A stretch of 64,000 nt of DNA from NCBI GenBank assembly GCA_950106755.1, contig OX467090.1:1178001-1242000 (forward strand), written 5' to 3'. A program made the position numbers and the translations under genes. Positions 1 to 64,000 of the stretch are shown in pieces (position 1 is the first letter of the stretch; the number at the start of each line of letters is the position of its first letter). A model generated the notes under the pieces. The model was not told the origin of the DNA and did not search any database. It was given only the letters and a program-made list of their open reading frames with translations. The DNA is from Climacium dendroides (lineage: Eukaryota; Streptophyta; Bryopsida; Hypnales; Climaciaceae).

Positions 1-254
1 ATGGCTCGCGATATTATCTGGGAACAGGAGGACATGATTTGTATGGGCCTCATGGAAGTTCCTACTACACTGGTTCAAATCATGGAGGGACTGGAGGGTC
101 ACATGAATATGCTTTAGTTCCACCTCCAACTTTTGGAGGTCCTTATAACAGAAATTATGGACAAGGAGGACAATCAAGCAGATATGGGCCATATGGTGGC
201 TCCGGTTCTACGCCTCAAAGTCAGAATCATGATAGTAAATTTGATTTTGAATGA
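1..254 (+). CDS. 3' end of a Gly/Tyr/Ser-rich protein gene (partial)
   Basis: An open frame enters from the left edge (codons begin at base 3) and stops at TGA 252-254. The visible 83 residues are low complexity: repeated Gly, Tyr, Ser, Asn and Gln with YGPHG, YGPYGG and GGTGGSHEY-like blocks, ending in an acidic/aromatic DSKFDFE. No folded domain is present, so the product cannot be named. Such tails are common at the C-terminus of plant RNA-binding and nuclear proteins (family knowledge), but that is only a guess here. GC content is higher than in the following AT-rich DNA, which supports a real terminal exon. The true start lies outside the window. Confidence 0.55.
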   Translation, partial: GSRYYLGTGGHDLYGPHGSSYYTGSNHGGTGGSHEYALVPPPTFGGPYNRNYGQGGQSSRYGPYGGSGSTPQSQNHDSKFDFE

Positions 255-1577
255 AGTATAGTGTTGTTTTGTAGAAAAATACTGGTCGCCATTATGTAGT
301 TATGGGCTTTGTATTGTAATGTGGTTTCACATGTAATGCATTGTCATTTGCCATTTGAAAACAATGCAACAGTTGCAGGTATATTCAAACAAGTGAGATG
401 TATGAAAAAGTTGTTCTAGCCCAAAAAATGGAAGTGGTACGGGCTATTAGGCTATTTTATAATATTGTAAAATTATTTTCTTTTTATTTTGTAGAGTAAG
501 TAGAGTTCCACGATATGAGTGGTTGTTTGTTGCAAATGTTGAGCATGTGAATGAAGGAATGATGTGATGTAATGTAATGTATTTGAACATCAAAAGTTAT
601 GTATTTTGGTCATTTGAATGGCAATGCGTAATTAAAATCATGAAAGTTGCGTGCATCTATACAAAATTGTAAATTTACACTCGTTTTTTGAGACAAAATG
701 GTGTGACCAAATCATTTTCATAAATTTTTTTTCCTACCTACTATGTTTACTGGCCTACTAGGCTACTACGTAGTGCCTACACTACCCCTCGTGGCCCCGT
801 CCCTTGTTTTGAGCGATTTAGGTCATAACTTCTATTCCCGGTCATTGATTGTGGGAAAAATTATGTCCCCATTATCCCATATAGCTTATCAATTTTTCTA
901 TCTTGAAAAAAAGTTTCAAAAAATCATGACAAAATTTCAGGTTGTAGGTACCTATCTAATAACGCATTTGTCCCTCGAAGGGACAATGGTCCTATAGAAG
1001 TTAACCTTCAACTCACAATAAGATAATCACATACATGATGTTTCCTTTGGTCCTTTAGTCGCTCTCGATCGTCATATGAATCAAAAAGACATAGAGACAT
1101 AGAATTCAGTAAATGTTTAACATTCTTAATATTGTCATTGACATTATTATAATGAACATCTTCACCCAAATTTACTATACCACACAAATGAAGACAAGGA
1201 CTTGTCAACCAACCAATCAATCAATCATCATCCATCCATTAAAAATTGAATGAATTGCAAGTTATTTCATATAAAAATTTCAAGATTTCCATCCAAACAT
1301 ACGATGACAAATGGCGTAAGGATTTCCAAATTCTCCAAAATCATTGTGAATTAAATCATGTTCACTAATTACAAATGCTGAGATGCACCTTACTGTAAAA
1401 CTCCATTCACAATCAATCCAATCATTGGTGATAAAACTAAGGTATATCATCCGTATATACTATGCTACCATGTAATCCACATGTACATCACTATATGTCT
1501 TTGCCTCTATGAATAGTGCATACTATAAACACCTATAGTTAATTAGTTATATATGATATATTAATATCATTAAAGAT
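255..1577. other. 3' UTR and AT-rich intergenic DNA
   Basis: The sequence after the stop is T-rich with many TGTAATG/TGTATT-like stretches, as expected for a plant 3' UTR and polyadenylation region (about 255-700). The rest has no convincing coding sequence. One isolated near-perfect palindrome sits at 968-986 (arms TTGTCCC/GGGACAA around a TCGA-containing centre). The stretch 1000-1577 is the downstream flank of the minus-strand kinase-like pseudogene. Confidence 0.5.
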
Positions 1578-3074
1578 TTAAACTAGAGCTCTATAGTGGC
1601 GGAAGTATTCATCCGGTATATGCCAATGAAACAAAGAAGTAAATCGCGAATTCACTTGCGCCAAACTACTATGGCCATTGGGACCATCTTTGCAAAGTCT
1701 CCCCAAATACACTTGAAAGACTTGTGCTAACTTATGATGCAAGTACAACACATGTTTTTTGCTTCCACGACCTTGCAAACTGTAGTATGTCTCCGACATA
1801 CATGTACTATTGATCCTCTGAGCTAGTTGACCAATAGCAAATTTTTTGGACTTAATGGTAAGTATGGGTATGTTCTCCACATCCGCATTTCTTCGATGTA
1901 CATATGTAATCTTTGGATCGATCTACCACCTCCTCGTCAAAGCTTCGTCCCGATCACTTGTCGATGTGAATGTATACAACGACTTCATGGGTTCCGTACT
2001 AGCCGTGGTCATCCTTCAATTGCAAACTCCAATGAAAACCCGCGACTCGTCTTCCAGAAAATGAAATATGATGTTGTCTGGAGAAATGTCGTTGTGGAGA
2101 TGTCCAGCACCATGTACCGCATTCATAATATGCAGTAGTGCCCAAGCAAGCTCCGTACGCTTTGCTCTCCATCGCTTCAGATAATAAGCACGAACGACTT
2201 CTTCATCGCTAATTTTGGGGTCATACATAATGCGAATGGCAATATTGTCTGGATAATCATTATCCATTCTCAACATTTCACACAAAGTACCACCATTCTA
2301 CCATAATGAATAGCCTTTGTTCCGAATTATGTGGACTGCAACAAAGCGTATGACTCCATCGTGCAGAATCCGCACCGCCATCGATTCAGTTTGGTATTCC
2401 ATCTTTGCAAACTCAGGTCGTCGATCTTCTTGGAGAGACACCTTTGCTACAAATTCCCAATGTGGTTGAAGTTCAAGGCATCTTTTGATTCGCACCCTAC
2501 AAATTGTGGTTTAGCCCCCACGTAGAATTACGTTATCTTGTGGAATCACCCTTGCGGTTCCCGGGAGCGCTATTAAATGGCGCAATGCAACTCACATATT
2601 TACTGTGCCTTCGTGAATTGCCCACCAACCCAAAAATCCACCTCTATTTCGTCTGGAAGCAAATGGTCTCATCCAATTCACGAACATGTCCACTTTTGTA
2701 ATCACGTGCGTGAAGGCTTCATCATCAATGCAATGAACCTTACCAAATTTTTCCACAATTCTTTTTGTATTCCATAGTGCATCATGCGCTTGTTTGTCCA
2801 ACCAGTTAGTAAAATTCTTCTTTTCCATTTCTTCATACCACTCCTGCACCCGCAACGCTTTATTCATCATGTCCTTCATATTGCCTTTGAACTTCTCAAT
2901 GCCCTCTTCTTGATAACGAACATACTTAGAGTCAAGAGAGATGGTAGTTTCCCTCTCATAGAATTCAACAATGAATTTCCTCAAAAACGTGGTGCAAGTG
3001 TACGAGGGGTTGTCCATGACGTCGGGTTCATTAGGATCTTCGAAAACCTTCGCTTTCTTCTTCACCCTTGGCAT
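1578..3074 (-). pseudogene. Protein-kinase-like mobile-type ORF broken by five stops
   Basis: A single minus-strand frame runs from ATG 3074 to 1578 (499 codons) and is interrupted only by nonsense codons at 2592-2594, 2511-2513, 2298-2300, 2016-2018 and 1923-1925. I saw no frameshift. The first 160 residues are Lys-rich (MPRVKKK) and unfamiliar. The later part looks like a protein kinase: VHGAGHLHNDISPDNI matches the HRDxxxxN catalytic loop with HND in place of HRD, and FAIGQLAQRI resembles the helix after the activation loop (DVYALGxL). All five stops can arise by one C-to-T or G-to-A change. The gene points away from the DUF7869 pseudogene at 5.7 kb, and a GC-rich inverted-repeat region lies upstream. 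It is probably a mobile or multicopy gene, not a host kinase; no activity is expected. Confidence 0.6.
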
Positions 3075-3229
3075 CTTGATGAATGTCACACAATTTGAGA
3101 AAAAAAATGACAAGGGTCCCCCCAAGATTTCACCTTTACCTTCCCAAGGAGAGGAGGCAATAGGGCCCAAAGGCACTAAGCTTCTCCACTCTCTCTTGCA
3201 AGCAAGGGGAAGGTAAAAGTGAGAGGCGG

Positions 3230-3750
3230 ATGGCCATCCCGTCTACCCAATCTCAGCCGTTTGCCTTGGTGGACGACCAATCGTCCGCCTCGTCGGGTCC
3301 GTCCAATTGGCCGACCAATTGGACTGCCGACTGGTTGGACGGGCCACGCGGCCGACCGACCGAGTGGACGGAGATTTTCGTTGAGCCGTCGGATTTAGGG
3401 CTGCATCAGACAGCCTTCGCAGTCCAATTCCTCCGGCCGTCCGATCAAGGGCACGGCGGACTCCGCCTCCGCCCGCGAGGTTAGCCTCGTTTGCTCGGTC
3501 CAATCAGTTGGCCTTGTCCGCCGTCGCTGCGGTCACCCCGTCCGCGTAGTCGGCGCCGTCCGCTCTGTTGTCTCCGCGGTCGGCCCCATCCGCCCAGCTA
3601 TCCGCTCCGTCGGCTCTTCCGTCCGTCCAACCGCTTGTCCACTGGATGTACGGGAATCCGACAGTTCTATGTCGCTGGACGCTCGAAAACTTGCGGACGC
3701 GGACGTTGGACGTCCGTCCGGACGTTCGGGTGTTCCAACGTCCGTGCAAC
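3230..3750. promoter_or_regulatory. GC-rich block with inverted repeats upstream of the kinase-like gene
   Basis: About 500 bp of GTCC/GGAC-rich DNA stand out sharply from the AT-rich surroundings. They contain a perfect inverted repeat at 3301-3324 (10-bp arms GTCCAATTGG, 4-bp spacer) and a second with 11-bp arms CGGACGTTGGA at 3700-3710 and 3734-3744. Small open frames on both strands here are repeat artefacts. The block sits just upstream of the start of the minus-strand kinase-like gene, so a promoter role is reasonable but not shown. Confidence 0.4.
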
Positions 3751-4657
3751 CCTGCAAGTAACTGAAATTGGAAGATTCTTGATCGCGGAAATTAGTTGTT
3801 TATAGTTGTTGATGGCAAAGAAAAATGCCTAAACATATTTTTATTCAAAGTTGATTAGATCATTTGAAAATCCCGCGTACTATTCTCCCTCTCCCCTTCC
3901 CGCAATTTTGCATAATGTGGGCCTGTATCATTGAACGAGCAAAGTTGTTTCTTCTCGTTTCCCGCTTGGACAACTTGCCTATGTCATTACCACCGTCCGC
4001 ATTTGCATTCCTCCATTTCAATTTGCAGTGTGTCATACTTCCGTGTTTTTGTAGCTCAATTCCGGAGGTCATTCCAAGCTATTATCTCGGTTGCATTTTC
4101 AGTTTCGTAAGAATTGCTGATGACGTTTCAGGTCAGGTCTTAGTCCCATGTGCCTTGGTATGCATTCAATACCCCACAATCAAACTCCATTTGCCCTCTA
4201 GTTGTTGTTTTCTTCTGAATCTATAGGGGTACTTTGTATATTCAATAGATTCATCTCTGCATTTCTCTTGCACCCAGTACGGTCGCCATTCCGCTTGCCT
4301 GTATTAGTGTGTACTGATAGGATTTCATTGTATGACCATTCTTGAGTTAAAGAGTCCTCCGACGTTGAATTCTATGAATTCTATGTTCATTGAGAAAAAT
4401 TGTTGATCATGAGATAAATATTCCTCTTTGTGTTTTTATTTGTGATGTTTGATTTATCAATATGGGACAATTACAACAGACTGCAATATTGATTGTCGAG
4501 TGCATGGAAATGCACTCTTGATAACTGTGCCGTTTTTTTTAGAATACGTGAAGAAAATGATTTGAGCATGAGCTCTGTGAAATGCGGAAACTAATTTCCA
4601 CTCGAATTGAATTGAAAATCCTAAAAATCGGAATTTGAGGATTTCAACCGCTCACTG
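3751..4657. other. Non-coding spacer
   Basis: AT-rich spacer between the kinase-like pseudogene and copy B. I see no gene. A 120-codon open frame at 3864-4226 has no recognisable domain and is more likely chance. Confidence 0.4.
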
Positions 4658-5287
4658 ATTTTAACTCGACCCAAGTTAAAATATTGAATTCTAGTAATAA
4701 ATTCCATTGTCCCCATAACAATAATCATTAGAAGTATATTCCTCTCCTGCATAGAATAATAAAATACAGAATAAGTTATATGGTATTCATCTTTTGATGT
4801 TGTTCCTAAGTAGACTAGTATAGTGTCATTTATATTAATATCCCATTCGAACTGTCCTTTTAACTCGATTCAAGTTAAATGTCTTGTTATGGATTCCCTC
4901 TTGTGTCGTAATAATATTTAACTCAACTCGAATTAAATGTTCTGTAAGGGATCCTTATTGGAATAGTACATATTCTCTTCAATGGTCTTGAAATGGAACA
5001 GCAAAAACTGCTTTCCTTATTATTATTTATTAACTATATAGTTTAATTCGAGTCAAGTTAAATTATTTTGGTCCATTGATTCAATGGATGAACACTTATT
5101 TGAAGAAATGTGTTGACATTTGAGACATGTTTATGTTTTCCAAACTTCATTCTATGATTTCTAACTTTTAAGTTGAATTCATTTCACATTTGTATGATAA
5201 TGTCGGTCGGTTAGTGGGTAGATACTTTAATCATGTCTATTTGTTGGCCTAGTTAAATACAGCATGTTTAACTCGACTCGAGTTAAA
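4658..5287. repeat. Five palindromes with TTTAACTCGA arms upstream of copy B
   Basis: Five 21-25 bp palindromes lie at 4658-4682, 4858-4879, 4916-4938, 5041-5062 and 5267-5287. The last is perfect: arm TTTAACTCGA, centre base C, then the reverse-complement arm. The others differ at one to three bases. They occupy the divergent region between the kinase-like gene (minus) and the DUF7869 gene (plus). The central TCGA-N-TCGA is shared with the arrays at 21.85 and 28.5 kb, while the outer arms differ. Confidence 0.8.
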
Positions 5288-5699
5288 TCATCTGGTATGT
5301 GATCAGTATATATTCATTTGTATGGAGATTTGTTTTGTACAGATTATAAATGTTTATTCGTATCGTCACTAGTATGTGATAGTCGGAATATTGTCTGCAC
5401 AACTTTTGTACAGTATGCAGTAGAGGTAGCCAATACCAACCAATGCGCTCTTGTAGGATTGTGGACATTGCCTATGGGTGTAATTACATCTTTAGGATTT
5501 TATAATTCATAGTGATTTCAGTTCATACTATAAAATCACTGAACGTTCTACTACTGCCCATTTCTATCTCTGCACTTGTGTATTCGTTTGCTTTGCCAAG
5601 TACTGCTGTAGATCATTTCTGTTGTGGCATTTGTTTAACATCATGTATTGTTATACAGAGAAATGATGGTTGTTGTTCTAAGACATCCTGTCAAGGAGT

Positions 5700-6786
5700 A
5701 CGTATCTAATGAAAGCAAGGTGGAGAATATGCCGTTAGTAGACAACAATATTCCAGATTGCGAAGGTATTCCAAGACGTCTCTAGAGCACCAAGATTGTA
5801 ATTCTACGTAATGTGAATGGGCAACCGGTGGCTGAGGGCATATGTTACAGTGTGAGTTCCAAGCACGTAGGAGGCAACATTGGTCCCCTCGGAGAATCTC
5901 TTATTGCGATTTATGTATCCAAATCCTTACAATTTGTAGAGGTTTCTGAGGACTGGAAGTATTTACTTTATGCGTGGCCTATTGATTGAGTGTTTCTAAA
6001 TGGGGCAAGCCTCAAAGACCACGAGATTTGTGACGAATATAATTGTTGGCAAGCAAGACTATTACAGCCATGCTCATCAAGTGTGAGACAATATACAAGC
6101 GTTGTGAGAAATCCTCCTCCTCCTTGAACTTGTGTGAAAGCCAAGGATCTTCTCACTCATGAATCTATCAACTTTGCATCGAGTAAGGTGTGCTGCACAA
6201 ACAACTGTGTTCAACCTTTCTTTAGGGAAAAGATTTGAACTTTCTGTGAATGTATGTACTACAAAACAACCTTTGAATTCCACTATCACATGAAGTTGGA
6301 TGTGCATTGACAGGTCCATTGTGACGCTCAAGGCAAGGTGGTCACTTTGGAAGGAGTTGATGTATACATGGTGGCATATTGCAAAGTATCTCGAAATCCA
6401 TTTTTCATTGTTTTTAAGGATATGCTGCTAGAGGTGAACAAGCTCAACCACATGGGAATGTAGGCACCCAAAAGGCTCAAAAGCATACGCTGCAAGCTAT
6501 GGCAACATTGAAGTGTGTATTTAAAAAATCAGTTGACCATATGCCACATCAAATGCTTACTTTTTCTTCTGGAGAAAAAATTATTTCTAAGGTTCTACCA
6601 GCTACTTTTACATAAAAAGAAACAATTCTCAAGGTCAACACAATAAATGCTGTGTTTGGGTTGAAAAAAGTCTTCTCTTCGAATATTAACAAGATCAGGA
6701 AATTAAATTTTCCTGAATACTCTGTGAAAAAGCCCAGAGATAACTTTGCTCGATGTGTTGACTGTGATAGATATTATGCACAAAAA
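5700..6786 (+). pseudogene. DUF7869-type protein, copy B, 5' half
   Basis: Translation aligns collinearly with the first part of copy A (18744-21629, minus). Matching blocks are VILRNVNGQPVAEGIC versus VTLRNEDGVDLARGVC; SSKVCCTNNCVQPF versus STKSCCQKNCVQPF; and HTLQAMATL at about 6485, opposite the site where copy A has two stops. The end, LNFPEY...DNFARCVDC, matches NFPEF...DSFARCGLC. Several in-frame stops and small frame changes are present. The start near 5700 is approximate. The gene is cut at about 6787 by an inserted element and resumes at about 10.56 kb. Five TTTAAC-arm palindromes lie upstream. Confidence 0.75.
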
Positions 6787-6787
6787 A

Positions 6788-9700
6788 TGATTGCCCCCAT
6801 TGGATTACGAAGGAAATGGGATCATTGTTGTAGCACAGGAAAGTCAGGTTGCTTCTCTAGGACTGGAAATGATCCTAAAGTGACCCGTTTATCGTTCCCA
6901 CAGAGATTTAGTTGGAGGAATCCTTGTTTGTCCGGAAGAGAGGGATTTGCCTTGCCACAACAAACCTACGAACATCTGCTCTAATTCGGTTAAGTCCCAA
7001 TTCTAACTATTCTATTCTATTACCATACTCACCCTTTTAACTTCTCCTATTCACACATTATCTACAATCTATTTACAATCAAACCGGAACTGAAAAGGGG
7101 ATAGCTAGTCCGACTTTCCCGTTCTTGGTAACCGGAATCGAGTTTAACCTCTGAATCAAGAGGGATCCACGTATTGGGCTTGAGGCAGAAAGCTTAAAAC
7201 CTACCCTCTAAGTTTTAGAGTGACAAGAGATCCACTGTAAAAAGAAGAAGAAAAACACAACACAACAAAGCCTAATTCTGGCCAAACTCTCCTTCACAAC
7301 TAAACCGGATAGCTATCAGGATCAACAGGTCACACAAGGTATAGTTGGCTAGAATACTAACTTGGACTACAACGACGGCCTATTAGTTAATCTGGATTTC
7401 TGGAAAAAACCAGGACGACTGAGTTAGAAAGTTGTTACCTCCCCTTTGGGATTCCGGTTAAGTCTGAACCTATCGATCGGAAAACGGGAGCTGCTCTAGA
7501 ACAGTCGACAATTACACTCCACACACATCCGGGACTATCAAAACTCAACTAGAAACACGAACCGGTCACACTTGGGTCCGGAAAACACCCTCACTCGCAG
7601 TTTCTCTTCAAGAATCCGGACAATCTTAATATCCGGGCACACTCCCTCCTTACCTATTCCTGCAATCTCTACAAAACATACATCAATGGTTATCCACCAC
7701 CAAAGCACACGCCGCCACCTCAAATTGTGAACCAGAAAGTTGATTTGGATTGCACAATGCTAAGAAAACAAAGTATGGAAATGCACACCAGATTAACAAT
7801 AACCGGCTAACTAAATACTAAACAACCCATAGGACTCCTCAGTCCATAGGAATCAAAATCTACCTTTCCTAATCAACACGTGCCCTCCTCCTCATCTACA
7901 AAAATGACGTTGACTACTATAATCCTAGAACTAGCCGTTAAAATTCCCATTCCGATAAATCCGAATCCAGGAAGTCAATTCTATTTTTCCTGCTAAAAGT
8001 GATTTACAAAATACTTTCTACCCAAAACTTGGGTTTTCAGCCGAGATTCTATCCTACCTATCTGTCCTACTCTAACTTTTCTTCCGCTTCCTCGGTGTTG
8101 CACTTGGTTTCGGGGTGCCCTTCCGCGCTGGTTGTTTTCGGACGGAACCGGAAACTATCTTCCGTTTCTTGGCCTTGGAGGATTGAGCCTTGGTCTTGGC
8201 TCTCTTCTTCTTCGGTGCAGCCAGTTCCTGATCCGGATTAGAGTATAGTTCGGACTCCTTTCCGGATTCAGAACTGGAATCCTCTTCTTCCTCCTCTTCT
8301 TTTGAACCCTCATCTTCTTCTTCTTCCTCCTCTGACTTCACCCGGGTTGGTTTCTTTGCTGATGGAGGCCTTGGAGTCTTCATCTTCGCCTGGCTAGGAG
8401 TGGAAGAGGCCTTTGAAATCTTGCTCTGCGACGTCCCTAAATTTACCTCTTCCACTTTCACCTTTCCCTGCAAAACTAATCATTCCGGGTGTTGGTGTGT
8501 GTGCAATTCCGATTTTTGGGGTAACAATCTCCTTAGCCGGAGTGACTATCATCACATCTTCGGATGAATGTCCGGATTTCTCCCGTGTCATTGGGGATGT
8601 CTGCTTGGTCTCTGACCGCGGTAGCTTGGATGGAGTTGCCTATGTTGTAACAACCATTTCCGGTTTTGATTTTGGTTGAGCAGGTGGACTGACCTCCCCC
8701 ATGACTTCTCTCAATTGAACAAGTAGTTGTTCCATCTTGGAGTTGAAGGATACTAGGATATAAATGACTTTGTCCCCTAGTTTTCCTACCCCTTCCAAAA
8801 CCTTCTCATCAAATAACCTAGCCTTGTTCAATGTTTCTGCCAGAAGGGCGATGAACTCCCTAATTCGGTCAATCGTTTCTACAGTTTGAACTGAATACTT
8901 TCGGTTACGCTCACTTTCCTGTTTCTGTCTACTTAGTTCTTCTTTCAGGGACAACAATTCATCCGCATATCCTGATACTTCGCCTTTCCGGATTTTCCCT
9001 CAGCATCCTCTATCAGGTTCTGGATTTGTTCTATACACTCTGTCCTAGGAATATCCCCCAACATCTTACATACCTTTTTCAAGGTACTTCTCTCTTTCTC
9101 ATGTTCTTCCCGGACTTTCTTGAGCTCCCCTATAATCGATCCTAAATCGTTGTTCCAGATTGGATCCTTCTCTTCCTCTATCTAGACCTCTTTCCCTTTC
9201 CTCTTTTCCAGTTCCAGTTTTCCCGACGAACCAGAAGCCTCTCTCTTAACCTCTCTCTCTTCCATCTCATCATCGTAATCAGGTTTCATTCCGTGGGCTA
9301 GTTTGACCTCCTGGACTGTGTATTCTTGCCTCTCTTGCGCCCTCATACAATCTTGGACATGATACAAATGAAAAAGAAATGGGGAAATGCTAGATGGTTT
9401 AGTCTTTCCCACTCCCTTGCATAGTTTGGCGACATAATCTCTCAAGACTAACCCCCAATCTACCTTCCTGTCTCCGGACAGTGCACCAAAGATTGTATTT
9501 CCCAAGGTGATGGTCATCCGGTTCCCTCTATCCGGACTGAGAATCGGAACTAGAAATTCTAGCACCCTCTTCTCTCGTTCATCCTTGCAGTCACTCACTG
9601 TGTATCCATCTTTTGTATGAGGGGCATTCCGGAACTTACCCACCGTGGACTTGTCTGTCTGGGACGCCAGCCCTTCTCCACCCCGGGCAAAACCGTAAAC

Positions 9701-10559
9701 CTCCCGCCATACTCCTGCGGTCCACTTGTCCGAAAGCGCCCTCACAGTCTTCTTCCATTCGTTCGACTGCGGATGCAATATCTCCCGTACCATCACTTCG
9801 TCTTTGAAACTCCAGGGCCTTTCTATCAGCCCTGCACAACCCATCTGACTAAGATCCTCCACCAGGTTTGCTCTCTCTCCCGCATCTTCCGGAATAACCG
9901 GAACGATGTTTCTAAGTGATATCTTCATAGTGGGGGTCTCCTCCTCAGCCTCACTCCCAGACATGGTTGCAGTGCTCTCCCTACTCTTCTCCGACTAACC
10001 CTCACAGCAGTCACTCGCACTACAGCACGGGCTTACTCGGAAACTCAAATTGTCAAGAAAAACCGGAAACTCTCCAATCAACTATGAACCCTAACGGAAA
10101 CAATTTCCAAGTTATAACTTGCCGAAGAAACTGGAAAAAGGTTTGACATTGAATTCTTCCTACCTCCCGTTTCCAACCGTTGGTTTTGACGTTTCCAGTC
10201 ACTGGACTGTTAAGATGACTGTTGGAGGTTAGCCGTGAAATCCTCTAGACCACTACTTTGCCCATCATTATCCGGGGATGACCGTTAACTTCCAGTTTCC
10301 GGTTTCTACTGAGCCAAATCTTTTGGAATCCCAATTGAAATCAATCCCGTTCCCGGTTATTGATTTTCCGGTTTCGGTTTTCAGGAGTAACCATTAACTC
10401 TATTATAGAGTTAAGGTTTTCTGATTTTCCAGTTCCAGTTCTTCTCTCTCCCTGCTCTATTTTTATAGCAAAAAGACAAAAAATTTATCTAGATGAACCC
10501 GCTATGTCCTCAATTCTTCCTAAAAACTTCTAAGGCCTTATTTAGGACTCCCACAATCA
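6788..10559 (-). mobile_element. Gag-like retroelement-type insertion inside copy B
   Basis: This 3.8 kb segment separates two halves of a reading frame that is continuous in copy A, so it is an insertion. Candidate ends on the plus strand are TGATTG (6788) and CAATCA (10554-10559), a TG...CA retroelement-like border. An alternative border uses a repeated ATTGGA (6799-6804 and 10563-10568) as target duplication; the two readings differ by less than 20 bp. No long terminal repeats or pol genes are visible. It encodes one gag-like frame on the minus strand and is rich in CCGGA/TCCGG motifs, like the related copies at 15.06 and 62.9 kb. It is probably a non-autonomous retroelement derivative. 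Confidence 0.65.
8072..9964 (-). pseudogene. Gag-like ORF of the inserted element
   Basis: The frame starts at ATG 9964 and runs 260 codons to a stop at 9182-9184. The same reading continues (EEEKDPIWNNDLGS...), then needs frame changes near 8.95 kb and 8.5-8.6 kb to reach the C-terminal Lys/Arg-rich tail ending at 8072. The N-terminal half (LSQMGCAGLIERPWSFKDE, TVGKFRNAPHTKDGYTVSD, SSISPFLFHLYHV) aligns with the element at 15.5-16.2 kb. The middle (8640-9060) is a predicted coiled coil rich in Glu, Lys and Leu. The end is Ser/Glu-rich then basic. This is the layout of a structural gag-type or unclassified plant retroelement protein. No zinc knuckle, protease or polymerase was found. Confidence 0.55.
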
Positions 10560-12219
10560 TCTATTGGAGAAACATAATGCATGTGCTCGAGCTCATTGAG
10601 ACAATTATTACGCGAACTAGTACAGGTCAACTGCCTACCCTCACGAATGCTTAACAATCATGTATAACAAAATGAATCGTGCAAAGACAACATCTCTGGG
10701 TTTTTTCCATAAGAACAAACAACTAGACGGACTCACAAAGTTACCAATATCAGTAATTGGAATGATTGCTCACAAGCACGGTGATGTATGTTACGCACAT
10801 TATGGTCTTGATATCTTCTTGCATGACTCAAATTACATGGTAGGGTCATTAGCGAAGCTCTTGCGAGACCTTGAACTCCCTCCAAAATACTCTTTTCAAA
10901 AATTATTTGTTGAATCAAGTTCTGTTCTTCTATTTGAAGCGGTTCTAAAAAGAGTAGAAATGTGCACATCATCACTTCGGTTGTTGCCTGAAGTTCTTGT
11001 TCCAGCAACTCCCCTTCTTCTAGATATAAACATTCAAATGGACAATGTTGCAAGGGACAACAAGAATCGGTATGTATTCGCATTTTGGTCCCTTCTCGTT
11101 GCAAAGAAGATCTTTCCAGAGGTGTACATAAGTTTCATGTTGGTGGGTCACACTCATGACAACATCGACACATTATTTGGTAGATGGAGCATGCAATTAA
11201 AGAAGAAAAGTTTTCCTACCATCCCAACCCTCATAAAGTCCTTTATGGATGTGGATTCTATACCTACAATTCTTCATTTTTTTGAAGAGGTACCTGATTT
11301 CAAAGCCTTCATAGAAGGCTTGATATTGGAAGGAGACAAAGCACTTATTAGACATACCAAGGCACAACAATTCAAGTTTTACCTCAACTCTGAAGGTGTC
11401 TCAATTATGAAATACAAGAGGTATTGTACGGATAGTGATTGGCTTTCTGAAGAAGGGGGGGTCAAATTATGGCGAGAAGACTTTGAAGGACGAAGTCTAT
11501 GGCCTCGTGGGGAGCCCGTGCTTGTTGCCCACCTTCTAATGCAAGGTGTAGACAACATCTCTAGAGGGATATCTAGATTCATCAATTATTAGGAGGCATT
11601 ATGCAATGAGAGTAGAGAGTATAGAAGATGTTTTGAGCATTTGGTGTTCTATTGGCGAGCGATAAAAGCATGTTTGTCAAAGCCAATAGTACCATTCAAG
11701 ACATTAATGGAAGGCTTTTGGCCTTCTACCCGAATCAAAACAACTACGGAGGATGAACTCAATGACGATGGCGAGATTCGTGAGGAGTTCGCTGAAGATG
11801 ATGTCTTTGTAGGGCAACGTTGCAATTGTCCGTTGCCATCTTTCCGAGTGGGGCATGATAATCAAAAGGACTTCGTTGCCCTTTGACCGGTTGATGATGA
11901 TACAAAGCTTGTATAGATTGCTAGAGCTTTGTTTGACCTTTTCACAAATCCAGAGCATCCGAATTGTATCCTAATCCAGTACTTTTGGCCAACAGCAAGA
12001 AGGCAGGATATTCAAGAATTCTACATTGGTTGGGACTCTGTGAAGAGATTGCGTTGGAAAGTCGATGAGACTTAAGAACCTATTTGGAAGGACACAAATT
12101 CTCTCATCATGGCATAGAGGTCCAAGGTCAAAAATGACACAATACAATGTGTCTTGAGAATCATTGTGGCTCAAGTTGAGGTCATCAATGGGAGTTTGTC
12201 TTTGTATAGTTTTGATTGA
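10560..12219 (+). pseudogene. DUF7869-type protein, copy B, 3' half
   Basis: The sequence resumes the copy B frame right after the insertion (EKHNACARAH opposite THVAGQRAH of copy A). The longest open part, 10660-11592, encodes the DUF7869 core: HDSNYMVGSLAKLLRDLE, then LDINIQMDNVARDNKNRYVFAF, then FMLVGHTHDNIDTLFGRWS. These match FPTDSNHTIGSIARLL, LILQLDNASGDNKNRYVFAF and FLIVGHTHEDIDALFGRWS of copy A. Stops at 11590-11592 and later (around 11883, 11917 and 12073) break the C-terminal third. DUF7869 proteins are transposase-like, mobile-element-associated proteins of unproven chemistry (family knowledge). Confidence 0.8.
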
Positions 12220-15059
12220 GCATAACCCTAATATTTTGGAGGAACTTTATAGTATTTGAAGCTAAGTTTTATAGTTAGTATTCTAAAGTAATGTTATTCA
12301 TAACTATGGATGATTTTATATGATTTAGAATTGTTTGGTACAGAATAGATGGTGTGGATTGGAATATTATGATTGGATTTTATAGATTTGTGTTTCAAGA
12401 ACTTTTGTGTTTTGTGTGTAGTTATTTGTGTAGCAAATGCACCTATTTACAATATTTAATATATTCACAATTGCATTATCTATGTGAGATCATGTATGTT
12501 GGTATCGTCTCATTATTACGTTACTTTGTAACTAATTGTCCCTAAAAAATACAATTGTATGAGTTGGAAAAAGTGGTAGTGGATAAGACCAAATTAATTT
12601 CATTAACATATCAAGCAATTATCACAATTTTGAATAGGGGGCTCATTGGTTGTTACAACTTTCCTACTTGTAGAGCTCACTAATCAATACCAAATCATGT
12701 ATATTTCCTAGCAGCTCATAAGAATTCCACAAGAATCGAACTTGGACCAGCTATATGAAATAAATAGCTTCTTACAACCAACCATTCAACTCATAACTTG
12801 GTGTTCAACACTCATAACTTGGTGTTCAGCAGAGACTAGTCACTATCATCACTCAAACCATTAATTTCCTTGAGACACCCAAATTATATGGAATTGTCAA
12901 TTTAATGGAAGTTGCAACTAAAAAATCAAAAATTGAGTTCCCTTCAACTTAAATTCATTTTAAATTGACTTCAATCTTGGAGGCACAAAAATGGACAATG
13001 TAATTTTGGGAGGTCTGCAATCTCCCAAAATAATGAATATAATGTTGAATGTCTTTAAGCTATTGAAAGGTTTTTAAAAAACTTTCTATTATACCACTAC
13101 AATGAAAGTTTTTTGAAGCTTGAGGGGTCAAATTTGACTTGGAGACTTCAAAGACATATGAAGTCTCTTCAAAACTTTTCAACATTACTTTCAAGGAACT
13201 TAGGGAATTAGATAATGTAAGCAAGGTTTGTAAAAATTTAGGAATTGCTTTTTATTTCCAATTACATTTTAGTGGGATGCACTTTCAATGGCTTCCTTCT
13301 CTGTCAATGATTGAAAAGTGTTTTGGAAACCATTTAAGCATTTTAATCCTTAAAAGATAATATAAAATTTAAAATAGGTGATATAATATACTTTGAAAAC
13401 TCTCAATACAAAATGTGGTGGTATATAACAGTACAAAAGTATTGAAGTACTACAATGACAAACAAAACTAAATGTTTGTTTGAAAGTTTTTCATTCAAAC
13501 AACCATAGGAAAAGTCCAAAATTAGGTATACAAAAATTGTAGTTTACAATACATTATATATTATTATAGAATTTTGAAGAAAAAAGTAGTTATGATTTGA
13601 AGGAAAACTAATTTCAAAGCCAACCATATCTAAAACTCAATTTTGTGTGCTATTATTTGGAATTTCTTTGTATTTTGTCAATTTTGTTTAGAACTCTTAA
13701 AATTATTTTGCACCTCATCATGGTGATATACATCATTTCAAACTGTTTTACACAAAAATTAAAGGAAATTGACATTTATAGAATTTGAAATATTTACAAA
13801 TTGACAAACATACAAATAATGTTGGTTTTCACAATATTTGAATATTTTTTGGATTGAAAACTTGAAATTGCATTAGTCATTATAAATAGAGTATAGGTTG
13901 CAATATGAGCTATTTTTATATCTTAATGCCTTTGCATATGAAATATTTGAATAGGACAATAAGTTCAATGTATATATTAGAGTTATATCATGTATTTTTA
14001 GGTTCAAATTTTTTGTACAAAGACTAGAGTTTATAATGCACATAATTTATTCAACCATGTTTCAATTATAAATTTAATGTTAGCATTACTTCTTTTGTAT
14101 ATATGCCATATCATGTCTTAAAATTTGATGTGGAGAATGATGTGGCAATGAAAATATTTTATGATATTTATTATAGAAAAGCTTTTTAATTCATAGTAAT
14201 AAAAGATTTTCAAATGTACAATATTGATAACTTCAAAAACTGCACTTTACAAGTCAAATTTTAAAATTTAAATCTACATTTTGATGGATATCGACAAATG
14301 TACCATTATGTGTTGGTATTTTATATTTATATAAAAGTTTGTACACTTGAAGAATTCTAAATCTATGAAATGTTTCAAATCTATGAAGAATTTCCATTCT
14401 ATGAAGAAATCTAAATTGATAATGTACTTGAATTGTATCTTAAACTTTGAATCTAGGAAGCTTTAAACCTATAAAATCCTATATCTACAAATTCCTAAAC
14501 CTATGAAGTTATAAGTTCCTATTCAAATGTCCAACCTAAATAACATAAGCTTGATGAAAAATCAACCTATTAGAAAAGATACAACATTAAAGTGTAATTT
14601 TAAAATCAACATCATATTCAAGGTGAATGGTAGAAGATTATCATATACAATTGCATGTCTATATACAATGCATTTGAAAATATAAAAAGATTAATATATT
14701 ACAACAAATATAGTATAAAATATCACTTTGTAGATTCAAAATACAAAAGAAGTTTATTTAGAATTGCATACTTCATTGTATATTTGAATACCATGGCAAG
14801 AGATTGCAATGAATTGCCTTTACATGGGGAGTGCTAGCTTGTGAGCGTAGAATATATGAACATATGAGCCTAGGAATCTATATTATAGACTCCTATAGTT
14901 ATAGATGTCTATATTATAGTTACCTATATTATAAGCTCTTTCCATATTTTAGTGTACCTACATTATAGGTACATATGTTATATATACCTTCAAATGGTTA
15001 GAAATACATTAGTACATGTGGAAATATGGAAACTTAGAAAGTGTAGGGATAGAGTAAAA
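12220..15059. other. AT-rich DNA without genes
   Basis: Very AT-rich (A/T runs, TATATTATA-type repeats near 14.87-14.99 kb). Open frames are short and without domain signal. The border of the element that carried copy B must lie in or near this stretch, but I could not find terminal repeats matching those at 18202 and 37546. Confidence 0.45.
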
Positions 15060-18000
15060 TAGGATTAGAAGAGGATCAAATTTTTGCTTTTTTGGTAAAA
15101 TATAGACATTATGGAATCAGTTAGGAGTAATTATAAAATAAACTAATATCCGGAATCCTAGGACCATTACGGATGTTACGGATCCAGTTAAAGTAGATCC
15201 GACTTTTGGAACAATACCGGATCGTTGGAACCTACAGTCTAGAATTCTGGCCTACAGAACTAGGGAACGGTTTATGAGAACGAAACCCTAATCTTGTTCC
15301 CCTGTAGGAACTAGCGATGGCTCAATGGGTACTTAAGGTTTACCACCACCCCTATGCTCCTCCTTTTGAGTTTGTTGAACTTTGTGTGTATATAGTTGAG
15401 AGAAAGAGCAGTGAGTTAGCGATCGTACCACACATAGGAAGAGGAAAAGTCAGCACCATCTTGAGCTGGATTAGATTCTATGTATCAGTGTCCTATGGTA
15501 GAAGGTGGTGATCCCAGAACTCCAAAATGGTCGGTTAGAGTCCAAATGGTTTGTTTGACTCTCTTTTTAGATCCGGCTTTTAGACACTAGTTAGAGGAGG
15601 ACCTCACGAGGATAGGGTGTGTCGGATTTTCTCATAGGCCGTGGAACATCCGGAGTGATCAGATGATCTAGGAGCTTATTACGAAAGTCCCAAATTAGTA
15701 CAAGTTGACGGTGAGGGGTTAACATGCAGTTTGGATTGACGAGGTTTGGACAAACATATACTCGTTTTAGAAGAGTAGATTTGGATTAGCCTCTCATGTT
15801 GACAAGTATGTGACCGGAAAGTTCTGGGGTTTAGCGCATCCAAAGGAAGGGTACGCTATTAGTGAATGTAATGACGAGAAGTATAGAAGGATGCTAAAAT
15901 TTCTAATTCCGGTTCTTTATCCGGAAAAGCCTATCCGGGTTACAGTTACAATGACTAACACCATTTTTGGAGCAATAGAAGATAGGGTGGTACATTGGAG
16001 GAAGGTCATTGCAAGTGTGGTAGCAAAGTTGGCAAATCATGTGGCAAAGAGCAAATATAGCCCAATCAGTCTTTACCTATTTCACCTTTACCACCAGTAT
16101 GAGGTTCTAACGGCGGATGAAGTGGTGTTGTATGATACTAGAGTCAAAATCCTGAGGTATGACCTTACGGATGAGTTGGAACTGGATCAGTTGGAATCCA
16201 AAGAAGAGGAGGCTCCAAAAGAGAAGGAGGATGCTGGCGAATGATGTAATAAGCAACGGAAATCAACTGATCTGGCTGTCCGAGGAAAATTGCCTACTCC
16301 AGATAAAGGAGAGCCCAGTTAGATTCCGATTGACGAAAGTAGGAAAGTTTTTTATATCGGTCAAAACTGAATACAAAGGGCTCGAGAATTGTACCATAAG
16401 ATGGCAGATTGTCTTGTTGAGATTTCCATTGAGTTAGGAGTAACACCAAACAAGATCTTGGAGGAGATCAAGAATTGACTGAGTCTGGAAGCGTTACGGG
16501 AGAAGGAAAAGCAGATCCAAAACTTAGAGAAGAACTAGAACGACTTCCAAACGAGGACAAGTTGGGCAGAGGGGGAGTTTGCGATGGAAAAACAAAGAGA
16601 AAAGGAAGTCTTACAACTTGTCCGAAACCTGCACTCATTAATCACGCAGCCAACAAAATTAGTAAACAAGGCCACTATTTTGGATGCCTAGCTCAGTAGC
16701 TCATTAGTGGAGGTCATATCACCAGATCAAAGGTGCTAAGGATCCTAGTGGATTTTCAAGCTCGGATGGAGAAGGTGTTGAGGGAGATGTGCAAATTGGT
16801 GGAATGAGTCGATCCGGATAAGGCTATAGACTTCTTCTACTTTTCGGATGTCTCCAACACGTATTTATAGACTTTGGTTAAGTAGGCAGTTGGTGTTCTA
16901 GTTCAATCACACCCTGAGGGCCTGAGGTCCCTATTGAAACCACTTGTGGGACCATCTCTGAGTCAAGGACGGTTGTCGCAGAGAAATGCAACTCCGGTAC
17001 CTCAATTGGAGATGGAGTCAAGTATTCTGATGCAGCCGGAAATTTCTGCCTCAACTAAGGTTCCGTCACTCCAACTGGCTAGGTCAAGATCGATGAGCAA
17101 ACTGGAATCAAAGATCCACAACAACCTCGTTGATCGGATAGGCACTATGACTAATCCAATACAAAACCATCCGGAAAGCTTCACCCACATACAACAACCT
17201 TCGCTAAATCGAGGCAATACACCAATCAATCTAGAAGAACCATCGCCAGAGAAGGAGATTGAAGAAATAGTGGAGTCCGAGGAAGAAGAGTACAAAACCG
17301 GATCCAGATCGGAAATGGATGATGAATCACCTCCGGTTCAGCGGAGAATTCAGACTCGGACAATAGTGAAGTTGACTCCGATGAAGAAGGCCACTCCCAA
17401 GGTACATGCAAGTCAGACTGGGAGCAGTGCGAAGAAAGCTTGGAGGGGTAGGTAGATAGTTAGTTTGTTAAGCAATTAGTTTAGGTTTTTGATTTTGAAT
17501 CCAATTCGGGTTTTTCGGATGTGGGCCCTGGTTCCAGATTTCAAAAAGAAACTTGGCGTTGATTTGCTGCCTGCCTTGGTATGTTTTTGTGTGGTCATCC
17601 TGGTATTGGGATGGCCTTTTGCTTTTTGTTTTGGGTTTTTAAAGGTGTTGAGGGGCTGCTACCTTTTATTCCATCCTAACAAACTTTCATGTTTAAATTT
17701 CATTCCTTTCTTTAATCCAAGCCACCAAGTGGACATTCAAGCTCTAACTTTGTGTACAAAGTTTTGTTGATCAGTTTATTTGAATGTGGAGGAGTAAGAA
17801 GAAATGGGTAAGGGAGAATCCAGATTTTTGGCAACCCTGGTCGGAGCGTAAACGTGTATTTGTGATGGAGGTAGGTCTGTGAGTAAAGACTTGTGTATAA
17901 GCGCCTTTAAACTATTGGAACGGTAATCCGATAGAAGTGGTGTACGTGAGGTTCTGAAATCTAGAATGATTTTGTGTGGAATTAGGCGGCTGCCAGCAGA

Positions 18001-18201
18001 AAATCTCCACTCCCCGGAAGGTCTACCAACTAAAGGATCAATCTAGCCACTAGGAAATAAGCCCTTTGATGATTCCGGATGTCCTTAATCTATCGTTGTA
18101 GTGAGAGGAGGAAGGATGGACTTTGAGTGACTTGCTTTTCGAATAGGCCATCCGAGAAGTCATGAAAGTGCAAAATTCTCTCTTTTGTCTCAACACTTTA
18201 T
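15060..18201 (+). mobile_element. Gag-like retroelement-type copy 2, 5' part
   Basis: TCCGG/CCGGA-rich DNA contrasts with the AT-rich flanks. It encodes a gag-like frame homologous to the minus-strand copy at 8.07-9.96 kb. The 5' border near 15060 is approximate. The element stops abruptly at 18201, where the terminal repeat of the 19.3 kb insertion begins. Its continuation is found at 37551-37860: both pieces together align with the third copy at 62.9-64.0 kb, including the shared block CTATCGTTGTAGTGAGAG and, across the gap, GGTAAAACAG. This is what defines the boundaries of the large insertion. Confidence 0.7.
15317..17455 (+). pseudogene. Gag-like ORF of copy 2
   Basis: Several open pieces in varying frames form one decayed gene. 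15317-15511 is the start (MAQWVLKVYHHPYAPPFEFVE). LEEDLTRIGCVGFSHRPWN near 15.6 kb, with stops nearby, aligns with LVEDLSQMGCAGLIERPWS of the first copy. 15810-16244 (TGKFWGLAHPKEGYAISEC, NTIFGAI, PISLYLFHLYH) aligns with its conserved centre. 16934-17455 is the Ser/Pro/Glu-rich C-terminal region ending in a basic KKATPKVHASQ-type tail. At least three stops and frame changes are present. No catalytic domain is seen. Confidence 0.6.
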
Positions 18202-18229
18202 AAGGCCTTATTCGTTAAAATGAGACAAA
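18202..18229 (+). repeat. Left terminal inverted repeat of the 19.3 kb element
   Basis: 28 bp starting AAGGCCTTATTCG and ending GAGACAAA. It is the exact reverse complement of 37519-37546. The preceding TTAT (18198-18201) is repeated after the right end. Beyond the perfect part a second TCTCATTTT lies a few bases further in, and the right end has a comparable inner copy, so the repeats extend imperfectly. Confidence 0.85.
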
Positions 18230-18743
18230 TTGCAGTCTCATTTTAATTTTTCATACATGCAAGGTGGAAGAAGGGTTCATTAAATTGAGACTTGAAAATG
18301 TCAAATATGTATTTCATTAATTTTATACTATTAACTAAAGTAGCACAAACTCAAAAGTACATCTCGATTTACTAATTCCTTTGTAAAAAAGAAAACAAAA
18401 TAGTCAAAGACATTATGAAGTGAGACATTTTTAAAAATCAAAACTTTCATATGTCAAAAAACTAATATATACATGGAGGATAGCAAACTTTAACATGAAA
18501 TTAAACATATGAATTACCAAAAATTCACCAAAAACATTTAGAATACAATACTTGGAGACGCAATAGTAATAAAAAAATTTACTATTAATAGAAATAAATT
18601 TCTCATACATAGGCACACTACCATAATAAAAGTAACCAATACATATATGAATGTAAACATGCCCAAACTTGTTAATAATTACAATGAGTGCTCTAATTGA
18701 ACTACCAAAACAACATTTGTCTAATAAAATTATGAACTACAAG

Positions 18744-21629
18744 TCATTCTTCAATCATAGAACCATCGTTATTTGCAGTAGTCATGAAGGCTGCCACTGA
18801 TGCCTTAATAATTTGAATTTGTAGACTTGGAACCGTCACCTTTGGATTTTTAGTTCCATCACGAAACCGTGGCTTCCAAGCTGTCATGATACAATCTGTG
18901 CTTGACCATGTTGAAGGTATAACGCTATCTTCACGCCACACATTTCCTTGTTTGGTGTCCCAACCCTCATATGTCTCCATATTAATGTGCCGATCCGAAG
19001 TAGGCCTCCAATATTGGATTTTGATCATATGCATATGCCCTGGATCGGGACTCGAAGCCGTAATAGCCCTAGCGAGCCAAAATGGTTTTGGATCACCATC
19101 AGCAGGACGCACTACAATAAAAGAACCTGCGTGTGTATCACGAGCAACACGAAACGAAGAATGTGGACGATCACGCTTACGTCCAACAAAGTTGGCATCC
19201 TCTGCATTTTCTTCACGCAATGTGCCATTTCTTTGCATTTGATCTGTTTCATCATTGGCAATCCTTGAAGCTGGCCAAAATCCATCAAGTAATGCCTCTC
19301 GCACCTGAAGAGGTGCATCTAGAGCAGCTCTGATGCCTTTCCAATACTCTTCGAGTGGACCATTCTTCCGCCTGTACTCTCCACTATGATCATTGTTTGC
19401 CATTTTGTTCCAATGTTTAACATAGCCATTCAAACCTTTCTTTATCTCTTCAAGAGCTTTCATTGGAACTGGAGCCAAAGGTTTAGGGCTACCACTTGGT
19501 ACTTTAGGAAGTCCATCCTCAGTCTCTAACCACATTCTTATCCCATTGCCGTGCTCTGGCAACCACTTTGGGTCAGTACACAAATTTTTATACTCCATCA
19601 AAGGCCATCCTGAAGAATCCATAAAAAACTTGAATTGTTGACTTTTCGAATGCCCTCCTAATTCATCTCCACCAGTGCCCAAATAACCCTCCACAAATTT
19701 CTTAAAATCAGGAAGCTCCTCAATGAGATGAGGAATCACAGGGTGCGTTTCACAATCCATAAAGGACTTCATGAGCTTTGGAAGTGTTGGATAGTCATTC
19801 GTCTTCAATCTTGAACTCCATCGACCAAAAAGAGCATCAATGTCTTCGTGAGTGTGTCCCACAATAAGAAAGTTGATGTATACCTCACGAAAAATGCCTT
19901 TGTATACAAGCAAAGAGCAGAAAGCAAAAACATATCGATTCTTGTTGTCCCCTGACGCATTGTCCAATTGCAATATTAATATTGGTGGGAGAGGTTGAGC
20001 TGGAAGTGGCTGTTCTGGAGGTGGAAGGAGGGAGTCCAAGCAATTTTCTGCTCCTTTTAAAAGCGCCTTTGTCAATGTGGATTGCCCCTCCTCAATAGAA
20101 AATAATGCCCTCGATGAATTTTTAGGCGGGCCTTCCAAATCCCGCAACAACCTTGCAATGGATCCAATGGTATGATTCGAATCTGTTGGGAAAATGCCCA
20201 CACCATAGTGTATATATCGTACATCGCCATGACCATGAGCAATCATACCTGTGACAGCAACAGGCATTTTCATGAAGGATTCCGTCGACTTGTTCTTGTG
20301 AGAAAAGTGTGGAGAAGCCGTTCTTGAGTGATCCATTTTATCATGAATGATGCACAACATTTTGTCCGGGCATCTCACGGAAAATTCCCGATTTCCATAG
20401 TAGTACTCTCTATGAGCCCTCTGACCTGCAACATGGGTATTCAAAATATTGGTATACTTATCAAACGACTTTGATTTCCAACAAGCGCTCCTCAATTGCT
20501 TATACTCATCGCACAAGCCACACCTAGCAAAACTATCCCCACGAGCCTTGGCAGCAAATTCAGGGAAATTTTGACGGCGAATGTTGCTCAAGCCACTGGA
20601 AGAAATCGGCTGCAAATTGAACTCTACATTGGACTCATTGATTTTAGGTAATTGGTCACTCCAACGAAAAGCAGAAGGTAGAACCATCGCTGCAACTTTC
20701 TCCCCAGACTCTATTGTCCTTGTTTTGTGTGGCATTCGATCGGCATCAGACTCAATAAGAGTTCAAAGCGTGGCAGTAGCTTAAAGAGTATGCATGCGGG
20801 GGTTTTTAGATCCCACATTTCCATGCACCTGAGCTTGCTTCCCAATTCTAGCCTTCTCTTTGTACCTATAGAACGTAGCTCTTGCAATCCCATGAATGAT
20901 CCACCATGCAGTGGGGCACACTTCTCTACCTTTCAAGGTAATCCACTCTTTGCCAGCACTGTCTTTATGGATTTGCCTATGCACCTCCAAAAGTGTCTTG
21001 CTACGCGCCTTGAAGTCCTCACCTGAATATAGTTCAGTCCTTATCGCTTGGATTTGCCCACGCGGAAAAGGTTGAACACAATTTTTCTGACAACATGATT
21101 TTGTGGACACTGATGTGATCGATTCCATAGAGAGGAGAAGTTCTTTCTTGGGTGGAATCTCTAAATCAATCCTTTCACAAGTTGTTTCGTACGATCGAAC
21201 CCCCTTACAAATTCTTCTGCTTGATGGGTTCATGGTTGCGTTATATACATGGGTTTGGTTATGGTCATATAAGCTGACATCGTCATCTAAAAAAACTCTC
21301 TTGATGTCCCAGGAACGAAGTGACCATACATTGCCAGATGAGAAGAGTTCCTCATTCAGAGACTCAGCAATTTGAATGGCAACCCGGTCATCGCCAAGAG
21401 GCTTTCCATCTTGGTCAATGATTAACTCTGGGTCAACGTTTTGGCAAACCCCCCTTGCAAGGTCCACCCCATCTTCGTTTCGAAGAGTGACAAATTGTGA
21501 GACCCATTTTGCACGAGCAATCCCCTCGCATACCTGAACATCAGGTGGAAATGGGGGAACTGGATTCGCGAACTCATCAAATCCATGGAAATCCATTCTG
21601 CAAGCACGAAGACCAATCCTTAGATTCAT
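18744..21629 (-). pseudogene. DUF7869-type transposase-like protein, copy A
   Basis: One minus-strand frame of 962 codons runs from ATG 21629 to the stop at 18744. It is broken only by TAA (20781-20783) and TGA (20763-20765), six codons apart. Copy B has sense codons (CAA and AAG) there, so the first is a clear CAA-to-TAA change. The N-terminal part has a Cys cluster (CCQKNC) and a WITLKGREVCPTAWWIIHGIA block resembling a helix-turn-helix. From ATG 20735 come C73-x2-C76, HDKMDH at 131-136, FPTDSNHTIGSIARLL at 182-197, QLDNASGDNKNR at 256-267 and GHTHEDIDALFGRWS at 293-307. The last four are hallmarks of DUF7869 proteins (family knowledge) and include candidate metal-binding Asp and His residues. 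It lies about 500 bp inside the left end of the element; a paired-palindrome array lies upstream. Confidence 0.85.
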
Positions 21630-21854
21630 TGTTGAGTCAAAGATAAAGATGTTCTATTGCAGCAACTTCTAGTATACTAGAAACTAAACATACTCTATAT
21701 TCACTAATATTAACATCATGTCTCTATAATTTCTTATGAATACAACATCGATGAATGGATGATCCAATGATTTGTGCTATGATTCAGTCATTCATCTTCA
21801 TCTAAGTAAATACTTTCAATGCAAAGTTGCAAACACTTTATTTATAGTTGACAT

Positions 21855-22524
21855 TATCATCGCCCCGACGATAACCGGAAGTTGTTGTTACTCAGAGTTA
21901 TCGTTGACTCAATGATAACTCTCCTCAACAAAATTCATTTCTTCATTCGTTGGATGTGATGAAGAAATAATTCAACCCAATGCACAATCTCGTTTGAAAT
22001 CATAAGAAATTGAAGTATCTACACCTTTGAAAATTTCTGATAAGATTATCATCGACCCGACGATAACTGGAACTCGAAGAACTCAAAGTTATCGTTGCCA
22101 CAACGATAACGATCTTCAATGAAACTCCTCTCATGATTCGTTGGTTGTGACGAAGGAAAAATTCAACCCAATGCACATTCTTCTTTCAAATCTTAAGAAA
22201 TTGAAATAGATACACATTTGCTAAGAATGCCGATTGAAAAAATCTGACTACGTTATCATCGACTCGACGATAACTAGTAGCAAAAGAATTCAGAGGTATC
22301 ATTGACTCAACGATAACTATCCTCAACGAAACTCCTTTCATGATTTGTTCAATTTGGCAAAGAAATAATTCAACCCGATGCACATTCTGCTTTGGAATCA
22401 GAAGAAACTGAAGTAGCTACACATTTGCTAGGAATGCCGATTGAAAAAATCTGACTACGTTATCATCGACTCGACGATAACTAGAAGTCAAAGAGGTCAC
22501 AGTTATCGTCGACTCAACAATAAG
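21855..22524. repeat. Four repeats of about 207 bp, each with two palindromes, upstream of copy A
   Basis: Palindromes lie at 21855-21875, 21897-21919, 22045-22067, 22088-22110, 22252-22274, 22296-22317, 22459-22481 and 22502-22524. Within a pair the start-to-start spacing is 42-44 bp; pairs recur every 190, 207 and 207 bp. The best copies have left arm GTTATCATCGA, centre C and right arm TCGACGATAAC. The DNA between pairs also repeats (for example GCCGATTGAAAAAATCTGAC). The array begins about 230 bp upstream of the copy A start, where a promoter would be. Confidence 0.85.
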
Positions 22525-24604
22525 TACCCTCAATGACAGTATTGAGGTAATGGAATTATCCATGAAATACTCCGACATTCACGCCGCAAAAAATGGGCAT
22601 TGCAAACAACTTTGTTACAACTGTCTTCACCAAAAGCAAGAGTAACCAATTCCTTATAGTCTACAGGCTCGCTCAACAAATATAACGTCTTCACGCATTG
22701 AGATGTCACAAACATGGACCTTCAATGACTAGTTTCACGTACTTCCTGACATCCATATGTACAAAACTAACTCACCACCAGACGAGGTCAATGGCAACTA
22801 ATTTAAATACAAACTACACCTTGTATCTAAGAACTCACAAACAAGAAGAAATAACTTTGAGGACCTGAACTTGTCAATGTGCTATGCAGACACACTTGAA
22901 GCACAAGAGAATAGCAAGAGCAAAAGAGTCTCCTCGGCGTGTTTGTGGAAGAAGGCGTGTCTGGCAAGTGAAGTTGTCCGTGGCAAGAGATGGGCAAAAA
23001 GTTGGAGAAAGCGAGAACATTTTAGCGGGCAATTCCAAATTTCAAAATTCCTACAAACTCCTTGATTCCTGGCTGTTCAGTCATTCGCTTGAAGGCGCTT
23101 TTGCCATCTTTCTACAAAAAAGATGTGGCTCCACTAATGCTTTTTTCAAAAAAAAATTGTCCATATACAGAATTGTCTGCTATAGTTCTAGTAGGTTGAC
23201 TTCTCAGGTCATATGCCCATCGATTGCTCAATATTTTTAGGCCTTTTCTTGGTGGCTTATTTTCTATCAAATCCATTTTTGGGTTTTAGGATTTCGGCTA
23301 TTCAGGCTATGAATTTTTAGAGGTTTACGGCTTCTAGGGTTTAGGGTTTAGGGTTTAGGGTTTTCAGGCTATGAATTTGTAGGGGTTTAGGGTTTTTAGG
23401 CTATGAATTTTTAGAGGTTTACGGTTTTGGGTTAACGCTTTATGGTTTAGGATTTGTAGGCTGTGAATTTTTAGAGGTTTAGGATTCGGGGTTTAGGGTT
23501 AATGCTTTTGGGTTAGGGTTTGGAGCATGACAAATGGGTTTTGAATATATTTAGGGCTGTAGGTTTTAAGGTTTATGTTCTGTCATTTCATCATGCAAAT
23601 AGGGTTTAGGGTCGCATTGATGATAAAAAATGGAGATACTCTTCTATTTCTTCATGAAGGTGCAATGGAATAATGTACCAATGAATAAGATGGAAAATAG
23701 TATTGTTGAATTTATATTTCATTTATACATGCACGCTTGGTGGAATACTTGAGAAATGAAAAAAAATTGGGACATTTTGTTGCTCAATTATTCTCCCATT
23801 TTTTCATGCAAGTGTGATGGAATAATGTAGCAATGAAAAATATTGGGAAACAATGCAGCTTAATGTATTTGTCATTTACTGATATACGTTTGATGGAATA
23901 CCAGAGGAATGAAAAAAAATGGGGAGATAATGTGCTCAATTATTCTTCCATTGTTTTTTTCATGCAAGTGTTTTGGAATACCATAGAAATGAAAAGAAAT
24001 GGAGAGATAGTGTTGCTCAATTAATTCTTCATTTATTTATAGAAGAGCCAGAGTCTTGGCTTAAGGATAAGGGTTTATGCTTTAGATAATATCATATAAT
24101 TAGGGGTATGTTGTACGTTGTGGATTTGTGGGCATTTAAACTAAAAAAATGTGGTGTAAATAAGATATTTCACTTCTAAATTTGTCCTTTTCTTAAATAT
24201 ATAATAACCGGAAACACCAAAACAAAATGGGTCATTATGAATCATGTAAGCATAGTGTAAAAATGAGCTCCCGCTCATTGAGAATATTTTTGGTTCAGTG
24301 CTTAACGTGACTTATTAGTGTCATAATCATTTATTTGGGTATGATTCAAAAGTGGACGACATCCACAAGAATGAGAATTCATTGCAAAATTTGAAGACTT
24401 GTGAGTTATGAGATTCAACCTAAAGTAGTAGTACATCCATAGTTCTCTTAATACCCCCCTAAACCATAACATGGCTAGGGGCTAATTAACAAAAACTAAA
24501 GACTTAAGCGTAGCATCTTCAATAATAAGTCCAAAATATACTACTAAAATTGATTTCGTTTTTAGAATGAAACATTTCAATTCCAAAGACAGTGGTGTAG
24601 TCAT
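22525..24604. other. Spacer with degenerate telomere-like repeats
   Basis: No supported gene. A 118-codon open frame at 22884-23240 has no recognisable domain. At 23336-23363 there are about four TTTAGGG units, followed by a looser repeat (GGCTATGAATTTTTAGAGGTTTA type) to about 23530. From 23.6 to 24.0 kb an imperfect repeat (GATGGAATA...AATGAAAAAAA...CTCAATTATTCTTCCAT) recurs roughly every 130 bp. The rest is AT-rich. Confidence 0.5.
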
Positions 24605-25180
24605 TTACAAAGAATTTTTGGAAATATGCATTTGGTGGACTTTGGTGGCATATCCATCTAATCCTATCGAAACAAGACCGAATTGGTCATTAAAAAATTG
24701 TTGTAATTGCCTGCCAAATTGATCCAATTGCATCCAAATAGAGGAAGCAATGCTATCACCAAGTCCTTTAAAACTTTTTTGAATAGAATCTGGTATTTTA
24801 TTTTGATGGTACTTTACTACATTGCCTTCTAATTTTGCTCCACCATGTGCAACATTGCCGTGACTTACAGATTTGTATCTCCCCCGCTTTGGATTTTTTT
24901 GATTATCTTTTGCTAGATATTGGGATGTTTCATAATAGTGATTTACTTCAACTAGAGTTCGTTGGTAATCAAGGTCAGTAGTCCACATATTGGGAATATA
25001 TATCATTATGACATGGTCAAACTTTAAGTCTTCAATGTTCCTAATTCCCATTTGTATAATATCAACACCATTCAAGATCATTAAACTTTTGTTCAATGTT
25101 CGAAATACTATATTGTTGTTGTAAATGTCTTGCCAATTTTCTTGGAAAGTTAAAGTACATTCATTAATAGAAAAGACCAC
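24605..25180 (-). CDS. Unknown 191-residue protein inside the 19.3 kb element
   Basis: Uninterrupted frame from ATG 25180 to a stop at 24605. The protein is hydrophilic, with a mixed N-terminal half (WQDIYNNNIVFRTL, DHVIMIYIPNMWTTDLDYQRTLVEVNHYYE), a basic QKNPKRGRY stretch, a Gly/His segment and an amphipathic Gln-rich C-terminal half. I recognise no domain, and no membrane segment or signal peptide is evident. It may be an exon of a longer gene, because sequence upstream stays partly open. A GGGCCC-centred palindrome array begins 40 bp upstream of the start, repeating the arrangement seen at the other genes of the element. It could be element-encoded or a chance frame. Confidence 0.4.
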   Translation of the reverse strand: MVFSINECTLTFQENWQDIYNNNIVFRTLNKSLMILNGVDIIQMGIRNIEDLKFDHVIMIYIPNMWTTDLDYQRTLVEVNHYYETSQYLAKDNQKNPKRGRYKSVSHGNVAHGGAKLEGNVVKYHQNKIPDSIQKSFKGLGDSIASSIWMQLDQFGRQLQQFFNDQFGLVSIGLDGYATKVHQMHISKNSL

Positions 25181-25214
25181 AACATTACTGAACTGCCAAG
25201 CTAAAATGATGCTT

Positions 25215-25362
25215 TACTTTGGGCCCAGTTGTAGTACTTCGGGCCCTGAGTGTAGGAATTGGGGCCCCAAGTGCTAGAACTACGGCCCCAAAGTATCTCA
25301 ACTGGGCCCCAGTTGTAGCACTTGGGGCCCCGAGTGTCTCAACTGGGGCCCCAAAGTGTCTC
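25215..25362. repeat. GGGCCC palindrome array, period about 21 bp
   Basis: Seven GGGCCC or GGCCCC cores occur at about 25220, 25240, 25262, 25283, 25303, 25325 and 25345. Several sit in longer palindromes such as CTTGGGGCCCCAAG. Spacing is 20-22 bp, close to two turns of the helix, so bound proteins would lie on one face (inference). The array is directly upstream of the minus-strand ORF that starts at 25180. Confidence 0.75.
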
Positions 25363-25459
25363 TACCTTTTACATTTCTAATTAAAATAGAGATGTAGAAG
25401 TTCTAACCCTAAACTTAAAAATCTCTATATAAATAGCTTGTATTATAAATTTATAAAAC

Positions 25460-25690
25460 CTAAATTGAATGAAGAGATGTATTGAAGAGCAAGTTTTCTA
25501 AAAGAATTATAAATTTGCTTTAACCAAACTCAACAAAGAGATGTATTTGAGTGAAGTTATCTAAAAATATCTTGAGTTTACTTTAATCAAACTCAACAAA
25601 GAGATGTATTTTAGAGCAAGTTATCTAAAAACATCATGAGTTTACTTTAATCAAGTTCAACAAAGAGATGTATTAAAAAGCAAGTTATCT
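25460..25690. repeat. Tandem repeat, about 67 bp, four units
   Basis: The motif AAAGAGATGTATT followed by AGCAAGTTATCTA recurs about every 65-68 bp from 25460 to 25690, with diverged copies. No coding capacity. Confidence 0.65.
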
Positions 25691-25974
25691 AGAAAGAAGT
25701 CATTTTCTATTATTGCAAATATATTAAAACTTTTATATACAAAATATTATAAGAAGACCTTTGAAACAAACTACTGATTTAATTTGTCTTATTTGTTTGT
25801 CTTGTTTGTGAGAAGTTCTTTTTATACAAGTTTCTTTTATAGGATGTAGGTTACAAATCCAATGGAGGTTTGCTCTAAGTAAGAGGCTTTATTTCCTACT
25901 TCCATCTTGTATGCTTATAAGTATGTATTAACTATTTTTGAGTTACAAATTTGTAATGAAGTTATTGTATAAAA

Positions 25975-26370
25975 ACTAAGAAGATAAGTTGCCATCTTAC
26001 CTTTCTTTATATAGATTATAATATAGTATATATAGGTTTAATGATTTGTACGTTTAGGGAAAGTAAGAAGGTAAGAGGCCTCTTTACCTTTCTTTATGTA
26101 GTTTATTTTGAAGTACATTTAGGTTTGCTAAGTTTTAAGTTTAGATTGAGGAAGTTTGAAGGTAAGAGGCCTCCTTACCTTTTTTTATATAGTTTGTTTT
26201 AAAGTACATCTAGGTTTAATAAGTTGTAAATTTAAAGAAAGTAAGAAGATAAGAGGCCTCCTTAGCTTTCTTTATGTAGTTTGCTTTGAAGTACATTTAG
26301 ATTTGCTAAGTTTTTAAGTTTAGAGGAAGTAAAAAGGTAAGAGGCCTCCTTACTTTCCCTAGTCCATAAG
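25975..26370. repeat. Tandem repeat, about 89 bp, with GTAAGAGGCCTCCTTAC palindrome
   Basis: Four to five units starting near 25981, 26071, 26163, 26249 and 26338. Each full unit contains GTAAGAGGCCTCCTTAC, a near-perfect palindrome centred on AGGCCT, followed by a TTTCTTTATGTAGTTT...GAAGTACATTTAGG segment. It is the fourth palindromic array in the element, with a core unrelated to TCGA-N-TCGA. Confidence 0.7.
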
Positions 26371-28515
26371 AACTCTTCTCACTAAGTACCTCTCGGTACC
26401 GAAAACACCTTTTCAATAAGCGGGCCATGCATACCAAATGATTATGGCCCAACTATTGTCATAACAATTTTAATTTTAGAGGAAAAATATTATGGAAATT
26501 AGATGATGAATAGAAAATGAAATATTCAAGAAAATAAAAAAAAATTGGAAATGAAAAAATATAGGTATTAATAAAAATTTAAGGTTCATAAATGCTTGAC
26601 TTTTTTTCACACTAATGTGTTGCAATGCTAGTTTTTGAACAAAATATGATTGTTTTCCAAACTTTTTATGTGTGAGTTTTCAAGTCCTACTAATTACAAA
26701 TAGAACCCTAGTATGCCAGACTCCATTTAAAAATTCATAAGTAATTCATAAATTCTCCAAAACTTATGAAACGACTTGGGCTAGAATCCTCATCAAATTT
26801 TCTTTAACTGAAAAATGAGCTAAAAATATTCCAGTCCAAGGAAATACATGAAAAAAGGGGACTAGCTTAGAAACCTCCTCCCTTAGTTACCCTGACAATG
26901 CCATCTTGAAATTTTCTTCTAGTGAAAGAAAGGGCAAAATAAATTTAAATCCTCCAAAATCTCTAGAAGGCCTAATTTCCTTTAGGTGAGCACTTTCAGG
27001 ACCTTCTACCTTAGGTAAGTCATATGGAGGTTCGGGTGTTGTAAGGGAAGGTTCGGATTCGGGAGGTTCGGGAATGTAGGACGAGGTTTGGGACGAGGTT
27101 CGGTTCGACCGTCAGGTTCGTGTATTCGTCGTCGTCGTCGTCGTCACGCGGTGCAAGTTTCCAGTTGCTCCGACTCTTGCGATGCGTTTTCAGCTGCCTC
27201 AATTGTGTGCGCAATTTTGTTTTAGGGTTGCGTGAAGTGCGAGCGATTGCGTTTTCAATTGCTGCATTGACGTTTGTAAGGGATGCGTCAGTTGTGTGAG
27301 CTCCATTTTGCGAGTTGATTGAGGGTTTAGGGTGAGGAAGCTGAGCTCCAGCCCGCGACTTTGTGAGTGGGTGACCTTGATTCTGCGAGTTTGTAAACGG
27401 CTGAGCTCGATTCCACGAGTTCAATCGAGAGCGGTTAGAATCTGCGAGTTCAATTGGGAGCGGCAACAATCCATTTTCTGAGGTCAATCGGGGTTTCCGG
27501 TGCTTCGCAAGGTATGAGGTTCTTGGTGTGACTTGTGAGCTCCATTTTACAAGTTGATTTAGGGTGTACAGTGAGTGACGGAGTGCTTCCACGAGTTTAA
27601 GGATTAATGTTTTCAATCTGTGCACGCTTGTTTCTGAGAAGTTGGATTTCTGAGTGAATTTGTGAGTGCTAACATTCTTTTGGGCGCTTGTTTTTGCGGT
27701 TTAGGGTTTGTGTTTGGCAGCGATTGTTTTAAGTGCTTTTGTTTGTGTTTGTGAGCGCTCATGAGTTTGAGGGCTTCTGCTTCTGCATGCCGCGTTCGTC
27801 CCAGCGAAGTGGTTTAGCATTCATGGCTGTTTTTTAGGGTAACATGTCTAGTTCTCTACTTTGTGAACGCTTGTTGTTTCAACCAATTGTTTGCTTTATT
27901 TATTGTTGCGAGTTGATCATGTTCAGGGTTTAGGTGCTACCGTCAAGAAGAGGGGCACGAGATTGCTGAAATTCTGGAGTACCGTCACCTTCTTCTTCAA
28001 ACAGCGTCAAGGCAGGAGTTTGTAATAGGTGCTCCCAATCTCTGCTTCATGTACATGTATAGTTAGTTTCTGAACCCTTCCTATTGTGGTTCAAGACTTG
28101 ATGTTGTTCAATTCTATAGTTGCATGTGTTTAGGGTTTAATTTTAATTTATACAGATGTGACGATAGCTCTGCAAGTAGTCTAAGACCTGACATACTCGT
28201 TTTAGATTCCAGGTTGTAGTTTGTAGTATCTTGCATGGTTTAAGACTTGAATTGTGCATAATCACATCGTTTCCATATCATGCATCTTACATTTCTCTAA
28301 TGGAATTGCTTTGTGGCCATGGCATTTTCAGAGTTTGAAGGGTACGTTGAGCATCTGCTGTTCAAACTTGACACAAGTAGCGTCTCCCAACTTCCAGGTT
28401 TGTCCACTGAAGTAGAGAAACAAAAAGCTAATTCTTTTCATCATGCAAGCATTTAGGGTTTAGATGCAGAAATTAAGGCTTCTACACAATGCCCAGTCAA
28501 GTCCACGACAAAAGT
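26371..28515 (+). promoter_or_regulatory. Spacer and likely promoter/leader of the ParB-like gene
   Basis: 26.4-27.0 kb is AT-rich and empty. From 27.03 kb base composition rises, with repeated GGTTCGG motifs (27033-27120), a GTC microsatellite at 27127-27146 and recurrent CTGCGAGTTTG/GGTTTAGGG phrases up to 28.4 kb. A 201-codon minus-strand frame here (27020-27625) is a composition artefact. Together with the acceptor TTTTGACAG just before the start codon at 29442, this suggests a promoter and untranslated leader for the plus-strand gene, with a leader intron holding the palindrome array. Exact exons cannot be placed. Confidence 0.35.
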
Positions 28516-28519
28516 CTGA

Positions 28520-29017
28520 GTTATCCTCGAGTCGAGGATAACCTCGGTCCATCACAAAACTCAGGGTCATCCTCGAGTCGAGGATAACCTAGGACCACCG
28601 TCGAACTTAGGGTTATCGTCGAGTCGAGGATAACCTGGTTCTAACGCAGAACTAAAGGTTATCCTCGACTCGAGGATAACCTACATCCATTGTAGAACTC
28701 AGGGTTATCCTCGACTCGAGGATAACCTACATCCATTGTAGAACTCAGGGTTATCCTCGACTCGAGGATAACCTAGGTCCACCATAGAAGTCAAGGTTAT
28801 CCTCGACTCAAGGATAACCTAGGTCTACCGTAAAAAATGACGACCCTTAAACTGTAGAACTCAAGGTTATCCTCGAGTCGAGGATATTTTGGTTCAGCCT
28901 AAAAATTGAAGGGAATCCTCCAGTCGAGAATAACCTGGGATACATCACCGCTACCACAATTCCAGAATTCATTGGTACATAAGAAGTCACCCTGGTTATC
29001 CTCGACTCGAGGATAAT
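28520..29017. repeat. Ten palindromes at about 46-bp period upstream of the ParB-like gene
   Basis: Palindromes start at about 28520, 28566, 28611, 28658, 28703, 28749, 28795, 28865, 28911 and 28994. Seven successive ones are 45-47 bp apart; later gaps are 70, 46 and 83. The typical site has left arm GGTTATCCTCGA, centre C or G, and the exact reverse complement on the right (25 bp). Linkers such as CATCCATTGTAGAACTCAGG are also repeated, so the array grew by tandem duplication, yet the palindromes are better conserved than the linkers. A further site lies at 29305-29324. The array ends about 420 bp before the start codon at 29442. Confidence 0.9.
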
Positions 29018-30482
29018 TTGGAAGAATTTGATGTTAGCCAGTAGGAAGCAAACAATCATTTATAGAAGATAATCAACAAATTAATATCAAATGATCAAAA
29101 CTGAACTCAAATAGAGTTGAAGAACAGTATTCTGCAAATAATTAAAAAAACTTCAGAATGTTGTATTATACGATCATCAATACAACACATAGAACATAAA
29201 ATCATATTGCTTCTTAGCCACGAACGTCCTCAATGTATCATTCAGTCATTCACATGAAATGACCATTGAAATTTGTAGTTCGTGCTACGAGTCCCCTCAC
29301 TCCAATTATCCTCGAGTCGACGATGCTCTGTCCAATAATGCGATTCAAACAACAGCAAACAAATATGACTTCCTTTGAAAATTAAGTATAGCGACCTATA
29401 ACTAAATGCCAATAATGTACGTCTTTTGACAGGACCTGAGAATGGATTCGGAGGATGCGTACGACTATTCAGTGACAAAGCACCACCTTGAACCCTTCGT
29501 CAATCCTGTCGAAGATGGACCCTTCATTTCGGAAATGGAGGATAGCTACGGGAAACTATTCCAGTTCAAATCGCATGTTGCGAGTTGGAGTTTTGGTGTG
29601 AACCGATGGAAAGACTACGTCTTTCTCCGGTACAAAGTCACTGGGCAGCCGGGTTACCTAGTGTGGAATTTGAATGAGAAGGTGATGTTCATAGATACTC
29701 ACCACAACAACTACGTTGCGGTCGTCCTACGTGAGGTAGATGACGTTGGGAAAGCCGGAAAATATTGTCACTCAATAGTGCTCAATGTCAACTCAAATCA
29801 AGCAGAGTTTGACCTTGAGAACCTCATGACATTATTGGAGGGCTCTGAAATGGAGTCCCTCAATCAGCAATTCATAGATAGCAGATATCTTCCATGGAAA
29901 ACCGGGACTGGCAAAGCTACTGCGACCAAGCTCAGCCTTATCTTCCAGACATTAGATAGGTACGCTTTGTCAAACGTTCAAGCTCCTCCAAGTGTGGGAG
30001 GGCAAATACGTAATATTCAACAACGAGAATCGACTGGAAAGCGGAACCTTCCATCTGGAAGCGGAGGAGACAGAAGTAGGGGGACTCAACCTAGTCAACC
30101 CATGCCGGAGACTCAAACTCAAGGTTCCATTGATCCGAGCCCAACACCACCAAGTAAGAGAAGAAGGAAAAGTTTAGTGGGAGGTGCCACGGGTGCAGGT
30201 AGCTCGGGGTCTGCATTGACATCAGTTGGAACTCAATCAGAAGAGCCAATGGAAGAGTTTCAGAGGCACGCACTCATTTAGAGGGAGTTCTGGACAGAAC
30301 ACAAGCAGTGTTTTCTCTTCAATCAGAACACTGTTAGTGTGGACATCAAGCAATGCGTGATTGCGAAAGAACAGTATATAATCCGTGCACTGCAAGAGGA
30401 CATGGTCAAGTCCATGAAAGAGCAGCTCATCCAACTCATCGACATCAAGCAGCGGCAGAAAGTATGCTTGACTCCAGTGGAC

Positions 30483-30854
30483 AGAAATAATCAACTCTTG
30501 AAAATGAAACCCCAGAAGTGGGAAGACATTGAAAATGGCCAGTTCATGATTATCAATGGCCAACACAGTATAACAGCATCCAAGGAGCTTCAGAAGCAAG
30601 GGTGCGGTGAAAGCAGGCGTGTGGAACTGTAGAGGTGGGACGCATACATTGTTTGGACGTTGGACCCAAACAAACTTCGACACATTTCGCGCTTCTACAA
30701 TGCAACGAACCACCTAGACCATACGCAGCCGACGTGGGGGAATCAAATAATCAGCTGTAGGAACATCTGGATCGCCTGCAAGCGTCCCACTCTTGAAGTG
30801 ATTGATCATGTGGTGCGACAGAACAAGGCTGTATACAGTCCGGTCAACTACAAG
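30483..30854 (+). other. ParB/Srx-like segment of the giant gene
   Basis: Around residue 365 of exon 1 the protein reads KWEDIENGQFMIINGQHSITASKEL. INGQHxxxA resembles the GxxRxxA-type signature of ParB and sulfiredoxin-like domains (often DGxHRxxA), with His in the third position. About 50 residues later comes RFYNATNHL, which could correspond to the conserved Asn-containing helix. In bacteria such domains are fused in front of DNA methyltransferases (family knowledge), and here a methylase-like block follows in exon 2. One stop (30630) lies inside. Confidence 0.5.
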
Positions 30855-31749
30855 GTGAGTGAGAGCATACCACCATCGTCGACTCGACGATACCTGCTGC
30901 ACTACAGCATTGAATTCCTTTCGTCTTGTATTCATTGATCAATAGTTTGAATTTTAAATAGAACTCAATTTCATGATGGACTTTATGTTTTTCTTATCAT
31001 CCTCTCTCTCTGTCCTTATTTCTCCATAACCTCTTCTTTGCAGAGCTTTACCGATGCAGTTGTAGATCGTTTCCAGAATATTAATCCAAAAGGAGACGGT
31101 GCAACAATAAGGGGTCCGTCGGACCTGAAGAACGAAATCTAGATAATAACCCTCTCGGACGAGTTGTGGGATCACTGGAAACTCTTCCTGACAAAGCACG
31201 GTGAAGGCGAGCTCATTGACCCAGCTACCCTTAAAATGTATAAGGAAAATAAAGGGTACAAATTGAAGCCTGCCGGATTACGAAGGGAGTTCTTTAAACA
31301 TGCTGGCCATTTCACTGACAAGGATTTCGGAAAACAGGCACAACATCTGCTTGGGATTACTCCTGGTCGGGCTACACCATATCCCAAGCTTTCAGTTTCA
31401 AGAATGAAGGTGTTAGCAGTGGACAACATGACAAGTACAGACTGGACTGAGCGAAGGAAGAGGAAGAAAATCGTGATTCAAGACTTGATGAGCATCAAGC
31501 CTGACTTAAAGCTTCTAGATAGCCGGAAGGACATAATCGATGAGCGGTGGAGGTCTTGGAAGTCTCGCCACCGATTCTCTTCTGCTACATGGGATTTCCT
31601 CCTTTCGTACATCAAGGCCGACTATTTTAAAAAGCGCCTACGGAATGATGCATGGTTGAAGCGCGTAGCGGACCTCGAAAAAGAATTCCCAGATGTTCTG
31701 CACATGTACAATCGCTTCATGAAGCTGAAATACAGTCTTCCTAAATTGA

Positions 31750-32723
31750 GCGGTGGAGTGGAGATACGCGGCATGGATGTCACGGCGAAGGTGCTTGTCA
31801 CCACTAACCGATTCACTTACTGCCGTCGGGAGGTGAATCTTGCAGTGGTTGACACAAGAGAAGTCCCTCGATCAAAACCCACAGCAGTCGAGGCAGCCAT
31901 AGACCCATTTCTGGACTTCTTGGACGACAAGTTGGAGCCAAGTATGAGTGCAGCCAACGTGTGGCTTTTCATATTACGTGATAGTGAGGATGTGAGCGCG
32001 GATGTTAGCTTCGCTGACTTGAACATGGCGAAGTACGATATACTGAAGTCCAAGTACATCCCATGCAAAGCGGAAATGCTCAACAACGTGACGAACCGAG
32101 GCGCCGCCCCAGATGTTCCTCTTCTCTTCCTCTTTAAGAAAGAGAACGAATTCGCTTCATCTGTATGGGATTTCATGAAGCCAGAGTATCGAGCGCCTTC
32201 GAAAACATGTCCGTATTACAAAGATGCGCACAGGAATACAGAATGCAAGTGGAGAATTCACCCCACTGAACTCCGAATGGAGTTCTATTTAGAGATCCTC
32301 CAAGCATTTGCAGTCCCTGGCAAGAACGTGCTTGGAATTTATACCGGAGTCAAGCTCATGCTTGCTGCAAAGGTAGGTCACGTTATCAATGTCATTTACT
32401 ACCATTCACTTAAGGATAATGGTCACTTTGTGGAGTGGATTTGTTAGGCTGCTGTAGTTCGTGAATCTATCGAGGAATTGTCTCGTTTATCCTCGACTCA
32501 ACGATAATCACCTAGTTTGTATAATCCGTTTTCCTGTCATGCTCTTGTCTTTGCTCTTCATACAAAACAAAGCCTGTAGGATGCTCTTGTTATCCTCGAC
32601 ACGACGATAACCTCTCCTTGTTCCCCTACGACTCACTGATGTCCTCTTCTCTTGATTCAGATGTTTGGGGCATTCTTCTATGGTTACGTCGACAAGCACG
32701 ATGCAAAGGGATATAGAAGTATA
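31750..32723 (+). other. N4/N6 DNA-methyltransferase-like segment spanning exons 2 and 3
   Basis: The strongest signal is RIHPTELRMEFYLEIL (32253-32300) followed by VPGKNVLGIYTGVKLMLAAK, joined across intron 2 to MFGAFFYGYVD. Site-specific DNA methyltransferases of the N6/N4 group have HPTQKP..LL..LI...PGD.VLDpF.GSGTT..AA..LGR...G.E at this place, and the match is position by position. Upstream, LAVVDTREVPRSK (31839-31877) followed by FLDFLDDKLEP and NVWLFIL fits the region that normally contains DPPY and the next helix and strand, but the DPPY tetrad reads DTRE. The fold is probably retained, while the catalytic and cofactor motifs have diverged. Confidence 0.5.
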
Positions 32724-33119
32724 TCATACTTTGCAGATAAACTCGACAAGAATGACTTCATACATTCAAACTCGCCGTACTCGCTCACGTATGTCCAACC
32801 CCCTCGTCGTGGACCCGTCATGGTGTTGTCTGACTCGCCTCCGTCGCCTCCCATGACACTGGAATCACCTGTTGGGACCTCCATGACGGAAAATCGAGTG
32901 CAGATTGAAGAGCTCGTTAGCTCCGATCCGGGATTGGATGGAATAAACGAGTTCGGAACAAATACATTCCAAATGCGTGCATGGTTGTCCTCGGTGTCGA
33001 TGCCAACTCTGGATCCAACTACTGATCTCGTCACCTCTGAGAATTTGAACATCCAACCTTCCTCTCTTGGATTGGTAGACGTGTTTGGTGTGTCTGACAA
33101 GAATGAACCTGCCCAACCT

Positions 33120-34187
33120 CCTTGTAATGAATCACAGGCACTCGCGGGTGTGGATCTTGTTGCCCGTCCTATCGTGGAGGATATTGAATCAGACACGGAA
33201 TTTGACAAGATGATGGAGGACAAGGCAAAGAGGACTGAAAATGTTGGGGATGTCGGCCGAGTAAGGGCGGAAGAGAATGTTGGGGCGGATGATGAACTCA
33301 TAGTTGATGCCCATGTTTCCAACTTGCCCACCTTCATTGACCTGGGCAGTGATGATGATGTTGCGGATCATCCTCGAGAATCTGATGACGATGAAGAAAA
33401 CGATGATGGCGCTCCCAAACAGAAGGAAATGAAGCCACTGCTCTTGCCCACGGGTTCCATCATCAAGGTGGAGAAGGACTATTGGAGGCTAGAAGAGGAG
33501 AAGAGGACCAGAAGAATTGAATGAATAGCAGCAAGGGCAGCAAAAGACAAAGAGTTGGCCGATGCGAATGCAAAAATAATGGAGTTGTAGATAAAGTCTC
33601 AAGCCCAAATCTCGGATCTATCGTCCCAATTTGAGCAACTCAAGCAACTCCTGTCATCCCAGTCTAGTCAACAACCTGGAAATCCCTTGGTTGTATCCCA
33701 GGCTGGGCCTTCACATCCTCTACTACCTATCTCTACATCACCAATCGTGCAGGAACTGGTTGATGGGCTCCCTCATCCTCGTATCGATGATAATGAAGGT
33801 GGTCGGGCAGTGACACCGGAAGATGTCGTTGTTTGCACACCAACTTCTCAAGTGCCAAGGATATCTTCGCCAATACCTTCAACATTTGAAGTTGTTGTTC
33901 CGGAGCCACAGATTGCCCTACAAGATGTAGGACATCATCCTCATGTCGACGATGCTGATCGTGTTGCAGAGGTCCCGGCGTCTCCGATTGAAATGACCTC
34001 CGTCCCTGAGTCGGCGAAGGCTGTTGTGGAACGCCATTCTCCCTCCTTTGATGAAGAGGAGGAGAAGGTGGACTACGGCGAGGGCAAAGAAGATCTTCAC
34101 GATACTCCTCCGGACGAAGAGAAAGGTCCTTCATCTAAGCCCGTTGAGGGGGAAGACGATTCCACCCAAGCGGGTGGATCTTCGCAG
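33120..34187 (+). other. Acidic linker and coiled coil of exon 3
   Basis: Rich in Asp, Glu, Ser and Pro. The stretch LEEEKRTRRIE...AARAAKDKELADANAKIMEL (33490-33590) is a heptad-like coiled coil interrupted by stops at 33522 and 33588. The peptide pattern HPR/HPH-x-x-D-D recurs (DHPRESDDD, PHPRIDDN, HHPHVDDAD) because palindrome copies sit in the coding sequence at 33366-33390, 33773-33796 and 33934-33959. Confidence 0.55.
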
Positions 34188-34707
34188 GTAAACTCCTCAA
34201 ATCCAGAGTATTAATTTTAGGTGGAGAGTGTGATAGTCGTTTGATATTGTGTGGATGTTTGGAATGCGGTGCGCATGAACTGCTGACTCTTATTCGAATT
34301 CATGATGCTTGACAGGATGGCGTGCCTATCCTTGAATGAATTGCGCGGACGGATCCTGTGTCCGTGGTCGACATGCGTGTAGAATAGTATAGCGTAGGCC
34401 TCAATGCGCAATCTTGACGATCCATACTTAAACGAAATTTTGACATGTATTTTATAATCTACCTTAAATAAAGTATAAGCGTTTCAATAGATTCTGTACA
34501 ATGACATCTAATTGATCCGATTTGTGCATGTGTTCATGCTCAGCTCAATACACATAGAAATGTGCAACGTCCGGTACCAATGAAAGCACTCCCTCGCGGA
34601 AGTCCCCAGTCAATTAGTGGAATGAAATGCATCTGTCCGCTTACTGGCTCTCCCACTTCTGCATTTATTCAGGTAACTCCAATTCTCATTTGTTTTGCTT
34701 TGATCAG

Positions 34708-35499
34708 GTAGCATCGGAGGGGCGAAGAGAGGTCTTGCGAACGAGCTTGCGTCCTTTGATGCCTCCGCCGCGGAGAAAATGGTTGAATATTGTCTTAGAC
34801 CTGAACGGCATGCTTTGCTAGAGCATGCCGAGGGCGTTTGCTGATAAATTGAAGTCTTATAGGCTTGAAGACAACGTTCTTAGCCATCGGTACCCGACTG
34901 TCATCGGATCGAAAGCAGTATTCGCTAGACAGAATGTCAGGGAATTCTTGCGGCAGGTGTCGGAAATTGCGCATAGGGTCATTGTGTGGTCCACCATGAT
35001 GAAGCATAATGCAGAATCAATTGCTGGGCACCTGTTCAGCAATTGCAGGGCCCCCTTCGATATACTAGGCCAGGAGTAGTGTTCGAAGGTAGAAGTCACT
35101 CTTGGAAAGTTCTTCCATCGCAGAAACAAAGTGTTCTACTTGAAGATTATTGAGGATGGCCTGTTTTCCATTCATAGTCAGGACCCGTTTTTTAACGATC
35201 GGAACACCCTTCTCATTGATGATTCTCCTGAAAAGAGTATTTGCAATGATAATGGGAATGCCTTGTTCCTCGAGACTTGGAGTCATTCCAAGCGGAGGGA
35301 CGACGTGCTCATAGGCGAGCTGCTCCCTTGGCTCCGGAGGTTGCATTCCAACTGTCCGGACGACGGGATGCAACAATACGTCAATGAGAATCGGATCGGG
35401 TTAGACCCGCCTGGTCCCGATGACCATGCCCTCCAAGATATCATTGAGGCCATGAAAGAGTCCGCGAAGGTCATGAATTGCTCATACGAGCTTTCCGGA
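34708..35499 (+). other. FCP1/NIF-type HAD phosphatase domain (exon 4)
   Basis: LNIVLDLNGMLC carries motif I (nucleophile Asp encoded at 34798-34800; the usual second Asp is Asn, as in many plant FCP1-like proteins). VIVWSTMM (34978-35001) is motif II and LLIDDSPEK (35209-35235) is the acidic motif IV. This order and spacing fit FCP1/NLI-interacting-factor-like phosphatases. Stops at 34819 and 35077 break it. In frame it follows exon 3 through a 520-bp phase-0 intron, but it could also be a separate gene; nothing else in the region provides a start codon. Confidence 0.7.
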
Positions 35500-35590
35500 G
35501 TAGGTCTACGTGTAGAGACGCGTCGCCGTAGAGTTTACACTTCGACTTAGAGTTTACACTTCCGTGTGATTGAGCATGCAGGGGTCCATG

Positions 35591-35740
35591 CACTACTAGA
35601 AAATTTTGTATTTCTGTTGTTTTGGTCGCGTTGATCCGGTCAAAATCTAACAGAAATCTGTTGGTTTCAACAGATTTCTGTCAGATTTTGACCGGATCAA
35701 CGCGACCAAAACAACAGAAATACAAAATTTTCTAGTAGTG
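35591..35740 (+). mobile_element. CACTA-type foldback MITE 1
   Basis: A 150-bp element that is almost wholly an inverted repeat (CACTACTAGAAAATTTTG...). It is flanked by ATG on both sides (35588-35590 and 35741-35743), the 3-bp target duplication typical of the CACTA superfamily. It lies in intron 4 of the giant gene. Confidence 0.9.
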
Positions 35741-35915
35741 ATGCATTTTGTACTATGTATTTGAAGTGAATGACCATTCGTTGTAATTAATATATGAAGC
35801 TCTTTTTTTATCAATCATCTTCTGGCTCAATGTTTAAGAATTTGTTTGCCCTCGAAGTACTACTTGATCGATGCAAATGGCAGGAATTGAGCTTATTAAT
35901 AATTATTTAGTGCAG

Positions 35916-37001
35916 GTCGAAGGTGTTCGCTTTTTGGGATCACTTGTGAAGCAAAAAATCACGAGGAGCCTCCTCTCTGGGTCGGAAAAGGCACGATCGA
36001 GTGACTCTAAATCCGATGGTGGAAGTTGTGAAACTGCTCCCTTCTCTAAGCCCTACATGTTGCGCTCTGCCGCGGACGCCGTGTCGGCTGCCATCGACTA
36101 TTCAAAGGGGGATATTGAGGACGGCGTTGTGGACAGCCCCCCGAGTCGTGGACCCGGAAGGACTCCTATCTGTTCTCCGTCACCGTTGAAGCGCACGTCC
36201 TCGAGCCACGGACGATCCGCATCACCAACTTCGTACATGGGCACTCCCACAAGTCGGAAACTAAAGCTCCCGGTCGACAACGTTGTGAGATCACTACTAG
36301 AAAATTTCGTTTTTCTGTTGTTTCGGTCGCGTTGATCCGGTCAAAATCTGATAGAAATCTGTTGGTTTCAACATATTTCTGTCAGATTTTGACCGGATCA
36401 ACGCGACTGAAACAACAGAAAAACGAAATTTTCTAGTAGTGGATATCCTCGGCTCAAGGATGACGTTCAAACTTCGACTCGGTTGGCTTCTATCCCCATT
36501 GTTGGAGTGGAATCAGAACTACTTCTAAAGGAAGAAGACGAGATTTTACTTCACGGGAAGGTTGTTTCATTCTGTAAAACATCGTTTGATGGTAATTCAT
36601 CATCTCGTTTGAAGTCTCGCGGAGCGAGTCGAACGCCGTCATCGGATAGTCTTTTTCGACAAAGAATTGTTAGAGAGCAAAGGCTAAGTATGGGCTCAAA
36701 ATCTACCAAGGCTGTAGTTGTAGACCTAAACCCTAAACCGATTCTACCAAGGCCGCCCCTCAAAGGTCCAAAATCTCATTCTGCTTTGGAGGTTCCCGAA
36801 AACATGAGGAGGCCAAAGCGGAAAGCTAGGGCTACGCAGAGTTTGAATGATTGGGATACTTCTGATAGTCGAGGTCGGCCGCATTATCCTTCGAGGCGTG
36901 ACGATATCCTACGACGGCTTGCAAAAGTGCAAGCAATGGAAGCAGCAAAGATTGAAAGTTCGGAGACCAAAGAAAAAAAGTGGGAGAAAATGTGCAAATA
37001 A
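35916..37001 (+). other. Basic Ser-rich C-terminal exon of the giant gene, split by a MITE
   Basis: From an acceptor TTTAGTGCAG the frame is open to 36291, continues after MITE 2 and stops at 36999-37001. The MITE plus its 3-bp duplication is 153 bp, so the frame is kept, but the MITE adds a stop. The protein is Ser/Pro-rich (SPPSRGPGRTP, SPSPLKRTSSS), then basic (RRPKRKARATQ), ending in a Lys/Glu-rich helix. No catalytic motif is seen; a nucleic-acid-binding tail is plausible. The remainder to the terminal repeat at 37519 is empty. Confidence 0.55.
36292..36441 (+). mobile_element. CACTA-type foldback MITE 2, inserted in an exon
   Basis: A 150-bp near relative of MITE 1, with ends CACTACTAG and CTAGTAGTG and GAT target duplications at 36289-36291 and 36442-36444. 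It sits inside the last exon of the giant gene: the translation before it (KLPVDNVVR) continues after it (YPRLKDDVQTSTRL) in the same frame. The insertion is therefore younger than the gene. Confidence 0.9.
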
Positions 37002-37518
37002 CAAAGACAAGTTTTAGAATCCATCAATTTTATAGTCTCTTTTACCATGAGTAGAATGATTGTCAAATTGTAAGTACTCAGAGAAATTGAGTATGTACGG
37101 GCATATTGTAGTTACTATAAATAGCATAGCAAATATACAAAAACTAGAACACAGAGGAAGTGCTATGACATGTAACTATGAAGCACTTTATTGTTTTCAC
37201 ATGGATTTGGGAAAATCAAAAATAAACTCAATGATTCGTTTGTTTTCACTGTAAATGATCTATTCTATTGCAAATGACACGGTTCCTCCAAGCTTCTTAA
37301 TTGATCGTGAACTCATTCGCTTGATTAATTTCCTTGAAAGCACCTTTTGAACCATCGCATTATTAAATTGATTGTCATCATATAAAATCACCTCTTCTAT
37401 CTCTTTAGATGCAACTTCTTGTTGATGTTGACAAAACAATTCTATTTATCATTGAGTTCAACAACTCTTTGTGAAATGGGGCTTTGGTTTTCAATTTTTG
37501 AAGTCTCAAAATGACCAT
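37002..37518. other. Right subterminal region of the 19.3 kb element
   Basis: AT-rich non-coding DNA between the last exon and the right terminal repeat. No gene or array seen. Confidence 0.5.
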
Positions 37519-37546
37519 TTTGTCTCATTTTAACGAATAAGGCCTT
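37519..37546 (-). repeat. Right terminal inverted repeat of the 19.3 kb element
   Basis: Exact reverse complement of 18202-18229, ending ...CGAATAAGGCCTT, followed by TTAT (37547-37550), which matches the TTAT before the left repeat. Confidence 0.85.
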
Positions 37547-37550
37547 TTAT

Positions 37551-37860
37551 TGTGGTGTTTGTTTTGTTTGTCTAGTAAGAATATAGAGTGTGAAGGTCAA
37601 GAGTGGTGGAGTCCCTACCTCTCGAAAGATTAAAAGAAGACCCCCTGAGGGTAAAACAGGGTTATATAAACCAGTCACTTGGAGAGTGGAAACCGGAATC
37701 CGGAAGAAGATAGATTCAGGTTAGTTACCGGATAGACATTGTATCTAGAAAAGAGCGATAAATTGTACGGATTACCTAGATGTTTAAAAAAAAAAAGATA
37801 ATCCGGATAACTATAACTTGCAACAACATCTGGGATTCTTGGAACAATAATTCATGTCAT
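37551..37860 (+). mobile_element. 3' part of gag-like retroelement copy 2
   Basis: It resumes the element cut at 18201. GGTGTTTGTTTTGTTTG, the GTGGTGGAGTC block and CCCTGAGGGTAAAACAGGG correspond in order to sequence in the reverse complement of 62.94-63.14 kb. TCCGG-rich sequence follows. The 3' border near 37860 is approximate. Confidence 0.65.
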
Positions 37861-38905
37861 CTTACAACTTTTTGATGTTGTAAAGGTACTTATGTGTAAA
37901 CTACATGTACAACACTACATATTTACAACTAGATTCAAGGTGCATAGGCTCACTTCTCTTTGCTCACACACTAGCATTGTTGTTTCTAAATAATGCACAT
38001 ATACAAAATAAATTTGAAATACTAGACAAGAGAAGAAAGGTTCTAGCAAAACTTATAAAACCTACTAAAACCTACTAAAATATTGAGTAAATTAGGGCAA
38101 AATAACATAGTGTACATTAAAGAGAAATTGAGATGGAGAATAAAATTAAGATAGAAATGATGTTGACAATCTATTGACAAAATTGTGATAAAACACCAAG
38201 ATAATTATCACAAAAACGTGTTATAACATCAAACCACAAGTGACAACACTACTAGAAATTTCAGCAATTTCAGTCAATTCGGTCGCGTTGATTTGGTCAT
38301 TTTTGACAAAAATTTGCTGAAATCAACGGAAATCTAATAGTGCAAAACGTAGTGTGTAGTTAATCACTAGCAATGAAAGCGGATAATGACATGAGAACAA
38401 AGATGTATCAAGTGTCAACAAAGGTGACAAGACTATGATGAAACATTGTGCCAAGAACGACATAATTGCGTCATTTGAAACATTGAAACAAAGAACAAGA
38501 AGGAAGTGGAAAGTGAGAAAAAGAAACTTTAGAAATCTATCACCAAAAACTTCAAGCCCTACTTAATCATCAAATAAGAATCTACAACACTTTATTGAAA
38601 TATCAAAAAATAATAGTAGGTAAATTCATGTCAAAATCAACAAAGAATTTGATAAAGTTTTGTTACTTTGGAGTGTTGCTTTTGATGGCTTATCTCAAGC
38701 AATAAGTGAGACAATTATATTGATATATGCTACATTAGCTTGACTTCTTTAGTAGGTATCTCAATTTACAAAGTTCTACTTGAACTTTGACTTGGCAATG
38801 CAAAATGTCTCTTGTGGAAGATTTATAATGAATATAATTGATTTTTTTAATTGTATAATAATAATAATTGTAGAAAATGATTGTAGTATGATGTAGAATT
38901 TTAAT
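37861..38905. other. AT-rich spacer
   Basis: No gene. Contains MITE 3 at 38247-38342. Confidence 0.45.
38247..38342 (+). mobile_element. CACTA-type MITE 3, shortened
   Basis: A 96-bp element starting CACTACTAGAAATTTC and ending CTAATAGTG, flanked by CAA on both sides (38244-38246 and 38343-38345). It shares the inner GGTCGCGTTGAT block with MITEs 1 and 2 but has a diverged right end. Confidence 0.75.
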
Positions 38906-40091
38906 CACTATAAGAAAACTGCGTCTGCCTGGACATCCAACCAAAAACGACGTATGTCTACAAAAATACGACACGTCGCAGAAGACGTTGGGGTGTTAGG
39001 CCAAAAAAGTGAAGATTTTGCTCTGATGTCTTTGATAGCATTGCTAGATTTCAGTCACAGTATACTGATGCTACGAAAAACAATGATGCAATGTAGGACA
39101 TCTAGGTGGACACCAGATGTTTCCAAGGATGTCCACAATAACATGTTCAGCTACGTCACCATCTTTGGTCAAACTTAGCTCAGAAGTTGATTTAGAATTT
39201 TGTGGCGATCAGAGGTAAAGTGACTGCCCAAGGTTTAAAACAGGACAATGGGCAGGTGGTGACTCCTAAAAGCTTATGTGGCATCTGACGTGGCGTGATG
39301 AGGTGGAAATTGTGTAACGTGGCATGATGACGTGGAAATTGTGTGACGTGAACATGGATGATGACATAGCATGCCACGTCAGCATACTTGGCCTATCCAT
39401 GTTCCGATCTTGGATGTCTCTATGGACGTCACAAGTGACGTACTAACGTCCACATTGACATCACTTCTGGCATTAACATTTTGTACTTACTGCGAATGTA
39501 ACTTCAAACCACATGCTATCCACTGTGCGTTTCATTACGTCTGATTGGATGTGTGGGTGTTGTGGAAGCAATTGTAGGCGTCTTCTTTGATGTCAAAATG
39601 ACTATAGATGCATGACATGACTTTATGTCCAAGGTTGAATTTGCACATGATGCACGTCCTTCCTATGTAGTACAAAATGACTTATGTGTTTACTTGGTTT
39701 AGATTCATTTTTGGACTATTGAAGTCTTACATTTTGCGCACGTTCAACAAACTTCATTAGGATAAAATTCCACCCTATTCATATGATGTCACTTGCAGCA
39801 TCAAGCAAGACAGACTTTGCTACAAAATGCACGTTCAAGATGCAACGGGTCTACTTGGAAGATATGAACATGTTGATGGCTTTGTATTTCTCAGATGTCC
39901 TATGTGACGTCAAAATGCTGGCACAGCAAACACATGTCAGTGATGTGAACACCCTATGCTTCCTCCTCAGATGCAATATCATCGCTAACTACGGCAACAT
40001 ACTCTCCACCATTGTCTGTTGGTTGGCACACCAGATCCACGACTTGTTCCAGTGGTTGTAGGCCATCAAAGTCCCTATCATTCACCAACTG

Positions 40092-40330
40092 CACCATATA
40101 AGAAAACTGTGGGTTTTTTTATGTCAAGCCAAAAATGTTGTACGTCCAGGATAACATCATACATCTGAGAAAACATTAGGATGTCATGTCGACGGACGCT
40201 GGAAAAACAAAGATTTTGGTTTGATGTTGTAGAAAGCATTGCTAAATTTCAGTTACAGCATATTGGTGCTATGAAAAACAATGATGCAATCTAAGACATT
40301 GTTGTGGACATCAGATGTTTTCAAAAATGT
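40092..40330 (+). repeat. Internal duplicate of the CACTA left end
   Basis: CACCATATAAGAAAACTGTG and the next 230 bp align with 38906-39125 (shared AAGATTTTG, GCATTGCTA, AAAAACAATGATGCAAT). Either a nested solo end or a tandem rearrangement. Confidence 0.65.
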
Positions 40331-41379
40331 TTAGAAAAATTTTCAAAATGTTATAAGCTATATAGATTTAATTTATATAACAATTTTATATAAATTAGAT
40401 GAATGGATTTGTTATGAAAAAAGTTTTACAAAATCATATCAATATTATATTATATAAAAATATTTATTTTTAACTTAAGATTTAAATTCTAAATTTTATT
40501 AGTTTAAAATCATAAATTTTGCATCAAATTTTAATAATTTTTATTGCTATTTCAACTTCTTAATTTATTATTTTCAAATCATTCATATCTAATGTGGGGT
40601 GATTTTCTAGTGTTCTTGGACTTTGAGATATTTGACATCTTAACCCTTAAAGGACCAAGGCCTTTTTTTTACCAGAAAACATTGAATTTTGCCATTTTTG
40701 TAGCAAAGAGTAAAAGAAATTTTAATTTTTTTTCACATCTAACTATAGGATCTTACACCTAACAAGTAGAAAAAATTGTAGAAAAAATTTCAGAATTTTT
40801 GACCGCATAGATTGCCTAAAAAACAAAAATGTCCATAACTTTCTCATAACAAATCCAAATGAAATGAATCAGAGCTTTCCAGATAAACAAAAATATAATC
40901 TACAATTGAAATTCCATGTTGGATGTATTGTTGTGTCATACTATATTGAAGTTGATGTTGCAAACAACCTAGATTTAATAAATGTGACTTTATCAATTAA
41001 ATGTTCAAGGAGACATCCCCATATATGTTGAAAATAACATGCAAATGTTCATTATGACATCATAAACAACAAAAAAGATTTGCAGAAAATTTAGAAATTG
41101 TTGAAGCAAATGTTTAAAACAACATTGATGTGAATGTCTAATTTCATACTACATATGTTCTTTATAATGACGTCGAAAAAAACATAACTAAGACATGTAA
41201 ATGTTTTTCAAAACATCATTTCAAACATCATTGTATTTATGTTGTTGCTCATATTTTAGTTTTATATATCCCATATTGTTTGTCATGCCTCCTATACCCC
41301 ACTAGTATAAAAGGCTTGTCTTTTCATTAGTTAATAAGTAGATTTTTGAGCCAATCAATATACTTGATAAATATAGTGT

Positions 41380-41640
41380 ATGGCATATTGTATGGTGTAT
41401 TTTGTATGGCATGTTGTATATATTTTGTATTTTATATGGTGTATTTTGTGTGGCATGTTGTATATATATTGTATTTTGTTTGGTATATTTTGTATGGCAT
41501 GTTGTATATATTTTGTATGGTGTATTTTGTATAGCATATTATATATATTATATTTTGTATGGCATATTTTATATGTTATATTGCATATGATATACCATAT
41601 ATTGCATATTTTATATTATGTACAACATATTACTACATTG
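41380..41640. repeat. TTTTGTATGGCATGTTGTATAT minisatellite
   Basis: An irregular repeat of 35-45 bp combining GGTGTATTTTGTATGGCATG and TTGTATATATTTTG. It opens reading frames of 60-147 codons on both strands that are pure repeat and not genes. Confidence 0.7.
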
Positions 41641-42367
41641 ACAACATTAGAACGTCCAATACAATGCATACATGCGTTCCAAGAGATGTCCCAAAAAATA
41701 AGTGTGTTCATAAATGCATCTCCTTCTACGAAGATCAAACAAGTGGACATCGTCACTGACATCCTACAATGCAAGAAACCATTTACTACCCCAGCATGTA
41801 CTTGTGCTGACTTGTGCAAGTAGACATCTCCTATGACAAAGTATGCTTTAAAAAGCACGCATGTGCAAACTCCACACGCTCAGATGAACATTTCAATCAG
41901 CATACAACTGTTCACCTGACGTCATTTAAGACACCTGGACGTCCATAGCGATGTCTCAGAAGACATCCTAAAATGCTAGACAGACCAAGCAAGTGGCCCA
42001 AAAAAATGCCACGTCAGCATCTGCGGATGCCACGTCAGCCAATTCCGTAAGCACCGACGTGGCATGCCACTTCAATTACACGTCAGATGCCACATCATAA
42101 ACGGGCAATAGATGAAAAAAATGACACTCTGGCTTTCCCGCGCCTAGGTGGCAGCCACATGTCAACTCCTGAAGTTACCTGTTGATTGATGTTTTTATAG
42201 ACATCATGATGCTGGGCCTGCAAATCTGATGCAACATACCATGTTTTTGGCATGTCCACAGCAACACGAAGTGATTGGACATCAGTCCAAACATAGAACG
42301 CGTCACGCGCGATGTCCGGGTGTCCAAATTGCGATGTTGTGGCAGACATAGTTTTCTTACAATGAAT

Positions 42368-42810
42368 AGAGAATTGAAACCATATTGTATTCATTTATTC
42401 CAAGAAAATAGAGACACAAGTTGTAAATCTTTGTATGACTTAAAATTGATGATTATGTTTAATTTTGCAAGAGTAAAGTTCATTCATAGTATGCATGAAA
42501 ACCAAATAAATTAGTGTGTTGTATTATTTTAATAGATCCAGTGAAAAGAGTATAAAGATGTATTAGTTTGAAAAAAATAGATATCCAAACTGTAAATATT
42601 TCTATGGCTTAGAATTGATGATGGTATTTTATTTTTGGTAAGTGTTTGGTTCAATCACAACATGCATGAAAACCAAATAAGTTAGTTTGTTGTATTTAAT
42701 AGAATCCATTGAAAGGAATTAAGAGATGTATTTATTTGTTCCAAAAAAAATAGAAACCCAAGTTGTAAATATTTCTAAGATTTAACATTGATGATTATAT
42801 TGCATTATAA
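42368..42810. repeat. Tandem repeat, about 178 bp, starting at the CACTA border
   Basis: Three diverged units near 42390, 42567 and 42744 share AAATAGAxACxCAAGTTGTAAAT, ATTGATGATxAT and CATGCATGAAAACCAAATAA. A related unit recurs at 44275-44480. Non-coding. Confidence 0.65.
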
Positions 42811-45800
42811 ACCTAGGAAAATCACTATTGTTTTTTGGAAAGCTACATGATTTAAAAACTAGGGTCCATTTAATTCAAATGGGGAAATTTCTATTTAATA
42901 TGTAGGACTACGATAGGGTTTATGAAATGCTACGTATTCTAATATTTAAAAATTAAGTTATGTAAAAACATCATGCAATAGAAATTTTTATTAATAAATT
43001 AGCCTTGACAAATAGGAGCTATGCAAAATTTTCATAGTGTAATTAGTACGAATGTGGACAACTAATTTCATATGAATGATAAAATGGACATAGTCAAGAA
43101 AATCTACAACTAAGGGTGGTTGACTAAAATTGTGCCATAGTAGTAATAGTGCATATATCAAAAAATTAATTGTAAATGTAAGACATCAATCCAAAGTGGC
43201 AAAAATTGTCACATTGCATGAATAGAGAGGTTTACCTTATTGGGTTCAACAGATTGAAAATTGTACAACATGAGGATAAAATTTATAGTCCATTTAACTC
43301 CAATCTTTGAAGTCATATGTGTGAATTACACTCATATTGGATGAGATGTTCATGGAATAGTTTCACTAGGGATTCTAAAGTATTCAATGTTAATATCCCC
43401 TAAAGGTTAGAGGGTGTTTTGGAGAGGAAAAATTCAAAACTACCAATTTTGGATGAATTGTCTAAAATAAAAAATCATTTAAAAAAATTTAATAATAAAA
43501 AAGTGTATTATATAGTTAAGAAAATGTGTGAAAAAAATTCAGCCTAGTTGACAAAGTGGATTGAAAGATTATAATGTTTGAAGTGAGAAAAAATTGTTTT
43601 TTCATTCTTGTAAACAAGGGTCAAAAATGCTTCAAGCCCTCTTAGAGTAAAATTTTTGGTCTACACAAAAATGAGGATTTAAAAACTATGATTCTAGGTT
43701 TACTCATGAAAGAATTTGGAAGCACATATGAGGTCTAGCTTACTCTAAATCAACCTACAATGCAAGGAGGTTAAGTGCATTGACAATATACTAATCATTT
43801 TTTGATAATTTGTTGTGCAATGAGGAATTTAAAAAAAAAATTTAATACAAATGGAAACAAATTAGAGACAAACATCTGGAATATATGGGAAAAATCTCAA
43901 GAACTTTGACTTCACATATTTCAAGATAATAGGGCTTGAGGTTAGAAGAAAAGGAAAAAAAATTTATACCACCCCAACATAGTTAAATAAAATTTGACTC
44001 ATCTTAGAATGTGATTTGAGAACTAAATTTTTTTGACAACTAGTACATGCCATATTTTATTAGTTATATAAATGTGAAATTTCAATAGTTGATGAGAGTT
44101 TTTGCAAAAGATGCTCCAAAGATGCCCAAATTACAAGGATTGCCAAAAAAGTTTATGGTGGAAAAAAATTATATTCCCACAAGGGGGTACATGTTCACAC
44201 CTTTTGTCAAAATTTCATGAACATCTAACCAATATGCATATATCTTATATTACAAGGAGTAATCTTCCTAGGTTTTAAGAGGTGTTCAATTCATTCACAA
44301 CATGCATGGAAACCAAATAAATTAATTTTCCGTATTTAATAGAGCCAATTGGAAAGAATTAAAAGAAGTTGTATTTATTTATTCCAAAAAAATAGAGATC
44401 CAAGTTGTAAATTTTTGTAAGGCTTAAAATTGATCACCATATTTTATTTTGCAACTGGTAAGCTCATTTACAACATGGATGAAAAATAAATTAAAGCTAT
44501 TGATGTATCTTATTGAGCTTAATGCAAATCATTAAATGGTCTTGTACCAATGTTTGTTGATCATAATTTTGGACTTACCTTGATGATATATAGGGCGTGT
44601 TGTATATCAATAAAATAATATTGTCTAAATATGTAAATTACGCCATAGAATTGCTCAAGTATAATAACTCTTTGAAATTTCTCCTTAAAATACACTTGTA
44701 GAATAATATGAATGTATAAAGTTGCTGGTAACCTTTGCATCACATATATTCTAAAATCATATTATATTTGATTAGGATGTCTTTCCAAGCATCTTATTGA
44801 ATATATACAGTTGGAAATCTTGTGACTAAGATGAGCCGTATGGAATTCATACGATCTTTCTTTGAAAAAGAGCTCAGAATAGATGGCCATTGAAATCAAC
44901 ATTTGATGGTTGAATGAGAGTTTGTTCTTGAGTGCCCTCTCCAATCGCATGCTAAAAAGATAGATAAAGTTTGATCACAATCTTTAGATTTCAATTACAA
45001 AAAAATAGTTGTTGGACATATTTGCAAAATTGAGATAGATGAAATGGTTTGATGGCATGGTGTAACTAACCTTGTTTTCATATCATAAAATATTTCTCCA
45101 CAACCAAGGATCTTAACAAGTACTTTTTAAGGCCCTAGAAGCCTTGATCAATCATGTGCATATATTTTTGGGAGAATTGCAACAATGACTTATACAGTTT
45201 CAACAAGAGGTTGAATGAAGAAAACTTAGTGGTTCAATAGTAAAAAAATTAAAAAAGACAATTTAGATTGAGACTAGAAGCAAGGTTATAATCAAGTAGG
45301 CAAAGCTTAATTTGGAGCAAGTCTACTATTTACCAAAATCTGCTTTTGAAGGTAGTATCAAATGTCAAGGCAATTGTTTTTGAAGACTATCAAGGATGTA
45401 TTTCAACAAAAACCAAACACAATAGGCAAACTAGGTATTTCTAGCATAATGAAGTGCATTGTAGCTATAAAACAATTGGATTATGAATTCTCAATAAACG
45501 CATGTGATGAATATGTAGTATTGGTGGAGAATACAACAATGGAATCATTAAAAATATTTTTGTAGGCAATACAACAAATTTACAAAAATTAATATTTGTG
45601 CAAACCAACTCATGAAGATGTAATGAAACAAATGGAAGTAAAATCAAAAGAGAAGTTGGCTAGGTATGAATCACTTAATTGAATCACTTGATTGCCTGCA
45701 TCTTGATTGGAAGAATTGTCCCATAGTATGGCATGGTCAATTCATTTGACAAAGATGGTAATTACTCAACCATTCTAGAAGCTATATATGATCAATCATT

Positions 45801-48800
45801 GTAGGTTTAGTACACTTTTTTTGGTATATCAAGAACCTATAATGATGTAAATGTTTTAGATAGTAGCCCATTCGTGCATAATTATCTCAAAAATCAAGTT
45901 CATGATCTTAGCTTTGAGATAAATAATAATCATTATATATGATATTATTTGAAAGGAGGTCTTACTTGTAATATTGTTGTTTTGGTGGATTGTTTCCCAA
46001 CCCAAGATATAATAACAATAAAGAGGGCATGATATTGTGCCTATTTAGATAATAGTTAATACTTCAACAAGTACATTTTCTATTAATAAATTTTGCAAGT
46101 AAAGACTTAGTACTCAAAAGGAGAAAAGAAGATTTTGTAGTTAATTAGGTGCATGATTATTTTGTACATCATACCAACAAACTTAATTAAACAAATATAT
46201 ACATGTCCTAGTTTGTGACTTGAAATTAGTTAGATCTTTGGGAAGATGTATGTCAGAATATTTGGCTATATAAATATTGCCAATTAAACAAAATTGATGT
46301 TATCTTCAATCTTTGGAAGTTGTTGCCAGCAACTCCTACCTATGATTTCAATATCCATGTATGTTCACGTTCAATTCATGAGACTTGTTAGTCTATCAAT
46401 AATGGGGACAAACTTAAAGATGGCTTCACGACTCATGGGATTCTATTGCTTGTAGAAGTGCATTAATGGCTTTGGAGATTGATATAGGAACAAATCTCAA
46501 TTGTATATAGTATTAAATCTCAATCAACCAAAGCAGCTGTAAGTTTTCAAATATGGAATCTAGGTTTGAGACTTTATGATTGTCCATTTACTTTATTGAA
46601 TTATTGGCTACAATGGGAGACAACACATGATACTCATCAAGAGAAAATTCAAAACTTACCTTTGTTTTTTACAATGCAAATATTTCTAATCTTGTTCTGG
46701 TATCCTATTTTTTATCCTCCACTTTTTTGTTGACTATCTTGATGATAGCTCTCACTTTTTTCTTTTTTCTAAAAGTAACAAGATGGAATGGAACCTCGGA
46801 TGGAACCCAATAGCCTTCAATTGTCTTCTAATATACTATTTGAGATTGTACAATGCACCAATTGACCAAAGATTGTACATTTATCCTTCGTCTAAAGTTT
46901 TATAAATTTGAATTGGCCAAGATGTCCAAGTTGTATTGCCATTTTTATGTTGTGATTTTCTCTTAAGTATTGTTAGTCATTGTTGTGGGTTTTTGTTTAC
47001 CTAATTGCAATCTTATTGGTGTAGGTAGTGTGAATTTTAGTACTTTTTAGTGTTTGGATGAGTGGTCTTTAAGATGAAATGTTTAGTAATTAGCTTGTGG
47101 ACTTTAGCAAGTAGTGGAATTAGCTTATGGTCATGCAAGTATTGTTCCTCCATGATCCCTATAGTGTGAATTCTATAGGATATTGTTGCAGTTGTCCTAT
47201 TACAAAACTCCCTAATCAAAGCTCATGGCTAGAGGTACTTTGGAGAGGTGAACTTGTTGCATTGCTAATTAGTTGATTGCTAGAGAATTTTAGGATTCAT
47301 TGTAGAACCAATCCATCTCAGTCAATTGAAACTAATTGTACATCTAGCTGTTACAATTGGAAGCGCTTCATGAATGAAATCAATGTGGCAGATTAGATCT
47401 ACGGGTAGTTTAATCCATTTAGGATCTGGTAATCTAGTCAAATATATGTGTCATTAGAGGTATCTATGTTGCCACTTGCTAGTCAGAGCAAATCTCAATG
47501 AACATCAATAAAAAAAATTAAAATTTTATTTCATTACCTTCCTATATGAAGGTGAGCATTACTTTGGTGCACTTTGTCTAAACAGACTTTCTAATGATGT
47601 GCAACTCTTCTATGATTTACATCAATTTCTAGATTTTGGTGGACCAAGGTTTTGATGTCAATTCACTTTAATGAATGTGCAAAATCTATGGATACATGAA
47701 GAATTTTCTCAAATTTTCCATTAATTTCTCTAATTTCTAATAGACATCCACATATTCCTTCCACTACTCTTCCATTATAAACTTGAGCTATAAAATTTAC
47801 ATAAAGTTATATTTTTTAAGAAAGATAAAAACTTTTTTAGAGTCTTTATTATGAAAGAACATGATTTTTATAGAAGTTTATAGAAGTTTATAGAAGTTTA
47901 TAGAAGTGATTTTTATAGAAGTTCTTTGAGCTACTCAGGTTGCCCACCAAGCAATGAAAATGACATATCATGCTATAACTTTCTAACCATGTAGTCAAAA
48001 GTTATGAAAATTGTTGGGCCTTGAAGCTACTCCTTGGGTACATGTTGCTTGAAAATATCAGCAAAAAAAATTAAAAATTTGTTCATAGTGAGCTGCCCAA
48101 AATTGCTATGTTGCCAAAAAACACAACTTTTACCTTTAGGGATTAATATATATCTATCCTTTGTTTAATCTTTTAGCAATAAAGAAATAGATGTAAAGAA
48201 TTTTGTATAAAATACAAGAAAGGCAATCACCTTCATGAACTAGTAGATACTTATTGGGTTTTTTAAAAATAGATGAGAATTTCTTTCCTCCCACCTTTTA
48301 TGACTAAAGAAGATTGTACAAGTTCTTACAAATTTTGAAGAAAATGAGCTTATTTACTAAATAAGTCATCATGCTATAATTGTTTCATTTATGAGGGATT
48401 AAAACAATGGTGACAATTGAACGTATATTAATTTTTTTTGTTAGTTTAAAATATCTCGCCTTTTGAATGACCTACTGAACTCAATGGAGGGGCTATTGTT
48501 GTGAAAAAGGCTATTCATCTTTGCTTAATAGCTATAAACAATTATTTAGCAGATTGAACACTCAAGTTTTATTTTGGTCTATAGCAATTTGAAAGCCATG
48601 GAGGGAATACTATGGTTTTTGGTATTTGATTCACAAGTTGCCTATATTGAAGTCATTGTTTTGATTTTACCTGGATTATAGAATAGTCTTTGGACTCTAG
48701 TAAAATATGGCAACGTCTTTACGACGATCGACATGCAAATATCTTGATAGGATTGTAGATATAGTATTAGTATGGAATTTGTTTCTATGTTTGTTTTTAC

Positions 48801-49675
48801 TCTTCGTAAAGGCTATGATATGCATTTGTGGACTATAGACAGTAGATACTTGTTGTACCTCACTAACTTCATATCGATTTTGTGTATGGATTTTGGGATG
48901 GGCACAATTGAAGTCCACAACCTCTTGGAGTTTTTCAAAATCTTCAATTTTTCATACTCTTTGGATATGGGACATTTTATATGGTTAAATCCTTCTACTG
49001 AGAATGGATTAAACTAAAGATGACTTGATTTTGCAAACTTAGGACATTTTTTGGATAGATTGAGTATACTTGGAATGTGTTTGACAAACATATATTTGTA
49101 TGTATTGCAACACTTTTTACATTTGCTAAGGACTTGCACTAGTCTTAGACTTGCTTTATACATTTCATTTCTAGATTTCAAAAAATGACATTAAAACAAG
49201 GTGGACTTTGATCTAGCATGTGCTAAGATGTAAACTCTACAAGAATTGGCAAAATCAAGTTAATGTCCACTTTAGGGATGTTCTAAAAAACACTTTTATA
49301 AATGCATTTTTTGCATAGTAGTTCAGCTAATATATAAGTGTCTTGAAATAAATATTTTAAAATTATATTTATATATTCTAAATTGTATCCTATATTTCCT
49401 AAGTCCTATTTGCTATCTTGAATATCCTATTCACTATCTTTAGAAAATCATGCCTATTGTTCAAACAAAAAAAGAACAATTGAATTATTCAAGTGAAGAT
49501 TTGGATGACTAGACTTTTTCAATGTTTTTTTGTTGTTTCTCAAGCCTCGGTAAGAGCTAGTAATCAAACTTGTAACCAATTTGATCAAGGATTAATCCCT
49601 CACTGCCCACAATCAAACCGGAGCTTTTTGACGCTAATGCTAAAAGCTTCAAAATGTGGGAGATTATAAAGGAAT
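42811..49675. other. AT-rich gene-poor stretch
   Basis: Nearly 7 kb without a supported gene. Notable small items: a repeat relative at 44275-44480, a 67-codon frame at 45362-45565 without recognisable domain, and a 10-bp direct repeat TTTATAGAAG, four units, at 47867-47907. It may be old decayed transposon DNA. Confidence 0.5.
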
Positions 49676-50196
49676 TTGGCTGAAAAGGAACCACGATTTG
49701 CCTTTGACCTTGTTGCTTCTATGTGGGTATCTATCCAATTAAAGTCGTACCGGTTAGATTTCCAGGAATTACAATTTCATAGGCGGAGGAAGAAAAAAAA
49801 AGCAACTTTTTCCTGTGATGGCTGGCAGTTGGAGATTCCTTGCAAGTGGAGTATTTATTGTGCGCACCAAGAATTCCGACTATGTACTACCAAGGCACTC
49901 ATGAATCATCTTCCAAAAAATGTAGCGATTGCTACAGCAAAGAATTTGCGAGACAACTTGCAAGTCGAATTCTGAAGACTCTATCACCGGTGGCAACCGG
50001 ACGAGCATCTGCGAGACAACTTGCAAGTCGAATTCTAAAGACTCTATCACCGGTGGCGACCGGACGAGCATTTGAGAGACAACTTGCAAGTCGAATTCTA
50101 AAGACTATCACCGGTGGCGACCGGACAAGCATCGAAATTGTGATTGGAGATGATGGTCATAACAATTACCATCTTGAAATGCAGGAGTGCAGATAG
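49676..50196 (+). other. Short open frames containing a 63-bp in-phase minisatellite
   Basis: Two overlapping frames (49676-49975 and 49840-50196) cover a 63-bp tandem repeat (49948, 50011, 50074 to 50133; GCGAGACAACTTGCAAGTCG ... CACCGGTGGC). The period is 21 codons, giving repeats like RQLASRILKTLSPVATGRA. There is no domain, no splice evidence and no clear start, so whether it is expressed is unknown. Confidence 0.3.
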
Positions 50197-52365
50197 ACCT
50201 TATTGTCCACCAAAACAGTACAACCAACTTTACAATTTCAATGAAAGTTGTGCAATGTCTCAGCATGTGATGTGCTACGGAAATTTTTCTATGATGGCCG
50301 AAGCTCAATGGCTGAAGACCGGCAAACACCAGTGACAATCGCCCAACTGCCATGTCTTGTTTTAGAACTCCATCGAATCAAAGAGCTTCCGGAATAAATT
50401 TGTTTACGTGAATGCATTGCAATCTTCTCACTCCAAATCCCACCTAAACTCTAATCCATGGCGTGGAAGTCGCTGAACTGTTTCCTCACTCTGAGAGACA
50501 TGGACTACATTTGACAAATTCTCGCTGGACACTTTTGGTTCTACTAGGCCGTGAGGGGTTAAAGATCAATTCAATGTTTCCTATATTCCAAAGCAAAGTC
50601 AAGAAATCTCTATAGAATAAGTGGTCTGAAATCAAACATGATACCAAGAAGTTCATGAGATGTTTGAATGAAGTCAAGAGATTGAAGAAGTTGGGTACGA
50701 ATGTAGATGAATAAGTGTTGGCATTGAGTATGTATACAAGCAATGATCCAAAAGGTGTTGAACTCAAATATCAGCATTGTTGGAAAATATTGAAAGATGC
50801 ACTGGAGTTGGCACTTGAAGGCCGACCAAGACTAGCAAAAGTGTAGAGATCACAGAACATAGTGATGGGAAAAGATCCCATCAACATTCTACTAAACACT
50901 GGTAAAGCTTCAACTTCAATACCTGCTCTTGATGATTTAATTGTAGGTATTGATAGACTGGTTGGATCGAAGACAACAAAAATAGCAATGCAAGCTACCA
51001 AGCTGAAGCTTTATTGACTGAAGATATGAGTCATAATTTGAAAGCCACTGCAGGTTTGTCAAAATTTATGGATGCTCGGACGAAAGTAATGGAGGACATA
51101 GCGACTGACGAATTATTTGACAAATTACCACTTAATAACCCACAATGGGTAGCGCACTTGGATCGACAAATTTGCAAGAACATATTTTAGTTTTAATGAC
51201 TTTCAGATACTCCCCTATTCTACTAGTAGCCACTAATTAAACAAACACAAATAAAATAAAGTGATTTCGGGTAGGAAAATGCAATAAAAAACCCACCAGT
51301 GTATATCACACAAACTCAATTAACCTGAGTAGCTTAAATCCCAGTGTTTGAGGCTGGTAATCACATTTTGCGACAAGTAGGGTACAGTAGACATTCAATG
51401 GGCAGCTTCAACGTCACATAAAAGCAATTGTAAGTTTGGCAATGACGACGGGATCTACAAGAATCCACATTATGAACTTGCCCTTTCCTTTGTGGTTGCC
51501 CTCTTTCTCCCAATTGCAAATCCATTTACACTAGCGCACACACAAAGAACACTCAGAAAAGTTCATCTCCAAGCAGTGATCCGCATAACTTCAGAAACAA
51601 GAAAACACGAGGATCAAACGTTAACTGTTATCGTGGCTACCAAATTTTGCCAACTACGGCAGTATCGTCTGTGAACACCGGTCTTCAAGAACCAAACCCA
51701 AGGACATTTTGAGAACAATGCATAGGCCCTGATAAATCAAGTACAGTTCACGCGCCACTGCAAAAATCAAAGACGAAAGGACGATTCGTCATACTACAAT
51801 GCAGCATTCGCAAGTGATGATGACAAGCTTACCGATAAAAACCACTCCAACAAGAGAGGTGTCGAGTGGACTCACCTATGACCATCACATACTTCAAAAC
51901 ACTAGTAAAAATTTGTACAGTTAGTCATCCAGCGTTCTCTTACGTTGGCCAGGACTCTCTGTGGAAGGATAAAATGTGTCAAAAAGAATTTTGGTACAAG
52001 ATGGTGGCTCACTATCCGTAGTCACTGTCACAAGGCGGCGGCTGGTCTAAAGCAACCAGTGCAGTTAAGCATACCTTCCAACTGTGATGCTAATTTTGAA
52101 TGTTCAAAAAAAATCCTAAATCTCAACCCTGTAACATACAAGCATGACGGCATCCCACCGGAAGCCCCCTTATTATTCAACCTCACACCTGGTCCTCCAA
52201 GCAGCGAGCTTCTTCCCCTTGATTTTGGGCAAAACATTTGTGGCAGTCTGCATCGGGACACGCAGGCGGAGGCCAACTTCAATGTACAAAAGGGCAACCC
52301 GTTCATCATAATCACAAATTGCCAACTGGGACAATAGCCCCTTTCCATGCATGCGGCTGCTGCTT
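50197..52365. other. Intergenic DNA and 3' UTR of the minus-strand gene
   Basis: No complete gene. A 54-codon frame at 51026-51190 and broken frames at 50.5-51.0 kb may be gene remnants. About 51900-52365 is probably the 3' untranslated region of the minus-strand gene. Confidence 0.4.
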
Positions 52366-55300
52366 TCACATCAGGTTCAACGCGTACAAGTCGTCCATGG
52401 GAACGTCCAATCCCATATTAAGGAAATCGTCGGTCTGCTGCATCGGGTCGTCCACGTCGAAGTCCAGCCAAGACCCCATGTCCGCTTGGGCCATGCTCAT
52501 TTCTTCCATGCCCGGCAGAGAGAAGGTGTCGAAAGCGCCCTCAACTCCCCCCTGCGGTTCCGGCAACCCCGGTAAACTGGGCATCGCTGCTTCGTCCCTC
52601 CTGAGACCAGAATGTCGTTCGGCTGCGACATTGACTTGAATCGAAGCCCTGTCCCCCTTGCCCGCTGGGTGGCTGTCTGCAGCCTTGGGCACCGTGCCCT
52701 GCATGGACTTCAACAACGACCCAGTCTTTTGCCTGGGTTTCGTTTTGTTCTTCCGCTCCCCTTTAGCATACCCTTGACCAGACCTTGCTGGCGCACTTCC
52801 GACCTTCTCCTTCCCGTCCCTGTCACGTTCACTTCGCTTGCCTTTGATTCCACCGAAGCCGTTCGAGTTCGAGCTCAACGTGTTCACATCGCGAGTGCTC
52901 GTGTACCCAGACACATCTTCCAGGAAGATCTCGCGCTCTTCAGCTCGTTCCTTGGCCTCCTCCTTGAGATAAGAGAAGTCTATGGATCCTGTACAATCTA
53001 AATTCATCCTTTCGGAACTTCGTTCAAGACCACCCTCTTTTGCCTCATTCAAGGCAGCAATAGGAATAGACTCCACTACACTGGGAGGAACGCAAAATAG
53101 TTTATCTCGCAAAGCAGGGTCAGTTATACAACTATGACCAGACTCAAACTCTCGAACCCTTGCCAAAACCCGTTTCGCAAAGTCAAGAGCAGCGGCCCTC
53201 GCTGCCTTGCCAGCCGCTCCCTTCGTAAATCGACCGCCCTGCAGCCCAAGGAGGAAATTCATAAGTCAATTCAAGATTGCCGGGACTTTCATTTCACAAC
53301 GAACCTCAGTTGAACTGTTACCAAATGGTTGTTACGACACTGAATTTACAGGATGGAAAGATAACAGGACTGACTCCATTTCAGATAAACATTATTATTT
53401 CAGAAGCAAGTACATCGGATATCACTGAAATCAAAGCCTGCATACAAAGCTCTCACGTGTTTTTCACAAGTGCAGCAATGTCAAGTACCGTTTTCTTTTT
53501 ATACGCCAACTCCACAAATTTGTCCATTGCAAGTTTCTCGCGAGCCCTGCAGTCAACATTTCAAATGAGAGAAGGGTATTAAAAACACCTGTTTGAATAT
53601 GACTTGGCAGAAAGAGTTGCTTTTAAAACGAGACTAAACGGGAAGTATAGCTCAGACATTAGAGATCTAAAAACATCAGACATAAGAACCGGAGCATACG
53701 AGATCTGGACAACTACCTGCAATAATGATGGAGAAAATTAAGCCATACCTTTCCTCAGTCTCACGTCTCTCTAAAACAGCACTTTGAAGCTTGCACAATC
53801 GCTCCTTATTAATCGAGACCTGCCAGTGAAACACCAATCACTAATAGGGAGGAACCAAGAACCAATAATTTGCATCACAATTCACCTTTCGTTCCCTGAT
53901 GGCATAATTCAGCGCGGACTCCTACCTTATTAGTAAGATCGTTTTGCAATCTCCTCAGCTCTTCGCTGATTTCATCCTCGTCCAGCTCATTGAGGTTCCG
54001 CTAATAGCGTTCAAAGCACTAGACAAGTTAGATTCCACTAATAACTTTTAATAGCATAAGGTGAAAGTGAACCACGTATAAAGCAAGAATCCCAAAGGGA
54101 ATAAAACAAGAATGGATGGTTGAAATACGTGGATTGCAAATCATACAATGACACATAGACTTCCGATCTCTACTTCAATCATAAATTGATCACTTACCGG
54201 TTGCAGAGGTAGCAGTCCAATGCTGCTTAATTCCAGCTGTAACCTATCATCTAAGCTCATCTTTCGGTATTGCTCTTCCCAATCCAACGAACTGATCCCA
54301 ATCTGGCTGACAGATCTTGGTTGATTATCCGTAACACAATCTTCTACGCCATTAACCCAATCCACTCTACCTAATTGATGAAAACTTTTATCCGCAATAA
54401 TAACATCTGCCAAATCCACCCCCATATGAAATAAGTCATCACCACTAAAATCATTATGATCTCAAAAAGGATGGTGCAGTCAGTCGAAAATACTTTAATC
54501 AAGACATATTGATTCAACTACAGCAGTCACAGGACCCGAAAGTTGCAAGTTTTTACTTTAATCAAACTGTATAAATACGTTCAAAACTGTTCAAAATACT
54601 CGGGCACACAACCTCATGCATCTGTAATGCCCATATTATCACAGAGTGTAAGAGAATCTTAAACTAGATACAAACCTTGATTGTCGCTCCAGAGAGGATT
54701 CCCTTGATCACCAGAAATAGGAGAGCATTCGCTGTAACCTCCATTATCTACATCCGACTCGCCTTCCGCATCTCTCCTATCATAGTCTATCTCACTATGG
54801 CTACTCGGAGGCAGCGGAGAATCTGAATCTCGGTCTATACAGGTTTCATCAGATACTATCTGACTATCATTGCCCACCCTTTCGCTGATGAGGGCAGATA
54901 GCAGCAGTTGTGACAATGGGAAAACTTTATCACGCCGTCCACTCCTTCCTCTCATGAAATGTAGTTCCGTTTCAGTCTGCTCTCGCAAGTTTTCCAAGCT
55001 CATGCCTTCATCTTTTTCTGTAACTTTCCGATCAAGACTTGTAAATTTGACAGCTGTATCCAAAGGATAGTGTATAGCTGTATTGCTATCACCCGCCCCA
55101 GCCATCTACAGGCGCAACAATGACGATCGTTTAATATGCTGAACATATCATCTGATCACACCTAACAACAATGTTGTAACAGGTAATAAATAGTCACACT
55201 GCAGCACAGACTGCATGAACATTTTACTTCGGTAAAGCATGGCAAAGTAGAAAAACTGCAACACGGATTGCAGAGGAATATGATTTTACGTCTTTGTGCA

Positions 55301-58300
55301 GAAAAGAAAGCTCATCTGGAGTCACATGAGCGAAATATGCTTCGACTTGTCTCCAATAGGAACTGGAGCAGGCAGCAGCTGCACAATTACATATCCGGCG
55401 ACGTGAAATGAGTCGAAATTGAATATTGTAGATAAAGTACAGCAAATACATTACTACATACTCCCAGAAGTCATACCACTAAAGTCGACCGCTTGCTGAA
55501 TTGCCTCCGACAAATGTTGACGGTCGTCATTTTCCTCTCCTGGACATCCCAAACTGAAGTCAGAACACAATAAACTGGACACTTGCATTTGCCGGAGCAA
55601 TGACGAAAATTCTGAACATATTCATCAAGCCAGAACGGAACTCACTCCAGCACAATCCTGAAAGCACATTAAAAGAATTTCACACCCATACCTGACAACG
55701 CAGATACATTATTGCCCAATAAACGCCTCGGTCTGCCCACAGATTTGCGATCGCTGACGACTTTCTTAGTTACTGGGCGTCCAGGTCTGCACACATACCA
55801 GGATGGGCTATAATGTTTTGTCTCCTTAACCTCATGCAAGTCATTTCAGAATCATGCACAATAATTCTCTACCAATTCCAGCAGAATATGACTCCTGCCA
55901 CAATTCCCAAACAAAAATTCCAATGCTGCAAACTGTGAACTCAAAAACTGGATTACTCTGAAAAAATTAGAAACGTAACAACATCAGAGGGAGCTCTTGA
56001 ATTCCAGAAAAAAAACTCACTACTCATCCCAGAGGAATGCTCACAACCCACACCGTCCTCTACACCTAGTACAAAACCACCTCCTTTCACCCAAACCTCG
56101 ACCATGATTTCACAACTGTCAGCAACCTACCCTGCGGGTTTTGACTCCACCGTCGCCCTGGCACTCCTTGTGGGCTTTGTATTCACTGGCGACGCTACTA
56201 CCTTCCCAGATGGCGAGCTCACCGCCACCACCCGTGGTGTCACAGACCCTCTCCCTGTCCGACCTTGCCGTCTCACCCCGACTCCACCTCCACTTTCCTC
56301 CTGTGCTAAAACCATCTCTTTCCTTGTTGGCACCACCACAGTCCCCAACTTCTGAATCATACCCGACATTTTATGCTTCCCCACCACCACCTCATTTTTA
56401 AAGCTTCTATGCAGTCTTTCCTTGTGGCCCTCCTCCATGCAGTCGTCGCTCTCAACAGGCCCCACCGAAACAAACAATCGCTCCGCCTGAGCTTTGCTTG
56501 GAGGAACACCATGCCCGCCAGACAATCGCTTTGTCACATTGGGACCCCCACTTGTAACTGGAGGATTCAATCTCGCGCCAGCAGTCACGGCTGACGCACT
56601 TCCGTCCAGCAACGGCGGATCTCCTCCACCAGTCCCGTTTGCCTCTTCCTTCGCTGGAACGAAGATACCCACCGGGGGCATCGGATTCACTCGCCTTGCA
56701 CGTGCCATCTTCTGATGTCGAGAGCTACCCCAAGAGGCAACAGGCGGGGATGATGAGCGAGAGGAAGCTGGCCTCTTCTTATTCACGGGCCCAGAGGACA
56801 CCTGCGGCTTCGGTGGAGTGATCACTGATGGCTTCTCGCGAACCTCCGTAAACGATGAAGAATGACTCATATGGCCCGTCTGATTCCCGCCTGCAACCGA
56901 ATTCGATCGCGGTGCTCTTGCACCCTTCGCCTTTGGAGTGATTCCAGGGCTTACTTGACGCCCTTCAACTCGAGAAATCGGTCTGCAAGAAGACGACCAA
57001 ACTGTATTCAAACATCTGCACTTTCAAAGAGTAAAATCTCTCGCTCAAACTTGAAGACAAGAACGTCGTCATGTAACTAGAAAAGAGTCCAGCACTCATA
57101 ACTATACAAAAATCAATTGCACGGATGTCGCCGCAAATTTCACCCGCTGCGAAAACACGTACTTGGCTCCAGGCTTGCCGTTCAAACGCTCACGCTCTGT
57201 CATATCAACCCGCTCCAACTTTCCCACAGTGTATGATGCACCCTCAAGCTCAGTTCTGCTACTACCTCGAATACTTGACCCATTAACCTGCACGCCAGAT
57301 CCCCCCTTCTGCACAGATGTTGTGCCATGCACAAGACCAGACCTGCCAGATAGCATACCAACAGCACATCCATATCATCAATACGACAACACACGGGTTC
57401 GAATTCACAGAACATTACCACCCCGCTCATGTCCATGGACAGCCCCAGAAGATGGGAGTCCAAAGTATTCCATGCCAAACATCTAGACCAAACAGCAACA
57501 ATAATACATCTGATCCAAACACCATCTCAAGTTTTGCGAACACAAGCGATCGAAAATAGCCCAATAAAAAGCTCCATCAACACATGCAATTTTGGCATGC
57601 ATGCAGGATACCCACACACCTGAAACCATGGCCTTCGCTAGGACGCGATCGACTATCACCACCGGCTCGGTGACATTGAGCATTACCCTTTTGCTCCCGA
57701 TCCCGATCCACGCAACCATTCACACTACCCATCCCGAACGCCTCTGGTTTTAAGGTGGCTGACCGTCGTCCTTTCATCTTTGCTTTCTCCCATCCTTCAC
57801 TACCTATTACAGGAGTTTTCTCCGTCAAGTCCACTGCAGAGCTCAGGATGCCACTTGGCCTGGTAGTGTCCCGTTCTCTTTCTTGAACCCCAGAAGGTCG
57901 CTGCACAATCCAATTGATTGCCCTACCCTCGGGCTGGGAAATAAACCCAGAGGACATTGTAAGACACTGTCAAATAGAGACGCACCATCCACCCCAACAC
58001 TCAAACAACCTCTCGAACATCAGATCAAATCCAAGCACTAATCAAATGCAGAATCTGTCATAGGTACATATAGCCGTACAACCCAGAGCTGAATTAAACG
58101 AGTGCTCCAACAATACAAGCAGTCAGCATTCCCGTCGTAAACAGCGTAGACCCTAGACCCCTTCTACAAATGTACAACTAAAGAGAAGCGCCATAAAATA
58201 TTCCAAACCCAAATGATGCTTCTTATAAACACACACAGAATTCCGGCATATGAGAATATTTAAGTTCCGCCATCAAACTTCATCCAACCTGCGCCTGCAC

Positions 58301-59341
58301 CCAAACATACATCGGAGATATATGGGAAAGACAATTCACAAGCACAAAAACCATGCTGTCATCATACCCGTGCATCGGCCAACGAAGTTCGCATCCGCTT
58401 ATTAATGATTCCGCTCTTGATCTTCTCGCCTCCCTTCAAAGCCTCGCCACTGCTAGGAACACTACGACTGCCACCTTTCGCCGTCGCCTGCCCGGACGGT
58501 GCGGCACTCCTCGGACTGGGTCCCGGCTGGGAAACCCGATCATGCGCCCCCGAATCGGTTTTGTTGCGTTTTCTCGACTGCTGGAATCGGTCCAGCTTTA
58601 TCACCGCCTCTGACAGGTGCCGGTGGCGTTCCCTGTCAATGCACATTCCCACCAAACTTTCACATACGGGCCGCCCATACAACACTACTAGTACTACTTC
58701 CAAAGCTTTACGATTCACAATGCTAGCTTGCAAAAACACAAATCCTCCCCTGCTGCTATCACAATAGGTACTATTCCGCCTGCCACGATCACCCACACCA
58801 CACCCTATTTGATCATCCGCAGACTTCAACCACGCTCGCTCGCTCCTCTTCGCCCGCTGGCTTCGAGACCCACATAACATAACATGACATGACATGACAT
58901 AATCCCAGTCGACGGCAATGACTTGGATCCGTACCAGGCTCTGTGCACGTTCTCCGACAGTATACTCCTCACCCGCTTAATCTCCTCTGGGCTGGAATTC
59001 TCCAGCGCCTTCGACTGCAAGCTTCCCAGACTCGGGTCATCGCTCTGTTGACCGGTCGCGGCATTCATGGCCCTCCGCAGCTCCACTTGCCGATTGGACT
59101 TGGTGTCTATCAAGGTGATGGGCTCCAGAAACAGAACGCTCGTCAGAGGCAGAAGCTCGCCGTGGGAGGTCGAGGGCCCACCCAACGCAGACCCGCGGCC
59201 AGGCTCGTGACTCTCGCGGAAACTATGAGACTTATCTACACTGGCACCCGAGGTACGATGCAGAGGGCCTCCACCACTATGCAGACCCTCATCAGGGTTG
59301 CTCAAATTCGATGCGTCCAGCCTCTGCATGGGTGCTGCCAT
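52366..59341 (-). CDS. Conserved plant nuclear-type protein of unknown function, 14 coding exons, 1344 residues
   Basis: Exons (minus strand): 59341-58935, 58632-58368, 57933-57620, 57342-57163, 56982-56131, 55786-55692, 55539-55477, 55378-55290, 55105-54676, 54460-54198, 54000-53926, 53819-53749, 53546-53489, 53238-52366. All introns are GT-AG, all phases agree and the sum is 4035 nt. The start AACAATGG is a good plant context. Landmarks match a land-plant family I recognise (Arabidopsis At2g19390, At4g29790, At5g22450-like): GELLPLTSVLFLEPI near the N-terminus, NKRMRTSLADAR, EGWEKAKMKGRRS, RPASSRSSSPPVASW (459-473), GRPVTKKVVSDRKSVGRP, SLDDRLQLELSSIGLLP (967-983), a helical stretch over exons 11-13, ALDFAKRVLARVREFE, GGIKGKRSERDRD, and an acidic DVPMDDLYALNLM end. 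It is basic, Ser-rich and has no enzyme motif. A chromatin or transcription-related role is only a guess. Length is slightly above the roughly 1,200 residues I recall for the family. Confidence 0.9.
58871..58900. repeat. CATGA pentanucleotide microsatellite in intron 1
   Basis: About four to five copies of ATGAC/ATAAC pentamers just inside the first coding intron. A length-variable marker at most. Confidence 0.6.
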
Positions 59342-61480
59342 TGTTGCAGCTAGGGCACCACGGCGGTGCCACCACCAACCGCACTACCACATCGCCTTCA
59401 CCTCGATCCTCGATACCTCCTCATATACTCCCAGAACCGATGCTGCAGCCCCATCGTCCAATACACCCCCCACGAATACGGACATGCAAGGAAGAAGACA
59501 AGGCCCCACTGGCTTCAACCACATCATTGCCTCCCATCTAGGGGGTGCAGAAGAACCACTCCCAGCTGCCTCCCATCCTCCACACCCGAATTATATACAG
59601 CAGAGGAGTTCCTGCGCATACATCACACCAGATTAGGCCATCTGCAAGCGGGGGCGGGCACGGGACATCACCTAGGACGGATTCACCATGCTGACCTCCG
59701 GGTTCAAAATGTGGCTTGGTGCCAACCGACACATTAAGCTCAAATTGTTAGATCCATGGGAACGTGTTTGTAAGGTGGTCACGTCATCCCTCACACTTCA
59801 GAGCATACGAGCTTCCGAGCTCTCACGATGCAGACGTCCGGGTTCAAAATGTGGATGTTGCTGTTCCAAGTGGTTTCAGAGCAGCGGGCATCGTTTACTT
59901 ACAATCCATATATACATGGCAGGAAGACAATCGTAATGCCGCGAGGTCAGGATTAGGCATCTCGGTTAACTTTGCTGTATCTCGTTCGAGGCCTCTAAAA
60001 TAATGTAGCAGGGCAACTACGCCTCCGCCCCAATTTTTGTCATGTCGAAACCACGAAGTAAGAACTTATGGTCATACCGGCAAAGATACGCTTGTAACAG
60101 TGTAAGCTTGTAATCATCATGGTTTGCTAAGCAAAGTGCAGAGGCGAGCGTGGGAGGGTTTCGCACATTCTTAACTGAGTGACAGAGTTGCCTCCCATAA
60201 GCATGCGTATCTACTGCAGTTAGCCTCGGTTGCAGAATCTCAATCCGAATTCGATCAGTCAAGCAGATCTATCCCAAACTCATGCACTTCCAAAACAAAT
60301 TGGCCCATGGGAGTTAAGATCGAATGAAAGGCAGGCCAATATCCCCGACCCCTACAGCACCAGGAAAGAGAAATTCGACACAATAGTCCCCACAAACCCT
60401 CGAACCAGGAATCGGGTCCGCAAACTCTGCGAATTGCGTAGATAGGGGGAGAATTAAGGACGTACCGGTCCAAAGAACGAGCAAAGACACGGCATTACAG
60501 GGGTTGAGCTAGGGTTTGGTGGCTGTACTTCATGGAATGCTCCATTCTTCACCAAGACGTGCTCCCCTTCCAAATCCTCATCCCTGTTCCAATTCAAGGT
60601 TGCTCATCGTCCATAACCAAACCCTTGGTCCATCTAAACGCTGGCGAGTCATTCCTCCATCTGCAACCGTCTCATTCTTGCTCTGCTTTCCGAGATGTCG
60701 ACTCAGGAATCACGTCTGGGTCAATTGCAATGTGAGGGATGCGCTGGACGACACACAATACTGATACTTGCGGAATACAAAACCAAATGCGGGAGATAGC
60801 GATAATCATCCCGCGGTTCCGTCCAGGGAGGACTCACAGTCGGACGGACGGACGGACGGACGGACAGACTCACTGCCTGCCTGCCAGCAAAAGGACCCGG
60901 GCAGGGCCACGAGCACATCCAGAATGCCACGCCACCCCAGATCAAGCTGCGCCCCTGGAAACGACGACGACGACTTCTCCTACCGACCGAGGCCCCCCCG
61001 CGACATGGCTGGTGCTGTGCTGCGATGGCGAAGGAAGAATAAAAGCATTCCCAGGTCTGGAGGCGTGATCAAGGAGCCCCATGGACGATCATGTCCCAGC
61101 GAGCAGCTGCCATCGCAACGAAACGTGCACGGAAATCAGCTGACATCAGGTCACCAGAAGCGAAGCGAAGCGGGCGAGCGGGCGAGAGACGAAATCGAAA
61201 CGCTAGCCCAGGAGCCTAGCGCGCAATCGGTCGCGGAGGGACAAGCTCTGCGCAATTGGGCGGGGCAGGGATCGGGGATGTCATCGCTAGGGTTGCAGAG
61301 CCATGCCATCACAGGCCATCGCCATGATCCTCCTCTCTGGCTCGCGCTCCCTCGACAGACTTCATACACTGTTGCTGTTCTTCTGCTTCTTCCTCTTCTT
61401 CACCTTAGTTTTGCTACCGTAAGTTTACCTTACTTCAGCTTAGTAGTAACTCGGAGTGTGAGACTGTGACTCTGTGAGCT
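59342..61480 (-). promoter_or_regulatory. GC-rich 5' region of the conserved gene
   Basis: GC content is high and CpG frequent between about 60.3 and 61.4 kb, unlike the AT-rich DNA beyond 61.5 kb. A donor-like GTACGT at about 60465 (minus strand) and the acceptor-like CCCTAG at about 59356 suggest a 5' UTR intron, with transcription starting between 60.5 and 61.4 kb. A GGAC tetranucleotide repeat lies at 60842-60866. The plus-strand frame 60768-61469 is rich in rare low-complexity sequence and is probably not coding. Confidence 0.4.
60842..60866. repeat. GGAC tetranucleotide microsatellite
   Basis: Six copies of GGAC followed by CTGC repeats. It lies in the putative promoter or 5' UTR of the minus-strand gene. 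Confidence 0.85.
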
Positions 61481-62880
61481 CTCATTTTGGGAATGAAACA
61501 AGATTTTGGACACTAAAGTTGGAAAAAAACTGGGACCCCTTTACATATTTAATTACAACTAGCGGTTGGCGCTTGCTATGCTACACATTCCCCATTAGAA
61601 TTTCATAAGAATTTTTATGTATTAGATAGAATGTAGAGCAAGAATTTCAATAAATCTTCAGATAAAAATTATCAAAATCTTCATATATATTTTTTAATAA
61701 ATAAACATATACTGAAATAAACAATAGAAATTTAATGAATGATGAATGATACACATATATTAGAATGCATTAGAAATTTGACTCAATTGTTACAAACAAT
61801 GGCAACCCAAATAGAAGAATTTAAAGGAAAAACTTATAAATCTCAAAAGCTTCATGAACAATTTAATTGTTGTCAAATCCAAAATCGGTTCAATCTAATA
61901 AATTTCTCAAATCATTTGGCAGTAACAATAAAAAATTGAAATCAGAAGCTCAAAGCTCACAAAAACACAAAATCATAGAAATGCAAAAAAAGTATAAAGC
62001 CAAGAAAAGCAATGGAATTGCTACCTTTATAATATCACCATATTGATCCTCTTTAATATCACCTCAATTGCAATGACTATATTATTTCTATAATATCACC
62101 TTTTGTAAAAACTGATATTACAAAGGTGATTGTGAACTGCTACTCTATTTCAATAATATCACATTGTGTGAAAATATGATTTCTATGTATGCATAATTGG
62201 AAATATTTTTATAAAATAATTAAAATAATTATTTTAAAGACTTATCAAAATTATTATCATATATGCATTCTATTCAAATATATCAAATTTCTACTAATAT
62301 ATAATACAATGAATGCATAGCATAGCAAGCACGAGCCCCTAGTATTAATGATAGCATTTGTGATATTACAAAGGGACTTATGATTTTAGTAGTATCATTT
62401 AAAAGGGTTTGGAGATTTTAGGATTAAAGAAAAATAATTAATTAATTAATTTGTGCATAGTACGATGAATTGGGGTCAAAGGTATAGTTTTCAACAAAAG
62501 AACAGTTTCTAATTAAACTTTTTTTTTGATAAACTTCCTCTTGGACTAATTTTTAGTGTTGAAAATTAGTATTATATATTAGGGAGCTTGAGTATTTGGT
62601 TTGAAAATGGGAACAATTGCTTTTGAGATTAAACCCATTTTAGTAGAACTATGCAATTTGGAGATGAGATTTTAAATATATAATAATAGAAGATTGTAGT
62701 ATAAATTGTAAGCTTAGACACCTCTTTACATGTTGGTTGTCGTATGCACAGTTAGCTATAAGTATCTTTACAACAACAAATTGTTGCAAGATGACACGAA
62801 TTATCGTCCCAGAGAATTCTATAGTGTTGTTGATTTAGAGACTTCTAGACCATCACTACTTCTTTCTTCAACCTCCAATT
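61481..62880. other. AT-rich intergenic spacer
   Basis: No supported gene. Contains AT-rich runs including TTAATTAATTAATT at about 62440 and repeated AATATCACC-type phrases at 62.03-62.17 kb. Confidence 0.5.
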
Positions 62881-64000
62881 CACTCCTACTTTTCACTACT
62901 TCCTCACTACATTCCGAAAAATCAAGACTTTTCGGATTTTGATACGGATCTGGAATACACATAGGACCCGGTTTCGTCTCCTTCCACTAATGATTTTTGT
63001 TGCCTCTGTTTTACCTTCAGAGGATCTACCCTTGATCTGAAAAGGGGTGGAGACTCACGACTCGTTCATTTAAGATCTCTAAACTCTAAATCTACTTAAC
63101 AAAACACCCAGATGACACAGTTGCATTACGAGGAAGAGGAAGTATCCTTTCACAGTTTTTGGATTGGCCGATCCAGAGATAGGTCACACAAAGAAACTCT
63201 AACACCTCTCTCACTACAACGATAGATCCGAACTTTCAGATTCAAGGGGATAGAATGTAAATGGAAGGTTAGCATACTGATGCGAAGGTTGGTAGATCTT
63301 TCAGAGTAGTAGGAGATCTTTCCTCTAGCTGTTGCTTATCTTCGCACGGAACTTCCTTGATTCTGGACTCGCATGGACCTCTACTTCTCTACCTAGATCG
63401 CCGTTACAACAATTTAAAGGCACATTACGCTCACACTCCTTCACCTAGATTGCATCTCCTCATAATTATTCCAACACCCAAGAGATTCGTCTTCACTCGT
63501 CCTTCTTTCACTCCAATATCCAGGTATTCACACACACACACCAGCTACAATTTTGTACACAAAGCCAAGCTAGTAATACCCCAACTTATTTGGATTAAAG
63601 AAAGGAAATGAAATGACATACATGAAAGCGCTAGGATGGAATGCAGGACAACTAACTTGTCTGCCATTAAATACTAATAGGAAACCAAAAGTCAAAACCC
63701 AAAAACACCTAAAAAGGCACCCGAAAATCCAAACAATCAATTACTGCACACCCCGGAATATCCGGAGAGATCAGTGTCAGTTGTCTCGAGAAAACTGGAG
63801 ATTCCTTGCCTAAAAATCCGGAACCCGAGTCCACACTTAGAAACCTGCTCCGGATTCAAAACTATCCATCCCTAAAACACTTTTGTCTTGCCTTCCGATT
63901 CTTCTTCGAGCGGCTGTCCGCATGACTAGGCGGTGTCTCCTTAACACTCCTCCCCGGAGTCATCTTCGTTGCCGCCCGGGTCTAAAGGTGACGCCGTGTT
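62880..64000 (-). mobile_element. Gag-like retroelement-type copy 3 (3' part, runs off the window)
   Basis: Its reverse complement aligns with the 3' part of copy 2 across the 18201/37551 junction (CTATCGTTGTAGTGAGAG at about 63214-63231; CCTCTGAAGGTAAAACAGAGG at about 63004-63024) and is TCCGG-rich. Minus-strand sequence near 63.9-64.0 kb encodes the Arg/Lys-rich gag-like C-terminus. The 3' border near 62880 is approximate. Confidence 0.55.

Follow-up and report, generated by a model that had tools for sequence, protein, structure and literature searches.

Is the 19,345-bp stretch that splits a retroelement in the moss Climacium dendroides a mobile element in its own right and, if so, which of its genes moves it and what do the others do? 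We addressed these questions in the surrounding 64,000-bp segment (hereafter the window; G000:C39:1178001-1242000) and in the 412.6-Mb assembly of 123 contigs to which it belongs. The features on which the argument draws are collected in Table 1.

Table 1. Features of the window, numbered from its first base
Feature	Position	Strand	Basis or remark
Left target-site duplication copy, TTAT	18198..18201	none	one of the 4-bp target-site duplications
Left 28-bp terminal inverted repeat	18202..18229	+	inverted match to right end
Right 28-bp terminal inverted repeat	37519..37546	-	inverted match to left end
Right target-site duplication copy, TTAT	37547..37550	none	flank comparison
DUF7869 gene, putative DDD transposase	18744..21629	-	Pfam PF25273, 3.5e-46
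Eight palindromic 23-bp sites on 207-bp repeats	21853..22524	none	directly upstream of DUF7869 gene
Nine palindromic 23-bp sites, mainly on 46-bp repeats	28520..29017	none	upstream of gene 2
Gene 2, NGQHS-motif domain (first coding stretch)	29442..30850 (end approximate)	+	homologues P0170-P0174
Gene 2, methylase-like exon (eroded N6-adenine-methyltransferase fold)	31038..32375	+	fold of homologue P0124
Two palindromic sites in a putative intron	32486..32611	none	directly after methylase-like exon
Gene 2, FCP1/NIF-type phosphatase domain	34789..35547	+	PF03031, 3.6e-09
Foldback MITE-like insertion, 73-nt arms	35591..35740	none	absent from copy D
Second foldback MITE-like insertion	36292..36441	none	absent from copy D
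Decayed second DUF7869 gene, other kind	5759..12216	+	gap between 6774 and 10558
Uninterrupted relative of host retroelement	62758..63642	-	aligns across rejoined insertion site

A 19-kb insertion and its dispersed copies

The ends of the insertion are, just as an earlier sequence-only reading had described them, perfect 28-bp inverted copies of each other, bordered on both sides by TTAT; they begin with AAGG. Within the 64-kb window, this repeat has only two matches at up to three mismatches, against a chance expectation of 0.00, and at the left boundary similarity to other copies begins no more than 4 bp from position 18202. Both flanks match the uninterrupted relative of the host retroelement (89.7 bits for the left flank and 95.4 bits for the right, the maxima of 100 shuffles being 34.0 and 38.3), with the matches stopping there at window positions 63147 and 63106, 41 bp apart. 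Once rejoined, the flanks give a single alignment of 930 columns at 61.6% that crosses the junction (E 1.5e-44) under permissive scoring, while ordinary blastn scoring finds only a 55-column piece. The interrupted retroelement and its third copy, proposed earlier, are thus borne out, although the latter had been placed slightly off, at 62.9-64.0 kb. Taken together, the ends, the duplication and the rejoined host support the proposal that all 19,345 bp moved as a single unit.

The genome search that the earlier reading had called for used a 199-bp left-end query; the best 40 of 307 left-end and the best 40 of 583 right-end candidate matches were scored, which makes all copy counts lower bounds. 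Matching the ends by contig and strand gave at least 35 pairs—the window copy, copy D (G000:C35:26024117-26043122; 19,006 bp, with TAGA on both sides), a set of 30 and then three more—so the repeat is neither a single occurrence nor unpaired, while 5 of the 40 scored left ends had no partner among the 40 scored right ends. A 4-bp duplication flanks every one of the 35 pairs. In the 30-pair set, the duplication is identical over 4 bp in all 30 cases, over 5 bp in one and over 6 bp in none, with 10 of 870 mismatched flank pairings agreeing by chance, and the 28-bp ends carry 0 or 1 mismatch each. The predicted duplication is therefore real, but a preference for TTAT as the target had to be rejected, since the 30 pairs display 26 distinct 4-mers. 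Segmental duplication as the origin of all copies was rejected as well, because the pairs carry their own 4-bp duplications. Two sets of two pairs on contig C1 do have common flanks, as judged by eye, and represent duplicated sites; with each such set counted once, the DNA transposons, 19 kb in size and equipped with a conserved multi-domain accessory gene, occupy at least 33 distinct sites in this genome.

The spans of the pairs vary: 18 of the 30 measure 18.6-20.8 kb and the remainder 22.9-80.3 kb, and the three additional pairs span 22.3, 70.2 and 118.0 kb. Reading six copies over 25 kb revealed insertions in three of them (13.8, 19.2 and 3.6 kb); the right end was reached only in copy D, and the extra length of the others is explained only in part. 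The feature in the window is one decayed copy of a real, widely dispersed giant (~19 kb) transposon family.

A DUF7869 gene and a multi-domain gene 2

The DUF7869 gene comprises approximately 960 codons in a single frame, its start codon having been placed by inspection, and the window copy carries two in-frame stops near 20.77 kb; long homologues exist, e.g., P0001, with 954 aa. The predicted structure of P0001 features an RNase-H fold, an N-terminal helical part and a C-terminal BAH-like small barrel, and an alignment reveals invariant aspartates at the RNase-H positions. DUF7869 had been regarded as mobile-element cargo; the predicted fold and the aspartates make it look like the transposase instead, and we infer that it is a DDD-type enzyme. 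This reading would give a function to DUF7869, a domain of unknown function with multiple copies in this genome. If DUF7869 were a passenger, another enzyme would have to move the element in trans—an idea that finds some encouragement in Foldseek, where the DUF7869 model gave no significant match and weak E-values, but that we consider highly improbable. Not only are the aspartates invariant, but DUF7869 also recurs in four families (see below) and was listed in 30 of 32 pairs (the window copy, copy D and the set of 30); moreover, no other transposase domain was found in Pfam scans of the element, which covered all but the plus strand of 18202-18999. In the C5 pair, one of the two without a listed match, the gene is present but split by a nested element of another family, F2. 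The family combines 4-bp target duplications without a target consensus, inverted 28-bp ends, many dispersed copies and two divergent gene units that travel together.

A sequence search of the PDB with DUF7869 returned weak, unrelated rows only. The decayed second DUF7869 gene of the window, of another kind, has 34-43% identity to P0001 and 46-57% to the Physcomitrium protein P0031. Three DUF7869 relatives were also seen in genome contigs labelled as bacterial bins, which are probably misbinned eukaryotic DNA. In the open-licence literature, the word DUF7869 was not found, and no title among the matches listed describes such an element.

Gene 2 has in-frame stops in each of its three parts in the window copy: two in the NGQHS stretch, one in the methylase-like exon and others in the FCP1 part. 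For the latter, Pfam NIF scores 36.9 bits with the frame read across the stops (cut-off, 21.8) and 20.5 bits, just below the cut-off, for the open frame alone, in support of the FCP1-type assignment made earlier. The methylase label holds for the fold, which was found in the model of homologue P0124, but not for the catalytic motifs, which look eroded. An aspartate occupies the motif-IV position, assigned by inspection, in 47 of 49 methylase-like rows; PPY of the DPPY/W catalytic motif is absent among these 49, and motif I is altered in the alignment. In lacking PPY and in its altered motif I, gene 2 differs from its nearest known counterparts, the beta-class DNA N6-adenine methyltransferases M1.HpyAVI, M.BceJIV and CcrM and also MTA1 and METTL3. 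A PDB sequence search with the methylase-like part gave weak, unrelated rows only. The ParB-like label attached to the first part found no significant match in Pfam (P0170, P0171), PDB sequences, or NCBIfam and PHROGs (P0170, P0172, P0174).

Palindromic arrays adjoin the gene once called ParB-like, which would speak for another origin of the element, from a virus that had integrated or a replicon of the plasmid kind, equipped with a ParB-parS-type partition system. We hold this to be the least probable of the readings considered here. Besides the lack of a significant ParB match, replication or capsid domains are absent from Pfam scans of the element, and inverted ends with 4-bp duplications are transposon traits; additionally, pattern-based scans of viral contigs yielded no relatives of DUF7869 (the patterns matched 1 and 52 stretches, none of which was confirmed), nor was the exact terminal repeat found there.

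The arrangement of the genes was followed at 97 scored methylase-like loci across the genome, 59 close and 38 diverged. Within 15 kb downstream, FCP1 was listed on the same strand at 53 of the 59 close and 22 of the 38 diverged loci, and on the opposite strand at none of the 97, among the matches listed. DUF7869 was listed upstream within 30 kb at 42 of the close loci, yet at only 7 of the diverged ones.

Palindromic sites across four families

The palindrome arrays noted in the earlier reading are real: GTTATCNNYGASTCRNNGATAAC occurs at 20 sites in the window at up to three mismatches, where 0.04 are expected, and all of them lie inside the element. The two foldback palindromes of Table 1 (35.6 kb and 36.3 kb) were rejected as parts of this system; both are missing from copy D, which marks them as later insertions outside the ancestral element.

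Three related families extend the comparison. F2 is a 19,200-bp element nested in copy C, and its 4-bp flanks duplicate element positions 1233-1236; its genes stand in the same order, with identities of 46% to P0001, 24% to P0170, 30% to P0122 and 34% to the FCP1 part of the window. F3 measures 16,819 bp, with GAAG on both sides, and F4 measures 16,632 bp, with flanks that do not match. Together with F1, the family of the window, all four families have in common a gene order of transposase (minus strand), NGQHS, methylase-like and FCP1 parts (plus strand). Upstream of both the transposase gene and gene 2, each family has clusters of palindromes, and one to three further sites directly follow the methylase-like exon. 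F1, F3 and F4 have almost identical terminal repeats. At up to three mismatches, GTTATCNNYGASTCRNNGATAAC was counted 20 times in the F1 window copy, 22 times in F1 copy D, 14 times in F3 and 17 times in F4. F2 contains none, carrying instead 21 sites of another palindrome, GTTTAGGNCGGWCCGNCCTAAAC (a pattern derived from F2 itself), which F1, F3 and F4 lack.

Since the palindromes are equivalently placed while their sequence has changed, the comparison suggests that they serve a factor which the element encodes and which varies by family. Between F1 and F2, gene 2 has diverged further than the transposase; on this single contrast, gene 2 is the better candidate for that factor. The transposase itself could be the binding partner, the arrays then serving as enhancer sites and gene 2 having some other role; the TnpA sites of En/Spm provide a precedent for transposase-bound enhancers. 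In favour of this, all four families place one array 3.4-4.9 kb from their left end, and the transposase also varies between F1 and F2. We nonetheless judge the enhancer function rather unlikely, as the arrays stand before each of the two genes and inside gene 2, not at the ends, and the right end of F2 retains the F1 terminal-repeat core (TATTC.TTAAAATGAGA), even though F2 has another palindrome altogether.

Classification, mechanism and known systems

Sola elements have a DDD transposase, 4-bp duplications and terminal repeats of 11-1124 bp, with some members larger than 15 kb and a record in Physcomitrella patens (PMC10741241), and the 4-bp duplications of Sola2 are AT-rich (PMC3627910). 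The 4-bp duplication found in 35 of 35 pairs, the 28-bp repeats (within what is a very wide range) and the element size all fit, and the inferred DDD enzyme would fit as well; the earlier statement that the element matched no plant DNA transposon class was therefore too strong with respect to these published traits. We give an even chance to the elements being giant Sola members, with DUF7869 as the Sola transposase and gene 2 as a lineage-specific accessory. The named proteins among 120 listed DUF7869 homologues come from two mosses, Ceratodon purpureus and Physcomitrium patens, in keeping with such membership. However, the likeness is one to a published description in which the termini are very variable, so that termini are not decisive, and membership would be a classification rather than another mechanism, leaving gene 2 and the palindromes unexplained. 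Neither the gene-2 block nor the palindromic arrays are mentioned for Sola in the excerpted description in PMC10741241.

A new superfamily has a smaller chance than a variant of a known transposon kind. We lean against it while keeping it as a serious possibility: a distinct giant superfamily with an ancient, obligatory two-gene core, in which a protein with methyltransferase-fold and FCP1 parts was repurposed into a sequence-specific factor for family-specific palindromes. The DUF7869 DDD transposase might then, with equal reserve, bear a chromatin-reader-like tail. If this were true, protein and sites would co-diverge, each family regulating its own copies only.

Several known groups can be set aside on their published traits. 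CACTA (En/Spm) elements, usually above 10 kb and sometimes above 20 kb, resemble the moss element in size but have CACTA/G ends and 3-bp duplications (PMC10741241), in place of which AAGG ends and 4-bp duplications are found here. Ginger elements share a compatible 4-6 bp duplication but have repeats of 40-270 bp with TG...CA ends (PMC10741241), as opposed to 28 bp and AAGG. The 7-12 bp duplication of Mutator (PMC10741241) disagrees with the 4 bp of 30 of 30 pairs, and the TTAA-specific duplication of piggyBac and Kolobok (PMC9587614) with the absence of TTAA from the same 30 pairs.

As to mechanism, we regard as probable a giant cut-and-paste-type family with a DUF7869 transposase and a gene 2 that acts in trans via the palindromes. 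On the predicted fold, the DUF7869 enzyme would cut at the terminal repeats and join the element to target DNA cut with a 4-bp stagger. Gene 2 would encode one or more proteins with the NGQHS, eroded adenine-methyltransferase-fold and FCP1-type phosphatase domains, for which position and covariation suggest an action in trans on the element. The likeliest role of the protein or proteins would be to recognise the palindromic arrays before both genes and maintain the expression of these genes, by anti-silencing or promoter control. By analogy, this role would resemble that of VANC proteins acting for VANDAL elements, which are Mutator-like.

In VANDAL elements of Arabidopsis, family-specific short motifs form tandem repeats in introns and ahead of the VANA gene, and these motifs change together with the element-encoded VANC protein (PMC5735166)—a placement and a co-change that the moss element would share. 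The VANDAL motifs are non-palindromic and 8-9 bases long, whereas those of the moss element are 23-bp palindromes; and while binding and loss of methylation have been demonstrated for VANDAL, they are putative in the moss element, where motif position and family specificity were examined. These giant moss elements offer a second case, beside VANDAL, in which a co-change of an element protein with the DNA sites it would recognise is open to direct testing.

Subfamilies and copy structure

Among the best 40 of 307 candidate left ends in the host genome assembly, ten showed 98–100% identity and the other 30 showed 85–92%, with longer matched stretches in the latter group than in the former. These two identity groups suggest two subfamilies with a common terminal repeat. 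The inner segment between the element's two genes (window 24.3–29.2 kb) is largely unlike its counterpart in copies D and F, two other genomic copies (stretches L018-L019 and L024-L025). Between D and F themselves, identity over this segment reaches 99%; recombination between subfamilies is a possible source of the window copy's divergence. We also observed a 13.8-kb insertion within the DUF7869 gene of copy B (L012-L013), at 3170–16940 of the joined copy, with inverted ends CACTATAAGAAA—perhaps a CACTA element.

Palindromes and further frames in the window

Both foldback palindromes lying within the element are absent from copy D and, on this basis, are later insertions. Outside the element, the two similar-looking frames resemble, by eye, a retroelement gag-like protein. 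Leaving aside the two termini of the element, no site in the window came closer to the terminal repeat than nine mismatches.

Additional features of the window
Feature	Position	Strand	Basis
Decayed DUF7869 gene, different in kind from the element's	5759–12216	+	sequence comparison
Similar-looking reading frame	9182–9994	-	compared by eye
Similar-looking reading frame	15771–16244	+	compared by eye
Related foldback MITE-like palindrome	35591–35740
Related foldback MITE-like palindrome	36292–36441
Related foldback MITE-like palindrome	about 38244–38330

Other DUF7869 genes

The decayed gene, interrupted by a gap of ~3.8 kb, shares 46–57% identity with a Physcomitrium protein, as against 34–43% with the 954-aa homologue P0001. 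A DUF7869 gene was also observed on CADCWO010000071.1, a metagenome-bin contig titled cyanobacterial; its product aligns to residues 22–938 of P0001 at 47% identity without stops, and the contig is most likely moss DNA within the bin.
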